Assembly (NCBI RefSeq): GCF_028463845.1
Contig: NZ_CP116805.1
Location: forward strand, 2,604,001 to 2,668,000
Length of the DNA stretch: 64,000 nucleotides
Source: Gimibacter soli
GTDB lineage: Bacteria; Pseudomonadota; Alphaproteobacteria; Sphingomonadales; Kordiimonadaceae
Direction of reading: 5' to 3'
Shown here: in pieces, positions 1 through 64,000 of the stretch
Position numbering within the stretch: the first letter of the stretch is position 1
Layout: every line of letters starts with the position of its first letter
The notes under the pieces: generated by a model
Told to the model about the DNA's origin: nothing
Seen by the model: only the letters and a program-made list of their open reading frames with translations
Database searches by the model: none
Position numbers and translations under genes: made by a program

Positions 1-1846
1 TATCCCGATCGAGGTTTCGCAGCGCCCCTACCGGATCACCCGCGAACGCGTCGGCTTGGTCGGCAATATCGACTATCGCATCGCCGACCATAGCGAAGTG
101 TATCTGCACACGATCTACAGCCGCTTCTCGGACACGGAAGGCCGCTCGGCGAACGATTTCGAATTCGACGATCCGGAATTCACCAGCCTTTCGGCCACCA
201 GTGCATTGGCCAACAACGGCAGCTACGAGCTTGGCAAATCGACGAAAGACCGGACCGAGACTCAGTCCGTCATGTCGCTCAATCTTGGCGCCAAACACAT
301 GACCGACGCCTGGACCGTTGACTATCAGGCGGCCTACTCGAAATCGAAGGACAATTACAGCAACCTCGAAAGCGCGTGGGAAGGTGACTTCGATGATGAC
401 CTTTCGGTCGGCTACCAGCTCTCGGACAAGAATCCGAAGGTGATGCAGATCATCGCAAGCGACATGGACGCCATTGCCAATATGGGCGCTTATGAGCTTG
501 ACGAGTTTGCCCTGGAAGCAAGCGACTATGCCCAGCGGCAATGGACCTTCGCCGGCAATTTCCAGTATGACTTCACCGCTGGTGACGTGCCTGCCTTCAT
601 CAAGTTCGGGGCGAAATCGACCCGTAACAAGAAGACGGCGGACGAAACCAACACGGTCTATGACGATTTCGACGAGGATTACACCCTCGCCCACGACAAT
701 CTCTCGACCACGCTGGACTATAGCCTTGCCAATGTCGGGCCGTTTGCCAACATTCCGGGCATCCGCAGCTTCTTCGATGCCAACAACGGTTCGTTCGGCA
801 TCAATGATGAAGATACCTATATCGACAGCAATGCCGCCGATTTCGAGATCCGCGAAAATGTGACGGCAGGCTATGTGATGGGTCAGGCGGACTTCGACCC
901 GCTCCTGATCGTTGCCGGCGTCCGGGTGGAGCACACCAAGTTCAGCGCCGATGGCCACCTGCTTTCGGTGAACGAGGATGACGAAACGCTGGAGATTTCC
1001 CCCGTTTCGGCAAGCAAAAGCTACACCGACTATTTCCCGAGCCTGAACCTGAAATACAGCGCCGGGGATGCGGTGATCATCCGTGCTGCCGCCAGCCGCA
1101 CCATCGCCCGCCCGAACTATAATGATGTCGCGCCGATCTATGAAAGCGCCATCGAGGAAGGCGAGCTTGAGGGCAGCTTCGGCAACCCCGATCTCGATCC
1201 CTACAGCTCCAAGAACTTCGACCTGTCGCTCGAATATTATCCGGGTGACCTGACGATGATTTCCTTCGCGGCCTTCTACAAGGACATCAAGAATTTCATC
1301 GTGACGGCGGATCTTGGCGGCGTACCGGGACAATATGAGGATTTCAATGTGGCCATCACCAAGATCAACGGTGAAACCGCCACCCTGAAAGGCTTCGAGG
1401 TCTCGTTGCAGCAGCAGTTCAGCTTCCTGCCCGCACCGTTCGACGGGATGCTTGCCAACGTCAACTATACCTACGCTGACGGCAAGGCCCACCTCGACCT
1501 CGGTGACCGCGACATGCCGCTACCGAACCAGGCGAAGCATATCTTCAACGCCTCGCTCGGCTACGAGAAGGATCGCCTCGGCTTCCGCTTCGCGGTTGCC
1601 TACAAGGGCAAATATCTGGCGGAGATCCTGGACCCTGAAGACCCGGCCTTCGACAATTATGTCGATGCCCACATTTCCTACGATTTCACCGCGGACTATG
1701 AAATCACGGACAATGTGAAGCTCGCCTTCAAGATCCAGAATATCAACGGTCGCCCGTTCCATTCCTACTTTGCGAACAAGCGCTTCCCGGGCCAGTACGA
1801 AGACTATGGCTGGACCGGCAGCTTCGGCATCACCGCCAAATATTGA
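1..1846 (+). CDS. TonB-dependent receptor, C-terminal part (5' end outside window)
   Basis: The reading frame is open from base 2, so this is the 3' part of a larger gene; about 614 residues are present. The protein is rich in alternating aromatic/polar beta strands typical of an outer-membrane barrel, with extracellular-loop-like acidic stretches, and ends in an aromatic residue (ITAKY) as barrel proteins usually do. Such receptors import scarce ligands using TonB-ExbBD energy. The plug domain and TonB box lie outside the window. It sits next to the inositol genes, convergent with iolG, so inositol or an inositol derivative is a possible ligand, but that is only positional inference. Two hairpins follow the stop codon. 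Confidence 0.9.
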   Translation, partial: IPIEVSQRPYRITRERVGLVGNIDYRIADHSEVYLHTIYSRFSDTEGRSANDFEFDDPEFTSLSATSALANNGSYELGKSTKDRTETQSVMSLNLGAKHMTDAWTVDYQAAYSKSKDNYSNLESAWEGDFDDDLSVGYQLSDKNPKVMQIIASDMDAIANMGAYELDEFALEASDYAQRQWTFAGNFQYDFTAGDVPAFIKFGAKSTRNKKTADETNTVYDDFDEDYTLAHDNLSTTLDYSLANVGPFANIPGIRSFFDANNGSFGINDEDTYIDSNAADFEIRENVTAGYVMGQADFDPLLIVAGVRVEHTKFSADGHLLSVNEDDETLEISPVSASKSYTDYFPSLNLKYSAGDAVIIRAAASRTIARPNYNDVAPIYESAIEEGELEGSFGNPDLDPYSSKNFDLSLEYYPGDLTMISFAAFYKDIKNFIVTADLGGVPGQYEDFNVAITKINGETATLKGFEVSLQQQFSFLPAPFDGMLANVNYTYADGKAHLDLGDRDMPLPNQAKHIFNASLGYEKDRLGFRFAVAYKGKYLAEILDPEDPAFDNYVDAHISYDFTADYEITDNVKLAFKIQNINGRPFHSYFANKRFPGQYEDYGWTGSFGITAKY

Positions 1847-1856
1847 CGAAAAAGGT

Positions 1857-1880
1857 GCCGCCCCACGGGGCGGCCTCTTT
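1857..1880 (+). terminator. Rho-independent terminator after the TonB receptor
   Basis: Inverted repeat GCCGCCCC / GGGGCGGC with a 2-4 nt loop, followed by CTCTTT, begins 11 bases after the stop codon. The T-run is short, so it may work together with the stronger hairpin just downstream. Confidence 0.65.
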
Positions 1881-1912
1881 CCCTGGGGATTTCCCGGTCC
1901 CCGCAATATAAA

Positions 1913-1942
1913 AGGCAGGCCAATCGGCCTGCCTCTTTTTTT
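1913..1942. terminator. Bidirectional terminator between TonB receptor and iolG
   Basis: A 9-bp perfect stem AGGCAGGCC / GGCCTGCCT with loop AATC is followed by CTTTTTTT on the plus strand. On the minus strand it is followed by TTTATAT. It lies between convergent genes and can serve both. Confidence 0.85.
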
Positions 1943-1962
1943 GTCGCGGTCGTGAAGGTGGA

Positions 1963-2952
1963 TCAGGGAGCGACAGCCATCCCGGTTGCCAGCGACTTTG
2001 CTGCCGCTTCGGCGAGCTTCAGCGCCTGAACGCCATCGTCACCACTGACAAGCGGCTTCGACTTGCCTTCCATGATCTCAAGGAAGTGTGCCGCTTCCGC
2101 CTTGTAGGCGCCAGCATAGCGCTCGAGGAAGAAATCAAGGAGCCGGGCATCCGTCGTGCCCTGCACGCCCGAAATACGCACCGTATTCTCAAGCACGTTG
2201 CCGGCCTGCGCCAGCCCTTCGCTGCCATGGACCTCGATCCGCTGGTCGTAGCCATAAACAGCGCGGCGGCTGTTCGAAATCTGGCAGATGCGCCCCGATG
2301 CGGTTTGCAGCGTCACGGCCGCGCTATCCACGTCACCCTCAGCCCCGATGGCGGGATCGACAAGGCAGCTGGCAACAGCCGACACCAGCACCGGTTCCTC
2401 ACCCAGCAGCCAGCGGGCCATATCAAGGTCGTGGATCATCATATCCTTGAAGAGGCCGCCGCTGGTGGCAACATAACTGGCCGGTGGTGGGGCCGAATCA
2501 CGGCTGGTGATCTGCACCATTTCGACCTTACCGATAGAACCGCCATCGATGGCCTTGCGGAGTGCGGCAAATTGCGGATCGAAACGCCGGTTGAAAGCAA
2601 GAAAGAGCGGCACACCGGCCTTTTTCACCGCTTCCACAGATTTCAGTGTGCGCTCCATATCCAGCGCCACCGGCTTTTCGCAGAAAATTGCCTTACCGGC
2701 AGCTGCCGCCTTTTCGATCAGGTCGGCATGCGTGCTGGTGGCGCTGCAAATGGCAACGCCGTGCACCGCCGGATCAGCCAGTGCTTCCTCAAGGCCCGCC
2801 GGGCGTGCGCCAACAGCCGAGGCCAAGGCCTCCGCCGCTTCCGCCACCGGGTCCACCACATAGCGGACAGCCGCGCCTTTCAGCGCAGCAAAGTTGGATG
2901 CGTGAATGCGGCCGATACGGCCGGCACCGATCACGCAGACAGAATGGGTCAT
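1963..2952 (-). CDS. iolG: Inositol 2-dehydrogenase
   Basis: A 329-residue Gfo/Idh/MocA oxidoreductase that should oxidise myo-inositol to scyllo-inosose with NAD+, the first step of inositol catabolism. The Rossmann motif GAGRIG is at residues 9-14, CEKP at 91-94 supplies the catalytic lysine (K93), and D170/H174 match the family Asp-His pair. The start ATG has AAGGAGA upstream. It is divergent from iolBCDE and shares with it a control region holding two IolR-type palindromes. Gfo/Idh/MocA enzymes vary in substrate; the neighbours make myo-inositol the best choice here over scyllo-inositol. Confidence 0.9.
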   Translation of the reverse strand: MTHSVCVIGAGRIGRIHASNFAALKGAAVRYVVDPVAEAAEALASAVGARPAGLEEALADPAVHGVAICSATSTHADLIEKAAAAGKAIFCEKPVALDMERTLKSVEAVKKAGVPLFLAFNRRFDPQFAALRKAIDGGSIGKVEMVQITSRDSAPPPASYVATSGGLFKDMMIHDLDMARWLLGEEPVLVSAVASCLVDPAIGAEGDVDSAAVTLQTASGRICQISNSRRAVYGYDQRIEVHGSEGLAQAGNVLENTVRISGVQGTTDARLLDFFLERYAGAYKAEAAHFLEIMEGKSKPLVSGDDGVQALKLAEAAAKSLATGMAVAP

Positions 2953-2987
2953 TAAGTGGTTCTCCTTACCCTCTAAATTTCACAAAC

Positions 2988-3001
2988 AGAATATATATTC
3001 T
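2988..3001. promoter_or_regulatory. Putative IolR operator 1 (iolG/iolB)
   Basis: Perfect 14-bp palindrome AGAATATATATTCT, fitting RGAA-N6-TTCY. It is 31 bp centre to centre from operator 2 in the same divergent promoter, about three helical turns. Alphaproteobacterial IolR is known to use GGAA-N6-TTCC sites. Confidence 0.8.
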
Positions 3002-3028
3002 TGACCTTCATATCAAACGGAATAATTA
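3001..3028 (+). promoter_or_regulatory. Candidate sigma-70-like promoter for iolBCDE
   Basis: TTGACC (3001-3006), a 16-bp spacer, then TAATTA (3023-3028). The -10 element lies inside operator 2, as expected for direct repression. In the other direction TTGATA (complement of 3011-3016), followed by TATATT-like sequence, could drive iolG. Confidence 0.55.
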
Positions 3029-3032
3029 TTCT
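3019..3032. promoter_or_regulatory. Putative IolR operator 2 (iolG/iolB)
   Basis: GGAATAATTATTCT contains the perfect 12-bp palindrome GAATAATTATTC and fits RGAA-N6-TTCY. It overlaps the predicted -10 of the iolB promoter. Confidence 0.8.
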
Positions 3033-3104
3033 GTTTAAGGAATCGCTATCATTCCTGTCGCCGACCGAGGGGGAAGGCTGCAGGAAGGACTGAGGGGACA
3101 TCCG

Positions 3105-3917
3105 TTGACTGAACATATCACAAATCACAGGGCGGGATTCGATTTCGGCCTGACCCGTATAACAGACTTCCGCAATCCGGACGAACCCACAGGGATGGGC
3201 TTTGCCGTCCTGCGCCTGAAGGCCGGCGAAAGCCTTTCGGAAACCTTCGCGCACGAACAGGCGTGGCTGTCGATGCAGGGGGCCGCCAAGGTCAGCGTCG
3301 GCGGTGAAACGCTCGACTGGTGGCGTGACAGCCTTTTCGACCAGCATGGCGGCTGCGTGCATGGTGCCAAGGGAACGCAAATTTCGATCGAGGCAGTTAC
3401 CGACTGCGAATTCACGGTCTATGAATGCCCGAACGAGAAAACCTTCCCGCTCGAAGTTTACGACCCCGCAGAAGGGGCCGACGAGTTTCGCGGCAAGGGC
3501 CAGGTGGGAGGCGCATGCCTCAGGATCGTGCGGACTTTCTTCGACGACACCAATTCCTCACCCGATGCCGAACTGGTGCTGGGCGAGGTCGTCACCCTGC
3601 CCGGCCGCTGGTCGTCCTACCCCCCGCACTATCATGACCAGCCGGAAATCTATCATTACCGCTTCACCGATCCGCGCGGCTGGGGCCACGGCGAGCTGGA
3701 TGACGACGTGCTGAAACTGCGCCACGGCGACACCGTGCGCATTCTGGACGGCAAGACGCACGCGCAGGTCTCCGCCCCCGGCTACGGGATGTATTATGCC
3801 TGGGTGATCCGTCACCTACCTGGCAACCGCTACGGCATTCCGACCTTCAAGCCGGAACATGCCTGGACAATGGATAAGGATGCCCAGATCTGGCATCCGA
3901 AGGGACTCGACGAATGA
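3105..3917 (+). CDS. iolB: 5-deoxy-glucuronate isomerase
   Basis: A 270-residue KduI/IolB-family bicupin, the usual IolB length. It should isomerise 5-deoxy-D-glucuronate to 2-deoxy-5-keto-D-gluconate in the cytoplasm. The metal-site region YPPHYHD near residue 178 and the C-terminal HAW/IWHPK segment are characteristic of IolB. The start is TTG at 3105, preceded by GAGGGG at a normal distance, and no in-frame ATG gives a better fit. It is the first gene of the iolBCDE operon and its stop overlaps the iolC start (ATGA). Confidence 0.93.
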   Translation: MTEHITNHRAGFDFGLTRITDFRNPDEPTGMGFAVLRLKAGESLSETFAHEQAWLSMQGAAKVSVGGETLDWWRDSLFDQHGGCVHGAKGTQISIEAVTDCEFTVYECPNEKTFPLEVYDPAEGADEFRGKGQVGGACLRIVRTFFDDTNSSPDAELVLGEVVTLPGRWSSYPPHYHDQPEIYHYRFTDPRGWGHGELDDDVLKLRHGDTVRILDGKTHAQVSAPGYGMYYAWVIRHLPGNRYGIPTFKPEHAWTMDKDAQIWHPKGLDE

Positions 3918-5857
3918 CGCCGCCCGTGAAGACACTGGATATCATCTGCCTCGGCCGCTCGAGCGTCGACCTTTACGGCGAACAGGTCGGTGGCCGGCTT
4001 GAGGACATGACGAGCTTTGCCAAATATGTTGGCGGCTGCCCCACGAACATTTCGGTCGGTACTGCGCGCATGGGCCTGAAAAGCGCCCTCCTTTCACGCG
4101 TTGGTGACGAGCATATGGGCCGCTTCATCCGCGAAACGCTGGTGCGGGAAGGGGTCGATGTCTCGCATCTGCGGTCTGACCCTGACCGACTGACCGCACT
4201 TGTCATCCTCGGCATTCGTGACAAGGAAACCTTCCCGCTGATCTTCTACCGCGAGAATTGCGCGGACATGGCCCTTTGCGCCGATGATGTGGACGAGCCT
4301 TTCATCGCGTCCGCCAAGGTCGTGGTTGTCACCGGCACGCATATCTCGACACCCGGCACCTGCAGCGCGACCGACGCCGCCATCACCTTCGCCCGCCGCA
4401 ACGGCACGAAAGTGGTGCTCGATATCGACTATCGCCCCGTCCTTTGGGGGCTGACCGGCAAAGGGCTCGGCGAGAATCGCTTTGTCGAATCGGAACGGGT
4501 GACCGAAACCCTGAAAGATATCCTGCCGCTTTGCGACGTGATTGTCGGCACGGAAGAGGAATTCCACATCGCCGGCGGCTCCACTGATACAGTCGAGGCA
4601 TTGAGGGCAATCCGCAAACAGACAGGCGCCGTGCTGGTACTGAAGCTCGGGGCCGACGGATGCGCTGTCTACACGGGCGACATTCCGGCAAAGGTCGAAG
4701 ACGGGCTGGTTGTTCCGGGCTTCCCGGTCGAGGTTTTCAATGTGCTCGGCGCCGGCGACGCTTTCATGTCCGGCCTGATGCGCGGCTATGTGGCCGGGGC
4801 CGGCTGGTACGAATGCGGCCAGCTTGCCAACGCCTGTGGGGCGCTTGTCGTCTCCCGCCACGGCTGCGCCCCGGCGATCCCGAGCTACGCCGAGGCCTTG
4901 ACCTTCATCCGCGAAGGCAGCCCCGAATTCAGCCTGCGGAAAGACGCCGCACTTGAGCAGCTGCACTGGTCCAGCACCCGCACGCGGCGCTATGACGAAG
5001 TGCTCGCCTTCGCTTTCGACCACCGCAAGCAGTTGCATGACATGGCAGAGGCGGAAAGCGTGGGCGAGGACAAGATCGCCGAATTCAAACTGCTGTGCCT
5101 TGATGCTTTCAACAGCGTCCGCGAGAAGCGCAACGGGCGCGGCCTGGGCATCCTGTGTGACGGACGCTTCGGCGAAGATGCCCTTGCCAAAGCGAGCGGC
5201 ACCGGTGCCTGGATCGGGCGACCCATCGAGTTTCCGGGCTCGCGTCCGCTTGTCTTCGAAGGCGGGCACAGCGTGATGGCGACGCTGCGTGAATGGCCGC
5301 AGGAACACTGCGTAAAATGCCTTGTATTCTATCACCCGGACGACACGCCCGGCATGCTGCTGGAACAGGACAGGCAGCTCAGGCGTCTTGCAGCCGCCAG
5401 CCGCGCCACATCACACGAACTGCTGATGGAGGTCATCCCGCCTGCCTCGATGCCGCGCGATGGTGCCACCATCGCCGCTGCCATCGACCGCATCTACAAG
5501 CTTGGTATCTATCCCGACTGGTGGAAACTGCCGCCACCGCTGGACGACCGCGAATGGGGTAATCTGGCCCGCATGATCGACAGCTACGACCCGAACTGCC
5601 GGGGCATCCTTCTGCTGGGGCTCGATGCTCCTGAAGAAGAGATAGCCGCCGCCATTGCACAGTCGGCGCGCCATGATATCTGCCGGGGCTTCGCGGTCGG
5701 TCGCACCATCTTCGGCGATGTGGCACGGCGCTGGTTCGCCCGCCAGATCGATGACACCACCGCGATTGCAGAGATAGCCGCGCGGTACGACCGTCTGATA
5801 CAAGTCTGGGCAGAAGCACGCCCCACGATCACCGAACGCAAAGAGGCCATCGCATGA
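3914..5857 (+). CDS. iolC: IolC kinase fused to DUF2090 aldolase-like domain
   Basis: A 647-residue two-domain protein. Residues about 1-325 are a PfkB-family kinase with the signature LGAGDAFMSG (catalytic Asp about 282), which phosphorylates 2-deoxy-5-keto-D-gluconate. Residues about 330-640 are the DUF2090 domain often fused to IolC in proteobacteria and thought to act as the 2-deoxy-5-keto-gluconate-6-phosphate aldolase in place of IolJ. No separate iolJ is seen in the window, which fits. Both boundaries are ATGA overlaps, so translation is coupled with iolB and iolD. Confidence 0.93.
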   Translation: MTPPVKTLDIICLGRSSVDLYGEQVGGRLEDMTSFAKYVGGCPTNISVGTARMGLKSALLSRVGDEHMGRFIRETLVREGVDVSHLRSDPDRLTALVILGIRDKETFPLIFYRENCADMALCADDVDEPFIASAKVVVVTGTHISTPGTCSATDAAITFARRNGTKVVLDIDYRPVLWGLTGKGLGENRFVESERVTETLKDILPLCDVIVGTEEEFHIAGGSTDTVEALRAIRKQTGAVLVLKLGADGCAVYTGDIPAKVEDGLVVPGFPVEVFNVLGAGDAFMSGLMRGYVAGAGWYECGQLANACGALVVSRHGCAPAIPSYAEALTFIREGSPEFSLRKDAALEQLHWSSTRTRRYDEVLAFAFDHRKQLHDMAEAESVGEDKIAEFKLLCLDAFNSVREKRNGRGLGILCDGRFGEDALAKASGTGAWIGRPIEFPGSRPLVFEGGHSVMATLREWPQEHCVKCLVFYHPDDTPGMLLEQDRQLRRLAAASRATSHELLMEVIPPASMPRDGATIAAAIDRIYKLGIYPDWWKLPPPLDDREWGNLARMIDSYDPNCRGILLLGLDAPEEEIAAAIAQSARHDICRGFAVGRTIFGDVARRWFARQIDDTTAIAEIAARYDRLIQVWAEARPTITERKEAIA

Positions 5858-7710
5858 CGACCATCCGTCTCACCGCAGGGCAGGCCCTCGCCCGCTACCT
5901 GACGGCCCAGATCAGTGTACTGGACGATGGCAGCGAGGCACCGCTTTTCGCCGGGGTCTTCGCCATCTTCGGCCACGGCAATGTGGCGGGGTTCGGCCAG
6001 GCGCTTGAAAGCATCAAGGACATACTGCCAACGTTTCGGGCCCATAACGAACAATCGATGGCCCATACCGCGATTGCCTACGCCAAGGCGCAGGCGCGCC
6101 GCCGGATGATGGCCTGCACCACGTCGGTCGGCCCCGGCGCCACCAATATGGTGACGGCAGCAGCCCTCGCGCATGTCAACCGCCTGCCCGTTCTCCTGCT
6201 GCCCGGCGACACGTTTGCCAACCGGCGGCCGGACCCGGTGCTGCAACAGATCGAGAATTTCGGCGATCCCCTGATGGTCGCCAATGATTGCTTCCGCCCC
6301 GTCAGCCGCTATTTCGACCGCATCACGCGGCCCGAACAGCTGATCACCAGCCTGCCGCAGGCCATGCGGGTGCTGACTGACCCTGCCGATTGCGGCCCGG
6401 TCACCCTGTGCCTGCCTGAAGACGTGCAGGCGGAAGCGTACGACTATCCCGCCGCCATGTTCGAGCCGCGCCGCCACAGGCTGCGCCGGCAAGGGCCCGA
6501 CGCTCACGAACTGGCCGTTGCATCCTCCCTCGTTTCCTCAGCGAAGGCACCGCTGATCGTCGCGGGCGGCGGGGTTCACTATAGCGGCGCGTGCGAGGCT
6601 CTCGCTGCCTTCGCCGCCAAACACGCGATCCCGGTTGCGGAAACGCAGGCAGGCAAAAGCGCGCTCGTGGACGATCACCCGTGTGCGGTGGGCGGGATCG
6701 GTGTCACCGGCACCGAAGCCGCCAACAGTTTCGCCCGCACGGCAGATGTCGTTCTGATGGTCGGCACCCGGCTTTCCGATTTCACCACCGGCTCGCGCAG
6801 CCTCTTTGCCAATCCGGATGTGAAGTTCGTATCGCTGAATGTGGCCAGCTTCGACGCCATCAAACATAGCGCCCATCCGCTGGTCTCCGATGCCTTGCTG
6901 GGTCTTGAGGCGCTCGATGGCGCGATGACGACACCCGCCGGCAAGGATGCCCGCGCCGCCGGCGTCGCCAAGGCGAAGGCGGACTGGTTGAAGGCGGTGG
7001 AGCCCATCGTTACGGCGCAGCAAAACACCCTGCCGACCGACGCGCAGGTACTTTCTGCCGTCAACGCGGTGGCAGGCCCGAGGGATGTAGTCGTTGCCGC
7101 AGCAGGCGGCCTGCCGGGCGAGCTGCATAAGCTGTGGCGGTCCAAAGGCATTGGCACCTATCACCTTGAATATGGCTTCAGTTGCATGGGCTACGAGGTC
7201 GCAGGCGGCCTTGGCGTGAAGATGGCGCGGCCCGAGGGCGACGTGTTCGTGATGGTGGGGGACGGATCGTACCTCATGCACAATTCCGAACTCGCCACGT
7301 CTGTCCTGATGGGCCAGAAGATCATCCTTGTCCTTCTGGATAACGGTGGTTTCGGCTGTATCAGCCGGCTTCAGAACGCCACCACTGGCAGCGCCTTCAA
7401 TAATCTTTTTGACGCAGGCACGCGGATTGACGGCGTGCGGCCGGTGATCGACTTCGCCGCCCATGCCCGCGCCCTTGGTGCGATCGCAGAAAATGTACCC
7501 GACGTCTCGTCCCTCGCCGCCGCCATCGCCCGCGCCCGCGCGGCAGATCGGTCCAGCGCCCTTGTCCTTTCAACCGACCCCCGTGTCAGCACCGGCATCG
7601 GTGGCCACTGGTGGGATGTACCGGTCGTCGAGACGGGCGGTCATGACGGTTCAGAACAACGCCTTGAGGAACACAAGGCACAACAGAGAAAGCAGAGAAT
7701 AGATGGCTAA
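5854..7710 (+). CDS. iolD: 3D-(3,5/4)-trihydroxycyclohexane-1,2-dione hydrolase
   Basis: A 618-residue thiamine-diphosphate enzyme that opens the cyclohexane ring to 5-deoxy-glucuronate. The N-terminal Pyr domain has the activating glutamate in HNEQSMAH (about residue 67), the middle domain is of the acetohydroxyacid-synthase type, and the C-terminal PP domain carries the ThDP/Mg motif starting GDGSY near residue 470. Full length for IolD. The start overlaps iolC by ATGA and the stop lies inside the first codons of iolE (8-base overlap). Confidence 0.94.
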   Translation: MTTIRLTAGQALARYLTAQISVLDDGSEAPLFAGVFAIFGHGNVAGFGQALESIKDILPTFRAHNEQSMAHTAIAYAKAQARRRMMACTTSVGPGATNMVTAAALAHVNRLPVLLLPGDTFANRRPDPVLQQIENFGDPLMVANDCFRPVSRYFDRITRPEQLITSLPQAMRVLTDPADCGPVTLCLPEDVQAEAYDYPAAMFEPRRHRLRRQGPDAHELAVASSLVSSAKAPLIVAGGGVHYSGACEALAAFAAKHAIPVAETQAGKSALVDDHPCAVGGIGVTGTEAANSFARTADVVLMVGTRLSDFTTGSRSLFANPDVKFVSLNVASFDAIKHSAHPLVSDALLGLEALDGAMTTPAGKDARAAGVAKAKADWLKAVEPIVTAQQNTLPTDAQVLSAVNAVAGPRDVVVAAAGGLPGELHKLWRSKGIGTYHLEYGFSCMGYEVAGGLGVKMARPEGDVFVMVGDGSYLMHNSELATSVLMGQKIILVLLDNGGFGCISRLQNATTGSAFNNLFDAGTRIDGVRPVIDFAAHARALGAIAENVPDVSSLAAAIARARAADRSSALVLSTDPRVSTGIGGHWWDVPVVETGGHDGSEQRLEEHKAQQRKQRIDG

Positions 7711-8599
7711 CAAGGTCACTTTCGGGACGAACCCGATTGCCTGGTCCAACGATGACAAGCGCGAACTCGGTGGTGCCACGCCGCTTGAAGTCTGCCTCAG
7801 CGAAGCGGCGCGCGCCGGATACAGCGGGATCGAGCTTGGCCACAAGTTCCCCCGTCAGGCGGATGTGCTGCGGCCGATCCTTGACCGGCACGGCCTGTCG
7901 CTGATTTCCGGCTGGTATTCGTCCGAGCTTCTGCTGCGCTCGGTCGCCGACGAGAAGGCCTCGCTGGAGGCGCATCTCTCGCTGCTGGCCGACATGGGTT
8001 GCAAGGTCGTGGTGTGGGCCGAGACAACCAACTGCATCCACGGCCGCGAGGACGTTGCCCTTGGTGCCCGCCCGGTGATTGCGGAAGGCGACTGGAACCG
8101 CTTCTGCGATAGCCTCAGCGCCATGGGCGAGCATGTGGCCGCCCGCGGCCTGACGCTTGCCTATCACCACCATATGGGCACCGTGATCGAAACCGAGGCC
8201 GAGATCGACCGCATGATGGCGGGCACGTCCGACAAGGTCGGCCTGCTGCTTGATACCGGGCACCTGACATACGCAGGTGGCAGCCCGCTCGGCGTTGCCA
8301 AGCGCCACGCCGCCCGCATCGCCCATGTCCATTGCAAGGATGTGCGGGCGGGCGTTCTCGCCGCTGCCAAAGCTGGCGACTGGAGCTTCCTCAAGGCCGT
8401 CACCGAAGGCGTTTTCACCGTGCCGGGCGACGGCATGGTCGATTATCCGCCGGTGATGGATGTGCTGAAAAGCGCGGGTTACGAAGGTTGGCTGGTTGTC
8501 GAAGCCGAACAGGACCCCGCCAAGGCCAATCCGCTAGAATATGCCCGCAAAGGCTATCAGGCGCTTGTCAAATATGCCAAGGATGCCGGGCTCGCATGA
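7703..8599 (+). CDS. iolE: Inosose dehydratase
   Basis: A 298-residue xylose-isomerase-like TIM barrel that removes water from scyllo-inosose to give the dione used by IolD. Family features include the opening TFGTNPIAWSNDD, the metal-binding glutamate in GIELGH, a HHHMGT segment and LLDTGH. It is the last gene of the iolB-C-D-E string. A GC-rich hairpin covers its stop codon. Length and ends match the family well. Confidence 0.94.
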   Translation: MANKVTFGTNPIAWSNDDKRELGGATPLEVCLSEAARAGYSGIELGHKFPRQADVLRPILDRHGLSLISGWYSSELLLRSVADEKASLEAHLSLLADMGCKVVVWAETTNCIHGREDVALGARPVIAEGDWNRFCDSLSAMGEHVAARGLTLAYHHHMGTVIETEAEIDRMMAGTSDKVGLLLDTGHLTYAGGSPLGVAKRHAARIAHVHCKDVRAGVLAAAKAGDWSFLKAVTEGVFTVPGDGMVDYPPVMDVLKSAGYEGWLVVEAEQDPAKANPLEYARKGYQALVKYAKDAGLA

Positions 8600-8606
8600 G
8601 CCCGGC
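8585..8606 (+). terminator. Possible terminator hairpin at the iolE stop
   Basis: GCCGGGCTC / GAGCCCGGC, a 9-bp perfect stem with loop GCAT, spans the iolE stop codon. The following T-run is weak (CTTCGGGCATTCCC), so termination is uncertain. It lies between convergent genes. Confidence 0.45.
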
Positions 8607-8620
8607 CTTCGGGCATTCCC

Positions 8621-9736
8621 TTAAAGATCAATCCAGCGCCGTTCCTCGGCTGAAAGCAGCCAGGCATCGATGATGTCTTCGATTTCGCATGCCTTGTGCA
8701 CGTCCACCGGCACCGGCGCACCTTCGGCAATCGCCTTCATCAGGCGGTTCACCTCGATCACCTTCAGGTCGTTATAGCCAAGGCCATGACCGGGGGCCGG
8801 ACAGAAGGGTGCGAAATCGGGGCAGGAACCATCCACCAGCAGCGTCTTGAAGCCACGGCGGCCAACCGGTGCGCCTGCCTCATAAAGCCGCAGCTCGTTC
8901 ATCCGCTCCTGATCGAACTCGATGCTGCCCTTGGTGCCGACAATCTCGAACGCCAGCCCCTGCTTCTTGCCTTGCGCCACACGGCTGGATTCAAACACAC
9001 CCATGGCACCGCCCTTGAAGCGCACCATGGCGTGGCCCTGATCCTCGTTCTCGACAGCGCGCGAGGCGCCGTTCGCGTCCTTGCGGGTCGGGATCACTGT
9101 CTGGATATCACCGGCGATGGCAGCCACCGGCCCCACCAGATGCAAGGCCATGGAAATGAGGTGCGAGCCCATATCGCCGATTGTGCCACTGCCGGAAAGG
9201 ACGAGTGAACAGCGCCAGCCGAACGGCACGGACGGATCGGCCATATAGTCCTCGTTATGGCGCCCCCGGAAATGCACGATCTCGCCCAGTTCGCCGGCGT
9301 CGATCATCGCTTTCAGCATGCCGATCATCGGATTGCACAGATAATTATAGCCAAGCATATGGACGAGGTTCTTGCCCTTGAGGGCCGCCGCGATCTCCCG
9401 CGCTTCGGGGGCATCGAGCGCCAGCGGCTTTTCAATATAGACATGCTTGCCTGCCGCGATGGCGGCGAGCGCCATTTCACGGTGCAGGCTGTTCGGCGTG
9501 GCAATTGCCACCACGTCCACCTCCGGATCGGCGACCAGCGCCCGCCAGTCACCATAGGCTTTGCCGATATCAAGCCGGCGGGCAGCATCGACCGCGCGCG
9601 CGTCGCCGTCGTCCGCCACAGCCACACATACCGGATTGGCAGGGCCGCCAAACACGCTTGTATGCGTGCGATAGGCAATCGCATGCGTCTTGCCGATATA
9701 GCCGCTGCCGATGAGGCCGATCCTAATGTCTTTCAC
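8621..9736 (-). CDS. Gfo/Idh/MocA oxidoreductase, probable second inositol dehydrogenase
   Basis: About 371 residues from the preferred GTG start at 9736, which has GGGGAGGGG just upstream; longer ATG starts would run into the operator region. The Rossmann motif GSGYIGKTH is at the N terminus and YIEKPL supplies the catalytic lysine. It is only distantly like IolG. Such paralogues in inositol loci often act on scyllo- or other inositol isomers, or on inosose. It is convergent with iolE and divergent from iolR, with IolR-type palindromes between, so it should belong to the regulon. The exact substrate is unknown. Confidence 0.8.
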   Translation of the reverse strand: MKDIRIGLIGSGYIGKTHAIAYRTHTSVFGGPANPVCVAVADDGDARAVDAARRLDIGKAYGDWRALVADPEVDVVAIATPNSLHREMALAAIAAGKHVYIEKPLALDAPEAREIAAALKGKNLVHMLGYNYLCNPMIGMLKAMIDAGELGEIVHFRGRHNEDYMADPSVPFGWRCSLVLSGSGTIGDMGSHLISMALHLVGPVAAIAGDIQTVIPTRKDANGASRAVENEDQGHAMVRFKGGAMGVFESSRVAQGKKQGLAFEIVGTKGSIEFDQERMNELRLYEAGAPVGRRGFKTLLVDGSCPDFAPFCPAPGHGLGYNDLKVIEVNRLMKAIAEGAPVPVDVHKACEIEDIIDAWLLSAEERRWIDL

Positions 9737-9769
9737 GATTTTCCCCTCCCCTGAGGCGCTCGCATCATC

Positions 9770-9783
9770 AGAACGACTGTTCT
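9770..9783. promoter_or_regulatory. Putative IolR operator 3 (dehydrogenase/iolR)
   Basis: AGAACGACTGTTCT, extended to TCAGAAC / GTTCTGA arms (9768-9785), fits RGAA-N6-TTCY. It lies about 35 bp upstream of the dehydrogenase start. Confidence 0.7.
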
Positions 9784-9835
9784 GAGACGAAAATTTACAT
9801 TCTGAAATCAAAAGCAGCTAGTAAATTCTGAAATG

Positions 9836-9849
9836 GGAATTTAAATTCC
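9836..9849. promoter_or_regulatory. Putative IolR operator 4 (iolR leader)
   Basis: GGAATTTAAATTCC is a perfect 14-bp palindrome and an exact GGAA-N6-TTCC site, 40 bp before the iolR ATG; it suggests autoregulation. Centre-to-centre distance from operator 3 is 66 bp. A direct repeat ATTCTGAAAT (9799-9808 and 9825-9834) also lies between them and may be extra half-sites. Confidence 0.8.
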
Positions 9850-9889
9850 ATTGAAACGGCATTCAGGCGCAACCGGAGGCACAGACCGT

Positions 9890-10753
9890 ATGACCAGCAT
9901 GGAAAAAGGCGAGATCAAGGACGTCGACGGGTTCAACGCCTATCTCGCCAGCCGGTTCGATGGCCTCAGCAAGCAGCTGAAGAAGATTGCCCGCTTCGTC
10001 CTTGATAACCCGATTGATACGGCACTTGATACCGCCGCTGAAATCGCCAGCAAGATCGAGGTGCAGCCTTCAAGCCTGATCCGCTTCGCGCAGGCGCTGG
10101 GCTTTGACGGTTTTTCCGAAATCCAGCGCATCTTCCGCGGCGGCCTTGTGCAACAACTGCCCGGCTATTCCGCCAACTATTCCCACCGGATCGAAAAACT
10201 GAAGGAAGGCACCGAGGACACGGCGTCGAGCGACCATCCGGTGCTGAATGTTTTCATCGATGCCAATATCGATGCCATCAATGCACTGCGGGCTGACGCC
10301 AGCGAAGCCAAGCTGAACGAAGCGGTCGGCTATATCAACAAGGCGCGGCATGTGTATGTGGTGGGCCAGCGGCGTTCCTACCCTGTTGCCATCTATCTTT
10401 ACTATATGATGCGCAATCTGGATGTGCCGACCTACCTTCTGGACGGTGTGGGCGGCCTGTTGCCCGAACAAGCCAACCAGATTGGCCCCGAAGACACCGT
10501 GATTGTCGTCACCTTCCCGAATTATTCGGATCAGGTGATCAGCCTGGCCCACAAGGCAGCAGAGGCCGGCGCCAAGGTTGTGGGCCTGACCGACCGCCTT
10601 GTCAGCCCCATCGTGAAACTGAGCGACGTCTATTTCCTCAGCGACAAGGTGGAAGTCAGCGGCTTCCGCACCGTGGCAGGTACCATGTGCCTTGCCCAGG
10701 CGCTGATGATCGCACTCGGCCTTGACCGCGAAACGGCGGGCGAAAACGCCTGA
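9890..10753 (+). CDS. iolR: RpiR-family transcriptional repressor IolR
   Basis: A 287-residue protein with an N-terminal RpiR helix-turn-helix domain (about residues 15-90) and a C-terminal SIS sugar-isomerase fold (about 130-260) that binds a phosphorylated sugar effector. The ATG at 9890 is preceded by GGAGG; upstream in-frame starts would overlap operator 4. In rhizobia an RpiR-type IolR represses the iol genes and is relieved by 2-deoxy-5-keto-gluconate-phosphate-type intermediates. Paired GAA-N6-TTC palindromes at this and neighbouring promoters support the same role here. Confidence 0.9.
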   Translation: MTSMEKGEIKDVDGFNAYLASRFDGLSKQLKKIARFVLDNPIDTALDTAAEIASKIEVQPSSLIRFAQALGFDGFSEIQRIFRGGLVQQLPGYSANYSHRIEKLKEGTEDTASSDHPVLNVFIDANIDAINALRADASEAKLNEAVGYINKARHVYVVGQRRSYPVAIYLYYMMRNLDVPTYLLDGVGGLLPEQANQIGPEDTVIVVTFPNYSDQVISLAHKAAEAGAKVVGLTDRLVSPIVKLSDVYFLSDKVEVSGFRTVAGTMCLAQALMIALGLDRETAGENA

Positions 10754-10777
10754 CGGAATTCTGTCCGTCTTTGTCTT
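10752..10777 (+). terminator. Weak hairpin at the end of iolR
   Basis: GACGGA / TCCGTC with a 6-nt loop, then TTTGTCTT, starts at the iolR stop. The stem is short, so this could be a weak terminator or chance. Confidence 0.3.
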
Positions 10778-10804
10778 GACACCCTTTCGCAATCAGAATA
10801 ACAA
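10776..10804 (+). promoter_or_regulatory. Candidate promoter for the inositol symporter
   Basis: Perfect -35 TTGACA (10776-10781), a 17-bp spacer, then TAACAA (10799-10804). The -10 lies within operator 5, so IolR binding should block polymerase directly. Confidence 0.65.
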
Positions 10805-10808
10805 TTCT
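10795..10808. promoter_or_regulatory. Putative IolR operator 5 (symporter)
   Basis: AGAATAACAATTCT, with arms extending to TCAGAAT / ATTCTGA (10793-10810). It overlaps the predicted -10 element. Confidence 0.8.
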
Positions 10809-10824
10809 GATAATGCATGCAGAT

Positions 10825-10838
10825 GGAATTTAAATTCA
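10825..10838. promoter_or_regulatory. Putative IolR operator 6 (symporter)
   Basis: GGAATTTAAATTCA contains the perfect palindrome GAATTTAAATTC, the same core as operator 4. Its centre is 30 bp from operator 5, nearly the same spacing as at the iolG/iolB promoter. Confidence 0.8.
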
Positions 10839-10873
10839 TTTGTGATGCGTCATCTTCCTGGGGAGGGGGACCG

Positions 10874-12502
10874 ATGCTGTCACTTGTATCATTCGTTGCT
10901 TTCACGGGGCTTGTTGCCCTTATCGCCTGGTGGAAAACCAGGCATGACCGGATGGAAACGTCCGACGCCTATTTCCTTGGCGGCCGCAGCCTGACGGGCT
11001 GGGTGATCGCCGGCTCCTTGATGCTCACGAACCTGTCGACCGAGCATCTGATCGGCCTCAATGCCGATGCCTTCAACCATACGATTGCCGTGATGGCATG
11101 GGAAACGACGGCTGCCCTTGCCATGGTGCTGACGGCCGTTTTCTTCCTGCCGCGCTACCTGCAGCGGGGCCTGACGACAATCCCGGAGTTCCTGGCGTCG
11201 CGTTATGACGAAGGCACACGGGTGATTGCATCCGGCCTTTTCCTCTTTTCCTACATTCTGGCGATCCTGCCGGTGGTGCTGCTGTTTGGCGCGACGGGCC
11301 TTGAAAGCCTCTTCAGCGTGGCGGGCACGTTCGGCATTTCGCAAACGGCAGCCATCTGGATGATGGTTTGGGGTGTGGGCACGCTGGGCTCGCTTTACGC
11401 CATTTTCGGCGGGCTGAAGGCTGTGGCGATCTCGGACACTGTGAACGGTGTCGGCTTCCTGATTGCCGGGCTCACGATCCCCTTCCTCGCCCTCATGATG
11501 ATCGGGGACGGTAACCCGCTTGATGGCCTCGCCACCGTTTACACGGAAGAGCAGCCGAAGTTCGATATCACCGGCGACGAGCCCGGTTCGTTCCTGCCGT
11601 TCGGCGTGCTGTTCACCGGCATGATCGTCAACCAGATCTTCTTCTGGTGCGTCAACCAGTCCATCGTGCAACGCGCGCTTGGCGCCAAGAATCTCGCGGA
11701 AGGCCAGAAAGGTGTGCTGATCGCCGCCGGCTTCAAGCTTCTCGGGCCTTTTGTGATCGTGCTGCCGGGCGTTATCGCCTTCCATATGTTCAAGGATACG
11801 ATTGCGCCTGAAAACTATCTGATGGCCTACCCGACCCTTGTGAAGGCCGTTCTGCCTGATGCCATGGTCGGCTTCTTTGCCGCCGTTATGGTGGGCGCGG
11901 TCCTCAGCACCTTCAACAGTGTTCTCAACAGTTCCGCCACGCTCTTCAGTCACGGCATCTACAAGACACTGATCCGCAAGGATGCGTCGGAACGCGATCT
12001 AGTGAAGGCTGGCAAGCTCTGCAGCGTTGCCCTTGCGCTCGCGGCCATGGCGATGGCGCCACTGGTCGATACCTCGGGCAGCCTTTTCAACTACCTGCAG
12101 AAGATCAACGCCACCTTCTTTGGTCCCATGCTGGCCGTTATCTTGCTCGGCCTGCTGACCCGCACTGTCACCGCCCGCGCGGCCCGCATCGGGCTGATCA
12201 TAGGCCCAGTGCTTTTCTATCTGCTCGTCTTTGCGTTCGGCACTGAAACGCAGGCGGCAGCGCGCGCCCTGTTTGGCGTGACCGAGGACCTGCACTTCCT
12301 GCACTTCCTGGGGCTTGTGTTCGTGATCGTCACCCTGCTGATGGTGGCGGTGACCCGGCTTGCCCCCGGCGTGGCGCCTGTTGCCGCAGCGATGGAGGCA
12401 GCCCCTGCCCCCGTTGACATGACGCCCTGGCGGCACCTGAAACTGGTCAGCGCCGCCATCATAACCATCACACTTGCTTTCTATATTTCGCTTGCCCAAT
12501 GA
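10874..12502 (+). CDS. SSS-family sodium:solute symporter, probable inositol importer
   Basis: About 542 residues with some 13-14 hydrophobic helices and the SGLT/SSS pattern (early FLGGRSLTGWVIAGSLMLTNLSTEHLIG, broken here only by family motifs). The ATG at 10874 follows GGGAGGGGG; an ATG further upstream (10817) lies in operator 6 and is rejected. The operon position directly after iolR, and the two operators in its promoter, make inositol the likely solute. This replaces the ABC importer used by many rhizobia. Its stop overlaps an alternative start of the phosphoesterase gene. Confidence 0.88.
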   Translation: MLSLVSFVAFTGLVALIAWWKTRHDRMETSDAYFLGGRSLTGWVIAGSLMLTNLSTEHLIGLNADAFNHTIAVMAWETTAALAMVLTAVFFLPRYLQRGLTTIPEFLASRYDEGTRVIASGLFLFSYILAILPVVLLFGATGLESLFSVAGTFGISQTAAIWMMVWGVGTLGSLYAIFGGLKAVAISDTVNGVGFLIAGLTIPFLALMMIGDGNPLDGLATVYTEEQPKFDITGDEPGSFLPFGVLFTGMIVNQIFFWCVNQSIVQRALGAKNLAEGQKGVLIAAGFKLLGPFVIVLPGVIAFHMFKDTIAPENYLMAYPTLVKAVLPDAMVGFFAAVMVGAVLSTFNSVLNSSATLFSHGIYKTLIRKDASERDLVKAGKLCSVALALAAMAMAPLVDTSGSLFNYLQKINATFFGPMLAVILLGLLTRTVTARAARIGLIIGPVLFYLLVFAFGTETQAAARALFGVTEDLHFLHFLGLVFVIVTLLMVAVTRLAPGVAPVAAAMEAAPAPVDMTPWRHLKLVSAAIITITLAFYISLAQ

Positions 12503-12522
12503 ACCGGATCACGGAGAAACCG

Positions 12523-13773
12523 ATGCTGAAATCATCCCTATTGCGTACCGCCGCCCTTTTGCCGCTTCTCGCTGCGCCTGCCTGCGCCGCCGACAAGGAT
12601 GCCGAGATCGGTTTCATCGCCTTCGGCGACAGCGGATATCACTATGGCTACATGGACCCAAAGGAATACAAGAAGCCGCTGAAAACGCTTGAGGAGTTCA
12701 CGGCAGCAGAAAAAGCTGACGCAGCCGAAGATTACCTACCGCTGGAAAGCTTCCAGATGCCGCCCGCCTATTTCCATCCCGAGATCGGCGGTTATGTAAC
12801 GGCGAGCGGGCAGGATGCGGTGGCCCGCGCCATGACCGCCTATTGCGAAAAGGCCCTTTGCCAGTTCGCCACGCTTGCCGGCGACAATATCTATCCTGAT
12901 GGCGCCACCGCCGGCGCCGATGGCAAGGACGATGGCAAACGCTTTGAAGACATCTTCGCTGTTCCCTATGCCGACTTCGGCAAGGACATGCCGGATTTCA
13001 AAATCTACGCCGCCCTCGGCAATCACGACTGGGATACTTCACGCGAAGGCGCCATGGCGCAGGTCGCCTATCTCGAGCAGTCGTCGAAATTCTATATGGA
13101 CGGCATCTTCTATCGCGTCAGCCCGCCCGCCACGAACGGCGAGGTAGAGATTTTCGTGATCGATACGGATGTGATGCTGGCCGGCCTCGAGGTACGCGAA
13201 GCGATGCTCAACCCCGATGGCAGCGAGGTGAAAGACACGCCGGTCGACCAGCCCGATGAATGGATCAAGCCGGCCAATGACGCCGAGCGCAACATGGCCA
13301 AATGGCTGGAAGACGCGATGGCCTCCTCCACCGCCAAATGGAAGCTGGTGGTGGCCCACCATCCGCTCTGGTCATCGGCTGGCGGCAAATTCGAACAGGC
13401 CCGCGTGCTGCGCCGGGTGCTCTTGCCAACGCTTTGCAAATATGCCGACGCTTATCTTTCCGGCCACGAGCATTCGATGGAAATGCATGAAACAAGCTGC
13501 GCTGCTGCCACCGGCAACCCTGATGCCCAGCCGCTGCCGGAAATCCTTTCCGGTGCCGCCGCCAAACAGCGTCCGCTCAACCCCAATTTCATGGCCTATC
13601 AGGAAAAGACCTATCCTGAATACAAGCCCTACTATCGTCGCGGCATGGTCTGGGGCTTTGCGCATGTGAGTCTGAAAGGCGACGAGGCAAAGGTAACCGT
13701 CCTCACGACCCCCAATGACGAAAGCGGCACACCGGTTGAAGATTTCAGCTGGAGCTTCAGCAACCGGCCCTGA
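12523..13773 (+). CDS. Secreted calcineurin-like metallophosphoesterase
   Basis: About 416 residues from ATG 12523, chosen because GGAGA precedes it and a signal peptide starts there (MLKSSLLRTA...APACA). The five metallophosphoesterase blocks are present: GDSG, LAGDNIY, GNHDW, AHHPLW and SGHEHS, as in tartrate-resistant/purple-acid-type phosphatases. An in-frame ATG at 12499 overlaps the symporter stop and would bury the signal peptide. Co-transcription with an inositol importer suggests it strips phosphate from inositol phosphates in the periplasm, which is inference. Confidence 0.82.
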   Translation: MLKSSLLRTAALLPLLAAPACAADKDAEIGFIAFGDSGYHYGYMDPKEYKKPLKTLEEFTAAEKADAAEDYLPLESFQMPPAYFHPEIGGYVTASGQDAVARAMTAYCEKALCQFATLAGDNIYPDGATAGADGKDDGKRFEDIFAVPYADFGKDMPDFKIYAALGNHDWDTSREGAMAQVAYLEQSSKFYMDGIFYRVSPPATNGEVEIFVIDTDVMLAGLEVREAMLNPDGSEVKDTPVDQPDEWIKPANDAERNMAKWLEDAMASSTAKWKLVVAHHPLWSSAGGKFEQARVLRRVLLPTLCKYADAYLSGHEHSMEMHETSCAAATGNPDAQPLPEILSGAAAKQRPLNPNFMAYQEKTYPEYKPYYRRGMVWGFAHVSLKGDEAKVTVLTTPNDESGTPVEDFSWSFSNRP

Positions 13774-13798
13774 TCAGCAACCGGTTACAGACGAAAAC

Positions 13799-13834
13799 CG
13801 CCCGGGCCTCACATCAGGCCCGGGCGATTTTTTT
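13799..13834 (+). terminator. Strong terminator ending the inositol region
   Basis: An 11-bp stem CGCCCGGGCCT / AGGCCCGGGCG with loop CACATC is followed by ATTTTTTT. Confidence 0.92.
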
Positions 13835-14084
13835 CTGCGAGGGCTCGCCCATAAACCTCGTGGCATACGGATACGCATGCCATTTACGATAATTCCAAAT
13901 CTGCAGATTTTGTTGATTCAACACATCACGAATAACAAATTATTATTTAAATTCAATGTTATAGATTAAATCCACAGCTTCTACAGACTTTCTGCAGACC
14001 ATCTCCAAGCGCGAAATCCCGAGTTCGCGTACCTCTTCATTCGTCAATCACGACACCCTGTGAAAACACGAATTGGAGAGACAA
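13835..14084. other. AT-rich intergenic region upstream of the OsmC cassette
   Basis: About 250 bases with no credible gene and clearly more A+T than its surroundings. It contains a perfect 14-bp palindrome AAATCTGCAGATTT (13897-13910), directly followed by GTTGATTCAAC. It presumably carries the promoter for the OsmC/flavoprotein genes, but no confident -35/-10 pair stands out. Confidence 0.5.
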
Positions 14085-14651
14085 ATGTCACACACCGAAA
14101 CTGCTACCGCCCAACTGAATGGCGTTAATGTTGCTGCCCTTCTGGGTGCCCGCGAAGCCCTCGAACAAGCACCCGAAGCTGCAGAGTTCACCTGGAAAGC
14201 CACCAGTGAATGGAAAGACGGCGTTCATACCCGCATGACCATGGACGGCTTCTTCGGCCTTGGTGAAAACCAGGCACGCTCGCGCTCCTTCACCATCGAT
14301 ACCGATCACCCGGCCTGCTTTGCCGCGACCGACAAGGCGCCGACCCCAGTCGAAGTTGCCCTTTCGGGTCTTGCCGGTTGCCTGACCGCCGGCGTCGCCA
14401 CGGTTGCCGAGAACCGGGGCATCAAGCTCCGTTCTGTAACCGCCACCATTGAAGGGGACATGAGCCTCTTCGGCATCCTCGGCATCGATAGCAACACCCG
14501 GAACGGCTTCCGTGCTGTTCGCGTGAACTTCCATGTCGATGCGGACGCCAGCGACGAAGACATCCGCGCACTGGTTGCCCAGTCCCAGAAACGTTCGGCC
14601 GTCTTCGACCTTTTCACGAACCCGACGAACGTGTTCGTCACGGTCGACTGA
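14085..14651 (+). CDS. OsmC-family protein (first of two)
   Basis: A 188-residue OsmC/Ohr-fold protein. The family's central-helix cysteine is kept (SGLAGCLTAGV), but the position of the second cysteine (usually C-P) reads RSAVFD, so the classical two-thiol peroxidase pair is missing. It has another cysteine in DHPACF. The ATG at 14085 follows GGAGAG. It starts a four-gene string with a flavoprotein, a second OsmC protein and a methyltransferase. The function is probably thiol or acyl chemistry rather than standard peroxide removal; the substrate is unknown. Confidence 0.82.
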   Translation: MSHTETATAQLNGVNVAALLGAREALEQAPEAAEFTWKATSEWKDGVHTRMTMDGFFGLGENQARSRSFTIDTDHPACFAATDKAPTPVEVALSGLAGCLTAGVATVAENRGIKLRSVTATIEGDMSLFGILGIDSNTRNGFRAVRVNFHVDADASDEDIRALVAQSQKRSAVFDLFTNPTNVFVTVD

Positions 14652-14688
14652 CCCGTCCTTCACGACAGCGAAAAACGGAGCGAGTACC

Positions 14689-15939
14689 ATGCGGACAACA
14701 ACGACAATCATTATCGGTGCCGGGCAGGCTGGCCTTGCCATGAGCTATCATCTGACCGCGCAGTCCATTGACCATGTCGTGCTCGAACGCGGCAAGGTGG
14801 CCAACTCCTGGCGCACCGAACGCTGGGACTCGCTCCGCCTTCTGACCCCCAACTGGCAGAGCCGTCTGCCCGGCTATGAATATGAGGGCGATATGCCGGA
14901 TGGCTATCGCACCATGGAGCAGACGATCACCTTCCTTGCAGGCTACGCCGATAGGATCAAGGCTCCGGTTGAAACCGACACCCTTGTCACTGCAGTTGAG
15001 CCGACGGACGGCGGTTACGTCGTCCGGACGAACAAGGGCGACTGGCAATGCGCTGCGGTGGTGATTGCAAGCGGCGCCTGCAATATTGCCAATGTGCCCG
15101 CGATGGCCGCTGATCTGCCTTCCGACATCCGCTCGATCACACCAATGGATTATCGCAGCCCCGCACACCTGCCCGAGGGCGGCGTACTGATCGTCGGCGC
15201 CTCGGCCACGGGGGTGCAGCTGGCGTCGGAAATCCAGCTTTCCGGCCGCCCGGTGACCCTGGCAGCTGGGGAGCATGTTCGCGTGCCCCGCACCTACCGC
15301 GGCCGCGACATCAAATGGTGGATGGAAGCCACCGGCATCCTTGATGAAGGCCTGAACGAGATCGACGATATCCGCCGCGCCCGGCGGCTGCCGTCCCTGC
15401 AACTGATCGGTAGCCCCAATCAGGAAACCATCAGCCTGAACAGCCTGCAGACCATCGGCGTGATGATCGCCGGTCGCCTGATGGGCCTGCAGGATGGCCG
15501 CGCCCAGTTTTCCGGCGCCCTTGCCAACCTGTGTGCCATGGCCGACCTGAAAATGAACCGGCTCCTCGCCGCCATCGACAAATGGGTCGATGAAAAAGGG
15601 ATGGCGGATGAGGTTGGCGAGGCCTACCGGCTGCGCCCCACCCATGTGCCTGTCGACCCGCCCCTGATGCTCGACCTGAAAGCCGCGGGCATTCAGACCG
15701 TGCTTTGGGCAACCGGCTACCGGCCCGACTATTCCTGGCTCAAGATGCCTGTACTGACACCGCGCGGCGAGCTACGCCACAATGGCGGGGTCGTTGATGC
15801 GCCGGGGCTTTATGTGCTGGGGCTGCCGTTCCTGCGGACCCGCAAATCCAATTTCATCGATGGTGTCGGAAACGACGCCCGCCATCTCGCCGATCATCTC
15901 GCCCGCTATCTCGCCGGCAGTGCATCGGTTGCCGCCTGA
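14689..15939 (+). CDS. FAD/NAD(P)-binding monooxygenase-like flavoprotein
   Basis: A 416-residue CzcO/flavin-monooxygenase-like protein. The N-terminal FAD motif GAGQAGLAMS (about residues 9-18), the SWRTERWDSLRLLTPN segment, and a second dinucleotide motif GASATGVQLASE near residue 170 support an NAD(P)H-dependent flavoprotein. ATG 14689 has GGAG upstream. It is encoded between two OsmC-like proteins, an arrangement implying a joint oxidation pathway. The substrate cannot be read from sequence. Confidence 0.85.
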   Translation: MRTTTTIIIGAGQAGLAMSYHLTAQSIDHVVLERGKVANSWRTERWDSLRLLTPNWQSRLPGYEYEGDMPDGYRTMEQTITFLAGYADRIKAPVETDTLVTAVEPTDGGYVVRTNKGDWQCAAVVIASGACNIANVPAMAADLPSDIRSITPMDYRSPAHLPEGGVLIVGASATGVQLASEIQLSGRPVTLAAGEHVRVPRTYRGRDIKWWMEATGILDEGLNEIDDIRRARRLPSLQLIGSPNQETISLNSLQTIGVMIAGRLMGLQDGRAQFSGALANLCAMADLKMNRLLAAIDKWVDEKGMADEVGEAYRLRPTHVPVDPPLMLDLKAAGIQTVLWATGYRPDYSWLKMPVLTPRGELRHNGGVVDAPGLYVLGLPFLRTRKSNFIDGVGNDARHLADHLARYLAGSASVAA

Positions 15940-15961
15940 ACCCTTGGAAAGGATCATCAAG

Positions 15962-16480
15962 ATGCCGACAGCAATGGAAACAAAAGAGACCCTGCAACGC
16001 GCCGTCCAGACCGTGACGCTACGCCCCTCCCATGGCCAGCGCACCTATGTGAATACCGCGATCATCGAGTCCGGCACCGAATGCTGGGTCGAGGAAGCAG
16101 GTCATACGATGGTCATCGATGCAGGCAAAGGACTTGGCGGCGGCACCGCAGGCCCTACTCCCAGCATGATTGTCCGCTCCGCCCTTTCCAGCTGCGTGGC
16201 GATCGGCATCAAGCTTTGGGCCGCCCGCACCGATGTGCAGATCGATCATGTCAGCGTGCTGCTGGAAACCGACACGGATGCCCGTGGCATCCTCGGGATC
16301 GCAGACAATGTCACACCGGGCTTCACGAACTGCCGGCTGAAAATCAACGTCGTTTCGCCGGCAAGCCGTGCCGAAGTCGATCATGCTATCAGCCTGTCCC
16401 TGCGCTACAGCCCGCTCATGGCAATTTTCCAGGACGGGCTATCGATCAGCCTTGAAACCAACCTCAGCATGGCAGCCTGA
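15962..16480 (+). CDS. OsmC-family protein (second, divergent)
   Basis: A 172-residue OsmC-like protein. The central cysteine is present in SALSSCVAIG; the second catalytic position reads RYSPLM, with Ser in place of Cys, like its upstream paralogue. The ATG at 15962 is preceded by GGAAAGGATC. It follows the flavoprotein by 22 bases and precedes the methyltransferase by 21, so it is probably co-transcribed with both. Confidence 0.78.
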   Translation: MPTAMETKETLQRAVQTVTLRPSHGQRTYVNTAIIESGTECWVEEAGHTMVIDAGKGLGGGTAGPTPSMIVRSALSSCVAIGIKLWAARTDVQIDHVSVLLETDTDARGILGIADNVTPGFTNCRLKINVVSPASRAEVDHAISLSLRYSPLMAIFQDGLSISLETNLSMAA

Positions 16481-16501
16481 GCGCCAACCGGAGAAGATAC
16501 G

Positions 16502-17326
16502 ATGCAAACCAATCTGCAACGCCGCATCCAGCGCTATGGCTGGAACAAAGCCGCCGATCATTATGAACGCGGCTGGCGCGAAAGCCTCGCCGAGGCGCAA
16601 GCCCGCCTTCTGGAGATGGCCGACGCCCAACCGGGCGAAACTGTCGTCGACATGGCCTGCGGCACCGGCCTCGTCAGCTTTCCGCTTGCCGAAAAGGTCG
16701 GCCCCAACGGCCGGGTTATTGCGACCGACATTTCCGAGCGGATGATCGAGATCGTCCGGCAAGAAAGCACGATACGCGGTGTGATGCGGGTCGATGCTTT
16801 CCGGGCTGATTCCGAGATGCTGGATATGATCCAGGACGCGAGCGTTGACCTTGTGACCTGCGCGCTTGGCCTGATGTATTTCCCCGATCCCCTGGCCGCC
16901 ATGAAGCAGGCCATGCGGATGTTGAAGCCCGGTGGACGCGCTGTCTTCGCCGTCTGGGGCGGCAGGGACCGCTGTGGCTGGGCCGATATCTTCCCGATTG
17001 TCGATGCACGCGTGCAATCGGATGTGTGCCCGCTCTTCTTCCGGCTTGGCACCGGCAGCACGCTCGCCTGGGAAATGGCGCTTGCTGGCTTCTCCCACGT
17101 TCGCGAAGAACGCCTTTCGACAATGCTTCCCTACGACAGCGCTGATGCAGCCGTCAGCGCAGCCTTCGCCGGCGGCCCGGTGGCCCTTGCCTATGAACGT
17201 TTCGACGATGACACACGCCATTCGGCCCACGACGAATATCTGGCTTCGATTGCCGCCTTCCGGGACGGCAACGGGTATCGGATACCGGGTGAGTTCGTGA
17301 TCTGCGAAGGCCGGCGGGCGGTTTAG
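16502..17326 (+). CDS. Class I SAM-dependent methyltransferase
   Basis: A 274-residue UbiE/Methyltransf_11-type protein. Motif I VVDMACGTG lies near residues 47-55, an acidic residue after motif II is in IATDIS, and a motif IV-like DLVTCALGLMYF follows. It is the last gene of the OsmC-flavoprotein-OsmC string and has GGAGAAG before its ATG. It overlaps the convergent regulator gene by 4 bases at the stop codons. The methyl acceptor is unknown. Confidence 0.85.
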   Translation: MQTNLQRRIQRYGWNKAADHYERGWRESLAEAQARLLEMADAQPGETVVDMACGTGLVSFPLAEKVGPNGRVIATDISERMIEIVRQESTIRGVMRVDAFRADSEMLDMIQDASVDLVTCALGLMYFPDPLAAMKQAMRMLKPGGRAVFAVWGGRDRCGWADIFPIVDARVQSDVCPLFFRLGTGSTLAWEMALAGFSHVREERLSTMLPYDSADAAVSAAFAGGPVALAYERFDDDTRHSAHDEYLASIAAFRDGNGYRIPGEFVICEGRRAV

Positions 17327-19695
17327 GGGTTTTCAAGGGCGGCGAAAGATTCTTCGTCGCCCTTGGTCCATAACTCTCCGGCCAGCTCCCTGGCTTTCCG
17401 GAGGTGAGACACAGCCTCGACCGTCTGCCCCTCGGCCTGCGCAAGCTTTGACTTCATCCGGTAAAGGCCGGCTTCCTGCGGCACAAGTTTCGCTGCTTCG
17501 TCGAGCGCGGCTTTCGCTGCTGCCAGATCACCTGCAGCAAGCGTCGCGCCTGCAAGGCTGACAAGCGCACGACCAAGCTTGTTGGCTTCTGGCAGCTCGC
17601 GTGCGGCGGCAACTGATGCCTCGGCATGCCGACGTGCCTCCCCCGACCGGCCCTCTTTGAGGGCGAATTCAGCAAGGGCGGCTTCTGCTTCCATGATATC
17701 GGCAGGTACCCCCTCAGACCTGGCCCACGCCAGAACCGTCTGTACCGCCGCAACAGCAGACGCCGCTGCGCCATCCGTATGCTCAAGACGGGCAAGCCTT
17801 ATCCGTTCGGACTGCATGTTGCCTTCACGCTTCGCGGCTTCGAACAGGTCGAACGCGCGGCGATGATGCTGGCGCGCAAAATCGGCGTCGCCGCGCAAGG
17901 ATGCGACCCGTCCCAGATAGGAATGAGCCTGCCCCTGGCGGAACTTGTCGTCCCGCGCCTCGCCATTCTTCAGGAGTTCGCGGGCAAGGCTTTCTGCCTG
18001 TTCGAGACGCCCCGTATCGACAGACAGACTGACCAGCGACTGAAGGCTAGACGCAATGCCGAATGGATCGTTCACCGCCCTGCGCAGCGTCAGGCCTTCG
18101 TTATACAGGACGAATGCACCGGCATAGTCGCCCGCCATTTCTCGGATATCGCCAAGATTGTTTTTGACCGCAGCCGCAAAGCGATCGTTGCCATCCAGAT
18201 GGAAACGCTGCAACGCCCGTTCAAGATACTGGACCGCTTCTGCAGGGCGGAGCTGTTCGATCCGCAGGAGCGCCATCGTGTTGAGAAGCGCGCCGGGCGG
18301 CGCCGTAATGCCTGCCGCATCAAATTCCGCAAACGCGCGCGTCAGGTAAATCTCAGCCTGATCATACTGTCGGCGGCGCCGTTCCAGAATGCCAAGATTG
18401 ATCAGGATGGCCGCCGACCGTGTGTGATCGGTCAATCCTGCAGAAATCGGCAGCGCCTTCTCAAGGCTCGCGAGTGCCGCCGCGTCATCATTCCTGAGCA
18501 TGTTGACGATGGCAACGGCATTGAGGATCGACGCCAGCACCTCGGGGTTATCCTTTGCTTCGGCTTCTGCCTGCAGCGTCGTCAATTGCGCCTCTGCACC
18601 TTCAAGATCGCCGATTTGCCGCGTGGCAAGGGCATATTCGTAGCGCAGCCAGATGTCCTCCGGGTCTTGCTCCACCGCAACCGCAAACAGGTTCCGTGCC
18701 TCTTCCGCCCGCCCTTGCAGGGCATAGGCGAGCCCCCGAGCATAAGCTTCCGCGACAAATGGATCTTCCGGGCTCGTCCGCAGCCTGATGGCTGCATTCT
18801 GGCGACCGGGCAGCGAACTGACGATATGGCGGACCATCAGGTCGGCGAGTTCCAGTATTTGCTCCCCGTCGAAACTGCCCCGGCTTTCGCGCCCGTCAGC
18901 CCCCCTCACGGCAACATCGAGATGAAGCCGCGCGCCAATGCTTGTGAGGCGCGAAACGACAAAGTGACTGGCACCTTCGGTCTGCCTGAGTTTCCGTATC
19001 AGGTCTTCAGGAATCTCGAGCGCATCCGTTGCCGCAACCACCTGCTCGCCCGTTCCTTCGATCATGGCCCGGGGCGAGACACTGCTGACCGCAGCTTCCT
19101 GTTCAAGCTTATGGGACACCAGGCTCATCAGCCCGAGCTCCGCCCAGCCGTTTTCAGCCACGTCGGAGGCGATGTGAACAGGCAGGACAGCAACCCGAAC
19201 CTGATTGGCTTGCACATTTCGCGACATCGGCTGAAAAACCAGAAACAGGGCCACGGCCGCCGCCACGGCAGCAATCACGGCACCAAGCCAGAGCATGTGC
19301 GGCTTGCGCTTTTCTCGCGAAGGGATCGGGCCGGCAACCACCTTTCCGGCGGTGGGCGCATCGGTCAGCGCAGCCATTTCAGCTTCGCTGACCGTGACCG
19401 GTGCGATGAAGCGGAAGCCCGTTCCATGGACCGTTTTTATGAAGCGCTGCGCCTGCCCATCATCACCAATCGCCTGACGGGCCGACTTGATACGGCTGGA
19501 AACAGCGGAATCGGAAACAAACCGTCCCTCCCAAACCACTTCGATCAGTTCATCCTTGGAAACAACCCGTTCGCGTTCGCGCACCAGAAGGACAAGAAGT
19601 GAAAGGACCTGCGGCTCAACTGGCACAAGTGCTCCGTCACGACGAAGCTCATGCTTCTCGACATCGATCTCGATTGTATCGAAAGCATAAATCAT
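17323..19695 (-). CDS. CadC-like membrane regulator with TPR-type C-terminal region
   Basis: A 790-residue protein. Residues about 3-98 form an OmpR-type winged helix (VSKDELIEVVW, SRIKSARQAIGDD, KTVHGTGFRF), residues 134-154 are a single membrane helix, and the rest is exported. After a FlgO-like segment (about 165-300) come many alpha-helical repeats resembling TPRs. This is the design of one-component membrane regulators such as CadC, with the sensor outside and the DNA-binding domain inside. Its target is not known; it is convergent with, and adjacent to, the OsmC cassette. Confidence 0.85.
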   Translation of the reverse strand: MIYAFDTIEIDVEKHELRRDGALVPVEPQVLSLLVLLVRERERVVSKDELIEVVWEGRFVSDSAVSSRIKSARQAIGDDGQAQRFIKTVHGTGFRFIAPVTVSEAEMAALTDAPTAGKVVAGPIPSREKRKPHMLWLGAVIAAVAAAVALFLVFQPMSRNVQANQVRVAVLPVHIASDVAENGWAELGLMSLVSHKLEQEAAVSSVSPRAMIEGTGEQVVAATDALEIPEDLIRKLRQTEGASHFVVSRLTSIGARLHLDVAVRGADGRESRGSFDGEQILELADLMVRHIVSSLPGRQNAAIRLRTSPEDPFVAEAYARGLAYALQGRAEEARNLFAVAVEQDPEDIWLRYEYALATRQIGDLEGAEAQLTTLQAEAEAKDNPEVLASILNAVAIVNMLRNDDAAALASLEKALPISAGLTDHTRSAAILINLGILERRRRQYDQAEIYLTRAFAEFDAAGITAPPGALLNTMALLRIEQLRPAEAVQYLERALQRFHLDGNDRFAAAVKNNLGDIREMAGDYAGAFVLYNEGLTLRRAVNDPFGIASSLQSLVSLSVDTGRLEQAESLARELLKNGEARDDKFRQGQAHSYLGRVASLRGDADFARQHHRRAFDLFEAAKREGNMQSERIRLARLEHTDGAAASAVAAVQTVLAWARSEGVPADIMEAEAALAEFALKEGRSGEARRHAEASVAAARELPEANKLGRALVSLAGATLAAGDLAAAKAALDEAAKLVPQEAGLYRMKSKLAQAEGQTVEAVSHLRKARELAGELWTKGDEESFAALENP

Positions 19696-19849
19696 GTTCC
19701 GTGCCCGCCCCTTGCATCAGATGATTACTTTTGAGTTATCATCACCGTGACGTCAATAACCGCTGTAACCGGAACCCGGAACAACAAGCCGGCCCGACAA
19801 AAAAGACTGAGCAGAAGAAAGCCCCACCCGCCGAAGCGTCCGTGAGGCC

Positions 19850-20929
19850 CTAAAGCGCGAGCCAACTGACCAGCAAAGATGCGCAGAAGCTTACGGAAGT
19901 CGCCACAAACACCGGGACGGCGGGGCGCCACCCCATGGAGAGAAGCAGATCAAGCCGGGTGCGCATGGCAGTCGCTGTAACGGCGAACAGCAGCAGCACT
20001 TTCGACCCCGTCAGCGCCCAGGCCGAAAGTTCGCGTGGGAAATTAACCAGACTGTTCAGCCCGACAAGCAGCAGGAAGGCAACGATGAACCACGGCAGCG
20101 ACAGGCGCTTCAGGATGCCGCCGGTGTTGTTGTCGGGCGTATCAACCGCAAGGCTGATCAGTGCCACGAACGGCGCGAGCAAGGCCACCCGTGCCATCTT
20201 GACGATGGTGGCGTGTTGGCCGGCCTCATCCGAGAACGAATAACCCCCGCCAATCGCTTGCGCGACATCATGGATAGACGCGCCGAGCAGGAACCCGGCC
20301 TGCATGTCGTTCAGGCCAAGTTCGGCGGCGAGTATCGGATAGATCGAGAATGCCAGCGCACTTGCCATCGCCACCCCGACAAGTGTCAGGGCAAACTGGG
20401 CCTGTGGCAGACGGTCCTTGCCGATGACGCCATAAAGGGCCAAGGCAGCGCTCGATCCGCAAATCGCAGTGGCTCCGCCCGCCAGAAGCCCGGCAAAGCC
20501 GGATTGACCGGCAAGCCGCGCGCTACCAACGCCCGCCAGTACCGTTACCGCCATGACGGCCAGCAGGCACACGAACGGCATGATCCCGAGTGCACCGATC
20601 TGCATGAAGGTCACCTGCAGCCCGAGCATGGCAATGCCCACACGCAGGAAAGACCGTGACGCAAAGTCCAGCCCTTCGTGCGTGCGCTGATCACTCGACA
20701 CGAAATTCATGGCGAGACCGACAAGCAGCCCCAGAAGAATGACAGGAAAACCGTAATGGTCGGACAACCAGGCCGCCGATGCAGCCCCTGCCGCGCAAAC
20801 CGCAAGCCCCGGGAAAAGGCGCTTCCAAAGCGGCCGCAGGTCTCGGTGAGGATCAATTTCCGCGGCCAATTGCTGCTCGCAGAACAGGTCGCCCTGATAG
20901 TCGAGGTCGCTTTGATTGGGGTCCTTCAT
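19850..20929 (-). CDS. YeiH/UPF0324-family membrane protein, putative sulfur-oxyanion exporter
   Basis: About 359 residues from the ATG at 20929, which has GGAGAG upstream, with around ten membrane helices and the family segments VILLGLLVGLAMNF, GGATAICGSSAAL and GASIHDVAQAIGGG. The family is commonly named a putative sulfate exporter, although direct proof is thin. It is divergent from the MFS gene. The shared promoter carries an operator-like sequence almost identical to one in front of the sulfoquinovosidase operon. The simplest role is exporting the sulfite or sulfate released from sulfoquinovose. Confidence 0.82.
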   Translation of the reverse strand: MKDPNQSDLDYQGDLFCEQQLAAEIDPHRDLRPLWKRLFPGLAVCAAGAASAAWLSDHYGFPVILLGLLVGLAMNFVSSDQRTHEGLDFASRSFLRVGIAMLGLQVTFMQIGALGIMPFVCLLAVMAVTVLAGVGSARLAGQSGFAGLLAGGATAICGSSAALALYGVIGKDRLPQAQFALTLVGVAMASALAFSIYPILAAELGLNDMQAGFLLGASIHDVAQAIGGGYSFSDEAGQHATIVKMARVALLAPFVALISLAVDTPDNNTGGILKRLSLPWFIVAFLLLVGLNSLVNFPRELSAWALTGSKVLLLFAVTATAMRTRLDLLLSMGWRPAVPVFVATSVSFCASLLVSWLAL

Positions 20930-20945
20930 GATCGACTCTCCAATT

Positions 20946-20966
20946 TTCTGTCCAACGGTATCATAT
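20946..20966. promoter_or_regulatory. Putative LacI-type operator A (yeiH/MFS)
   Basis: The 21-bp site contains CTGTCCAACGGTATCATAT and matches site B (24991-25011) at 17 of 21 positions. It is an imperfect palindrome around a central CG, with TATGATA-like and TGGACAG arms, as is usual for LacI-family operators. It lies between divergent genes. Confidence 0.6.
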
Positions 20967-21038
20967 TTTTCTTTCCATATACTTAGCAAGGTATAGGATG
21001 CAAGCGGGAAAGTGGGAAGAGACCGGGAGGAAACACCA

Positions 21039-22283
21039 ATGTTCGACAAGGATTCGCGCGGCAACAGCGGCCAGCCTCAAACGGCATTCATGCTGTTGGT
21101 AATCCTGCTTTTTATAGGCAATGCGCTTAATTATGTCGACCGGCAGGTCCTTTCCCTCCTGAAACCCACGCTCGAAACCGAATTTGGCTGGAGCGACAGG
21201 GATTATGCCCATCTTGGCTCGGCATTCCAGATTGCGGCGGCCGGCGCCCTTCTTTTTGTCGGCTGGTTTGTCGACCGGCTCGGCGTTCGCATCGCATACG
21301 GCGTGGCCATTGCTGTCTGGAGCGCGGCGGGCATGGCGCACGCCCTTGCGATGACGGTTCAACAGTTTGTTGCGGCACGCATCGTTCTGGCCGTCGGCGA
21401 AACGGTCAGTACTCCGGCCGGACTCAAGACAACAGCGCTCTACATGCATCCGAAACAGCGCAATCTGGCGATCGGCATCATCAACACCGCCCCCAATATC
21501 GGCGCGATCATTACGCCGCTGCTGATCCCGCCCTTCGCCATTGCTTTCGGCTGGAAAGCTGCATTTCTGGTGACAGGCGCCCTTGGCTTTGTCTGGCTTC
21601 TGTTCTGGCTGCCCGCGACCCGCAATCTCAAGCCCATCGGCAACATCCCCGAACGCGCCCCTGTCGACTGGAAAACATTGTTCCGTGACCGGCGCAGCTG
21701 GGTTGTTATCGGCGCCAAAAGCCTCACCGACTGTGTCTGGTGGTTCGTGCTGTTCTGGATGCCGGATTTCTTCAGCCGCGTCTTCGGACTGGGACAAGCC
21801 GAACTCGGCTGGCCGATTGCCATCATCTTCTCGCTTGCCGCGTTTGGCGCCATTTCGGCGGGTGCCATCTATCCGATCCTTGTCGCCCGCGGCCACGATA
21901 TCAATGCTGCCCGCAAGCTTTCAATGCTGTTCTTCGCAGCCATCGTGCTGGCCATGCCTTTCGCGCTCTCGACTGACAGCCCCTGGGTTGCTGCCGTCCT
22001 GATCGGCCTTGGCCTTTTTGCGCACCAGGGCTTCTCCACCAACATTTTCGGCATGACCGCCGACATCGTACCGGCCACGCGCATTGCCAGCGTGATTGCC
22101 ATGGGTGCTGTGGCAGGCAACCTTTCAGGGACCGGCATCATCGAACTCGCCGGCTGGTCGCTTGAAAATGGCCACGGCTACGCCCCCCTGTTCGTCATCT
22201 GCGGCGGCGCCTATTTCAGCGCCCTTGCCTTCATCCAGCTGATGATCCCCCGCCTGGAACTTTCGGAGGGGCAAGAGGCCTGA
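21039..22283 (+). CDS. MFS transporter (ExuT/ACS-like), candidate SQ or SQ-glycerol importer
   Basis: A 414-residue twelve-helix major facilitator. NALNYVDRQVLSLL in helix 1 and the loop containing DRLGVR are typical of the hexuronate/anion:cation symporter group. ATG 21039 follows GGGAGG. The group usually carries sugar acids and other organic anions, so a sulfonated sugar is a reasonable cargo. Its promoter shares an operator-like sequence with the GH31 operon. Specificity is inference from context. Confidence 0.85.
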   Translation: MFDKDSRGNSGQPQTAFMLLVILLFIGNALNYVDRQVLSLLKPTLETEFGWSDRDYAHLGSAFQIAAAGALLFVGWFVDRLGVRIAYGVAIAVWSAAGMAHALAMTVQQFVAARIVLAVGETVSTPAGLKTTALYMHPKQRNLAIGIINTAPNIGAIITPLLIPPFAIAFGWKAAFLVTGALGFVWLLFWLPATRNLKPIGNIPERAPVDWKTLFRDRRSWVVIGAKSLTDCVWWFVLFWMPDFFSRVFGLGQAELGWPIAIIFSLAAFGAISAGAIYPILVARGHDINAARKLSMLFFAAIVLAMPFALSTDSPWVAAVLIGLGLFAHQGFSTNIFGMTADIVPATRIASVIAMGAVAGNLSGTGIIELAGWSLENGHGYAPLFVICGGAYFSALAFIQLMIPRLELSEGQEA

Positions 22284-22310
22284 GGAGCCACAATCTTCGA
22301 ACAATGTCGC

Positions 22311-22340
22311 GGGCCGCATATTCTGCGGCCCGTTTCATTT
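22311..22340 (+). terminator. Terminator after the MFS gene
   Basis: GGGCCGCA / TGCGGCCC, an 8-bp stem with loop TATTC, then GTTTCATTT. Confidence 0.7.
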
Positions 22341-22480
22341 CGCCCCTTCACCATCCATTGCCCGTTCGGAACATTGCCCCTTGAGAGGCCATGAAGACGC
22401 CCCGCCCTGCCCAACCGCACCCTGCCGCACAACCACTCGCCACACATAGGCGCCACTCCTCGGTGCCCATGTAGTTCACA

Positions 22481-22516
22481 CAAAAGAAAACCCCCGCCAG
22501 TGCACAGCGGGGGTTT
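22481..22516 (-). terminator. Terminator after the TonB receptor (minus strand)
   Basis: AAACCCCCGC / GCGGGGGTTT, a 10-bp stem with a 9-nt loop. Read on the minus strand it ends in GGGGGTTTTCTTTTG. Confidence 0.8.
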
Positions 22517-22565
22517 CGTGTTTGCGGGCCGAGGGAAACGGCTGGCCCGGTCACGAGGGGAAGGG

Positions 22566-24881
22566 TTACATCTTGATGCGGAAGCTGACGCCCATGTAAC
22601 GGTCGGCATCGCGCGGGATCTGCAGGCGCTGGCCGTTGGAAACATTGAGGAGAACGTAGCTTTCATCAGTGATGTTCCGGACATGGAACGATAGGCGGTA
22701 GCTGTCATCCTTGTCCGAGAAGCCGAGCGAGGCATTCCACATGCCATAGGCATCGATTGCGCCCTGCTCGCCCAGATCCGAGAACTGCTTGCCCACATGG
22801 CGATAGTCAGTGTTCAGATACATCATATAGTCGCCGACTTCGCGTTCGTAATCGGCACCAAGGACATAGGTGAACTTCGGTGCCAGCGGCAGGCGGGTGC
22901 CATCGCGGGCGTCAGGCGCGTTGGTCAGCGGGTTCGGGTTGAACTCCTTGACCTTTGCGTCTGCATAAGCCGTGCTCAGGCGGAGCGTAAGGCCTTCGGT
23001 CGCGAGGAACACGAGATCAGTCTCAAAGCCCTTGCTCTTCACGGTGCCGGCGTTTGTCAGGTTGGTTACCACGGCGCCGTTCAGGAGCACGAAGTTGTTG
23101 GCCTGGAACCCGTCATACTCGACCGAGAAGACCGAAGCATTGAGCTGCACGCGGTCATTCATGAACTGGGACTTCATGCCCACTTCGAACGCGTCCGAGG
23201 TTTCTTCTTCAATCGGAACGGCGTGTGTCGGTGCCGTGTGGTTGAAGAAGACGTTGAAGGCCGGCCCTTTGTACCCGCGCGTATAGCTGGTGTAGAGCAT
23301 CATGTCGTCCGAAGGCGTGAACTGGAGGACGGCTTTACCCGAAAGGTTGCCGTTGCGGCTGGACCCTTCCGAGATATTCGTCCCGTTGCCGCCGGCAGAG
23401 ACAAGACCGCCCGCCGGGTTGCCCGAAACACCGGGGCCCGTTGCCGGAAGGCCTGTCGCGGCATTGATGCCGGGTGCACGTTCATGCGTGTATGAGAGAC
23501 GGTCCCACGTGTAACGAAGGCCACCGGTCAGGGCGAACATCTCGTTGAAACGATAGGTTCCCTGCCCGAATACGGCATAGTTGGTCGAGTTCACGTCGCT
23601 ATAGGACGTCGCCGTCGGGAACAGGGTGTTCACCGTGTCCGTAAGGTTGCACGGCTGGCCGCCGGTGACCGGATCAACCGGCAGGTTCGACGTTGCACAG
23701 GTGATATCCTCGCGCGTGAAGACCTGCTTGTTGTCAGACCGCCACGCAAAGGCGCCAACCTGATAGAAGAAGGGCTTCGACTGATCGGAGGCAATACGGG
23801 CTTCGAACGAAAGCTGCTCGGTTTCCACCACGCCGTTATCATGCAGCTCGGCAACGCCTACGATGGCGCGCGGCTGGAAGTCACCTTCGCGGATTTCCTC
23901 GTTCCACCAGTTGCGGTAGCCCGCAACCATGCTGAGCGTATGGCTGTCGGAAATGTCAAAGTCGGCAGATGCCGTCAGGCTCCACTGCTTGTCGTTCGTC
24001 TGGGTGACAAGATTGTGGTTGATATAGCGCTGGTCCTCGCCAAGGTCGACGCCGCCCGGCAGGCCAAGCTCGGCGTCGCGCACGGCACCAACGCTGGCGC
24101 CAGCCACGTCGGCACAGCAATCGTCATTCGCCTTGAAATAGTCAGCGATGAAGCGCATGCGGCTGCTGTCGCCCTTATAGTCGAGAACGCCGCGTGCACC
24201 CCAGTGCTCGTAGCCGTTCACGTCTTCCTCTTCGCCGCCATAGATATTCTTGATGTTGCCATCATAGCTGCCATAGAAGCCGGTTACGCGCCCGCTCCAC
24301 TGTTCCGACAGCGGCCCTGAAACCGACGTGCGCAGGCGGTATTCATTGCCTTCGTACCATTCTGCACGGGCTTCGGCTTCCAGCTCCTCGGTTCCGCCTT
24401 TCGAGACGATATTGACGAGACCTGCCGAAGCGTTCTTGCCAAAGAGCGTACCCTGCGGCCCGCGCAGCACTTCAAGGCGCTCTGCGTCCACAAGATCAAG
24501 GAAGGCCTGCCCCGAACGGCTCAGCACGACGCCGTCAACAACAGTCGAAACGCTGGGCTCGGCCGCCACCGAGAAGGTGATTGTGCCAACGCCGCGCATC
24601 ACAATGGCGCTGTTCGCACTGGTCGTACCTTTGCGGAAACTGACCGAAGGCACGATCCGGCCGATCGTCTCAAGGCTGGTCACACCGGCGTTTTCCATGC
24701 GCTGCGGCGTTACCGCACTCATCGAAATCGGCACTTCCTGAATGTTTTCGGAAACTTTTTGCGCGGTCACCACGATTTCTTCGAGCGCAAAATCATCATC
24801 TGCCACGACAGCGCCAGCCATCGCGATCAGGCTTGCGGACGCCGTCAGCACCCGCATTGCAATACGATTCGTGTTGGGCAT
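22566..24881 (-). CDS. TonB-dependent receptor of the sulfoquinovose locus
   Basis: A complete 771-residue receptor. A signal peptide covers about residues 1-27 (ending GAVVA), followed by the TonB-box-like EEIVVTAQK, a plug domain with LRGPQGTLFGKN, and a barrel ending VSFRIKM. The last residue is Met rather than the usual Phe/Tyr. The start has GGAGGGAAA in front. It is divergent from the GH31 operon across a 181-bp region with operator site B, so uptake of a sulfoquinovosyl compound through the outer membrane is likely. Known sulfo-SMO clusters use ABC importers, so this would be a different route. Confidence 0.9.
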   Translation of the reverse strand: MPNTNRIAMRVLTASASLIAMAGAVVADDDFALEEIVVTAQKVSENIQEVPISMSAVTPQRMENAGVTSLETIGRIVPSVSFRKGTTSANSAIVMRGVGTITFSVAAEPSVSTVVDGVVLSRSGQAFLDLVDAERLEVLRGPQGTLFGKNASAGLVNIVSKGGTEELEAEARAEWYEGNEYRLRTSVSGPLSEQWSGRVTGFYGSYDGNIKNIYGGEEEDVNGYEHWGARGVLDYKGDSSRMRFIADYFKANDDCCADVAGASVGAVRDAELGLPGGVDLGEDQRYINHNLVTQTNDKQWSLTASADFDISDSHTLSMVAGYRNWWNEEIREGDFQPRAIVGVAELHDNGVVETEQLSFEARIASDQSKPFFYQVGAFAWRSDNKQVFTREDITCATSNLPVDPVTGGQPCNLTDTVNTLFPTATSYSDVNSTNYAVFGQGTYRFNEMFALTGGLRYTWDRLSYTHERAPGINAATGLPATGPGVSGNPAGGLVSAGGNGTNISEGSSRNGNLSGKAVLQFTPSDDMMLYTSYTRGYKGPAFNVFFNHTAPTHAVPIEEETSDAFEVGMKSQFMNDRVQLNASVFSVEYDGFQANNFVLLNGAVVTNLTNAGTVKSKGFETDLVFLATEGLTLRLSTAYADAKVKEFNPNPLTNAPDARDGTRLPLAPKFTYVLGADYEREVGDYMMYLNTDYRHVGKQFSDLGEQGAIDAYGMWNASLGFSDKDDSYRLSFHVRNITDESYVLLNVSNGQRLQIPRDADRYMGVSFRIKM

Positions 24882-24990
24882 TTTCCCTCCCTAACTCCTT
24901 TAAATGGCGCACTTTTTCTGCATCAACCATTGATACAGAGCAAAGCAAACGCGCCAACCTCCCACCTACTCAGATGCTCTTTTCCACTTG

Positions 24991-25011
24991 TTATGTCAAG
25001 CGGTGTCATAT
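24991..25011. promoter_or_regulatory. Putative LacI-type operator B (TonB receptor/GH31)
   Basis: The site contains TATGTCAAGCGGTGTCATA, an imperfect palindrome (TATGtCA / TGtCATA), 17/21 identical to site A. It sits between a TTGTTA (24988-24993) and a TATAAG (25009-25014), so it overlaps a possible promoter for the operon. The lacI-type gene is the second gene of that operon. Confidence 0.62.
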
Positions 25012-25062
25012 AAGGTCAGAAGCAACGGGGAAGAATCACCAATTTTATCTTGGGCAGGGGTG

Positions 25063-27081
25063 ATGAGAGGGATTTCTACACGCATTTTGGCGGAAAATGA
25101 GGGTTTTGAGCTGGTCTATGAGGGCCGGATCATCCTTCGTCACACCAGTTTATGTCCTTCGTTGGTCATTTCCAGAGGCAACCCTCGGGTAACCATGTAC
25201 CGGGGCAATTTCCGCATTGAAGATTCCCCTTCGGGCACAGTGATCCCGACCGGATGGCAACAGTCCGAGAACGGCATTGAATTTGCCGCTAACGGCTCGA
25301 TCTGCGCGACGCTGACTGTAATGTCGAACGGGATCGAGGTCCGGACCACCGACCCCGCATTTGACCGGATCACCCTGCACTTCCATGCCGAAGCGGATGA
25401 GCAAGTCTGGGGTGGTGGCGAACAGATGAGCTATCTGTCGCTCAAGGGCCGCGCCTTCCCCATGTGGACGAGCGAACCGGGTGTCGGCCGCGACAAATCG
25501 ACCGAACTGACACGGATCATGGACAAGGAAGGCATGGCCGGTGGTGACTATTGGAACACCAATTATCCCCAGCCGACCTTCCTGACGTCCCGCTGGACGG
25601 CAATCCACCTTGATGCCAGCTGCTACAGCGTCCTCGATTTCACCAACCCTGAAAGCCACACGGTTTCAGTCTGGAGCAACCGGGCAAAGTTCGAGATATT
25701 CGCCGCCGCGAGTCCGACTGAACTGGTCAGCGCCCTCTCAACCCGTTTCGGCCGGCAGCCCCAACTGCCGGACTGGGCGATCGAAGGCGCTATTGTGGGC
25801 CTCAAGTCCGGTGCCAGCAGCTTCGACAGACTTGAACGCTTCCTGGATGCAGGCACCTCGGTATCCGGCATCTGGTGTGAAGACTGGGCTGGTATCCGCG
25901 AAACCAGTTTCGGACGCCGCCTGTTCTGGGACTGGAAATCCGGCGACCGCAGCGCTGCCCGCTATCCGGGCCTGAAGCAACAGATCGCGGCACTCCATGA
26001 ACGGGGAATCCGGTTCCTTGCTTATGTGAACCCGTATCTCGCCGTGGACGGTGAGCTTTTCGCTGAAGCCGAGGCAGGCGGGCACTTTGCCCGGCAGCTT
26101 GAAAGCGATGCGACGCATCTTGTCGATTTCGGCGAGTTCGACTGCGGCGTCCTTGATTTCACCCAAGCCAAAACCCGCGACTGGTTCGCCGAGCGCATCT
26201 TGGGCCGCGAAATGCTTGATATCGGGGTCGATGGCTGGATGGCTGACTTCGGCGAGTATCTGCCGACCGACCTGCGGCTTGGCGACGGATCAGACCCGAT
26301 GGAAGCGCACAACAAGTGGCCGGTTCTCTGGGCTGAGGTGAATGCGCAGGCCGTCGCATCCCGCGGCAGGACAGGCGACGCCGTTTTCTTCATGCGCGCC
26401 GGCTTCTCGGGCGTGCAAGCCCATTGCCCGCTCCTCTGGGCCGGGGACCAGTCCGTTGACTTCACCCGGCATGACGGGATCGGCACCGTGATCACCGGCG
26501 CCCTTTCCGCCGGCCTTGTCGGCAATGCCTATAGTCATTCGGACTGCGGCGGCTATACCTCGCTTCATGGCAATATCCGTAGCGAAGAACTGCTGCAGCG
26601 CTGGTGCGAGCTTGCAGCCTTCGCCCCGGTCATGCGCAGCCACGAAGGCAACCGGCCGGACGACAATCTGCAATATGACACCAATGAAGCGCTTCTCACG
26701 TGTTTTGCACGCTGGAGCCGCGTTCATGCTCATCTGGCGCCCTATGTTCGTCACCTCTGCGAGGAGGCCGAGAAAACCGGCCTGCCCGCCCAGCGCCCCC
26801 TTTTCCTGCACTATCCTGACGACGCATCCCTCTGGACAGTGCAAGACCAGTATCTTTACGGTGCTGATCTTCTGGTTGCGCCGGTGATCGAGCAGGGTTC
26901 TTCATCACGCAATGTGCTTCTTCCGGGCGATACGCCCTGGCGGCACTGCTGGACCGGCGAAGATTATGCGCCGGGCCTTCATGATATTTCTGCTCCCATT
27001 GGCCAGCCGCCGGTCTTCTATCGGCCAGACAGCGCCTTTGCGCCGCTGTTTGCCGGGCTTGCAGGGGTGATTGAACTATGA
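25063..27081 (+). CDS. smoI: GH31 sulfoquinovosidase
   Basis: About 672 residues without a signal peptide, so cytoplasmic; it should release SQ from sulfoquinovosyl glycerol. It follows E. coli YihQ along its whole length. The nucleophile Asp is D395 (GWMADFGEYLP) and the acid/base is D462 (WAGDQ), 67 residues apart as in YihQ D405/D472. The sulfonate-binding set of SQases is present as K253, E278, R291, W294 and Y498, the K-E-R-W-Y variant known from Agrobacterium rather than YihQ's Q-Q-R-W-Y. ATG 25063 is preferred although its ribosome site is modest (AGGGGTG). The stop overlaps the lacI-type gene by ATGA. Confidence 0.92.
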   Translation: MRGISTRILAENEGFELVYEGRIILRHTSLCPSLVISRGNPRVTMYRGNFRIEDSPSGTVIPTGWQQSENGIEFAANGSICATLTVMSNGIEVRTTDPAFDRITLHFHAEADEQVWGGGEQMSYLSLKGRAFPMWTSEPGVGRDKSTELTRIMDKEGMAGGDYWNTNYPQPTFLTSRWTAIHLDASCYSVLDFTNPESHTVSVWSNRAKFEIFAAASPTELVSALSTRFGRQPQLPDWAIEGAIVGLKSGASSFDRLERFLDAGTSVSGIWCEDWAGIRETSFGRRLFWDWKSGDRSAARYPGLKQQIAALHERGIRFLAYVNPYLAVDGELFAEAEAGGHFARQLESDATHLVDFGEFDCGVLDFTQAKTRDWFAERILGREMLDIGVDGWMADFGEYLPTDLRLGDGSDPMEAHNKWPVLWAEVNAQAVASRGRTGDAVFFMRAGFSGVQAHCPLLWAGDQSVDFTRHDGIGTVITGALSAGLVGNAYSHSDCGGYTSLHGNIRSEELLQRWCELAAFAPVMRSHEGNRPDDNLQYDTNEALLTCFARWSRVHAHLAPYVRHLCEEAEKTGLPAQRPLFLHYPDDASLWTVQDQYLYGADLLVAPVIEQGSSSRNVLLPGDTPWRHCWTGEDYAPGLHDISAPIGQPPVFYRPDSAFAPLFAGLAGVIEL

Positions 27082-28091
27082 GTGAACGGGCGAATATCAG
27101 GGATGTGGCTGCGAAAGCAGGGGTTGCCGTCAAAACGGTCAGCCGCGTGCTGAACGGGCATCCTTATGTGAGTGCAGAAACCAAGACGAGGGTCGAAGAC
27201 GCGATCCGTGAACTTGATTTCCGCCCCAGCATCGCCGCCCGCATCCTGACAGGTTCAAAATCGAACCAGATCGCCCTCATCTACGATAACCACAGCCCCT
27301 ACTACATGTTCCAGATCCAGACGGGCTGCTGGGAATTCTGCAAGGAAAACAACATCCGCCTGCTGGCACAGCCGGTTGATGTGGCAGACCCGCAGGTTGG
27401 CGAGCAGGTTCGCGGCCTCGTTTCCGAAACGCATGTCGACGGGATCATCCTTTCGTCGCCGGTAACCGACTGCATCCCGGTCCTGCGTACGCTCGAGGCA
27501 ATGGATATCCCCTTCGTCCGCATCTCGCCCGGCACCAATCATGCGCTGACTAGCTCGGTCTTCATGGATGACGCGCAGGCCGCAGACGACATCACCACCT
27601 TCCTTATCAACGCAGGCCATCGTCGTATCGGCTGCATCAAGGGCCACCCCAACCACATGGCCTCGGATGACCGTCTTTTCGGCTACCGCCGCGCGCTTGA
27701 CCGCGCCGGCCTGCCCTTTGAGCCGAGCCTCGTCTTCGCCGGCGAGTTCGATTTCGAAAGCGGCGTCCGTGCAGGCCAGTATTTCCTCGACATGCCGGAC
27801 CGGCCGACCGCCATTTTTGCCTCGAACGACGATATGGCAGCAGGCGTCTTGGCCGTCGCCCATGACCGGGGCATCGAACTGCCCACGCAACTTTCGGTCG
27901 CCGGTTTCGATGACACAACGCTTGCCCGTACCGTATGGCCGCCGCTGACCACCATCCATCAGCCGATGGCTGAGCTTGGCCGGACAGCGACCGAAATCCT
28001 TGTTGCGGGCGGTGATATCACCCACCGGCGCCTGCCCCACACCCTTGTCGAGCGCGCGTCTGTCGTGCCACCACCTAGGAAGACTTTATGA
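27078..28091 (+). CDS. LacI-family transcriptional regulator of the SQ operon
   Basis: A 337-residue protein with the LacI helix-turn-helix (NIRDVAAKAGVAVKTVSRVLNG segment, residues about 6-27, including hinge), followed by a periplasmic-binding-protein-like effector domain to the end. It overlaps the GH31 gene and the reductase gene by ATGA on both sides, so it is made together with the enzymes. The two 21-bp operator-like sites A and B are its natural targets. The inducer is probably SQ or a derivative, by analogy with other sulfo-sugar loci. Confidence 0.9.
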   Translation: MSERANIRDVAAKAGVAVKTVSRVLNGHPYVSAETKTRVEDAIRELDFRPSIAARILTGSKSNQIALIYDNHSPYYMFQIQTGCWEFCKENNIRLLAQPVDVADPQVGEQVRGLVSETHVDGIILSSPVTDCIPVLRTLEAMDIPFVRISPGTNHALTSSVFMDDAQAADDITTFLINAGHRRIGCIKGHPNHMASDDRLFGYRRALDRAGLPFEPSLVFAGEFDFESGVRAGQYFLDMPDRPTAIFASNDDMAAGVLAVAHDRGIELPTQLSVAGFDDTTLARTVWPPLTTIHQPMAELGRTATEILVAGGDITHRRLPHTLVERASVVPPPRKTL

Positions 28092-29002
28092 GCGAACTGC
28101 GACTACCGCCTGCCGAGCGCACCCTCGGGGCCAGTGGAATTGCCATCTCCCCCATCGCATGGGGCATGTGGCGCCTTGCTGAAAATGGCCGGACGGCCGG
28201 CGAAGCGGCAAGGCTGGTTCATGCAGCCCTTGATGCGGGCATCAATCTGCTCGATACAGCCGACATTTACGGCTTTGACGGCTCAGCCGGTTTCGGCGAT
28301 GCAGAAGCGCTGCTTGGCGACGTACTGGCGCTGGAGCCGAGCCTGCGGGCCCGCATGGTGCTCGCGACCAAAGGCGGCATCCGCCCGCCACTTCCCTACG
28401 ACCAGAGCGGCCCGTACCTGAAAGAAGCAATCGACGCATCGCTGCGCCGGATGAAGACCGATGTGATCGACCTGTGGCAGGTTCACCGCCCCGATCTTCT
28501 GGCGCATCCGCAGGAAGTTGCGCGTGCCCTTGATGATGCCATTGCCGCCGGCAAGGTGCGCACGCTTGGCGTCTCCAATTTCACCATTCATCAGCTGGCA
28601 GCACTCAACCAGTTCCTTGGCAACAAGCTGGTCACGACCCAGCCCGAGATCAGCCCCCTGCGCATCGATTGCTTCGAGAACGGCGAGCTTGATCAGGCCA
28701 TGATGCTTGATCTTGTGCCGCTTGCCTGGTCGCCGCTTGGTGGCGGCCGTTTGCTCTCGCCGGAATCGGCCCGCGACAAGGCGGTCGTGGCTGAGCTGGA
28801 CCGGATTGCCGGAGCCAAAGGTATTTCGCGTTCGGTCGCGGCCTATAGCTGGTTGATGGCTCATCCGGCAGGGATCGTGCCGATCATCGGCTCACAGCAG
28901 CCGGAACGAATTTTGGAGGGCACGGCCGCGCTTGAAGTGCGCTGGACACGTGAGGAGTGGTACGCGGTGCTTGTCGCCGCCAGAGGAGAAAGGATGCCCT
29001 GA
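28088..29002 (+). CDS. smoB: Aldo/keto reductase, probable 6-oxo-glucose reductase
   Basis: A 304-residue AKR of the YdhF-like group. The catalytic tetrad is visible as D56, Y61, K95 and H133 (LLDTADIYGF, ATKGG, WQVHRPD). In the sulfo-SMO pathway SmoB reduces 6-oxo-glucose, made by SQ monooxygenase, to glucose with NAD(P)H. Its place between the regulator (ATGA overlap) and the SsuD-like monooxygenase (2-base gap) matches this role. The family alone would allow other carbonyl substrates. Confidence 0.82.
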   Translation: MSELRLPPAERTLGASGIAISPIAWGMWRLAENGRTAGEAARLVHAALDAGINLLDTADIYGFDGSAGFGDAEALLGDVLALEPSLRARMVLATKGGIRPPLPYDQSGPYLKEAIDASLRRMKTDVIDLWQVHRPDLLAHPQEVARALDDAIAAGKVRTLGVSNFTIHQLAALNQFLGNKLVTTQPEISPLRIDCFENGELDQAMMLDLVPLAWSPLGGGRLLSPESARDKAVVAELDRIAGAKGISRSVAAYSWLMAHPAGIVPIIGSQQPERILEGTAALEVRWTREEWYAVLVAARGERMP

Positions 29003-29004
29003 TC

Positions 29005-30096
29005 ATGACTGATCAACAACAGTGTGAAATCGCCTGGTTCTCAGCGCTTTGCGATGATGACTATGAGTTTCTCGGGGTTCCCGACAAATATCTGCAATCG
29101 AGCTGGGACCATTGCCGCAACATCGTGATGCGCGCAGACGAAGGCGGCTTCGACAATATCCTGCTGCCCTCGGGCTACCAGCTTGGCCTCGACACCACGG
29201 TGTTCGCAGCCGCGGTTGCCACGCAGGTGCGCAATATCAAGCTTCTCTGGGCGACCCGGATTGGCGAGGACTGGCCGCCGCAACTGTCACGCCGCATCGC
29301 GACGCTTGACCGTATCCTTGGCCCCAACAAGGCAGGTACGGGTGGCCGGCTGAACGTCAACATCATCTCGTCCGACATGCCGGGCGAGAAGCTGGAATCC
29401 GGCCCGCGCTATGCCCGCGCCACGGAAGTGATGAAAATCGTCCGCACCCTGCTGAACGGCGAACATCTCGATTTCCAGGGCGAGTTTTACAAGCTGAAGC
29501 TTGACCCTGCCCGCATCACCACGCTTTCCGGCAAATGCCCGCCCTTCTATTTTGGCGGCCTCAGCCATGAAGCCCGTGAATGCGCCGCCGAGGGCTGCGA
29601 TGTCTATCTGATGTGGCCGGACACGATGGACAAGGTTCGCGAAACCATCGCCGACATGAAGGCCCGCGCCGCCCGCTTCGGCCGCACTCTCAAGTTTGGC
29701 TACCGCGTCCATGTGATCGTCCGCGAAACGGAAGAAGAAGCCCGCGCCTATGCCGACCGGCTTCTGTCGAAGCTGGACGTCGAGGCTGGCAAGGCGATCC
29801 GCGAAAAGTCGCTCGATGCCAAAAACTACGGCGTGCAGCGTCAGGCAGAGCTCCGCACTGCTGCGGGCGGTGACGGCTTTGTTGAAGACAATCTCTGGAC
29901 GGGCGTCGGTCAGGCGCGATCCGGCTGCGGCGCTGCCATCGTCGGCACCCCCGATCAGGTTCTGGCGAAACTCCGGGCCTATCAGGCCGAGGGCATCGAA
30001 GCCTTCATCCTGTCCGGTTACCCCCATATGCAGGAAGCCGATCTCTTCGCGCGTCACGTGCTTCCGCACATCAAGCACGGACCGCTTGAACTATGA
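29005..30096 (+). CDS. smoC: SsuD-like FMNH2-dependent monooxygenase, probable SQ monooxygenase
   Basis: A 363-residue LLM-class monooxygenase very close to alkanesulfonate monooxygenase SsuD. The SsuD active-site residues R226, H228 and R297 align with R234, H236 and R305 at exact spacing (FGYRVHVIVRET; GVGQARSGCG). The C-terminal LSGYPHMQEA is also shared. It should cleave the C-S bond of sulfoquinovose, giving 6-oxo-glucose and sulfite. A partner reduced-flavin supply is encoded three genes later. ATG 29005 has AGGA at about ten bases. SmoC is preferred over SsuD because of the GH31 and AKR neighbours. Confidence 0.85.
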   Translation: MTDQQQCEIAWFSALCDDDYEFLGVPDKYLQSSWDHCRNIVMRADEGGFDNILLPSGYQLGLDTTVFAAAVATQVRNIKLLWATRIGEDWPPQLSRRIATLDRILGPNKAGTGGRLNVNIISSDMPGEKLESGPRYARATEVMKIVRTLLNGEHLDFQGEFYKLKLDPARITTLSGKCPPFYFGGLSHEARECAAEGCDVYLMWPDTMDKVRETIADMKARAARFGRTLKFGYRVHVIVRETEEEARAYADRLLSKLDVEAGKAIREKSLDAKNYGVQRQAELRTAAGGDGFVEDNLWTGVGQARSGCGAAIVGTPDQVLAKLRAYQAEGIEAFILSGYPHMQEADLFARHVLPHIKHGPLEL

Positions 30097-31601
30097 ACCA
30101 ACACCAGCCGGCAACAGCCGATGACCCGTTTGATATCGCGGTCATCGGCGGCGGCATCAACGGTGCCGGTATCGCCCGGGACGCAGCAGGACGCGGTGCC
30201 CGTGTCCTGCTTCTCGAAGCGCGGGACCTTGCGAACGGTACATCATCGGCATCCACCAAGCTCATTCATGGCGGCTTGAGGTATCTCGAGCATTATGAAT
30301 TCGGGCTGGTGCGGGAAGCGCTTTCCGAACGCGAGCTTCTGTGGTCGATCGCCCCCCATATCATCTGGCCGATGCGGTTTGTGCTGCCCCATATCGAGGG
30401 ACAGCGGCCCCGCTGGCTGCTGCGCCTTGGCCTGTTCCTTTATGATCATCTGGGTGCCCGCAAGAAGCTGCCCGCGACCGAACAGATCAGGCTTGAAGGC
30501 CATAGGGCCGGCGCACCCTTGTCCGCTGAACTCAAGCACGCCTTCGTCTATTCAGATTGCTGGGTGGATGACGCCCGTCTTGTTGTCCTGAATGCCCGCG
30601 ATGCCGCCGACAAAGGCGCTGTCATCAATACCCGTTGCCCGGTTACCGCGATGGAGCGGAGCGACAAGGGCTGGACGATCACAACACCCAAGGGCCGCTT
30701 CCACGCCAAGGCTGTGGTCAATGCATCGGGCCCCGCTGTCCTTGATGTACTGGGACTGAGCGGCAAGAAGACCGACCGCCAGATGCGGCTTGTGCGCGGC
30801 TCCCATATCGTGGTGCCGAAAATCTTCGACCACGAGAATGCCTATTTCTTCCAGTTGCCGGACGGCCGCATCTTCTTCGCGATCCCCTACGAGCAGGACT
30901 TCACGCTGATCGGCACCACGGATCAGGACCACCATGGCAGCCTGACCGATGTTCGCGCGAGCGAGGCGGAGATCGCATATCTCTGCGAAGGGGCAAGCCG
31001 CTACTTCAAAAAGCCCATCAAGCCTTCCGATGTGGTCTGGACCTATTCGGGGGTGCGGCCGCTTATCGATGACGGCTCGCAGAAGCCGGAGGGTGCCACA
31101 CGCGGCTACAGCCTCGAACTTTCCGCAGCGGATGAAGGTGCCCCTCTCCTTTCCGTCTTCGGCGGCAAGATCACGACTTACCGCCACATGGCACAGGATG
31201 CGGTCAACCTGCTGTCAAAGCGCTTGCCGGTTCTGGGGAAAGCTGCGTGGACGCACACTTCGCCTCTACCCGGCGGCGATTTCCCCTGTGAAGGCGTCGG
31301 CGAGCAGATCGAGAGCGTGGCCAAACGCTATCCCTTCCTGCAGCCGGAATGGGGTCGTCGCCTTGTCCGCAACTATGGAACCCTCGTCCCGGCCATCCTC
31401 GGCGACGCCCGGTCACTGGCAGATTGCGGCCAGCATTTCGGGGCGGGGCTTACGGAACGCGAGGTGGCCCATCTGATCAAAAACGAATGGAGCCAGACGG
31501 CGGAAGATATCCTGTGGCGCCGCACCAAGCTCGGGCTGCGCCTCTCCGCTGATCAGGCTTCAAATCTGCAAAACTATATTGAAAAAGAGTTGGTCCAATG
31601 A
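30093..31601 (+). CDS. glpD: Glycerol-3-phosphate dehydrogenase (quinone-linked)
   Basis: A 502-residue GlpD/GlpA-type flavoenzyme: FAD motif GGGINGAGIARDAAGRG near residue 18, the SSASTKLIHGGLRYLE signature, and a C-terminal helical domain. It oxidises glycerol-3-phosphate to dihydroxyacetone phosphate at the membrane. It is ATGA-coupled to the monooxygenase before it and to the FMN reductase after it. In this operon it would process the glycerol released from sulfoquinovosyl glycerol after phosphorylation by GlpK. Confidence 0.93.
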   Translation: MNQHQPATADDPFDIAVIGGGINGAGIARDAAGRGARVLLLEARDLANGTSSASTKLIHGGLRYLEHYEFGLVREALSERELLWSIAPHIIWPMRFVLPHIEGQRPRWLLRLGLFLYDHLGARKKLPATEQIRLEGHRAGAPLSAELKHAFVYSDCWVDDARLVVLNARDAADKGAVINTRCPVTAMERSDKGWTITTPKGRFHAKAVVNASGPAVLDVLGLSGKKTDRQMRLVRGSHIVVPKIFDHENAYFFQLPDGRIFFAIPYEQDFTLIGTTDQDHHGSLTDVRASEAEIAYLCEGASRYFKKPIKPSDVVWTYSGVRPLIDDGSQKPEGATRGYSLELSAADEGAPLLSVFGGKITTYRHMAQDAVNLLSKRLPVLGKAAWTHTSPLPGGDFPCEGVGEQIESVAKRYPFLQPEWGRRLVRNYGTLVPAILGDARSLADCGQHFGAGLTEREVAHLIKNEWSQTAEDILWRRTKLGLRLSADQASNLQNYIEKELVQ

Positions 31602-32167
31602 CGCATATCGTAGCCATCGGCGGCACCGTCAATCCGCGCAGTGCCACAGAACAAGCCCTGCAGGTTGCCGTTGCTGCAGCCGCGGCAGAAGGCGCCCAGG
31701 TGCAGGTTTTCAACGGGGAATATCTGTCGGACCTGCCGCATTATCGCAGCCGTTCCTACAAGCCTACGGACGGCGCCGAAATGATTGAAGCCGTTCGCGC
31801 CGCCGATGGCATCATCATCGCGGCCCCCGGCTATCACGGCACCATCTCGGGCCTCGTCAAGAATGCACTGGACTATCTCGAGGATCTGTCGAAGGACACC
31901 CGTCCGTATCTGGATGGCCGCGCTGTCGGGCTTCTGGCAACGGCCTATGGCGATCAGGCGACCATGAGCACGATGCAAACCCTGCGCAGCATTGTTCACG
32001 CCCTGCGCGGTTGGCCGACCCCCATGGGCGCCACCATCAAGCTGTCGCCTGAATTATTCGCAATCGACGGCGCCTGCACCGATCCGCGCGCCAAGACGCA
32101 GCTTGATCTTGTCGGCCAGCAGGTCGTTCAGGGTGCCCGCAGTTTCTCGGCCGGACGGGCGGCCTGA
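31598..32167 (+). CDS. NAD(P)H-dependent FMN reductase (SsuE-like fold)
   Basis: A 189-residue flavodoxin-fold reductase with the opening IGGTVNPRSAT phosphate-binding loop and APGYHGTISGLVKNALDYLE, the flavin-contact segment of the NADPH-dependent FMN reductase family. It should supply FMNH2 to the SsuD-like monooxygenase in the same operon. The reductase of the described Agrobacterium pathway, SmoA, belongs to a different flavin reductase family as far as I know, so this would be a non-orthologous replacement. Starts overlap glpD by ATGA. Confidence 0.87.
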   Translation: MTHIVAIGGTVNPRSATEQALQVAVAAAAAEGAQVQVFNGEYLSDLPHYRSRSYKPTDGAEMIEAVRAADGIIIAAPGYHGTISGLVKNALDYLEDLSKDTRPYLDGRAVGLLATAYGDQATMSTMQTLRSIVHALRGWPTPMGATIKLSPELFAIDGACTDPRAKTQLDLVGQQVVQGARSFSAGRAA

Positions 32168-32169
32168 TC

Positions 32170-32784
32170 ATGTCTGATATCAGGAAAGCCCTTGAAGACC
32201 TCGCAAACGGCAAGATCATCGTACTGACGGGTGACAGGTTGCGGGGCGGCGATATCGATTTTGCCGTCGCTGCCAAACATGCCAACGCCGAAGCCATCAA
32301 TTTCATGGCTAAGCACGGGCGCGGCCTCGTGTGCCTGTCACTGACGCCTGCGCGGGCGGTGAAGCTTGGCATCCGCCTGATCAATTCGGGCAAAGAGCGC
32401 CAGTCGGGCCGTCCCTTCGGACAGTCAATCGAGGCAAAGACAGGCGTTTCGACCGGAATTTCGGTTGCCGACCGCGCCCACACAATCAGCGTGGCCATTC
32501 GCGACGGGGCAACGGGCGACGATATTACCGCACCCGGCCATGTCATGCCGCTGATCGCCGCCGCGGGCGGAGTGAAAGAGCGCCCGGCCGCCGCCGAGGC
32601 ATCCATCGATCTTTGCCGGATGGCCGGCGCCGGTGACACGGCGGTCATCTGCTCGATCATGCGCGAGGACGGCGAAATGGCGCGCCTGCCTGACATCGAA
32701 GCCCTGATCAGGGAATTCGATCTCGCCGTTGCTGATATCGACGACCTCCTCGCCTTGCTCGACAAGGGGGACATTCCGCAGTGA
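32170..32784 (+). CDS. RibB-like protein with altered catalytic loop
   Basis: A 204-residue protein with the overall 3,4-dihydroxy-2-butanone-4-phosphate synthase fold: HGRGLVCLSL, KTGVSTGISVADR, GHVMPL (H124) and E143 are kept. The hallmark acidic loop D-R-E-N-E-G-D, which carries metal-binding and catalytic glutamates, instead reads D-R-L-R-G-G-D (residues 22-28). Two glutamates are therefore missing and normal RibB activity is doubtful. It lies between an FMN reductase and glycerol kinase in a tightly coupled operon. It could be a flavin-pathway remnant, a regulator, or an enzyme with a new reaction on a sugar phosphate. Confidence 0.8.
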   Translation: MSDIRKALEDLANGKIIVLTGDRLRGGDIDFAVAAKHANAEAINFMAKHGRGLVCLSLTPARAVKLGIRLINSGKERQSGRPFGQSIEAKTGVSTGISVADRAHTISVAIRDGATGDDITAPGHVMPLIAAAGGVKERPAAAEASIDLCRMAGAGDTAVICSIMREDGEMARLPDIEALIREFDLAVADIDDLLALLDKGDIPQ

Positions 32785-34262
32785 GTGGCCCGTGGATTCT
32801 GGTGCTGGATGAAGGCACGACCTCAACCCGTGCCATGCTGTTTGATGCGGCCGGCCGCCCGGGCGGCGTCGCCCAGCAGCCGCTGACGCAACATTATCCA
32901 CGACCGGGCTGGGTTGAACACGACCCGCACGAAATCCTTGAAAAGACGATTGCTTGCGCCCGTGAGGTGATCGAACGCGCGGGCGGCGCTGGCCACATTG
33001 CTGCCATCGGCATCACAAACCAGCGGGAAACAACCGTTGCGTGGGACCGCACGACCGGCAAGGCAATAGGCCCTGCTCTTGTCTGGCAGGATCGCCGCAC
33101 GGGTGACTTCTGTACGTCGCTCAAGGACGCTGGCCACGAGGATGACGTACAGAAGCAAACGGGATTGCTGCTGGACCCCTATTTCAGCGCCTCCAAAATG
33201 CGGTGGCTCTTGGATAATATCCCCGAAGCGCACGGCCTAGGCGACAGGCTGGCTTTCGGCACGATTGACAGCTGGCTGATCTGGCACCTGACAGGCGGTT
33301 TGCATGTCAGTGACGCGACCAATGCCAGCCGCACATCCCTGATGCGTTTGGACGGCAGAGGCTGGGACGCTGGCCTGTGCGATCTTTTCGGCATTCCGGC
33401 AAAGGCATTGCCGGAGATTGTTTCCAGCGCAGGCCGGATCGGCGAAACCATGCCCGAATGGTTTGGCGCCCCGATCCCCATCACCGGGATTGCCGGGGAC
33501 CAGCAGGCCGCAACAATCGGACAGGGCTGTCTTGCACCCGGCGAGACCAAAGCGACCTTCGGCACCGGCGCCTTCATCCTGACGAACCTTGGGCACGCTG
33601 TACCAAAATCCGGTCACCGGCTGCTTGGCACCGTCCTTCATGAAATTGATGACAGACGGACATATGCGCTCGAAGGCTCCATCTTTGCCGCCGGGAGCGC
33701 AGTGAAGTGGCTGAGGGACAGTCTCGGCCTCCTTCAGACGGCGGCAGAAAGCGAAACACTCGCGCGGTCGGTTGACGACTCTGGCGGCGTTGTGTTCGTC
33801 CCTGCCCTCGCAGGCCTCGGCGCACCGCATTGGCGCCCTGATGCCGCTGCAGCCCTCATGGGGATGAGCTTCGCAACAACACGCGCCCACATTGCCCGGG
33901 CGGCGCTGGAATCGATGGCCCACCAGTGCAATGACCTCAAGCGCGCCTTCAAGGCGGATGGTGCCGACTGGCGCCTGCTGCGCATCGACGGTGGCATGAG
34001 CAGCAACAACTGGCTTGCGCAGGATCTCGCCGATATACTGGATGTGCCGCTGGAACGCCCGACAGATGTGGAAACCACCGCACGCGGCGCTGCCATGCTG
34101 GCGGCTGTTGGCATCGGAATGCATTCCAGCCTTGAAGACGCGAAAGCCATGCTCCCGCCCGTTGATGCCTTCACGCCGAACACATCACCGAAGGTCCGCG
34201 AAGCACGCCTGGCAAAGTGGGAGGCCGGATTGGCGGCAGTGTTGAAGGGCCAGGGAGAGTGA
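32781..34262 (+). CDS. glpK: Glycerol kinase
   Basis: A 493-residue FGGY kinase. Glycerol-binding residues are visible in NQRETTVAWDR, LVWQDRRT, DPYFSASKM and AGDQQAA; ATP-binding blocks GTGAFIL and DGGMSSNNW follow. It converts glycerol to glycerol-3-phosphate for GlpD. The start is GTG at 32781, overlapping the stop of the RibB-like gene (GTGA). Its place here strongly suggests that sulfoquinovosyl glycerol, not free SQ, is the natural substrate of the locus. Confidence 0.94.
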   Translation: MSGPWILVLDEGTTSTRAMLFDAAGRPGGVAQQPLTQHYPRPGWVEHDPHEILEKTIACAREVIERAGGAGHIAAIGITNQRETTVAWDRTTGKAIGPALVWQDRRTGDFCTSLKDAGHEDDVQKQTGLLLDPYFSASKMRWLLDNIPEAHGLGDRLAFGTIDSWLIWHLTGGLHVSDATNASRTSLMRLDGRGWDAGLCDLFGIPAKALPEIVSSAGRIGETMPEWFGAPIPITGIAGDQQAATIGQGCLAPGETKATFGTGAFILTNLGHAVPKSGHRLLGTVLHEIDDRRTYALEGSIFAAGSAVKWLRDSLGLLQTAAESETLARSVDDSGGVVFVPALAGLGAPHWRPDAAAALMGMSFATTRAHIARAALESMAHQCNDLKRAFKADGADWRLLRIDGGMSSNNWLAQDLADILDVPLERPTDVETTARGAAMLAAVGIGMHSSLEDAKAMLPPVDAFTPNTSPKVREARLAKWEAGLAAVLKGQGE

Positions 34263-34266
34263 AACT

Positions 34267-34938
34267 ATGAAATCGCTGATTGCTGGCCTTCCTGTGCTTC
34301 TCGCCTCGACCTTGGCTGTTGCCGAACCAGAAAAGTCTCCAATGATCGATTTGAATGATCAGGTATCCGGACTTGTCTGTGATGCGCGATATGCTGGCGC
34401 CGAAAACTTCACGGGCCGGCCACTGACCGGATATGAGAAATCTATGTGCCTCGGCACACCGGAACTTGCGTTGGCGCTTGCCAAGGCGCAGGAAGCTCTC
34501 GCCCCATATGGTCTGACGCTCGTCGTTTTCGATGCCTATCGGCCCCAGTCGGCAGTTGATGGTCTGATCAAATGGGCAGCCGACGAGAAAGACACCCTGC
34601 ACAAGGCTGACTATTATCCAGATGTGCAGAAAGACCGCCTCATTCCAGACGGCTATATCGCCGCCAAATCAGGCCATTCACGGGGCGGCACCGTGGACCT
34701 TTCCATCGCTGATGCTGCGACGGGCACTTTGCTGGACATGGCCACCAGTTTCGATTTCTTCGGGCCGCAGTCAGGCCTCTCGGCAACTGGCCTCACCGTG
34801 CAGCAAAAGGCCAACAGGGCTTTGCTATCAACTGTGATGCAGGCTGCCGGCTTCGTTCCCTATGATGCCGAATGGTGGCACTTCCGCCTGAAAGATGAAC
34901 CCTGGCCCGACACATATTTCGACATTCCGGTACGCTAG
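34267..34938 (+). CDS. D-Ala-D-Ala dipeptidase (VanX/DdpX family), exported
   Basis: A 223-residue M15D peptidase with a signal peptide (about residues 1-19, ending LAVA). Zinc and catalytic residues match VanX by spacing: H137, D144 and H205 as zinc ligands, E202 as general base (SGHSRGGTVD and EWWHF), plus R92. It starts four bases after glpK. VanX-type enzymes split D-Ala-D-Ala, so a wall-recycling role is expected. Its place at the end of a sulfosugar operon is unexplained; it may simply ride along or may act on another small amide. Confidence 0.88.
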   Translation: MKSLIAGLPVLLASTLAVAEPEKSPMIDLNDQVSGLVCDARYAGAENFTGRPLTGYEKSMCLGTPELALALAKAQEALAPYGLTLVVFDAYRPQSAVDGLIKWAADEKDTLHKADYYPDVQKDRLIPDGYIAAKSGHSRGGTVDLSIADAATGTLLDMATSFDFFGPQSGLSATGLTVQQKANRALLSTVMQAAGFVPYDAEWWHFRLKDEPWPDTYFDIPVR

Positions 34939-34995
34939 GCAGCTCCCCTGGAAACAGTCAGGATTGAGCTGCAGCAAGCGAAGCATCGTCTTGGA

Positions 34996-35020
34996 CCGTG
35001 TAAAATGCCCGATTACACGG
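34996..35020. terminator. Hairpin between convergent genes
   Basis: CCGTGTAA / TTACACGG, an 8-bp stem with a 9-nt loop and no T-run. It may mark the end of the SQ operon, but intrinsic termination is unproven. Confidence 0.3.
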
Positions 35021-35046
35021 CCCAACAACGGACGCCATCCCGAATT

Positions 35047-35688
35047 TTATTCGCCAGCACTGTCCTCGATCATATCAGATGGGACCTCGAACAGATCGCG
35101 GGTAAGGCTGGCGCTTTCCACCTTTTTCAAGCGTGTTGCGCCCTCCTCGCCGCGGACAATCACGGGCACGCCCGAAAGGCCCATCGATTCCATATCGTTA
35201 TAGGCGCCGCCGCCAAATGACATGGCGGCTTCCATCGCGGCAAGCTCGTCTTTCGTCAGACCGAAAGCCGCTTCATCGGCAAGACATACGTCGATTGTCA
35301 CCATGCCGGCGGCGTTCAGTTTGGCCCAACGGCAGCCGATGCCGCCCGCGGTGCCGGCTTCACCGGTCCATGCCCCCGCAAATTTCATCATCGGATTCTG
35401 CTGCGCCTTTTTCATCTGGCCAAGCATGGCGCCCGACATACGGCGATACATCCCGTCCGCCGGGAAACCGAAAACATAGGAAGGACCGGCGGGGTCATAA
35501 ATTGTGAAGCGCGCATCGTCGTCCTCGGTTTCCGGCTGGTCGATCCGCACCTTGCCGTGACCTACCGAAATTCTCATTTCGGCCTTTTCTTCCGTCTCGA
35601 ACGTGAGTACCGCATCAGCGTGCGCTGCTGATACGCCAAGCCCCAGAAGCATCAGGGCAATGCCTGATTTGATGGTTTGTTTCTGCAT
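35047..35688 (-). CDS. Exported protein of unknown function
   Basis: About 213 residues from ATG 35688, which has AGGA overlapping the previous stop. A signal peptide (residues 1 to about 22, ending SAAHA) is followed by a beta-rich region and a Met/Gly-rich segment. I do not recognise the family with confidence. It follows an OmpA-like gene by 11 bases, in what looks like a three-gene operon of exported proteins (order 36623-37561, 35700-36626, 35047-35688). Confidence 0.75.
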   Translation of the reverse strand: MQKQTIKSGIALMLLGLGVSAAHADAVLTFETEEKAEMRISVGHGKVRIDQPETEDDDARFTIYDPAGPSYVFGFPADGMYRRMSGAMLGQMKKAQQNPMMKFAGAWTGEAGTAGGIGCRWAKLNAAGMVTIDVCLADEAAFGLTKDELAAMEAAMSFGGGAYNDMESMGLSGVPVIVRGEEGATRLKKVESASLTRDLFEVPSDMIEDSAGE

Positions 35689-35699
35689 GATTTTTATCC

Positions 35700-36626
35700 T
35701 CATTTGCTGTCGTCGTTTTGTTGACTGGATTGAAGGCGCAGGGTGACCCGGCGGTTGCGGGCGCGGCCTGCATCTGTCGCGTTGTCGGCTACCGGCTGGC
35801 TTGCCCCGAAGCCTGCAGGCCTGAAGGCATCGGCTGCAGCCCCCCGCACCACGAGGGCACTGACCACGGCTTCTGCCCGCGCCTTCGAAAGCGTCAGGTT
35901 GGCAGTATCCGACCCGATGGCATCGGTATGGCCCTCCACGCTGAAACGCGCGTCGGGATCGGCCTTGTGGAGAGCAATAATCTCACCAAGCACCAGCTCG
36001 CTTTCCGGCCGGAGGCGCGCGCTACCGAAATCGAAATAGAGGCCATAGAGGTCGGCCTTGCCGTCCGCCTTCATCCGGTCAGCGAGGCTTTTTCCCACCG
36101 CAGCCGGTGGCAGGACTCGGGTATAGCCAAGCTCGGTATACCAGGGATGCCCCCAGTTGCTGTTGATCACGAACTTCAGGAACCGGCCCTTGAGCGGCGC
36201 GGTCCGCACGGACTGGCCAGCCTTGTTGCGTTCGAGTTCGAATGTCGCGGTCTTGGCCAAGCTGGCCTCGTCCGCCCCCACCCAGATTTCAATCTCGCGG
36301 GCTGAAATGCCGGGATGATCGGCTTCATCGGGCAGATAATTGTCGAAGACGAAAGTCTCGAACGATTGCTCTTCCGGAAAGGCGAACGTGATCCAGTGCG
36401 GGAACGGCGCCTGGCTTGCCGAACTCCAGATGCGTGACAGGATTGTGGAGCCGTCTGCCTCCTCCTGCCCCCGGATCAGGTTCGCAGCTTCCCAGCCGGA
36501 GCCGAATTCAGAACTGAAGGCATGGATACTGGCGCCCGCCGCCTCGCTCAGAAGCTCCCTCTCTTCGGCCATGACTGGCCCCGCGAAGGCGAGGCAAAGC
36601 GCCGCGGCAAATGCACTGCGTCTCAT
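35700..36626 (-). CDS. Discoidin-like / OmpA fusion envelope protein
   Basis: About 308 residues from ATG 36626 (GGAGG upstream). A signal peptide (residues 1-18, ending PVMA) precedes an N-terminal F5/8-type-C-like beta-sandwich (about 30-170; FPHWITFAFPEE, FVFDNYLPDE, LKFVINSNWG) and a C-terminal OmpA domain (about 195-300). The OmpA peptidoglycan-binding motifs include VEGHTDAIGS, LSKARAEAVVSAL and RNRRVTL. It probably sits in the periplasm bound to peptidoglycan and presents a ligand-binding domain. The ATGA overlap with the upstream gene shows coupling. Confidence 0.82.
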   Translation of the reverse strand: MRRSAFAAALCLAFAGPVMAEERELLSEAAGASIHAFSSEFGSGWEAANLIRGQEEADGSTILSRIWSSASQAPFPHWITFAFPEEQSFETFVFDNYLPDEADHPGISAREIEIWVGADEASLAKTATFELERNKAGQSVRTAPLKGRFLKFVINSNWGHPWYTELGYTRVLPPAAVGKSLADRMKADGKADLYGLYFDFGSARLRPESELVLGEIIALHKADPDARFSVEGHTDAIGSDTANLTLSKARAEAVVSALVVRGAAADAFRPAGFGASQPVADNATDAGRARNRRVTLRLQSSQQNDDSK

Positions 36627-37561
36627 TGCCCGCCTCCGGTCAGCAGGCTGATGATCGGCGAAAAATCTGTCCGGGCGAGCCACTTGTCCATCATGGCCTG
36701 CAATTCCTTGTCACCTGTCGAGTTATCAAGCCAGACGGAAGCAAAGCGCGGGTCGCCCTGATCACTGCCTTCTTCATAGAGGATCGGATTCAGATAAACG
36801 CGGGGCGTGGAAGCACCGCCCTTGACCGTCTCATACGCCCACATGGGATTGTCGGGCGACTGGCCGGAATAGCCGGTCTGCTGCGACAGGTCATCCGCGG
36901 ACAAGCTGGCGAGCCTGTCATCAATGTCCCACATCTGCTGCGAGGCGAACTCGGCACCGCCATTCATGGCGATTTCGGCCAGGCGGGCCTTCCACTCGCT
37001 CAGATGGTCTTCAACTGTATAGGGCAACAGGATATCGGTGCCGACAGGCGCCAGCAGCAGGAAGCCTTCGTTGCCATAAATCGGCAAGGCCCTGTTTTGC
37101 CCTTTCTGTTTGGGCAGGGGGAATGGCCGCAGCGGACTGTCTTCCTGCGCGGCATCCCGGAAGGCCAGAATATCCGAACTATTGATCTGGATATTGATCG
37201 CTGCACGCAGCTGATAATCGGCCATGCCCTGATCCAGCCCGCAATTGCCTTCCCAAACGTCCCGTGGGTGGAAACCAAGCTGGATACTGACCGTGTAAGG
37301 CGCCCCTTCCCACGATGGATAGCCGGTAAAGATGGTCAGCTGCTGGCGATAGCCCGGCAGGCTGCCAAGCATCGGGTCTTTTTCCAGCCAATCGGCGATC
37401 TTGCGGGTGGCTTCCACAAGGGGCGACTTTGCGGTCGCCTCCGCCACTTCGTCGCTGGCGTAAGAACTGCGCTCCTCCACCCAGCACCCGGCGAAGGCAC
37501 TGCCCGAAAGAATGGTCGACAGGAAAAGGAGGCCGAGACAAGCCCGGCCGGAGTTTTTCAT
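36623..37561 (-). CDS. Exported protein of unknown function, first gene of envelope operon
   Basis: About 312 residues from ATG 37561 with AGGA upstream; another ATG two codons earlier (37567) is possible. A signal peptide (ending GSAFA) precedes GCWVEERSS. I do not recognise a family. The mature part is acidic, with scattered Trp/Tyr and only a few cysteines. The stop overlaps the discoidin/OmpA gene by ATGA. It is divergent from the hemerythrin-like gene across about 215 bases. Confidence 0.75.
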   Translation of the reverse strand: MKNSGRACLGLLFLSTILSGSAFAGCWVEERSSYASDEVAEATAKSPLVEATRKIADWLEKDPMLGSLPGYRQQLTIFTGYPSWEGAPYTVSIQLGFHPRDVWEGNCGLDQGMADYQLRAAINIQINSSDILAFRDAAQEDSPLRPFPLPKQKGQNRALPIYGNEGFLLLAPVGTDILLPYTVEDHLSEWKARLAEIAMNGGAEFASQQMWDIDDRLASLSADDLSQQTGYSGQSPDNPMWAYETVKGGASTPRVYLNPILYEEGSDQGDPRFASVWLDNSTGDKELQAMMDKWLARTDFSPIISLLTGGGQ

Positions 37562-37776
37562 GATCATTTTATCCTCACTGTTCGTGTGGCAGCCGGTGGG
37601 TTGCGACTGCCTGTTTCTTGTGAGGCCGAAGATGCGGATTTGCCTTCCCGTCGGGAAGCTGCCAATTGCGCAGTTACATTCTGCACTTTTGCAGAACAAA
37701 ACTGCAGGTCCGGTGACTTTGCCGTGGCGCCCGTCGCGCCTATTGCTGTGGCATCCCAATCCACCGGAGAAGAAAA

Positions 37777-38463
37777 ATGACCAACACGATAGCGACCCGT
37801 CTGAACCTGTACCGCGAGATCCACAAGGGGCTGAGGCACGGCCACGGCCTTATGCTCACGCGTCTTGGCAATACAGACTGGCGCGATATCCAACAGACGC
37901 AGGCCCTGCTGGAAGCGCTTGATGCCCATCTGTTGCTGTGCGAGCGGCACCTGAAGCACGAGGATGATTTCATCCATCCTGCCCTTGCCGCCTTCGACAC
38001 GGCCCTCCTTCACAAGCTGGCGGGTGACCATGAGCATCACGAAGGTGCCCTTGGCATGCTCAGTGCCCGGATCGCCAGCCTCGGCTCCACGACCGACAAC
38101 TTGCGACCCTTGCTTGGCCACCAGCTTTATCTTGCCTTCACCCAGTTTGTTGCTGCGGATTTCGAACATATGGAGCGCGAGGAGGCGCTGGTGATGCCGG
38201 TCCTTTGGGAAAATATGGACGATGCCGAGATCGGCACCATTCATGGCCGGATCGTCGGCGCTATCCCGCCCGAAGAGATGATGGCCTACATGCGCCTGAT
38301 GCTGCCGGCGATTTCGCCTGCCGACCGCCTTGGCATGCTCACCGGCATTCGGGCCGGGGCGCCTGCGGAAGCCTTCCAGGCAATCCTGCAACTGGCAGCC
38401 CGCCCGTCGCTGAGCGCTGAAGACTTTGCGTGGCTGAGTACAGAACTCGGCAAGGCGGCCTGA
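37777..38463 (+). CDS. Hemerythrin-like (HHE) protein
   Basis: A 228-residue helical protein with the His/Glu pattern of HHE cation-binding domains: LYREIHKGLRHGH at the N terminus, HLLLCERHLKHEDDFIHP near residue 51, GDHEHHE near 84 and FEHMEREEALVMP near 130. It would bind a di-iron site and respond to or handle oxygen, NO or iron. The ribosome site is GGAG before the ATG. It is followed by one base and then an exported hypothetical protein gene, so they may be co-expressed. Confidence 0.85.
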   Translation: MTNTIATRLNLYREIHKGLRHGHGLMLTRLGNTDWRDIQQTQALLEALDAHLLLCERHLKHEDDFIHPALAAFDTALLHKLAGDHEHHEGALGMLSARIASLGSTTDNLRPLLGHQLYLAFTQFVAADFEHMEREEALVMPVLWENMDDAEIGTIHGRIVGAIPPEEMMAYMRLMLPAISPADRLGMLTGIRAGAPAEAFQAILQLAARPSLSAEDFAWLSTELGKAA

Positions 38464-38464
38464 A

Positions 38465-39505
38465 ATGAAAACGCTGAAAGCCCTTGTGGCGCTGGGGTGC
38501 GCCGCCTTCGTTGGCGGGCACGCCTTTGCCGACCCCTTCAAGGTTTCGATCGAAATGATGGAACGTTTCGACCTGCAAAGTGAATCCAGCGAAGCCCTGC
38601 CGGGCGAAAAGCTTTTCCTGCAGGTCCATTATTACGGCGGCGACATGCGACCCGAATGCCGGGATGCGCCAGAGGATCAGCAGCCGCTGGAATGCGATCT
38701 CCTGACGCCGCTCATTACCTATGAAGTCAAGGAATGGACCGTCAATGGCATCCGGAACGGTAACGGCGATGTTGGCGCAATCTCCGGCCTCACTGATGGC
38801 CGGGTCACCTATATCGCACCTTCCGAGCCTCCACAGCGTAACCCCGTTGCCGTCACGGCGAAGGTGCGGGTCGGGGAACAGGACGTGCTTGTCAGCACCG
38901 AAATCACCGTACGCCCGCCTAACAAGTGGGAAGGCTATGTGACCTACAATTTCGAAGCGGACTATCAGGAAAACGACCCTGCCACGAACAGCGTCACTAA
39001 CGGCAAGGTCAAATTCTTCGGCGCCTACGAAGTCGATGAAGTTCTCTCCGACAGCTATGGGGACGACGGCACCGGGGTCGTTTTCCTCGCCATCGCGCCG
39101 CGCGAGGCCGAATACGAATTCAATGAGAAAACAAGGGATGACTGCGAACGCACATCATCAATGCGCGGCAGTTTCCTCAAGGGCCTGAAGATGCCACCGC
39201 CGAACCAGACACTGAACCTGACAGTGGGCAAAGAAGGCCTCGAATTTGCGAATGTGATGCCAATGCCTATCGAGGCCGAGGGGGAATGGCATGTGCGCAA
39301 TTGCACCAATGACAAGGGGCTGGAAGGATCAGGTGATGCCGAAGCTTTCGTCAATGTAGACATGCTGATCGACAGCGGCTTCAAGGCGCGCCTAAACGGC
39401 GGCACCTATCATGGCAGCCTGCAGGAAGACCGCACCCTCAGCATCGCAAGCAAGGAATTCCAGGGCACGCTCACCATGGAATGGGTTTTCAAGCGCCATA
39501 ATTGA
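38465..39505 (+). CDS. Exported hypothetical protein
   Basis: A 346-residue protein with a clear signal peptide (MKTLKALVALG...GHAFA). The rest is beta-rich with several cysteines (PECRDAP, LECDLL, DDCERTS, RNCTND) that could form periplasmic disulfides. No family is recognised. It starts directly after the hemerythrin-like gene and ends close to the convergent LysR gene. Confidence 0.78.
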   Translation: MKTLKALVALGCAAFVGGHAFADPFKVSIEMMERFDLQSESSEALPGEKLFLQVHYYGGDMRPECRDAPEDQQPLECDLLTPLITYEVKEWTVNGIRNGNGDVGAISGLTDGRVTYIAPSEPPQRNPVAVTAKVRVGEQDVLVSTEITVRPPNKWEGYVTYNFEADYQENDPATNSVTNGKVKFFGAYEVDEVLSDSYGDDGTGVVFLAIAPREAEYEFNEKTRDDCERTSSMRGSFLKGLKMPPPNQTLNLTVGKEGLEFANVMPMPIEAEGEWHVRNCTNDKGLEGSGDAEAFVNVDMLIDSGFKARLNGGTYHGSLQEDRTLSIASKEFQGTLTMEWVFKRHN

Positions 39506-39522
39506 ATGCCCGGCACTGCGGG

Positions 39523-40425
39523 TCAGCGTATCGGCCCGCAGTGTTTGCCAAACTCTGCCGCAAAGAAGTCCATGAAGGCCCGGATGCGGCGAGCATTGCG
39601 CATGCTTTCGCGCACCAGCATGAAAAAGTCATACCGGCTACCGGGAATAGCCCCCATGCAGCGGTGCAGGTCTTCGTAATAGTCACCGATGAGCTGCGGC
39701 AACGGCCCGATGCCAAGCCCTGCCCTTACCGCCGCCACGACGTTGGTGAGGCTTGAGGAAACCGCACCAACCGGGGCGTCGGGCACTGTTTCCTTCAGCC
39801 ATGTCATCGCAGGCATCTGGCTGACGCTGCCTTCGCACAGGATCACCGGGCGCTCGCGGAGTTCCTCAATCGTTTCGGGCATCCCGCACCGCGCGATATA
39901 GGCCGAACTGGCATAGAGATACCAGTCAGCGACCTGCACCTTCTTCACAACGAGGCCAGCGTCATTAGGGATCGTGCCGGAGCGCAGCGCCACATCGGCT
40001 TCCCCCTTAAGGAGATCAAGCCGACGATCCTCGACCATGATTTCGATCCTGACATCAGGGAATTCCTCGTAGAATCGCCCAAGCGCCGGCACCACATAGA
40101 GATTCGCAACCGATTCCGACATGGTCACCCGGACGGTGCCGCTGATGCCGCGGCGGCGCTGCTCCAGCTGGGCGGCAAGATCGGTGGCGATACTGTTCAT
40201 CCGCACGGCATAATCAAGGACGGCGATCCCGTCCTCGGTCGGCAGATAGCCCGATTGCCGCCGCTCCACGAGGGTTAGTCCCACCGCCTGTTCAAGCGCC
40301 GCCACCCGGCGCGCCACGGTCGTCTGATCCACCTTCAGCTTGCGGGCAGCGGCCAGCGTCGAGCCCTCCTCGAACACGGCGAGAAGGTAGCGCAGGTCGT
40401 TCCAGTCGAAGGTAGGGGTAGCCAT
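39523..40425 (-). CDS. LysR-family transcriptional regulator
   Basis: A 300-residue LTTR. The helix-turn-helix lies at about residues 9-65 (FDWNDLRYLLAVFEEGSTLAAARKL, broken by family positions, and VARRVAALEQAVG), and the substrate-binding domain follows from about 95. It is divergent from the glutathione-transferase gene over a 111-base region, so the transferase is its most likely target. The inducer is not known. Confidence 0.9.
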   Translation of the reverse strand: MATPTFDWNDLRYLLAVFEEGSTLAAARKLKVDQTTVARRVAALEQAVGLTLVERRQSGYLPTEDGIAVLDYAVRMNSIATDLAAQLEQRRRGISGTVRVTMSESVANLYVVPALGRFYEEFPDVRIEIMVEDRRLDLLKGEADVALRSGTIPNDAGLVVKKVQVADWYLYASSAYIARCGMPETIEELRERPVILCEGSVSQMPAMTWLKETVPDAPVGAVSSSLTNVVAAVRAGLGIGPLPQLIGDYYEDLHRCMGAIPGSRYDFFMLVRESMRNARRIRAFMDFFAAEFGKHCGPIR

Positions 40426-40536
40426 CCGTTTATCCGGTCAAATTGCTTTTGCGGCGCCCCGCCCTTTCGGGCAAGAATGCGCCGTCATTAACCAAGGCGA
40501 CTGTAGTCATGCCGCCGACCGCGTCAAGGATGCCGA

Positions 40537-41211
40537 ATGCTGCGCCTCTATATGGACCCGATTTCAACGACTTGCCGCCCGATCCTGATGTTCGCCGAGG
40601 AAGCAGGGATCACGCTTGAGCCTGTACTGATCTCGCTCATGAACAATGAGCAGATGTCGGCTGAATTTATCGCCGTCAACCCGGCCCATGCCATCCCGGT
40701 TCTTGATCACGACGGCTTCATCCTGACGGAATCGTCCGCCATCCTGAAATATCTCGCAGACCTGCACGGCTCACCCGCCTACCCCACGGATATCAGGGCC
40801 CGCGCACGGGTGAACGAGGCAATGGACTGGTTCAACACAGGCTTTTATGGCTCGTTCGGCCGCGGCTATGTTTATCCGCAGGTGATCGACTTTTTCACCT
40901 GGCCGACGCCCGAACAGCAAGAAGCAGCGCTCGACCGCGCACTTGTGCTCGCCAAAGACCGCTTCGCCCAGCTTGAAGGGCAATTGGCCCGGAACGGTGA
41001 TTTCGTCTGCGGCGATGCGATCACGATTGCCGACTATTTCGGCGCCTGTCTGGTCAGCCTCGGTGAACTGGTCGGCTTCTCACTTGCCCCTTGGCCCAAG
41101 GTGCAGGCATGGATGGCGCGCATGCAGGCGCGGCTTGCCTGGGGCAAGGTCCACACTGAATTCAACAAATGGGTCGCGGGCTGCACATCCGAGAAAGACA
41201 TGCCAAGGTGA
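40537..41211 (+). CDS. Glutathione S-transferase family protein
   Basis: A 224-residue GST with an N-terminal thioredoxin-like domain (LYMDPISTTCRPILMFAEEAG; NPAHAIPVLDHDGF; LTESSAILKYLAD) and a helical C-terminal domain (DAITIADYFGACL). The residue after the first strand suggests a Ser/Thr-type theta-like enzyme. The start has AAGGA. It is probably controlled by the divergent LysR gene. Substrate unknown. Confidence 0.9.
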   Translation: MLRLYMDPISTTCRPILMFAEEAGITLEPVLISLMNNEQMSAEFIAVNPAHAIPVLDHDGFILTESSAILKYLADLHGSPAYPTDIRARARVNEAMDWFNTGFYGSFGRGYVYPQVIDFFTWPTPEQQEAALDRALVLAKDRFAQLEGQLARNGDFVCGDAITIADYFGACLVSLGELVGFSLAPWPKVQAWMARMQARLAWGKVHTEFNKWVAGCTSEKDMPR

Positions 41212-41313
41212 CATGAAAAGACTGGCAGCAGCGCAGAGGACTGACTTCCCCCTCTGACCCGGGCCAGGTGTCTATCAATTCACCACAAATAAGCGGAAGC
41301 AAATCTGGCGTGG

Positions 41314-41874
41314 TCAATTCCGCGCGCTGTTGTGTGAAATTGACGCTGTCAGTGCGCCAAGCAAGCCCTCAAGGAATTCGCGAGTCTTTGCGTCCACAAG
41401 GGCCCCTTCCCTGAACTTCTCCGGCGCAAGGCCGATGGCAACTTCAGGGAATTGAACAACGGGCGTAAGCGTTGCCGAAAGGATGGTCTTCAGATGCTGC
41501 TGCGCCCTGACCCCGCCCGTGAGCGCGGGGGTGGCACTGAGGATCGCGGCGGGCTTGCCCTTCAAGACTGACTGATAGGCCGGACGACTGGCCCAATCGA
41601 TGGCGTTCTTGAGCACACCCGAAATGCTGTAATTATATTCAGGCGTTGCGAACGCAAGGCCGTCTGCCGCCGCGATCGCCTCGCGCAGGCGCACCACGCT
41701 TTCGGGCGGCGTTTCGCCGTCAAGTGCCGGATCATAGTGCGGCAGGCTGCCGATATCGGCGAAGGCGAAGCTTACATGGGATGGTGCCAGCGCCGCCATT
41801 GCCTCAAGCGCCAGCCGGTTCCACGAGCCCTGACGAAGGCTGCCGGAAAAGGCAAGGATGGTGATCGGCTTCAT
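41314..41874 (-). CDS. NAD(P)H-dependent FMN reductase
   Basis: A 186-residue flavodoxin-fold reductase with the phosphate-binding loop GSLRQGSWN near residue 11 and TPEYNYSISGVLKNAIDWASRP at the flavin-contact region. It resembles chromate/quinone-type reductases such as ChrR/YieF more than SsuE. It lies downstream of the 42-44 kb TonB receptor on the same strand, with a terminator hairpin between them, so co-transcription is uncertain. Confidence 0.88.
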   Translation of the reverse strand: MKPITILAFSGSLRQGSWNRLALEAMAALAPSHVSFAFADIGSLPHYDPALDGETPPESVVRLREAIAAADGLAFATPEYNYSISGVLKNAIDWASRPAYQSVLKGKPAAILSATPALTGGVRAQQHLKTILSATLTPVVQFPEVAIGLAPEKFREGALVDAKTREFLEGLLGALTASISHNSARN

Positions 41875-41920
41875 GACAGCGGCTCCACTTCAATATTGCT
41901 CCAAAGGGGCGGAAACAGAA

Positions 41921-41950
41921 CCGGCCTCCGAAGAGGCCGGCCATTTTCTG
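41921..41950 (-). terminator. Terminator hairpin after the 42-44 kb TonB receptor
   Basis: CCGGCCTC / GAGGCCGG, an 8-bp stem with a CGAA-type tetraloop, lies just after the receptor's stop on the minus strand. The T-rich tail is modest (TTCTGTTTCC). Confidence 0.6.
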
Positions 41951-41963
41951 ACTGTGCCCGGCC

Positions 41964-44363
41964 TTACTGGCCGAAGCGCCAGGTGAAGGTCATGCCGTAG
42001 GTGCGCGGCGCCTGATAGTTGGCGTAATAGGTGCCGAAGAGTTCGAGGCGGCTGGCATAGTTCAGCTCGTCCGTCACGTTCTTCACCCATGCACTCAGCC
42101 GCCAGCGGTCGTCCTTGGCTGCCACCCCGGCATAAAGGTTCAGGGTGAATTCCGACGGGTTCTTCAGGTCAGCCGTATTGGTGTTCTCGAAGAAATATTC
42201 GTCGGTCCACTGATAGTCGGCACCAAGCGAGCCAACGAGATTGTCGGCCAGATCCACCTCATAGCTTGCCCCGAGGTTCGCGGCGTGGCGCGGGGTGCGG
42301 CGGCAGGTGTTGCCGTCCACGTCCGTGCCGTCCTCATCGATGATGAGCGTGCCGGTGAATTCGCAGCGGCTGTAGGCATAGTTGCCGGTAACCGCGAAGC
42401 CCGCACCAAGGAGCGCCTTGAAATCAAGCTCCAGGCCGTAGGCTTCCGCCCCGTTTTCAGCGTTCACAACGAAGTTGTCCGGCGGCCGGGTGGGATCAAG
42501 CTGCAGGAACTGCTGGGTCTGCAGGTCCTTGTATTTGGTGAAGTAGGCAACCGCGTTGACCATCAGGCGGCGGTCTGCAAGCAGGAACTTGCCGCCGGCT
42601 TCATAGCTCGTTGCGAATTCAGGTGCGAACGAGACGATGGCATCAAGTGGGTTGCCTGCGTTTTCACCTGTATAGCCGCCAGCCTTGTAGCCGCGCTCCA
42701 CCCGGGCAAAGTAGTTTTGGCCGTCCGTCGGCGCATAGCTCAGCGTCAGGCTCGGCAGCCAGGCGTCCCAGCTGTCCTTGTCGGTGACGGTGAAACCACC
42801 CGGGGGCAGCGGGCTGTCGAAACTGTCGCCAAAGCGGTTCGACGTGAATTTCTTCTTGTCGTAGGCATAGCGAACGCCGCCGTTGATCGACAGGCTTTCG
42901 GTGATGTCGTAGGTCAGCTCGCCGAAGAGACCAAGGTTGGTGGCCTTGGAGCCCGTGCGGGCATTGCTGGTGCCGCCAGCAGGCGTCGCCGGCTCACCGC
43001 CATAGGCAATCGCAAAGGCAAATTCGGTGATACCGTCAAAGTCCGGGAAGTAGAAGCTGACACGTTCAAGACGCTCGATATCTTCTTTCAGGACATAGGC
43101 ACCAAGCGACCATTGCAGACGCTCGCCGCCACCCGACAGGCGAAGTTCCTGCGAGAACTGCTTCACGTCATCGGCCTTCTGCTGGTCGAACCAGCAATCC
43201 GGCACGGTATTCAGATAGGCATCGACACCTGCTGCCATGACGGCATCGATGACCGGCACCTGCGTTTCGGAATCGATCGGCACATTCCAGTACATGCCGC
43301 AGCCATCTTCCCGCACGTCGATATCGCTTTTGCGGAACGAGGTGATGGAGTTAAGCGCCATCGTATCGCTGATGTCGTAATCGATATTGGCCGCGATGCC
43401 GTAGAGATCGGAGTTCTGGTAGCCCGAGAAATTGCGGGCACCCTTGCGCGGATCGCTGTTCTTGAACGGCGCGTTCCGGGTCGGCAGCACAAAGCTGTCC
43501 GGCAGGCCGGGGATCGGCGGCGCGAAGAAGGAGTTATAGGTGACGGCATGGCTGTCGCCGGCCACATCCACGTCCACCCAGCGTGCGCCGTCGCGGTGAC
43601 GGGTATAATCGGCAGTGACAGTGGCATCGAGCTTGTCATTCGGGCGGAAGCGCAGCGAGCCGCGCAGCGACTGGACATTGATGTCCTCTTCATCGCCGCC
43701 CATCGTGTTGGTGGCAAAACCGTCGCGGGTGCGCGACGTGGCGGTGAGGCCTGCCGAAACGGTGTCGCTGACCGGCCCGCGGATCGAGGCCGCGATATTC
43801 ACGGCATTAAAGTTGCCGTACGAGGCCTCGACCTTGCCTTCCGTCTCATCGCCCGGCTTCTTGGTGATATAGTGGATGAGGCCGCCGACGATATTCTTGC
43901 CGAAACGCAAGCTCTGCGGGCCTTTCAGCACTTCGACGCGTTCGAGATCGAAAAGATCGACCAGCACGCCCGAAGAACGCGCCATATAAACGCCGTCGAT
44001 AAAGATACCGACCGAACTGTCAGCGGCTGCACCCTGAATGTTGGAGCCGATACCGCGCATGAAGATTTCGGGGTCGGTCGCGTTCGCGATATTGAACTTG
44101 GCGCCGGGAATGCGGTTCGTGACCTCATAAAGATCGCGAATACCGGCCTCTTCCATGGCCGACGCATCAAACACCTGCACGCTGACAGGAACGTCTTGCA
44201 GCCCCTCGTCCTTGCGGCGGGCGTTGACGATGATTTCCTCGAGATAGAATTCTTCACCCTGATCCTGGGCCATGACCGCCGGTGCCTGCACACCGCTGAT
44301 CAGCGCTGCCCCGCAAAGGCCGCTCATGAGCGCCGTTTTCATTCCTGACTTCATATCGTGCAC
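41964..44363 (-). CDS. TonB-dependent receptor
   Basis: About 799 residues from a GTG at 44363, chosen because AGGAGG lies six bases upstream; ATG 44354 is the alternative. A signal peptide ending APAVMA precedes the TonB-box-like EEIIVNARRKDEG, a plug domain (RVEVLKGPQSLRFGKN), and a barrel ending MTFTWRFGQ. It is divergent from a secreted LVIVD-repeat protein across a region with a long inverted repeat. The ligand is unknown; the aromatic-catabolism genes that follow suggest an aromatic or hydrophobic compound, as inference only. Confidence 0.9.
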   Translation of the reverse strand: MHDMKSGMKTALMSGLCGAALISGVQAPAVMAQDQGEEFYLEEIIVNARRKDEGLQDVPVSVQVFDASAMEEAGIRDLYEVTNRIPGAKFNIANATDPEIFMRGIGSNIQGAAADSSVGIFIDGVYMARSSGVLVDLFDLERVEVLKGPQSLRFGKNIVGGLIHYITKKPGDETEGKVEASYGNFNAVNIAASIRGPVSDTVSAGLTATSRTRDGFATNTMGGDEEDINVQSLRGSLRFRPNDKLDATVTADYTRHRDGARWVDVDVAGDSHAVTYNSFFAPPIPGLPDSFVLPTRNAPFKNSDPRKGARNFSGYQNSDLYGIAANIDYDISDTMALNSITSFRKSDIDVREDGCGMYWNVPIDSETQVPVIDAVMAAGVDAYLNTVPDCWFDQQKADDVKQFSQELRLSGGGERLQWSLGAYVLKEDIERLERVSFYFPDFDGITEFAFAIAYGGEPATPAGGTSNARTGSKATNLGLFGELTYDITESLSINGGVRYAYDKKKFTSNRFGDSFDSPLPPGGFTVTDKDSWDAWLPSLTLSYAPTDGQNYFARVERGYKAGGYTGENAGNPLDAIVSFAPEFATSYEAGGKFLLADRRLMVNAVAYFTKYKDLQTQQFLQLDPTRPPDNFVVNAENGAEAYGLELDFKALLGAGFAVTGNYAYSRCEFTGTLIIDEDGTDVDGNTCRRTPRHAANLGASYEVDLADNLVGSLGADYQWTDEYFFENTNTADLKNPSEFTLNLYAGVAAKDDRWRLSAWVKNVTDELNYASRLELFGTYYANYQAPRTYGMTFTWRFGQ

Positions 44364-44720
44364 GTTACCCCTCCTGTTCATCGGGTTCTTGCGCGGCCAT
44401 TCGTCGCGGCTCGCGCAGGTGTCACCACAATGCATTCACTTCCCTTGCCCTTCCGGCGCATTGCCTGTGGTTTCAAGAAAAGCTTATGGGGGTCAGGAAT
44501 AATAAAATAATATCGTTTCATGTGGGCTCTATTACGGTTTTGTTATAGCGAAGCGGGGCTATAACAAACGGCAGAATGCCTCTTTTCCGCTCATAGCTCC
44601 TATAAGAATCCGGAATATCAAAGGCCGATACCATTACTTTTTCCGCCTGACCTGCCTCGCTAGTGTTCACCATTGGGGGGCGCACGGGGCGCCTGTAAAC
44701 GATCAGGAAGGGAGATGACA
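44364..44720. other. Intergenic control region between TonB receptor and LVIVD protein
   Basis: About 357 bases without a credible gene. It is more AT-rich than its surroundings near 44505-44570 and holds the 30-bp inverted repeat described separately. No confident -35/-10 pair could be chosen for either direction. Confidence 0.5.
44539..44568. promoter_or_regulatory. Long inverted repeat, probable operator
   Basis: Perfect 11-bp arms TTTGTTATAGC / GCTATAACAAA are separated by GAAGCGGG. The site lies midway between divergent genes and has no T-run, so an operator is more likely than a terminator. Its half-site GTTATA is shared with palindromes at 54226-54239 and 62794-62807. Confidence 0.55.
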
Positions 44721-46520
44721 ATGCATCCTGAGAGACGGACACCGAAGGGGGCGCGATGGCTGATGGCCACTGCCCTTTGCGCACTCATGACGGCACCAGC
44801 CGCACAGACAGCCGACAAGGACGAAGACAAGCCGGTACGCTATGAAGCGCCGGGCGAAGTCCATGCCCCGAGCCCTGATCCCGATATCCGGGCGTGGCAT
44901 GACCTTACCTACGACCGCAAGCCCCCACGCCCGACCCCCGGCAAGGATTATGGCTACAATCCCGAAACCGGAGTCTTCACCCATCCGAAGGCAACGCCCC
45001 TTGTAAAAGATGCCCCTTCCTTCACCGGTCAGCTCAGCTACTGGGACCAGAATTCCTACACGAAGAATGTCACCGTCCTCGGCTTCTATAACGAGGTCAT
45101 GTCGGCCGGGCACACATGGCAGAATATCGTCGACTTCGACGGGCGCCGTTACATGTATGTCGCTGGCAGCCGCAATCTTGGTGTCTATGACATCACCGAT
45201 CCACGCGATGTGAAACTGGTGCACCTCAAAGGCACCCACGTGGTTGGCGAAGGCCGCAACAAGGAGCCGGAAGTCAATCCTTACGCCGAAAATGATATGT
45301 CCGGCGCCATGTCGATCCAGTGGAGCAAGAAGCTCGGCAAATATGTGGCCGTCGTTTCCCATGCCATCCCGCGCTACGGCATCATGGATGAAAAACTGCT
45401 GGAGCCCGAAGGCGTCGAGACGCTGAAGCACTGGAAAGGCCTGAAGGGCTTCCAAGTCTTCGCCGTGAATAGCCCGAACCCGGATGATTGGGAACTCCTT
45501 GCCACCCGCACCACGGATGTGAGCCATCCCGATGCCCCGAACGGCCAGCAGCAGGGCTCGGGCTCGCTTGATGTGCCCTCATGGTTCGGCGGGAAATATA
45601 TGTTCCTGTCTGCCGCCCCCGACGACCGCTACATGCTGACCGAATTCCCGGACTATCTCTACTCCGCAGGCTTCCAGGCATGGGACATGTCCGATCCTGC
45701 TGACCCGAAATTCGTCAGCCAGTTTACTGCTCCCGGCCAGATCCTTGGCGACCCGGCGCATGAAGAAGCCTATCTGATGAACCCGCGGGCGGGGAACCGC
45801 ACCTCGTGGTTCGGCTCGCGCATGCCGCCGTTCCTTGTAAAGCCGCTCGAAAAGGGCGGCAAATATGCCTTCGGCTCGATGGCGTCGCTTGGCCTTTATG
45901 TCCTTGATCTCAGCGATCCGAAGAACATGAAGCCCGTCGGCCATGTGAACACCGCACCGCGCTTTGCCGGCACGGAATTCGATAACGTCGACGTCAGCCA
46001 GTACGAGCGCACGGGGTATGTCTTCACCAACGGCTACCCGATGAATGACGAATGCTTCGAACCCTACAAGGATATCTGGGTGGTGGACGCCAAGGACGTG
46101 AAAAATCCGAAGATCGTCAGTAAGTTCCCGCGCCCGACCCCGCCGGATGAAGCAGCCTTCACCGACTATTGCCAGCGCCGTGGCAGCTTCGGCCCCAAAC
46201 GGCCGGGCTATCACACCACGCAGCCGGGCAAATGGCGGCAGGGGATCATCCCCTATGCCTTCTACAATGCCGGCGTCCAGTTCTTCGATGTCAGCAATCC
46301 GCTGGATGTGAAGATTGCCGGCTATTTCGTACCGCGCTTCCCCAAAAAGGGCGAAACGCCTTCCTACAGCTTCGGCAACCTGACCTACGGCATCTATGCG
46401 GAATACGACCGCAACATCGTCTGGGTCTTCACCAACAACGGCTTCTACGCCGTCAGTTCACCGCTCCTTGGCGAGCCGAGCTTCGAAGCTCCGAAAAAGC
46501 CCTGGCCGCCGAAAGGCTGA
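44721..46520 (+). CDS. Exported LVIVD-repeat protein
   Basis: About 599 residues. A signal peptide (ending near PAAQTA) is followed by several LVIVD-type beta-propeller repeats, seen as LGVYDITDPRDVKLV, LYVLDLSDPKNMKPV, IWVVDAKDVKNPKIV and VQFFDVSNPLDVKIA. Such proteins are probably beta propellers on or near the cell surface; no enzyme activity can be assigned. ATG 44721 gives a better ribosome-site distance than ATG 44715. It is divergent from a TonB receptor, so the two may bind or process the same ligand. Confidence 0.85.
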   Translation: MHPERRTPKGARWLMATALCALMTAPAAQTADKDEDKPVRYEAPGEVHAPSPDPDIRAWHDLTYDRKPPRPTPGKDYGYNPETGVFTHPKATPLVKDAPSFTGQLSYWDQNSYTKNVTVLGFYNEVMSAGHTWQNIVDFDGRRYMYVAGSRNLGVYDITDPRDVKLVHLKGTHVVGEGRNKEPEVNPYAENDMSGAMSIQWSKKLGKYVAVVSHAIPRYGIMDEKLLEPEGVETLKHWKGLKGFQVFAVNSPNPDDWELLATRTTDVSHPDAPNGQQQGSGSLDVPSWFGGKYMFLSAAPDDRYMLTEFPDYLYSAGFQAWDMSDPADPKFVSQFTAPGQILGDPAHEEAYLMNPRAGNRTSWFGSRMPPFLVKPLEKGGKYAFGSMASLGLYVLDLSDPKNMKPVGHVNTAPRFAGTEFDNVDVSQYERTGYVFTNGYPMNDECFEPYKDIWVVDAKDVKNPKIVSKFPRPTPPDEAAFTDYCQRRGSFGPKRPGYHTTQPGKWRQGIIPYAFYNAGVQFFDVSNPLDVKIAGYFVPRFPKKGETPSYSFGNLTYGIYAEYDRNIVWVFTNNGFYAVSSPLLGEPSFEAPKKPWPPKG

Positions 46521-46549
46521 CAGGCACTCTCTGCGATACCGGAAACCTT

Positions 46550-46580
46550 GCGCCGTCCCTTAAAGGGGCGGCGCTTTTTT
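46550..46580 (+). terminator. Terminator after the LVIVD gene
   Basis: GCGCCGTCCC / GGGGCGGCGC stem (one G-T pair) with a short TTAAA loop, followed by TTTTTT. Confidence 0.9.
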
Positions 46581-46597
46581 ATAGGTCTAGTGCCGAA

Positions 46598-46632
46598 TAA
46601 AAAAGCGCCGACGGGACTATTTCCGTCGGCGC
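46598..46632 (-). terminator. Terminator after the BASS transporter gene
   Basis: GCGCCGACGG / CCGTCGGCGC, a perfect 10-bp stem with an 8-nt loop. On the minus strand it is followed by TTTTTTATTC. Confidence 0.9.
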
Positions 46633-46668
46633 AAGTCAGGGACAAACTTTGAAATTCGGCAGGATCGC

Positions 46669-47541
46669 CTATCCTGCCCGGCGACGCACCCAGCGAACAA
46701 AAAGCCAGGGCAAGGTGATCATCAAGAGACCATAAGCAAGCGGCAACCGCGCCATCGCCGGTGAGTGGACAATGGTGACCGCAGCAAGGATGGCGACCGC
46801 AAGATTCTGGACGCCGACCTCAATGATGACCGTAAGCAACTGTTTTTCAGACAGTCGTGCAGCGCGAGACAGGACGTAGGCAGCTGCGGTCGAACAAAAC
46901 ATAAGCGCCGCGCTCACCCCGAAGGCTTCAGCAAGGATGGCAGGATCAGATAGATACTGCCAATTGAAGCCTGTGGTCGTCGCGCACATGAAAACAATCC
47001 CGAGCACAGAAAACCGCCGTCCGTAGGGCGCAATGCGGTCGGTCAGCTTTGGCCACCGCGCGCGGGCGAGCATGCCAAGAATAACGGGCAGGATCGTAAG
47101 GAGACCGAGGGTCACCATCGTTTCGCCGACAGGCATCGAAATACTGGCTTCGCCACCCAGGAATTGGCGTATCGCGAAGCCAGTCCAAAGCGGCAGGGTG
47201 AATGCAACGAACAGGGTTGAAAGTGCGGTGAGGCTGACCGCAAGCGCGATATCGGCCCTGACGGCCAGCGATATGGCGTTCGAGGTAACACCCCCGGGGC
47301 TAGCCGCTAGCGCAACCAAGCCCACCGCCATTTCCGGCGAAACCGGCAATAGGAAGACAAATCCGAAGGCCAGCAGAGGCAGCACCAGCATCTGCGCCCC
47401 AAACCCAACAAGCGCCGCCTTCGGCGATTTCATGATGGCACGAAAATCTTCAAGGCCAAGCGTCAGGCCCATCGCCATCATGATGAAAAAAATTATGGAC
47501 GGGAACACATAGCCCGACAGAAAGGGGAAGAGCCCGCTCAT
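46669..47541 (-). CDS. BASS-family sodium/organic-anion symporter
   Basis: A 290-residue membrane protein with about nine helices and the bile acid:sodium symporter pattern (GLTLGLEDFRAIMKSPKA, ASPGGVTSNAISLAVRADIALAVSLTALST, EVGVQNLAVAILA; shown as separate family blocks). It likely moves an organic anion with sodium. It is the last gene of the minus-strand catabolic string and ends in a strong terminator. The cargo may be the operon's aromatic acid or a breakdown product. Confidence 0.88.
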   Translation of the reverse strand: MSGLFPFLSGYVFPSIIFFIMMAMGLTLGLEDFRAIMKSPKAALVGFGAQMLVLPLLAFGFVFLLPVSPEMAVGLVALAASPGGVTSNAISLAVRADIALAVSLTALSTLFVAFTLPLWTGFAIRQFLGGEASISMPVGETMVTLGLLTILPVILGMLARARWPKLTDRIAPYGRRFSVLGIVFMCATTTGFNWQYLSDPAILAEAFGVSAALMFCSTAAAYVLSRAARLSEKQLLTVIIEVGVQNLAVAILAAVTIVHSPAMARLPLAYGLLMITLPWLFVRWVRRRAG

Positions 47542-47550
47542 GCAATGCCC

Positions 47551-48318
47551 TCACACAAAGCTGATCCCCGAGATGCGCCTCGTAGCCCGTTCGATTGAAT
47601 GGAAAACCGAAGCCACCATTTCGCTGCCTGAAACCCCGATCGCAGGCTGGCGGCGACGGATCGAAATCGAGGCGCCATCCCGCGCCCTGGCGTCGATTTC
47701 CAGTTCAAGATGGGTGAGCGCCGGATCGACGATCAGACGGGCGCGGCAGGCATTGAGCCCGGTGGTCGCCAGCGCACAGGCAACCATCGCATTCACATTG
47801 TTGGGGTAGCGCGCGGCGATTTCTCGCACACTGCCGTCGAACAATATCTGCGCCCCGGCGGTATCAGACACGTTCCCAAGGCTCGCCGGCGGCTTCCGGA
47901 AGGTAATGGTCACATCGTCCCACTGGTCGCGCCATTCGATCAGGCTATCCATCCCGACGAGTGCACCGTGGGCGATATGCATTGCGTGCCCGTGTTCGTT
48001 TGCCGCCTCCGTCAGCCGCGCCAGCATTGCATCATCAGCGAGCGCTGTCAGCGACAAAGGCATGTAATCGGCGACCTCCAGCAATGCTTCGCCGTAACGA
48101 ACCGTGACGTCCGGTCCTGCCATTTCAACAATCAGATCGGGGGCGGCATCACCAGCCTGCGCCAGATCTGTCAGGACGAGGGGCGACGGCACGCCTGCCA
48201 ATGGCCGCTTTGAACGAACATGGACAAACGCGACCTCATAGGCCTCGGGCAAAGCCGTGAGACGACGAAAGATGCCTTCGCCTATGAAGCCAAAGCCGAC
48301 AAGCCCGACGCGGATCAT
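47551..48318 (-). CDS. Aspartate-dehydrogenase-like (NadX/DUF108) oxidoreductase, copy 1
   Basis: A 255-residue protein with an N-terminal NAD(P) Rossmann motif (GLVGFGFIGEG) and a C-terminal DUF108 domain (PPASLGN, FDGSVREIAARYPNNVNAMVACALATTG). True aspartate dehydrogenases make iminoaspartate from L-aspartate. In this aromatic-catabolism context the enzyme may instead act on an amino or imino ring-cleavage product or a semialdehyde; that is inference. It follows the hydrolase by two bases. A paralogue is encoded at 54343-55146. Confidence 0.83.
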   Translation of the reverse strand: MIRVGLVGFGFIGEGIFRRLTALPEAYEVAFVHVRSKRPLAGVPSPLVLTDLAQAGDAAPDLIVEMAGPDVTVRYGEALLEVADYMPLSLTALADDAMLARLTEAANEHGHAMHIAHGALVGMDSLIEWRDQWDDVTITFRKPPASLGNVSDTAGAQILFDGSVREIAARYPNNVNAMVACALATTGLNACRARLIVDPALTHLELEIDARARDGASISIRRRQPAIGVSGSEMVASVFHSIERATRRISGISFV

Positions 48319-48320
48319 TG

Positions 48321-49145
48321 TCAGTTCCGGACAGGCGTGTAACCCGCCGCATTCGAGTGCGCAGGGCGTGCCTTGCCCACATGCCCTGCCATCTGCAGAA
48401 GGCTGAGGAGCGTGTCGTTATATTCGCCTGGCCGCTCGAAGAAGGCCGAATGGCCAGCGCCAACGACTTCCACAAGGAATGAACCCGCGATGCGTTCCTG
48501 CATCAGGCGGATGGCTTCCACGGGAAAAAGCTTGTCCTCATGCCCCGCGATGAACAGGATCGGCATACCGGCCTCGGACAATGCCTCGGGCGTGATCGGG
48601 TAGAATGATCCGGTCACATTGTGGCGTGTTGTCGGGTTGAAGCTGTTGATCAGGCGGTAAAGCCGCGCCATTTCCGGTCGCTCGCGGGGCGTGCGCTCCC
48701 CCAGCACACGGTCGATCAGGTCCATGTCCACTGTGGCATCACGCGCCTTGTCCATGACAGCCTTCACATCGTCCGGCTCGATCAGGCCGTGCAGCGACGA
48801 GGAAACGGCAAGGGCGGCTACCCGCTTCGGGTAGCGCGCAGCAAAGCCGATGCAGGTCCCTGCCCCCATCGACTGCCCGAGAAGCGCCACCCTGTCCTCT
48901 CCGAGTGCATCAAGGAGAGCGGCAAGGTCGTCAACAAAGGCACTGCGACCGCGGCCGTCCAGGTCCTTCGACAGGCCGAAGCCGCGATGATCGAAGACAA
49001 TCACCCGGTTGGTGCGGGCGAAGGTGTCGATCTGCTGGAACCAGATGGCGTGATTGCCACCCATCCCGTGCGCGAGCACAAGGGCCGGGCCTTCACCGTG
49101 GCTTTCGTAATAAATTTCTGCGCCTTCAATGCTGATGAACGGCAT
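48321..49145 (-). CDS. Alpha/beta hydrolase, possible C-C bond or ester hydrolase
   Basis: A 274-residue alpha/beta hydrolase. The nucleophile elbow is GQSMG (Ser about 95), the oxyanion region is HGMGGN, the acid is in AGHEDKLFP and the His is in GAGHSAFF. It has the size of meta-cleavage-product hydrolases (MhpC/BphD group) and of 3-oxoadipate enol-lactonases. Within an operon with a VOC dioxygenase-like protein and an FAH-family enzyme, a ring-fission product is a likely substrate. AAAGGA precedes the start. Confidence 0.85.
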   Translation of the reverse strand: MPFISIEGAEIYYESHGEGPALVLAHGMGGNHAIWFQQIDTFARTNRVIVFDHRGFGLSKDLDGRGRSAFVDDLAALLDALGEDRVALLGQSMGAGTCIGFAARYPKRVAALAVSSSLHGLIEPDDVKAVMDKARDATVDMDLIDRVLGERTPRERPEMARLYRLINSFNPTTRHNVTGSFYPITPEALSEAGMPILFIAGHEDKLFPVEAIRLMQERIAGSFLVEVVGAGHSAFFERPGEYNDTLLSLLQMAGHVGKARPAHSNAAGYTPVRN

Positions 49146-49157
49146 ATTTCAATCCTT

Positions 49158-49937
49158 TCAGGCAACGCCCATCAAGCGACCGAGTTCGGCGGCATATTCG
49201 CCGAACATCGGATCCTTGCGGGTTTCGGAGGGGTGGCGGGGCCGCGGCAGATCGATCCTGATGTCGCGGATCACCCGGCCCGGACGTTCAGACATGACAA
49301 GCACGCGGTCGGAAAGGAGGATCGATTCCGCAATGCTGTGGGTCACCAGCACCACGGTCTTCTTTTCCTTCTGCCAGATTTTCAGAAGTTCGACGTTCAG
49401 ATGATCGCGGGTCAGCGCATCAAGGGCACCGAAGGGTTCATCCATCAAAAGCACACGCGGGCTGCGGATCAGTGCCTGGCCAATGGCCACCCGGTGCCGC
49501 ATGCCGCCCGACAGTTCGTGCGGATAGCTGTCCTCGAAGCCGGTGAGCCCGAGCGTCTCGACCATCGCTGCAATCGCTGCCTCGTCGGGCTGGGTCGCCT
49601 TCCGGTCAAGTTCGGCAGCCAGCAGCAGGTTCTTCCTGACATTCGCCCACGGCAGCAGGTTCGATGTCTGGAACACAAAGCCGACGTCAGCGGACGGACT
49701 TTCAACCGGCGTATCCAGCAGCGTGATATTGCCTTCCTCGTAGGGCACAAGACCGGCCATCAGGCGCAGCAGGGTCGATTTACCACAGCCCGAAGGCCCG
49801 AGGATCGAGACGAACTCACAGTCGGCAATCTCGGCATCAACGGTATCAAGGACCTTCAGGTCGCCGAACCATTTGCAGACGCCTTCGATACGGATCGCAG
49901 GACGGCTTTCCGCCTCTGCTGCCACTGGCCGGCTCAT
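49158..49937 (-). CDS. ABC transporter ATP-binding protein (SsuB/TauB type)
   Basis: About 259 residues from ATG 49937, which overlaps the permease stop (ATGA); an upstream in-frame ATG (49952) is less likely. Walker A GPSGCGKST, Q-loop VFQTSNLLPW, signature LSGGMRHRV, Walker B VLLMDEP and the H-loop THS are all present. It energises import with the permease and the lipoprotein encoded upstream. The type is that of nitrate/sulfonate/taurine/aromatic importers. Confidence 0.94.
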   Translation of the reverse strand: MSRPVAAEAESRPAIRIEGVCKWFGDLKVLDTVDAEIADCEFVSILGPSGCGKSTLLRLMAGLVPYEEGNITLLDTPVESPSADVGFVFQTSNLLPWANVRKNLLLAAELDRKATQPDEAAIAAMVETLGLTGFEDSYPHELSGGMRHRVAIGQALIRSPRVLLMDEPFGALDALTRDHLNVELLKIWQKEKKTVVLVTHSIAESILLSDRVLVMSERPGRVIRDIRIDLPRPRHPSETRKDPMFGEYAAELGRLMGVA

Positions 49938-50707
49938 GTCGAGCGCCACCATACAAACCTCCCAAGGATTTCAACGATATAGAAAAGGCCCAGCGACAGG
50001 ATGGTCACGGTCAGAAGCGCCGCGAAGGTGAGCGGCGTATTCGATGACCCGGTCGCCAGCAGGATCAGGTTACCAAGGCCGTCGTTCGAACCGACAAACT
50101 CGCCGACAATCGCGCCGATCACGGCAAGCGGCATGGCAACCTTGCAGCCATCCACAAAGCTTGGCATCGCGGCGGGCACCCGCAGGCGCCAGAAGGTTTG
50201 CAGGGCACTGGCCCGCAAGGCGCGGAAATGCTCCTCCATATTGGCCGGGGTGCTTGCAAGACCACCGAGGGTCGAAATAACGACCGGGAAGAAGGCAAAG
50301 AGGAATGCCATCACCACTTTCGAAGAAAGGCCGTAGCCGAACCAGACGACGATGATGGGCGCGAGGCCGATTTTCGGGATACTCTGCAAGGCCACCATCA
50401 GCGGATAAAGCGTCCGCTTGGCGAAAGACGAGAAATAGATCGTCGCCGCCACCGGGATGCCAAGGCCGACAGCCAGCAGGAAGCCCCAAAGCACCTCACC
50501 CATGGTGATCATGCCATGCTCGAAAAGCTCTCCCCGCGACACCCAGAGTTCGGCGGCAATCGCGCTCGGCGGCGGCAGGAGATAGGCTTTCACCTCAAAG
50601 AGGTCGACGCTGATTTCCCAGATGCCAATGAGGACAGCAAGGAACACAGCGCCTTCCAAAAAGCCGCGCACCGCGCCGGGACCGTTTGAATTGCGGACCT
50701 TTTTCAT
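49934..50707 (-). CDS. ABC transporter permease (SsuC/TauC type)
   Basis: About 257 residues from ATG 50707 with AAGGAGG upstream. Six membrane helices and the EAA-type loop HFRALRASALQTFWRLRVPAAMP are visible. It is ATGA-coupled to the VOC gene before it and the ATPase gene after it. Together with the lipoprotein at 51265-52284 it forms a complete importer whose substrate is probably the aromatic compound degraded by this operon. Confidence 0.92.
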   Translation of the reverse strand: MKKVRNSNGPGAVRGFLEGAVFLAVLIGIWEISVDLFEVKAYLLPPPSAIAAELWVSRGELFEHGMITMGEVLWGFLLAVGLGIPVAATIYFSSFAKRTLYPLMVALQSIPKIGLAPIIVVWFGYGLSSKVVMAFLFAFFPVVISTLGGLASTPANMEEHFRALRASALQTFWRLRVPAAMPSFVDGCKVAMPLAVIGAIVGEFVGSNDGLGNLILLATGSSNTPLTFAALLTVTILSLGLFYIVEILGRFVWWRST

Positions 50708-51258
50708 GCGCCGCCCTCCTTCGTGTCCATGTCGAGGATCGCCTTGATACGGGCCGGCGGCTCGACCACAAACTCCTGCAGGTTCCAGCGGTCGAACGTT
50801 TCCATCTCGCCGCCATCCCAAACAGCAGGCGTATGCGGTGTTTCGTCCGTCACCTGGATCATGTCGGAATAAAACTCGACATTGTTGCCGTCCGGATCCT
50901 TGAACACGATGAAAGTGTTGCCGCCCGGCCCGTGACGACCGATGCCGCGGTCGATCGGTATGCCGCGCGCCACCAGCATTTCGGTGATCTCGCGAATCTC
51001 GTCGAGCGTCTCCACATGGTAGGAAAAATGCTCAACCATCGGATACTGGCCTTCCGGCGCCGCCACATGGCCGGGCGGCAGCTGCAGGAGGGCCAGATCG
51101 TGGTGATCCTCGCCGCAGCGCAGGAAGACCATATGGCTGCCGATCCAGTCGGAGACCTCAAGGCCGACGACCTCGGTATAGAAAGCAAGGGATTGCTGGA
51201 TATCACGCACCTTGAGAACAAGATGGCCCAGCTTGCGGGGCTTTGGACGATACATCAT
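50704..51258 (-). CDS. VOC-superfamily extradiol-dioxygenase-like protein
   Basis: A 184-residue vicinal-oxygen-chelate protein. Metal ligands of the type I extradiol pattern can be placed: H12 (LGHLVLKV), a mid-chain His in EHFSYHVE and a Glu in DGNNVEFYSD. The length suits a one-domain dioxygenase rather than the usual two-domain type. Its operon neighbours (hydrolase, FAH enzyme, importer) support cleavage of a catechol-like ring, but glyoxalase-like or isomerase activity cannot be excluded. Confidence 0.8.
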   Translation of the reverse strand: MMYRPKPRKLGHLVLKVRDIQQSLAFYTEVVGLEVSDWIGSHMVFLRCGEDHHDLALLQLPPGHVAAPEGQYPMVEHFSYHVETLDEIREITEMLVARGIPIDRGIGRHGPGGNTFIVFKDPDGNNVEFYSDMIQVTDETPHTPAVWDGGEMETFDRWNLQEFVVEPPARIKAILDMDTKEGGA

Positions 51259-51264
51259 GGCCTC

Positions 51265-52284
51265 CTATTCGGCGGTGTCAGCAGGCAGGAATACGGTGGA
51301 ATAGATATCCCCGGCGGCGATCGGTGCGCTCAGCGACCCAACTTCGGTGAGGATATCGAGCGTGCCCTGAATGCGGTCGGCATCGATATGGCCCGGCCCA
51401 CCTTCGGTCGCGAACAATTCGCCGGTTTCAACAATCTGCTGGCGGGTGACGGCGGCATCGAGAAGGCTGTGGGCCTCCTTCATGATCGTCACTGCTTCGT
51501 CCGGATGGTTGAAGGCATAGGCATAGCCACGGTAGGTCGCGCGCAGGAAGCCACGCACCACATCAGGCTTGTCCGCAATCAGGCGGTCGCTCGTCACGAT
51601 GCCGCTGCCGTAAATATCCAGCCCGAAATTGGCATAGGGGAGCCAACCGATGGTGAGGCCCGCCTCCCCGGCCCGTTTCTGGAACAGGGCGATGGAATTG
51701 CCGAGCCAGCATTCGCCGAGGTCGATCTTGTCTTCAATGAGCGAGGCAACCACAACGGCAGGATCAAGCTGCATGATGGTCACATCGCCGGCTTCCATGC
51801 CATTGCGGGCGAGCCACGCGGGCAACAGGGCCTGCACCGGACTTGCCTGCCCGCCACCGAAAACAAGGCCTTTCATGTCCGCAGGGGCGGCGACGCTGTG
51901 GCGTTCCTGCACGAAGCAGGCACCGGCGGGCCAGCGGCCATTGATGGCGCCGACCATGCGGGTCTGACCCCCATTGGCGCGGTTCAGCGCAACGGCCATC
52001 GGGTCGCCGTAGCCAAACTCGAACATGCCCTGGTCCAGCTCGTTGACAGTGCGAATGCCGCCAAAGCCGCGCACGGCTTCAACCGTCAGGCCTTCCTCGG
52101 CATAGAAGCCTTTCGCTTCAGCCACAAAGACGCCGGCCATGCTGCCTTGCGGCAGCCACGCCATATTGAAACGCACCTTGGTCAGGTCCGTTGTTTCCTC
52201 GGCACCGCCGCAACCGGCGAGCAACAGGCCTGTCATAAGTACCGCTGCGGCTTTCGCTTTTGCCGTCACTCCCAACGTTTTCAT
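51265..52284 (-). CDS. ABC substrate-binding lipoprotein (SsuA/NMT1-like)
   Basis: About 339 residues from ATG 52284 (GGGAGGGG upstream; ATG 52287 is equally close). The lipobox LLLAGCGG predicts lipidation and anchoring. The remaining chain is an SsuA/ThiY-like periplasmic binding fold (MAWLPQGSMAGVFVAEAKGFYAEEGL; FGYGDPMAV). This family binds sulfonates, nitrate, pyrimidines or aromatic acids. It is the receptor for the adjacent permease and ATPase. Confidence 0.9.
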   Translation of the reverse strand: MKTLGVTAKAKAAAVLMTGLLLAGCGGAEETTDLTKVRFNMAWLPQGSMAGVFVAEAKGFYAEEGLTVEAVRGFGGIRTVNELDQGMFEFGYGDPMAVALNRANGGQTRMVGAINGRWPAGACFVQERHSVAAPADMKGLVFGGGQASPVQALLPAWLARNGMEAGDVTIMQLDPAVVVASLIEDKIDLGECWLGNSIALFQKRAGEAGLTIGWLPYANFGLDIYGSGIVTSDRLIADKPDVVRGFLRATYRGYAYAFNHPDEAVTIMKEAHSLLDAAVTRQQIVETGELFATEGGPGHIDADRIQGTLDILTEVGSLSAPIAAGDIYSTVFLPADTAE

Positions 52285-52304
52285 CATCCCCTCCCTTTCG
52301 TGCA

Positions 52305-53243
52305 TCAGGTTTCGATGCGTTCGGCAGCAACCGGATTGACGATCTCGCCAATCCCATCGATCCAGGCGCGCATCACGTCGCCGTCTTTCAGGTAAACGCC
52401 CCGGCCCATGCCGACGCCTGCGGGGGTGCCGGTCGCGATCACGTCGCCCGGCTGCAGGGTGAGAATGGCTGACAGATACTGGATCTGCTCGAAGACGTTG
52501 AAGATCATCTCGCCGGTGCTGCCGTCCTGCATCGTTTCGCCGTTGACAGAGAGCCCCATGCGGAAGGCATGCGGATCACCGAGGCAGTCGCGGGGCACGA
52601 ACCAGGGGCCGAGCGGCAGGAAGGTGTCGTAGCTTTTGCCGCGGAACCAGTCGTGCTTGAACGGGAAGTCGTTGCGGCGGGTCTGGTCGCGCGCCGAAAC
52701 ATCGTTGACGACGATATAGCCCGCGATGTGATGTACGGCGTCCGCAAGCGCGATGCGTTTGCCGGGCTTGCCGATCACCACGCCCAGCTCGACTTCCCAG
52801 TCTGCGCGTTCAACCTGCGCAGGGATCACGACCGTTTCGCCGGTTGCGATCGCAGAGTCCGGTGACTTCATGAAAACATAGGGCTGACTGTTGACCTTCT
52901 CGGCCAGCACTGTGTCCATTTCGTTCGCATGCTCGATGAAGTTCGAGGCGGTCGCGAACACGCGGCGCGGATGGAACGGCAACAGCAACGAAGGATCGGC
53001 AACGACAAGCCCGGAAAGGCGGCCATCCTTCAGGGCGTCGGCGGCGACCGCGACAAGCGCCTTGATGCTGCCATCGACTTCCGCCCAGTTCCGGATGATG
53101 CCGTCCAGTGTCGCGTCCACCGGCAGCGCGTGGCCGAGTCTGTCGGCGGTCCCTTCAAGGTCGATCAGGTGATCGTCAACGACGATCCCGGTACGGGCTG
53201 CACCGTCATCGGCGCGGTAAGTGGCAAGGGCAAACCAAATCAT
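52305..53243 (-). CDS. Fumarylacetoacetate-hydrolase (FAH) family enzyme
   Basis: A 312-residue FAH-fold protein. Metal-binding acids are visible in the family blocks DWEVELGVVIGK and VVNDVSARD, with KSYDTFLPLGPW and TGTPAGVGMG toward the C terminus. Members hydrolyse or decarboxylate acylpyruvates and ring-fission products. It is the second gene of the minus-strand operon, after a TauE-type exporter. The exact substrate is not readable from sequence. Confidence 0.88.
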   Translation of the reverse strand: MIWFALATYRADDGAARTGIVVDDHLIDLEGTADRLGHALPVDATLDGIIRNWAEVDGSIKALVAVAADALKDGRLSGLVVADPSLLLPFHPRRVFATASNFIEHANEMDTVLAEKVNSQPYVFMKSPDSAIATGETVVIPAQVERADWEVELGVVIGKPGKRIALADAVHHIAGYIVVNDVSARDQTRRNDFPFKHDWFRGKSYDTFLPLGPWFVPRDCLGDPHAFRMGLSVNGETMQDGSTGEMIFNVFEQIQYLSAILTLQPGDVIATGTPAGVGMGRGVYLKDGDVMRAWIDGIGEIVNPVAAERIET

Positions 53244-53256
53244 AAAAACATTCCTT

Positions 53257-54099
53257 CTAGAGCGTCAGTGCCGCGCGGTAGAGCATCCGCGCCGCAACGA
53301 TGGCGAGGAAGCAGCCGAACGCGATGCTGAGATGGCGCGGGGTCATGGCATGGGCGAGTTTCGCGCCCCAGGGTGCAGCGACCCAGGTCGCCGGTGTGAT
53401 AACGAGAAAGCCGATGGCATTGACGAAGCCAAGGCTGCCGGCAGGCAGGCGCGGGTCGCCCCAGCCGGTGAGGATGAAGCCGATGGTGGCGGGAACGCTG
53501 ATCAGCAACCCGAACAGGGAGGCTGTACCGACAGCCCGGTGGATCGGTTGCCCCATCAGGGTCATGGCCGGCACGCTGAGTGTTCCGCCGCCGATCCCCA
53601 TCATGCTCGAAAACAGACCAACAAAGGCGGGCGGCACCATGCCGACGATCCCGCGCGGGACAGCGGACGTGATATGCTTGCCGTCAAGTGGCAGAATCAT
53701 CTTCAGGGTCACCAGTGCCGCGATGCCCCCAAAGACAAGCGACAGCACGCCGCTGGAAACCTGCGAGGCGACAACCACCCCCGCTGCCGATCCGATCAGA
53801 ATTGGCGCGGCCCAAAGCCGGGTCACATCGAGGTCAATCGCACCCTTGCGGTGGTGCGCCTTGGCCGATGAAACAGACGTCACCATGATTGTCGAAAGCG
53901 ATGTGGCAACGGCAACATGCATGCGGATTGCGGGATCAACGCCCACAAGCCCAAGTGCCACTTCCATCACAGGGACAATCACGATACCGCCGCCGACCCC
54001 GAGAAGGCCCGCGAGGATTCCGCCGGCCAGACCGGTACTGATCATCATCAGGAGAAGCGGCAGCGCTTCGATCAATTGTTCGCCAAGGCTATGGTCCAT
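53257..54099 (-). CDS. TauE/SafE-family membrane exporter
   Basis: A 280-residue membrane protein with about eight helices and the twice-occurring TauE block (GLLGVGGGIVIVPVM and SSMMGIGGGTLSVPAM). The family includes exporters of sulfite and sulfoacetate but also other small anions. It is the first gene of the minus-strand operon that includes an SsuABC-like importer, which hints at a sulfonated substrate. That hint is weak because the family is broad. Confidence 0.88.
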   Translation of the reverse strand: MDHSLGEQLIEALPLLLMMISTGLAGGILAGLLGVGGGIVIVPVMEVALGLVGVDPAIRMHVAVATSLSTIMVTSVSSAKAHHRKGAIDLDVTRLWAAPILIGSAAGVVVASQVSSGVLSLVFGGIAALVTLKMILPLDGKHITSAVPRGIVGMVPPAFVGLFSSMMGIGGGTLSVPAMTLMGQPIHRAVGTASLFGLLISVPATIGFILTGWGDPRLPAGSLGFVNAIGFLVITPATWVAAPWGAKLAHAMTPRHLSIAFGCFLAIVAARMLYRAALTL

Positions 54100-54225
54100 T
54101 GGAGGGGCTTTCGGACTGTTCTTTCCTCCTTTCGGACTAGCCCAAACCGGTCAGGTCATAAAATTATAATACCGGTGCGCAATATTCCCGTTCGGCATAT
54201 CTCGCCTTCAGCTCTCTATATAGTT

Positions 54226-54239
54226 TTCGTTATAACGAA
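54226..54239. promoter_or_regulatory. Perfect 14-bp palindrome, probable operator
   Basis: TTCGTTATAACGAA lies between the divergent TauE and DUF108/VOC operons. The sequence GTTATAACGAAGC here matches GTTATAGCGAAGC in the repeat at 44539-44568 at 12 of 13 positions. Confidence 0.55.
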
Positions 54240-54342
54240 GCCCGAAGCTAATACTTCATGGCATAGAGGAAACTGCCTAGCTTGACGGAAAGCCCCGCGC
54301 CCACCGCGCGGATGTGTTTCTCGCTCGCGAAAGGCAGAATTG

Positions 54343-55146
54343 ATGAAGAAAGTTGCGATTGCAGGACTGGGCACGATCGGCCTTGTCGTGGCGAAAAGGC
54401 TGGACGCGGGCATCGAAGGACTGAAGCTTGTCGCCGTTTCAAGCGGCAACCGGGAAAAGGCAGAGGCCAAACTTGCAGAGCTTTCCAGCCCCGTTCCCAT
54501 GGTTTCCAACGAAACGCTCGCCACCCTTGCCGATATCATCGTCGACTGCGCACCGACCAAGGCATTCGATACTGTTGCCGAGTCCGCGCTCAAGGCCGGC
54601 CGCACGCTCGTAACCGTCAGCGGCGCCGCCATTCTCAAGAACCCGGGCATTGTAGATGTTGCGCGTGCCCACGGCGGTCGTATCGTGCTGGCCACCGGTG
54701 CCCTTCTCGGACTTGACGCCGTGCGGGCAGCCGCCGAAGGCAATATCCATTCGATCCGCATGCGGACAGCGAAGCCGCCAAAGTCTCTCGTTACCGCAGA
54801 ATATGTGGTGAAAAACGGGATCGACCTTTCGGGCCTCACCGAACCCCTGAAGCTTTTCTCCGGCACCGCCCGCGAAGGGGCAATGGCTTTTCCTGCCAAT
54901 GTGAATGTGGCAGCGGCCCTTGGCCTCGCGGGCGTCGGGGCGGATCGCACCGAGCTTGAAATCTGGGCGGATCCGGCGCTTGAGCGCAACACCCACACCA
55001 TCACCGTCGATGCGGACAGCGCCAGCTTCGAGCTGCGCATCCAGAATATCCCGACGGACGAGAATCCCGGCACCGGCCGGATAACCGCGCTCAGTGTGAT
55101 CGCGGCCATTAAGGCGCAAGTCGCGCCGCTCCATGTAGGAACGTGA
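54343..55146 (+). CDS. Aspartate-dehydrogenase-like (NadX/DUF108) oxidoreductase, copy 2
   Basis: A 267-residue paralogue of the 47.5-48.3 kb gene with Rossmann motif GLGTIGLVVAKRL and C-terminal DUF108 domain (RTAKPPKS, FSGTAREGAMAFPANVNVAAALGLAG). ATG 54343 is used. It begins a short plus-strand operon with a VOC protein, mirroring the pairing in the divergent operon. NadX function for NAD synthesis is possible in principle, but no nadA/nadC neighbours exist, so a catabolic dehydrogenase is favoured. Confidence 0.85.
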   Translation: MKKVAIAGLGTIGLVVAKRLDAGIEGLKLVAVSSGNREKAEAKLAELSSPVPMVSNETLATLADIIVDCAPTKAFDTVAESALKAGRTLVTVSGAAILKNPGIVDVARAHGGRIVLATGALLGLDAVRAAAEGNIHSIRMRTAKPPKSLVTAEYVVKNGIDLSGLTEPLKLFSGTAREGAMAFPANVNVAAALGLAGVGADRTELEIWADPALERNTHTITVDADSASFELRIQNIPTDENPGTGRITALSVIAAIKAQVAPLHVGT

Positions 55147-55166
55147 CGATCCAGAAAGGAAATCCC

Positions 55167-55604
55167 ATGACCGTTCGCCTGCGCCACGTGGCCATTGCCT
55201 CGGCCGACCCCGACAATGCTGCCAAGTTCTTCGAGACCGTCCTTGGCTGGACCATTGCCGGCAAGGTCGATAGCCGCAATGCCCGCGGCTATTATGTAAC
55301 TGACGGCACCATCAATATCGCCCTTCTGAATTTCAAGAACCGCCCGGCGGCGGGCATGGAATTCCCGGAAGGCTACACCGGCCTTCACCACCTGGGCTTC
55401 CAGTGCGATGACATCGAAGGCCTTGTCGAAACCTTCGAAGGCTCCGGCTATGCGCCGCGCCACGATGTGAACATGGCCCAGGGCCTTGGCAAAAACCCCT
55501 CCAAGGACAATGCCGAATACAAGATGAAAGGCCCGGAAGGCGTGATGATTGATGTATCGGAACGCGGCTGGGTCGGCACCGACAGCTACAAGAAACTCGA
55601 CTGA
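55167..55604 (+). CDS. VOC/glyoxalase-family protein
   Basis: A 145-residue single VOC domain. Candidate metal ligands are H7 (RLRHVAIAS), His in GLHHLGFQ and Glu/Asp near GVMIDVSERG. ATG 55167 has AAAGGA. It is paired with the DUF108 protein 20 bases upstream. It could be a lactoylglutathione-lyase-like isomerase or a ring-cleavage accessory enzyme; nothing more specific is supported. Confidence 0.8.
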   Translation: MTVRLRHVAIASADPDNAAKFFETVLGWTIAGKVDSRNARGYYVTDGTINIALLNFKNRPAAGMEFPEGYTGLHHLGFQCDDIEGLVETFEGSGYAPRHDVNMAQGLGKNPSKDNAEYKMKGPEGVMIDVSERGWVGTDSYKKLD

Positions 55605-55642
55605 CCTCCCCCCACTTGCCAAGCCCGTCAGTCGGGTAAAAG

Positions 55643-55680
55643 AGCGGCGCCTGTGATGTCACAGGCGCCGCTTCAGTTCT
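55643..55680. terminator. Bidirectional terminator, 30-nt near-perfect dyad
   Basis: AGCGGCGCCTGTGA / TCACAGGCGCCGCT, 14-bp arms separated by TG, lies between convergent genes. T-rich sequence follows on the minus strand (CTTTTAC), and TTCAGTTCT follows on the plus strand. Confidence 0.8.
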
Positions 55681-55704
55681 GAGTGGGCAGAGTTAGGCAG
55701 GTCT

Positions 55705-56697
55705 TCAGATGTTGAAGAAGGTTGCGGCGTTGCCGCCGAGGATACGTGCCTTGGCTTCATCGCCGAGGTCCGCATGATGGCGCACCAGATCGCCAATCTG
55801 CTGTTCGCCAAGCGGGAAAGGATAGTCCGAGCCAAGCATCACCCGCTCGTCGCCCATGACATCGACCAGAAGCTTCAATGCCTCGTCGCTGAAAACAGCG
55901 GAATCGACATAGAAGCGGTCGAGATAGCTGGACGGGCGGTTGGGGCAATCCTCCCGCACGATATCGCGGTATTGCCAGGCATTGTCGACGCGCCCCAGAA
56001 GGAAGGCAAAGCTGCCGCCGCCGTGCGCGAAGCATAGCTTCAGGCTCCTCGGCAGCCGCTCGAACGCACCCGACAGGATCAGCGACAGGATCGAAAGCTG
56101 CGTTTCCGCCGGCATGGCGACAAGCCATTGCAGCATATATTTCGGCATACGCTCGCGCGCCATCATGTCCCATGGATGGATCAGCACAGGGGCACCAATC
56201 GAGGCCGCGTGCTGCATGAAGGTCATCAGGCCTTCGTCATCAAGGTTCCGGTTGCCGAGATGGTTACCGATATGGACCCCGATATGCCCGGCCGCCATCG
56301 CCCGCTCCAGCTCCTTACAGGCTAGATCGGTATCCTGTAGCGGCACCTGGCACATAACCTTCAGGCGGGCCGGATCGGGCGCGCAAAGATCAAGCGCAAG
56401 ATCGTTGAAGAAGGCCGCGCTTTCAGCGGCGTCCTTGGCTGGTCGGGAATAGCCGAACATAACCGGTGTTGCGCTCATCACCTGAACGTCCACGCCGCAG
56501 CGGTCCATATCCTCAAGCCGGGCAGAAGCAGCCCAGCAGGCATTGGTGATCGGGCGGAAATGCCGGTCGCCGACCATGATATAGCCGTTCTCGGCGTCGG
56601 TTTTCAGGAGCCACGGCAGGCCAGAAATCCGGGCCTTTTCCGAGCGGGAAGCGTCCATTTCCGGGAAGAAATGGCTGTGCATGTCGATCACTGTCAC
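55705..56697 (-). CDS. nbaD: 2-amino-3-carboxymuconate-6-semialdehyde decarboxylase
   Basis: A 330-residue amidohydrolase-fold decarboxylase of the ACMSD family. The zinc site begins with [10 protein letters not shown] near residue 4; further ligands are in [18 protein letters not shown] and LGSDYPFP. It removes the carboxylate from ACMS, the 3-hydroxyanthranilate ring-cleavage product, giving 2-aminomuconate semialdehyde. Four bases separate it from the dioxygenase gene upstream, and it is the last gene of the nba-type operon. Confidence 0.92.
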
Positions 56698-56701
56698 GGC
56701 G

Positions 56702-57229
56702 TCAGTCCTTTCCCGGATGGAAAGTGCCGCACTTGGGGCAAAGCCGCTTGTCGTGCCGGTCGTGGAAGGCCTGATAGATCGGCGGCAGGTCTTTCTCGAT
56801 ATCGGTTACCGGTCGCTCTTCCCGGTGCAGGTGCGTGTGGCACTTGGGACAGAACCAGTGGAAGATTTCGGTCGGGCGCACACGCTCCACCACGATACCG
56901 ACGCTTGAAGGGTCGGGCCGCTGCGGCGAATGCAACAGGCGCGGCGGCAGCAGGAAGACATTGCCTTCCGGGATATCGATCCGGTCGGGACCCGCATCCG
57001 TCATGATATTCAGATGGATGTCACCCTTGATCTGGTAGAAGAATTCCTCGTGCGGGTCTTCGTGATAATCGTTCCGCCGGTTAGGGCCGCCCACCAGGAA
57101 CACGATGAAATCAGTATCGCGCCACAGGGCCTTCACGTTCGTCGGCGGTGTTTTCAGGAGTTCTTCGTTCTCCCGCATGAAGCGGTGGAGATCGAAGGGA
57201 AGCGTGTAGGGTTTCTGGAACAGTGTCAT
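56702..57229 (-). CDS. nbaC: 3-hydroxyanthranilate 3,4-dioxygenase
   Basis: A 175-residue cupin, the usual bacterial length. The catalytic iron site is seen as H56/E62 ([16 protein letters not shown]) and H100 (LLHSPQRP). The C-terminal rubredoxin-like iron site is present as CPKCH and CPKCG. It opens the ring of 3-hydroxyanthranilate to ACMS. ATG 57229 is chosen by homology; its ribosome site is weak (GGGAAGAG some distance upstream). Confidence 0.94.
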
Positions 57230-57251
57230 TGTTGGCTCTTCCCTCTTTGCG

Positions 57252-57668
57252 TCATCCGCGCGGGCGGTAAGCAACCGCCTTGATTTCGATCAGCAGGTGC
57301 GGATGGGGCAGCTGATGCACCGCAACCGTGGTGCGGGCCGGCCCCGTTTCGTCAAAGAACTCCCCATAGACTTCGTTATAGCCCTTGAAGTCGTTCATAT
57401 TGACAAGATAAGCAGAAATTTCGACCACATCCTTCAGGTCGGCGCCCGCATCGGCGAGAATTTCACCGATATTCAGGATCACCGCGCGTGTTTGCGCCCT
57501 GATATCGAGGGTCGTGGCGCCGAAACCATCGGCGTCTGCGCCCGCAATCGTGTTATCTGCCCGGCGCGAACTGGTGCCGGATACGAAGATAAAGTCGCCG
57601 GCCCGCCGATAATGGGGGAAACGCCCGCGCGGCACGGCCCGCCCTGCGATCACACGCCCGTCGCTCAT
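57252..57668 (-). CDS. nbaF: 2-aminomuconate deaminase (RidA family)
   Basis: A 138-residue RidA/YjgF-fold protein from ATG 57668, which overlaps the decarboxylase-gene stop (ATGA). Family blocks include [31 protein letters not shown] and [14 protein letters not shown]. In this operon it corresponds to the NbaF/AmnD-type deaminase that converts 2-aminomuconate to 4-oxalocrotonate, rather than to a general enamine deaminase. Confidence 0.9.
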
Positions 57669-58444
57669 GAAGCTGCTCCCTTCACCTTCAGGTCCACCCG
57701 TCCTAGACCTTCGGTTTCCAGCGCGACATGCAACCCTGCCTTCAGCGGCTGTGCCGCCGTTGCCGCACCCGCCAGCACGATCTGCCCGGGGGCAAGCTGG
57801 AAACCATATCGCCCGGCAAGCCTTGCTGCCGCCACCAGAGACCGCCACGGGTTGCCAAGGATGCCTGCAGACGACCCGATCTCCACCGGGCGGCCATCAA
57901 AGCGCATCACCATGCCAAGGTTGGCGATATCCGCCGGTGGCTTTGACCAGGCGCCGATCACGAAGCCCGAAGACGAGCAATTGTCGGCCACGACATCCTC
58001 AAGCGAGAATTTGAAATCGCGGTAGCGGCTGTCGATCAACTCCATGGCCGGCGCCACAGCGTCGACCGCCGAAATTGCTTCCGGTAGCGAAACATTGCCT
58101 GAAAGCGGTCGCGAAAGGCGGAAAGCGATCTCCGGCTCGATCCGGGGATGGACATAATCTTCCATCGAAGCCTCGCCGCCATCTTCCAACATCATGGCAT
58201 CGGTGAGCCGTCCCCAGATCAGGTCGGCGACACCCATCTGCACCATCTTGGCGCGGCTGGTGAACCCCATCTTGATGCCCACGAGCGCTTCACCCCGCAA
58301 CAGGCGCCGGGCGATCGACCGCGCCTGGATTTCATAGGCTTCATCAAGGGTGATGGCGTCAGCACCTGTTGAAAGCTGGGCAACAGCGCTGGCCTTCGCG
58401 GCAGCGCTATCAAGCCGCTCGGCGATTGTATCGAGGCGGCTCAT
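57665..58444 (-). CDS. nbaH: 4-oxalocrotonate decarboxylase
   Basis: A 259-residue FAH-fold enzyme close to DmpH/XylI. The segments [28 protein letters not shown] and [21 protein letters not shown] are characteristic. It converts 4-oxalocrotonate to 2-oxopent-4-enoate, usually as a complex with the hydratase encoded at 60414-61196. It overlaps both neighbours by ATGA. Confidence 0.9.
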
Positions 58445-59463
58445 GCTGCGGCCTCCCGTTCCTTGAGGATATCAAGCGCCACATCGACGATCATATCTTC
58501 CTGCCCGCCAACCATCTTGCGCGCCCCGAGGCGGACCAGAATTTCACGAACATCGAGGCCATATTGCGCGGCGGCCTTTTCTGCGTGGCGCAGGAACGAG
58601 GAATAGACGCCTGCATAGCCGAGGCTCAGAGTTTCGCGGTCCACCCGGACGGGCCTGTCCTGCAGCGGACGGACAAGGTCTTCCGCCGCGTCCATCAGTT
58701 TGAAAAGATCGCAGCCATGGTTCCAGCCCTTGCGGTCGGCGGCAGCGATAAAGACTTCCAGCGGGGCATTGCCCGCCCCCGCCCCCATGCCGGCGAGGCT
58801 TGCATCAACGCGGCGCGCACCGTTCTGGACCGCCACGATGGAGTTGGCGACCCCGAGCGACAGATTATGGTGGGCGTGAATGCCGCGTTCGGTAGCAGGA
58901 TCGAGCACTTCGTTAAACGCCTCAAGGCGCTCGGCCACACCGTCCATATCCAGCGCACCGCCGCTGTCGACCACATAGACGCACTCGGCACCGTAGCTTT
59001 CCATCAGCTTCGCCTGCTCGGCGAGTTTCGCGGGCGCCGTCATATGCGACATCATCAGGAAACCGACCGTATCCATCCCGATCTCGCGGGCGACGGCAAT
59101 ATGCTGGGCGGCCACGTCTGCCTCGGTCGAGTGGGTCGCGATCCGGATCGAGCGCACACCCAGCGCATAGGCGCGCCGGATATCCTCCTTGGTGCCAATG
59201 CCGGGTAGAAGCAGGGTCGCAAGCTTCGCCTTCTTCAGGACCGAGGCTACCGCCTCGAGCCATTCCCAATCGGTATGGGCGCCAAAGCCATAGTTGAAGC
59301 TGGCCCCCGCCAGCCCGTCGCCGTGAGCCACCTCGATTGCATCGACGCCAGCTTCATCAAGTGCCTTGGCAATCGTCATCACATGGTTGACGCCGTACAT
59401 ATGCCGGATCGCATGCATGCCATCGCGCAGGGTGACGTCCTGGATATAAAGCTTGTCGGTCAT
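58441..59463 (-). CDS. nbaI: 4-hydroxy-2-oxovalerate aldolase
   Basis: A 340-residue HMGL-like TIM barrel of the DmpG/MhpE type. The opening [29 protein letters not shown] and the metal-binding [12 protein letters not shown] fit. It splits 4-hydroxy-2-oxovalerate to pyruvate and acetaldehyde and channels the latter to the dehydrogenase encoded immediately upstream, with ATGA overlaps on both sides. Confidence 0.95.
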
Positions 59464-60404
59464 GCTGCTGCCCGCCCGTATTTTTCAGCGGCGATACGCT
59501 CACCCGTACCGCGCGCTGCCGATGTCATGATGTCCAGATTGCCGGCATAGGCCGGCAGGTAATCCGCCGCCCCCTCGACCTCGAGGAAGATCGAGGATTT
59601 GATGCCGGTGAAAGTGCCGTAGCCGGGGATTTCTAGCGGGTTGTTGTTGCCGAAGCGTTCGAACTGCACGTCCTGCTTCAGCCGGTAGCCCGGCACATAG
59701 GACTGCACGTCCGCCGCCATTGCCGCGACCGATGCCCGGATGGCTTGTTCGTCCGCTTCATCCGACAGCACATAGACCGTATTGCGCATCAGAAGCGGGG
59801 GCTCAGCCGGGTTCAGCACGATGATCGCCTTGCCGCGCGCAGCCCCGCCGACCCGCTCGATAGCGCGGGAAGTTGTTTCGGTGAATTCATCGATATTGGC
59901 GCGCGTACCGGGCCCCGCCGAGCGGGACGAGATCGAGGCGACAATTTCGGCATAGCGCACCGGTGCCACCCGTGCGACAGCCGCCACCATCGGGATCGTG
60001 GCCTGCCCGCCGCAGGTGACCATGTTGACATTGCGCTCGCCAAGGGTTTCCCCAAGGTTGACGACCGGCACGGTATAAGGGCCGATCGCAGCGGGGGTAA
60101 GATCGATCAGCGTCTTTTCAGGGTGATCGGCGAGCAGTTTGTCATGCGCCAGGTGCGCCTTCGCGGACGTCGCATCGAAGAAGATATCAACCTCGCTAAA
60201 AAGATCCTCGCCCATGAAAGCCGCGAGGCCCTCATGGAAGGTCGCCACACCGTGCGAGCGGGCAAGCGCCAGCCCTTCGGACTGGGCATCAATGCCGATC
60301 ACGACCGCCGCCTCAAGAAGGGCATCTGCCTTCACTATCTTCAGCATCAGATCGGTGCCGATATTGCCCGATCCGATGATGGCGCATTTTACCTTCCCGG
60401 CCAT
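59460..60404 (-). CDS. nbaJ: Acetaldehyde dehydrogenase (acylating)
   Basis: A 314-residue DmpF/MhpF-type enzyme. The NAD motif [12 protein letters not shown] opens the chain, and the catalytic Cys is in [10 protein letters not shown] (about residue 130). It converts acetaldehyde to acetyl-CoA and pairs physically with the aldolase. It follows the hydratase gene by nine bases and is ATGA-coupled to the aldolase gene. Confidence 0.95.
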
Positions 60405-60413
60405 CCAAGTCCC

Positions 60414-61196
60414 CTATTCGAAAATCGCGCGCACGGAGCCAAGCCCGTTGATGCGCACTTCAAAAACATCACCCGCCGTCGCCGCCACCATCGGGCCAAG
60501 CGCACCCGAAAGGACAACGTCTCCAGCCTGCAAAGGCGTGCCGACCTCGACCATCTTCTCAGCCAGCCATTTGACAGCATTGAGCGGGTTGCCAAGGCAT
60601 GCCGCACCAGCACCGAGCGAAACCTGATCACCGCCGCGTTCCATGACCATGCCACACAGAACCGGGTCGAAGTCGCCAAGGCGCTTCGGGTGACCGCCAA
60701 GAACGAACAGCCCGGAAGATGCATTGTCAGCAATGGTATCGAGGATGCCGATCTTCCAGTCGGCGATCCGACTGTCGACAATCTCGAGCGCCGGCAGGGC
60801 ATAGGCTGTGGCACTGATGATATCGGCGAGCGTCAACCGCTCGGCTGTCAGGTCACGCGCCAGTACGAAGGCGATCTCGGCTTCGATTTTCGGCTGGATC
60901 AGGCGGCTTGTGGGCACCGGTTCGCTGTCGCCAAAGGCCATATCGGCAAAGAGGGCGCCGAAGTCCGGTTGGCCAACGCCAAGCTGCTTCTGCACGGCGG
61001 CAGACGTCAGCCCGATTTTCCGCCCGACAAGGCGCCGCCCGGCGGCCAGCCCGCGTTCGGTATTGATGAACTGGATGCGGTAGGCATCGTCAAGGCTGCC
61101 ACTCGTGATCCGGTCGCGCACGGGGGCAACCGGCTGGCGCTTGCCTTCCGCCTCCATCAGGTCCGCCGCGATTTCGGCAAGGATATCGTTCGTCAT
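60414..61196 (-). CDS. nbaG: 2-oxopent-4-enoate hydratase
   Basis: A 260-residue FAH-fold hydratase of the DmpE/MhpD type from ATG 61196 (GAGGAAC upstream). Characteristic blocks are [37 protein letters not shown] and [12 protein letters not shown]. It hydrates 2-oxopent-4-enoate to 4-hydroxy-2-oxovalerate. It is a paralogue of the decarboxylase at 57665-58444; MGV versus LGVGQPD and the D-F-G segment support the assignment as hydratase. Confidence 0.92.
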
Positions 61197-61206
61197 CGCC
61201 CGTTCC

Positions 61207-62709
61207 TCAAAGCTTGATACAAATGTTGGATGGCTCGGCATAGAAGGCGAGCGAGTGGCGTCCCCCTTCGCGGCCGACGCCTGAAAGGCCGACCCCGCCG
61301 AAGGGTGTGCGCAGGTCCCTCAGGAACCAGTCATTCACCCACACAATGCCGACTTCCATCTGGCGCGCGACCCGGTGACCGCGTTTGATATCCTGCGTCC
61401 AGACAGCAGCCGCGAGGCCATAGTCGGTGTTGTTCGCCAGTGCCACGGCCTCTTCCTCGCTGTCGAAGGGGGCGATGTGGCAGATGGGCCCGAAGATTTC
61501 CTCGCGCACCGTGCGTGCGGTTTCAGGAAGACCGGTCAGGATGGTTGGCTCCACAAAGGCACCGGCATCGCGCTCGTCCCCGAATGCCGGGATACCGCCA
61601 CCGGTGACGAACGTGGCACCTTCAGCGCGGGCAATTTCGAAATAGCCTGTCACCTTCTCGCGGTGCTCGCGGGAAATGAGCGGCCCCATATCAACCCCGT
61701 CTTCCGGCCGACCGATGGTGAGCGCGCGGGCACGCTCGGCAAGTGCGGCGACGAACCGGTCAAAAATCGAACGCTCCACATAAACGCGTTCAGAGCAAAG
61801 GCAGACCTGCCCGCAGTTTGAAAAGACCGAGCGAACGGTGCCCGCAACGGCGGCATCGAAGTCCGCGTCGGCAAAGACAATGGCGGCATTCTTGCCGCCG
61901 AGCTCGAACGAAAGCGGCTTCACGGTTGGTGCCGCCGCTTTCATGATCACACTGCCGGTGGCAGAAGCGCCCGTAAAGGTGATGGCATCCACATCCGGGT
62001 GGGCTGTCAGGAACTCGCCCGCCGACCCCGGCCCGAAGCCGTGAACCAGATTGAACACGCCTGCGGGCACGCCTGCATCCTGCATCACTTCAGCAAGCAG
62101 TGTGGCGGTGGACGGCGTTTCTTCGGATGGCTTTGCCACAACGCAGTTACTGGTGGCGAGCGCCGGCGCAACCTTCCACGTCAGCAACAGCAGCGGCAGG
62201 TTCCACGGCGAGATCACGCCAACAACCCCGTGCGGACGGGCGACGCTGTAATTCAGCGCCCCCCGCCCGTCGGGGGTATCCATTTCAAAGCATTCCTGCC
62301 CCGCCACCTTCACCATATCGGCAAAGACACGGAAATTGGCCGCACCGCGCGGAATATCGATCGTGCGCGCCTGATGCTGGGACTTGCCCGTATCGGCGAT
62401 CTCTGCCGCAACAAATTCATCGAACCGCGCTTCGATGCCATCTGCGATCCGATGCAGCACCTTGGCGCGCTCGGCAGCAGGCATACGCCCCCACACCTCA
62501 CACTGGGCACGCTTGGCAGCCCGGACAGCTGCATCCACAGTCGCAGCATCGGCCTCGCACACACGCGCCACCAGCGAACCGTCAACCGGTGAAACGTTGT
62601 CGAAGCGCACGCGACCCTCAACAAAGGCGCCATCCACAAAATTGCGCAGCAAAGGCACAGTGCGGGCCTTGTTCGGGTCGCTTTCGGGGGCTGCTAAAGT
62701 GGTATCCAT
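61207..62709 (-). CDS. nbaE: 2-aminomuconate semialdehyde dehydrogenase
   Basis: A 500-residue aldehyde dehydrogenase. The catalytic Cys is in [16 protein letters not shown] and the general-base Glu in [30 protein letters not shown] is the NAD-binding entrance segment of 2-hydroxy/2-aminomuconate semialdehyde dehydrogenases. It is the first gene of the eight-gene nba-type operon and is divergent from a LysR regulator. Confidence 0.93.
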
Positions 62710-62793
62710 AAAGGTCTGCTCTCGTAACCGGTGGAATGCTCGGACAAGAAGCAGCCTAGGCGTGCCACTATATGAAAAATAATATCTCTTTCC

Positions 62794-62807
62794 GTTATTG
62801 ATATAAC
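62794..62807. promoter_or_regulatory. Inverted repeat in the nbaE/LysR control region
   Basis: GTTATTGATATAAC has arms GTTAT / ATAAC around four bases, with an outer TTC / GAA symmetry (62788-62813). It is a candidate LysR site for the divergent genes and shares its half-site with those at 44.5 and 54.2 kb. Confidence 0.5.
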
Positions 62808-62859
62808 AGAATGGGTATAGGCCATGTCACAGTCGCCGGGCAGCCAATAGGAGGCCCGC

Positions 62860-63819
62860 ATGGCCAAGATTCACGAGAATTTCCTGATCTCGCGACTGAA
62901 ACTGAAGCAACTGAAACTGCTGACCGTCGTGGCGCAGGAAGGCAATATCCTGAAGGCGTCGCAGGTGCTGAATATCGCCCAGCCTGCGGCCACCAAAAAC
63001 ATCCGCGAGCTCGAAGAAACGCTGGGCATTCGCCTGTTCGAGCGCTCCTCGCGGGGCGTCGCGCCCACCTCATACGGCGACGTAATGATCAAGCATGCCA
63101 AGCTCATCCTTGCGCAGCTGCGCCACGCAAGCGAGGAACTGACTTCACTTGAGGAAGGCAATTCGGGGCGAATTTTTGTGGGGACCCTGCTGTCGGCATC
63201 GTCTGCCTTGCTGCCGCGCGCTGTCGCCCTCATGAAAGCCGAACGGCCAGGGATCGCGATTACCATCGTCGAAGGCATCAACGACAAGCTGATGCCGAGT
63301 CTGAGGACCGGTGATCTCGATATTGTGCTCGGCCGCCTGCCCTCCTACCGCGAACGTGACGGCCTGACGCAGGAAATCCTCTATACCCATCCGATTTCGA
63401 TCGTGGTGCGCAAGGGCCATCCGCTGGCCGACCGGCCATCCCTGACCCTCAAGGATCTTGCCAATTCCGAATGGATCATGCCGTCGCAGCAGACAACCCT
63501 GCGCCGCCAGATCGTTACAGCCTTCCTGAATGAAGGGCTGGAGCCACCGGCAGACCTTGTGGAATCCGTGTCGATCATGGCGAACCACGCGCTGCTGACC
63601 AACACGGACATGGTGGCCGCCATGCCATTTGAAGTCGCCAACGCTTACCCCGGCCTCGCGCGACTGCCCATCAATCTGGCTTCAGCCGACGGCGAAGTGG
63701 GCGCCACGACACGCGCTGGCGCCGACCTTTCGCCAGCAGCCGCCCATTTCATGGCGGTGCTTCGCAGGGTCGCGGAGGAGATCAAAGCCGAACTCCTTTC
63801 AGAAGTCGGCGCCGCGTGA
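62860..63819 (+). CDS. LysR-family regulator of the aromatic pathway
   Basis: A 319-residue LTTR. The N-terminal helix-turn-helix covers about residues 11-70 (LKQLKLLTVVAQEGNILKA, AQPAATKNIRELEETLG), and the effector domain begins near residue 100. It resembles the GbpR/PcaQ-like LTTR group. It is divergent from nbaE with a palindrome in the 150-base gap, so it probably activates the nba operon in response to a pathway intermediate. GGAGG precedes the ATG. Confidence 0.92.
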   Translation: MAKIHENFLISRLKLKQLKLLTVVAQEGNILKASQVLNIAQPAATKNIRELEETLGIRLFERSSRGVAPTSYGDVMIKHAKLILAQLRHASEELTSLEEGNSGRIFVGTLLSASSALLPRAVALMKAERPGIAITIVEGINDKLMPSLRTGDLDIVLGRLPSYRERDGLTQEILYTHPISIVVRKGHPLADRPSLTLKDLANSEWIMPSQQTTLRRQIVTAFLNEGLEPPADLVESVSIMANHALLTNTDMVAAMPFEVANAYPGLARLPINLASADGEVGATTRAGADLSPAAAHFMAVLRRVAEEIKAELLSEVGAA

Positions 63820-63823
63820 CCCT

Positions 63824-64000
63824 TTATGCGAGCTTGAATTCGATAACAGCCGCGCCGGCGCCGTAGGTTGGCCCGTAGGCCTTCACATCGGCGCCCCGAA
63901 TGTTGCGACAGGTACCCAGTATCCAGGCGATGTGCTTCATGCCCATGTCTGTGCCGGTGCTTGCTGCATAGTCCAATGCAGCCATGCGAAGACCTGCCCC
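63824..64000 (-). CDS. C-terminal end of an unrecognised protein (5' end outside window)
   Basis: The minus-strand frame is open from the window edge to a TAA at 63824-63826 and encodes 58 residues ending VIEFKLA. The composition is protein-like (MKHIAWILGTCRNIRG, YGPTYGAGAAV) and the frame converges on the LysR gene with a 4-base gap. Too little is present to name a family. Confidence 0.6.
   Translation of the reverse strand, partial: GAGLRMAALDYAASTGTDMGMKHIAWILGTCRNIRGADVKAYGPTYGAGAAVIEFKLA

Follow-up and report, generated by a model that had tools for sequence, protein, structure and literature searches.

A gene for a RibB-like protein lies beside the gene of an FMN reductase in a sulfoquinovose (SQ) operon of Gimibacter soli, and its product, judging by the residues replaced in it, very likely no longer makes DHBP. 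The gene is under purifying selection. Within SQ clusters it is tied to the reductase gene and is present when the cluster includes this particular reductase; the pathway itself does not require it. The adjacency to the FMN reductase in every carrier examined and the strong conservation suggest that the protein is a helper of the sulfosugar-oxidising machinery. The explanation that we put first, tentatively and at somewhat less than an even chance, is that this RibB-derived pseudoenzyme would be an accessory or regulatory subunit of the adjacent reductase, coupling reduced flavin to SQ monooxygenation. The window, which is the whole stretch of DNA analysed, comprises 64,000 nucleotides (contig NZ_CP116805.1, positions 2,604,001 to 2,668,000); its genome is referred to as G000.

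The gene and its operon

The intact open reading frame encodes a RibB/DHBP-synthase domain (PF00926, 197 bits, 2.5e-58) that scores 170 bits against the ribB equivalog model TIGR00506, just below the cut-off of 177.45, and is up to 51% identical to the RibBAs of 58 relatives of G. soli. The AlphaFold2 model has a mean pLDDT of 92.5 and finds its best Foldseek match in the PDB in the DHBP synthase 3h07 (TM 0.91); the DHBP-synthase fold is predicted with high confidence.

The gene is part of a tight operon (Table 1) with the order SQase-like GH31 hydrolase, LacI-type regulator, aldo/keto reductase, LLM-class monooxygenase, GlpD, FMN reductase, RibB-like protein and GlpK, upstream of which are the genes of a TonB receptor, an MFS transporter and a putative exporter of the YeiH type. 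An SQ monooxygenase, a 6-dehydroglucose reductase and an SQase are co-located in the window, as assigned by homology and context. The hydrolase was matched by PRK10426, presumably the YihQ model. The monooxygenase scores 247.7 bits against TIGR03565, below the equivalog cut-off of 518.2, and its true start is probably near 29023. Outside the operon, a 223-aa protein, which looks to us like a D-Ala-D-Ala dipeptidase of the VanX/DdpX type, is encoded directly after glpK (34267-34938, plus strand), and a second flavodoxin-type FMN reductase-like gene (41314-41874, minus strand) is found 9 kb downstream, its product being 29% identical to that of the operon over 139 aa.

Table 1. Features of the RibB-like gene and of the surrounding cluster, in coordinates of the window.
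Feature	Position	Strand	Basis
YeiH-type putative sulfite/sulfate exporter	19850..21064	-	53% identity to N. humi cluster counterpart
MFS transporter	21012..22283	+	70% identity to N. humi cluster counterpart
TonB-dependent receptor of cluster	22566..24881	-	Homologue adjoins SQase in sister clusters
GH31 hydrolase, sulfoquinovosidase-like	24988..27081	+	PRK10426, 886.6 bits vs cut-off 553
LacI-type regulator	27078..28091	+	Domain search
Aldo/keto reductase, SquF/SmoB-like by context	28088..29002	+	PF00248
LLM-class flavin monooxygenase, SquD/SmoC-like SQ monooxygenase by context	28957..30096	+	PF00296
GlpD, glycerol-3-phosphate dehydrogenase	30093..31601	+	NCBIfam NF009906, 736 bits vs cut-off 352
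Cognate flavodoxin-like NAD(P)H:FMN reductase	31598..32167	+	PF03358; adjoins RibB-like gene in every carrier examined
RibB-like protein, very likely a pseudoenzyme, 204 aa	32170..32784	+	PF00926, AlphaFold2, Foldseek
Altered loop 1, GDRLRGGDID replacing DDEDRENEGD, residues 21-30	32230..32259	+	Alignment
Loop-2 Arg81-Pro82 (E. coli T93, G94), family-invariant	32410..32415	+	42/42 family rows
Ala141 replacing metal ligand His153	32590..32592	+	A 36 / T 6 of 42 distinct rows
Ser162 replacing Glu174	32653..32655	+	S 26 / A 16 of 42 distinct rows
GlpK, glycerol kinase	32781..34262	+	TIGR01311 above cut-off; 4-base overlap with RibB-like 3' end

In the sample of the window's class (385 genomes, with at most 8 candidates scored in each), G000 was the only carrier among the candidates scored; its RibB-like gene reached 349 bits and the next best candidate 227. 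The SQ monooxygenase, searched at an E-value of 1e-120, was likewise present only in G000 among this genome and 58 relatives, while the nearest monooxygenases on the tree, 92% identical, belong to the Novosphingobium genus sample described below. This suggests that the operon was probably acquired by horizontal transfer.

The altered active site

Residues are given in the numbering of E. coli RibB, which is the window residue plus 12. The register of loop 1 was taken from an ungapped alignment to 6mnz, 3h07 and 3lqu, and also to 108 other RibB sequences and that of E. coli. In this alignment D33-D34-E35-D36-R37-E38-N39-E40-G41-D42 of E. coli corresponds to G-D-R-L-R-G-G-D-I-D in the window. 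The loop retains R37 and D42, has Gly in place of E38 and a conservative Asp in place of E40. The sequence-only reading that preceded this work had opposed DRLRGGD (residues 22-28) to a canonical DRENEGD and concluded that both glutamates of the loop were gone. It was right that the loop is non-canonical and that E38 is lost; its register was off by two, and the second glutamate has merely become an aspartate. Its further view that the active site is otherwise intact proved mistaken: the motif GGHTEA reads PAAAEA, with Ala at the metal ligand H153, E174 is Ser, and Thr93-Gly94 of loop 2 is Arg-Pro.

These changes are a property of the whole family. Active-site counts were made on 42 distinct family rows, L156 being dropped as identical to L033, and the carriers G648, G666, G692 and G716 were left out of both the active-site and the locus counts. 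The His at 153 and the Glu at 174 are absent in all 42 rows, which also agree in having Gly for N39, Arg for T93 and Pro at position 94. Asp in place of E40, Gly in place of D33 and the retained D42 are each found in 41/42. Position 38 is free to vary (G 27, R 9, D 2, Q 1, S 1, H 1 and E 1, the last in L261), so that its Glu is replaced in 41/42. In the same alignment, the 120 canonical rows show no variation at E38, N39, E40, T93 and E174; at position 153 they have H (112 rows) or Q (8 rows), and three have Pro at position 94. Since the replacements recur consistently in 42 distinct members, they are not due to chance or to sequencing error. The row of L258 is out of frame at the N-terminus, with odd letters at positions 32-42; the frame break, around 7968-8702 of that locus, is either a sequencing error or the mark of a broken copy.

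The other side of the pocket is conserved. All 42 rows keep R37, C67, T107, G108, S110, D113, R114, H136, R150 and E155, and with them the phosphate-side and lid residues R37, T107, H136 and R150. With RibB/DHBP synthase, including the corresponding domain of RibBA, the protein has in common the fold and R37, T107, G108, S110, D113, R114, H136, R150 and E155; it differs in the loss of the metal ligands E38 and H153 and of the active-site E174, in Asp for E40, in T93R, in Pro at 94 and in the glycine-rich loop 1. According to passages of PMC5228156, Glu39 of the V. cholerae enzyme (numbering E. coli plus 1) touches both metals, His154 coordinates the metal at M1 and an ionic contact links Arg38 to the phosphate of Ru5P, and the experiments cited there found that Glu39Ala, Glu41Ala and His154Ala lose activity. 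The RibB-like protein lacks the equivalents of Glu39 and His154, which makes the synthesis of DHBP very unlikely. A pocket that has no metal ligands and holds R37, R150 and H136 together with the new R93 would fit an anionic ligand.

Second RibB and selection

The sequence-only reading had proposed a check for a second, intact ribB, and the genome of the window does contain one, a RibBA at G000:C1:2270617-2271192 with an intact active site. Intact RibBAs, their active sites also checked, were found in four of the five other carrier genomes searched; in the fifth, the 2.3-Mb assembly G439, the RibB-like paralogue was seen and no intact RibBA. The presence of an intact RibBA counts against the idea that the RibB-like protein still makes some DHBP, as a residual or altered synthase, and thereby adds to the riboflavin and so to the FMN available to the monooxygenase. 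Two plasmid loci speak in its favour: in L036 (6094-9053, Pseudosulfitobacter) and L034 (3637-8618, Agrobacterium larrymoorei), RibBs with intact sites lie near genes of an LLM monooxygenase and a flavin reductase, and these perhaps serve as a local supply of FMN, in contrast to the dead version. Also against this idea, E38, H153 and E174 are all replaced, and mutation of Glu39, Glu41 or His154 leads to loss of activity as cited in the above passages of PMC5228156. Nor was there any Rfam match, and hence any FMN riboswitch, at the gathering threshold in 22000-36000. We regard a residual synthase as highly improbable.

The 15 RibB-like members included in the tree form one clade (100/100) among the alphaproteobacterial RibB(A)s, on a stem branch of 2.33 changes per site. 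Pairwise dN/dS of the genes is 0.04-0.22 in 11 pairs, a twelfth pair being identical; L156 was dropped from both analyses for its identity to L033. Rapid change on the stem followed by constraint points to a new function rather than to decay. A decaying passenger gene beside the reductase would be compatible with the long stem and with the frame break of L258. Such low dN/dS values, the identity of many pocket positions in all 42 divergent members and the fact that the gene is missing in a single genome (G598) where the reductase is near the SQ monooxygenase weigh against a passenger, which we hold to be very unlikely. The earlier proposal that selection has preserved the fold for a role other than making DHBP is therefore upheld as very likely by the dN/dS values, by the additional losses in the active site and by the intact RibBA.

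Distribution of the gene and its partner

Two samples were searched. The genus sample comprised 149 genomes of Novosphingobium, the genus of G440 (Novosphingobium sp. SG751A), with the best 21 or fewer candidates per genome scored, and the second sample 397 genomes of the family of G440, with the best 8 or fewer scored; G440 is common to both. In the genus sample, 13 genomes have the RibB-like gene and 71 an SQ monooxygenase, and 58 of these 71 are without the RibB-like/reductase pair. Homologues of the FMN reductase with an E-value of 1e-35 or better occur in 31 of the 149. The cognate reductase, at 66-72% identity, is limited to 13 of them, which are the same 13 genomes that carry the RibB-like gene; the other 18 are at 52% or less. 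No genome of this sample has the RibB-like gene or the cognate reductase singly at the thresholds used. Among the Novosphingobium isolates with both genes is N. sediminicola DSM 27057 (L039). A general need for the RibB-like protein in SQ breakdown was rejected, as only 13/71 SQ-monooxygenase genomes of Novosphingobium have it.

In the family sample, the RibB-like gene is present in at least 32 genomes and the reductase (E 1e-60 or better) in at least 63, and all 32 carriers are among the 63. In every one of the 32 the two genes are adjacent and on the same strand, with 8-76 bases between the match ends. An SQ monooxygenase is found in 31 of the 32 carriers (30 of the 31 searched anew, and G440 by the search of the genus sample), the exception being the 1.9-Mb assembly G886. 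The RibB-like gene is missing in 31 of the 63 reductase genomes, of which 12 have an SQ monooxygenase. In one of these 12, G598, less than 5 kb separates the monooxygenase from the reductase; in the other 11 the monooxygenase is on another contig (8 genomes) or at least 150 kb away (3 genomes), these distances being limited by draft contigs.

The suggestion of a sulfosugar operon is borne out at the level of loci, as 40 of the 42 distinct carrier loci contain homologues of the SQase, the aldo/keto reductase or the SQ monooxygenase; the other two, L257 and L288, are short contigs with only the TonB, MFS and YeiH genes of the cluster. The expectation that such paralogues would always accompany SQase/SsuD-like genes holds to this extent, and it fails in the 58 Novosphingobium genomes that have the SQ monooxygenase without the RibB-like gene. 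Two loci, L165 and L166, show the gene order of the window without the pair. Of the two neighbours first proposed as meaningful, the reductase is indeed the constant partner, whereas GlpK lies beside the RibB-like gene in only 10/42 carrier loci and was rejected as a partner on this ground; GlpD is beside the pair in 32/42. An apparent fusion of the reductase and the RibB-like protein in L041 (an open reading frame of 410 aa) was also rejected, the upstream part being the reductase region out of frame.

Thirteen of the loci examined have the reductase without the RibB-like gene (from 12 of the 31 reductase-only genomes, plus a second copy in G886). In five of them (L264 and L266-L269) the reductase follows GlpD and there are no matches to the SQase, aldo/keto reductase or monooxygenase; in L267 and L268 YeiH adjoins the reductase. 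The reductase directly follows GlpD in these five loci and may thus have an earlier function connected with the oxidation of glycerol 3-phosphate. For the same reason, namely that five of 13 reductase-only loci are without SQ genes, we only infer that it is the flavin supplier of the SQ monooxygenase.

Inheritance as a block

On a monooxygenase tree of 70 genus-sample genomes and the window (G484, with a partial monooxygenase, was left out), the pair requires seven gains or losses, six of them forced by starred branches. Distances were compared in genomes with the monooxygenase in the locus (32), of which 29 passed the rule of 75% coverage and no stop codon for the RibB-like gene. In these 29, the distances of the RibB-like gene follow those of the reductase (r 0.92, and 0.89 as a partial correlation that controls for the monooxygenase), and given the reductase the correlation with the monooxygenase is -0.03. 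Where the locus includes GlpD (22 genomes), the correlation with GlpD is 0.94 (0.59 given the reductase), and that with the reductase given GlpD is 0.39; in 21 genomes the values given the reductase are 0.40 for the SQase and 0.29 for the aldo/keto reductase. GlpD, where present, is a closer correlate than the reductase, and all three genes may form one unit, GlpD-FMNred-RibB. Joint inheritance and correlated distances are to be expected of adjacent genes in any case, so that inheritance as a block shows the unit of inheritance and not a contact between the proteins.

The link to GlpD is also one reason to consider a neofunctionalised enzyme, which would act without a metal on a sugar phosphate or on a sulfosugar-derived aldehyde in the glycerol/DHAP or the 6-dehydroglucose branch. 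GlpD adjoins the gene in 32/42 carrier loci and is the closest correlate in the 22-genome test, R37, T107, H136, R150 and E155 are present in 42/42 rows and D42 in 41/42, and the pocket has new invariant residues. On the other hand, 10/42 carrier loci have no GlpD beside the gene, clusters without the RibB-like gene are otherwise alike (L165, L166), and the known pathway, with its SQ monooxygenase and aldo/keto reductase, has no missing step according to passages of PMC9594981. A new enzyme is an unlikely solution, if one to be taken seriously, and a role together with GlpD is a further rival. Of the two roles suggested from the sequence, the flavin-linked one is favoured, and the sugar-phosphate role retains the support of the kept phosphate-side residues and of the correlation with GlpD.

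A possible accessory subunit of the FMN reductase

The SQ monooxygenase route relies on reduced flavin, and reduced flavin that is not coupled to the reaction wastes NAD(P)H and yields peroxide. If the RibB-like protein is an accessory subunit, it would physically contact the FMN reductase, and its metal-free, less acidic pocket would bind an anionic ligand. In the version that we prefer, the ligand would be SQ itself, bound by its sulfonate where Ru5P was bound by its phosphate, or a closely related metabolite. The binding of this ligand would switch the reductase on, so that FMNH2 would not be wasted on O2 when SQ is absent. Such a metal-free SQ sensor, with the old phosphate site binding SQ and gating the reductase, is conceivable by analogy, and by itself unlikely. 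The analogy is with AbHpaC (C1), in which, according to passages of PMC10816480, 4-HPA acts through a MarR-like domain to increase flavin reduction by a factor of 30 or more; the gating of a flavin reductase by the substrate of its monooxygenase thus has a precedent. The RibB-like protein would follow the same logic, by which the substrate of a two-component monooxygenase gates the reduction of flavin. The two differ in that the sensor of AbHpaC is a fused MarR-like domain, while the RibB-like protein is separate.

In a sister version, nearly as likely as the SQ version and included in the chance given to an accessory subunit, the protein would be a carrier: the former ribulose 5-phosphate pocket would hold FMN or FMNH2 by its ribityl phosphate and pass it on from the reductase to the monooxygenase for SQ. 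Such a carrier would be in line with the tie to an FMN reductase and to genomes with an FMN-dependent monooxygenase, and with a pocket in which R37, R150 and H136 are kept, R93 is added and the acidic metal loop is neutralised. The fact that the carrier loci are SQ clusters speaks against it, as does the passage of reduced FMN by free diffusion in AbHpaC/AbHpaB (PMC10816480, passages), and taken alone we consider the carrier rather improbable.

The reading as an accessory subunit in general is weakened by G598, where the reductase lies near the monooxygenase without the RibB-like gene, by the closer correlation with GlpD and by the many SQ-monooxygenase genomes of Novosphingobium that are without the pair. 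The described chemistry needs nothing further, the known steps all being covered without this protein. After the SQase these steps are a flavin monooxygenase with reduced flavin and then a 6-dehydroglucose reductase (PMC9594981 and PMC12890257, in part). Excerpts of PMC9594981 also note that the N. aromaticivorans cluster is without an SsuE homologue and that other flavin reductases are presumed to act there, which agrees with our 58/71 SQ-monooxygenase genomes without the pair. Novosphingobium has been reported as an SQ assimilator with a predicted sulfo-SMO pathway (PMC13372026, passages).

Relation to known systems and significance

The operon has the SQase, LLM monooxygenase, aldo/keto reductase and FMN reductase of the sulfo-SMO/sulfo-ASMO systems (SquD/SmoC, SquF/SmoB, SsuE/SmoA) and differs from them in the extra RibB-like gene. 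Among the papers listed from the open-licence PMC literature, judged by titles, the starts of abstracts and passages, none is on a RibB-like gene of SQ clusters, and in PMC10755693 RibB is matched only within the word 'ribbon'. A related case is Arabidopsis RIBA3, which according to passages of PMC3509567 also has a RibB domain without the essential residues and without DHBPS activity; for the RibB-like protein the loss of activity is read from the sequence. RIBA3, however, keeps an active GTP cyclohydrolase II domain, while the RibB-like protein is a free-standing domain, encoded in a catabolic operon next to an FMN reductase.

Such genes are probably mis-annotated, since a family search would name them ribB. 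Sulfoquinovose turnover is a large flow of the sulfur cycle (PMC12890257, in part). In its monooxygenase route, a conserved pseudoenzyme with ties to the reductase would act as a component for control or hand-over that is as yet undescribed. It would also be a clear case of a vitamin-synthesis fold that was reused after its catalytic metal site had been removed in a coordinated way.
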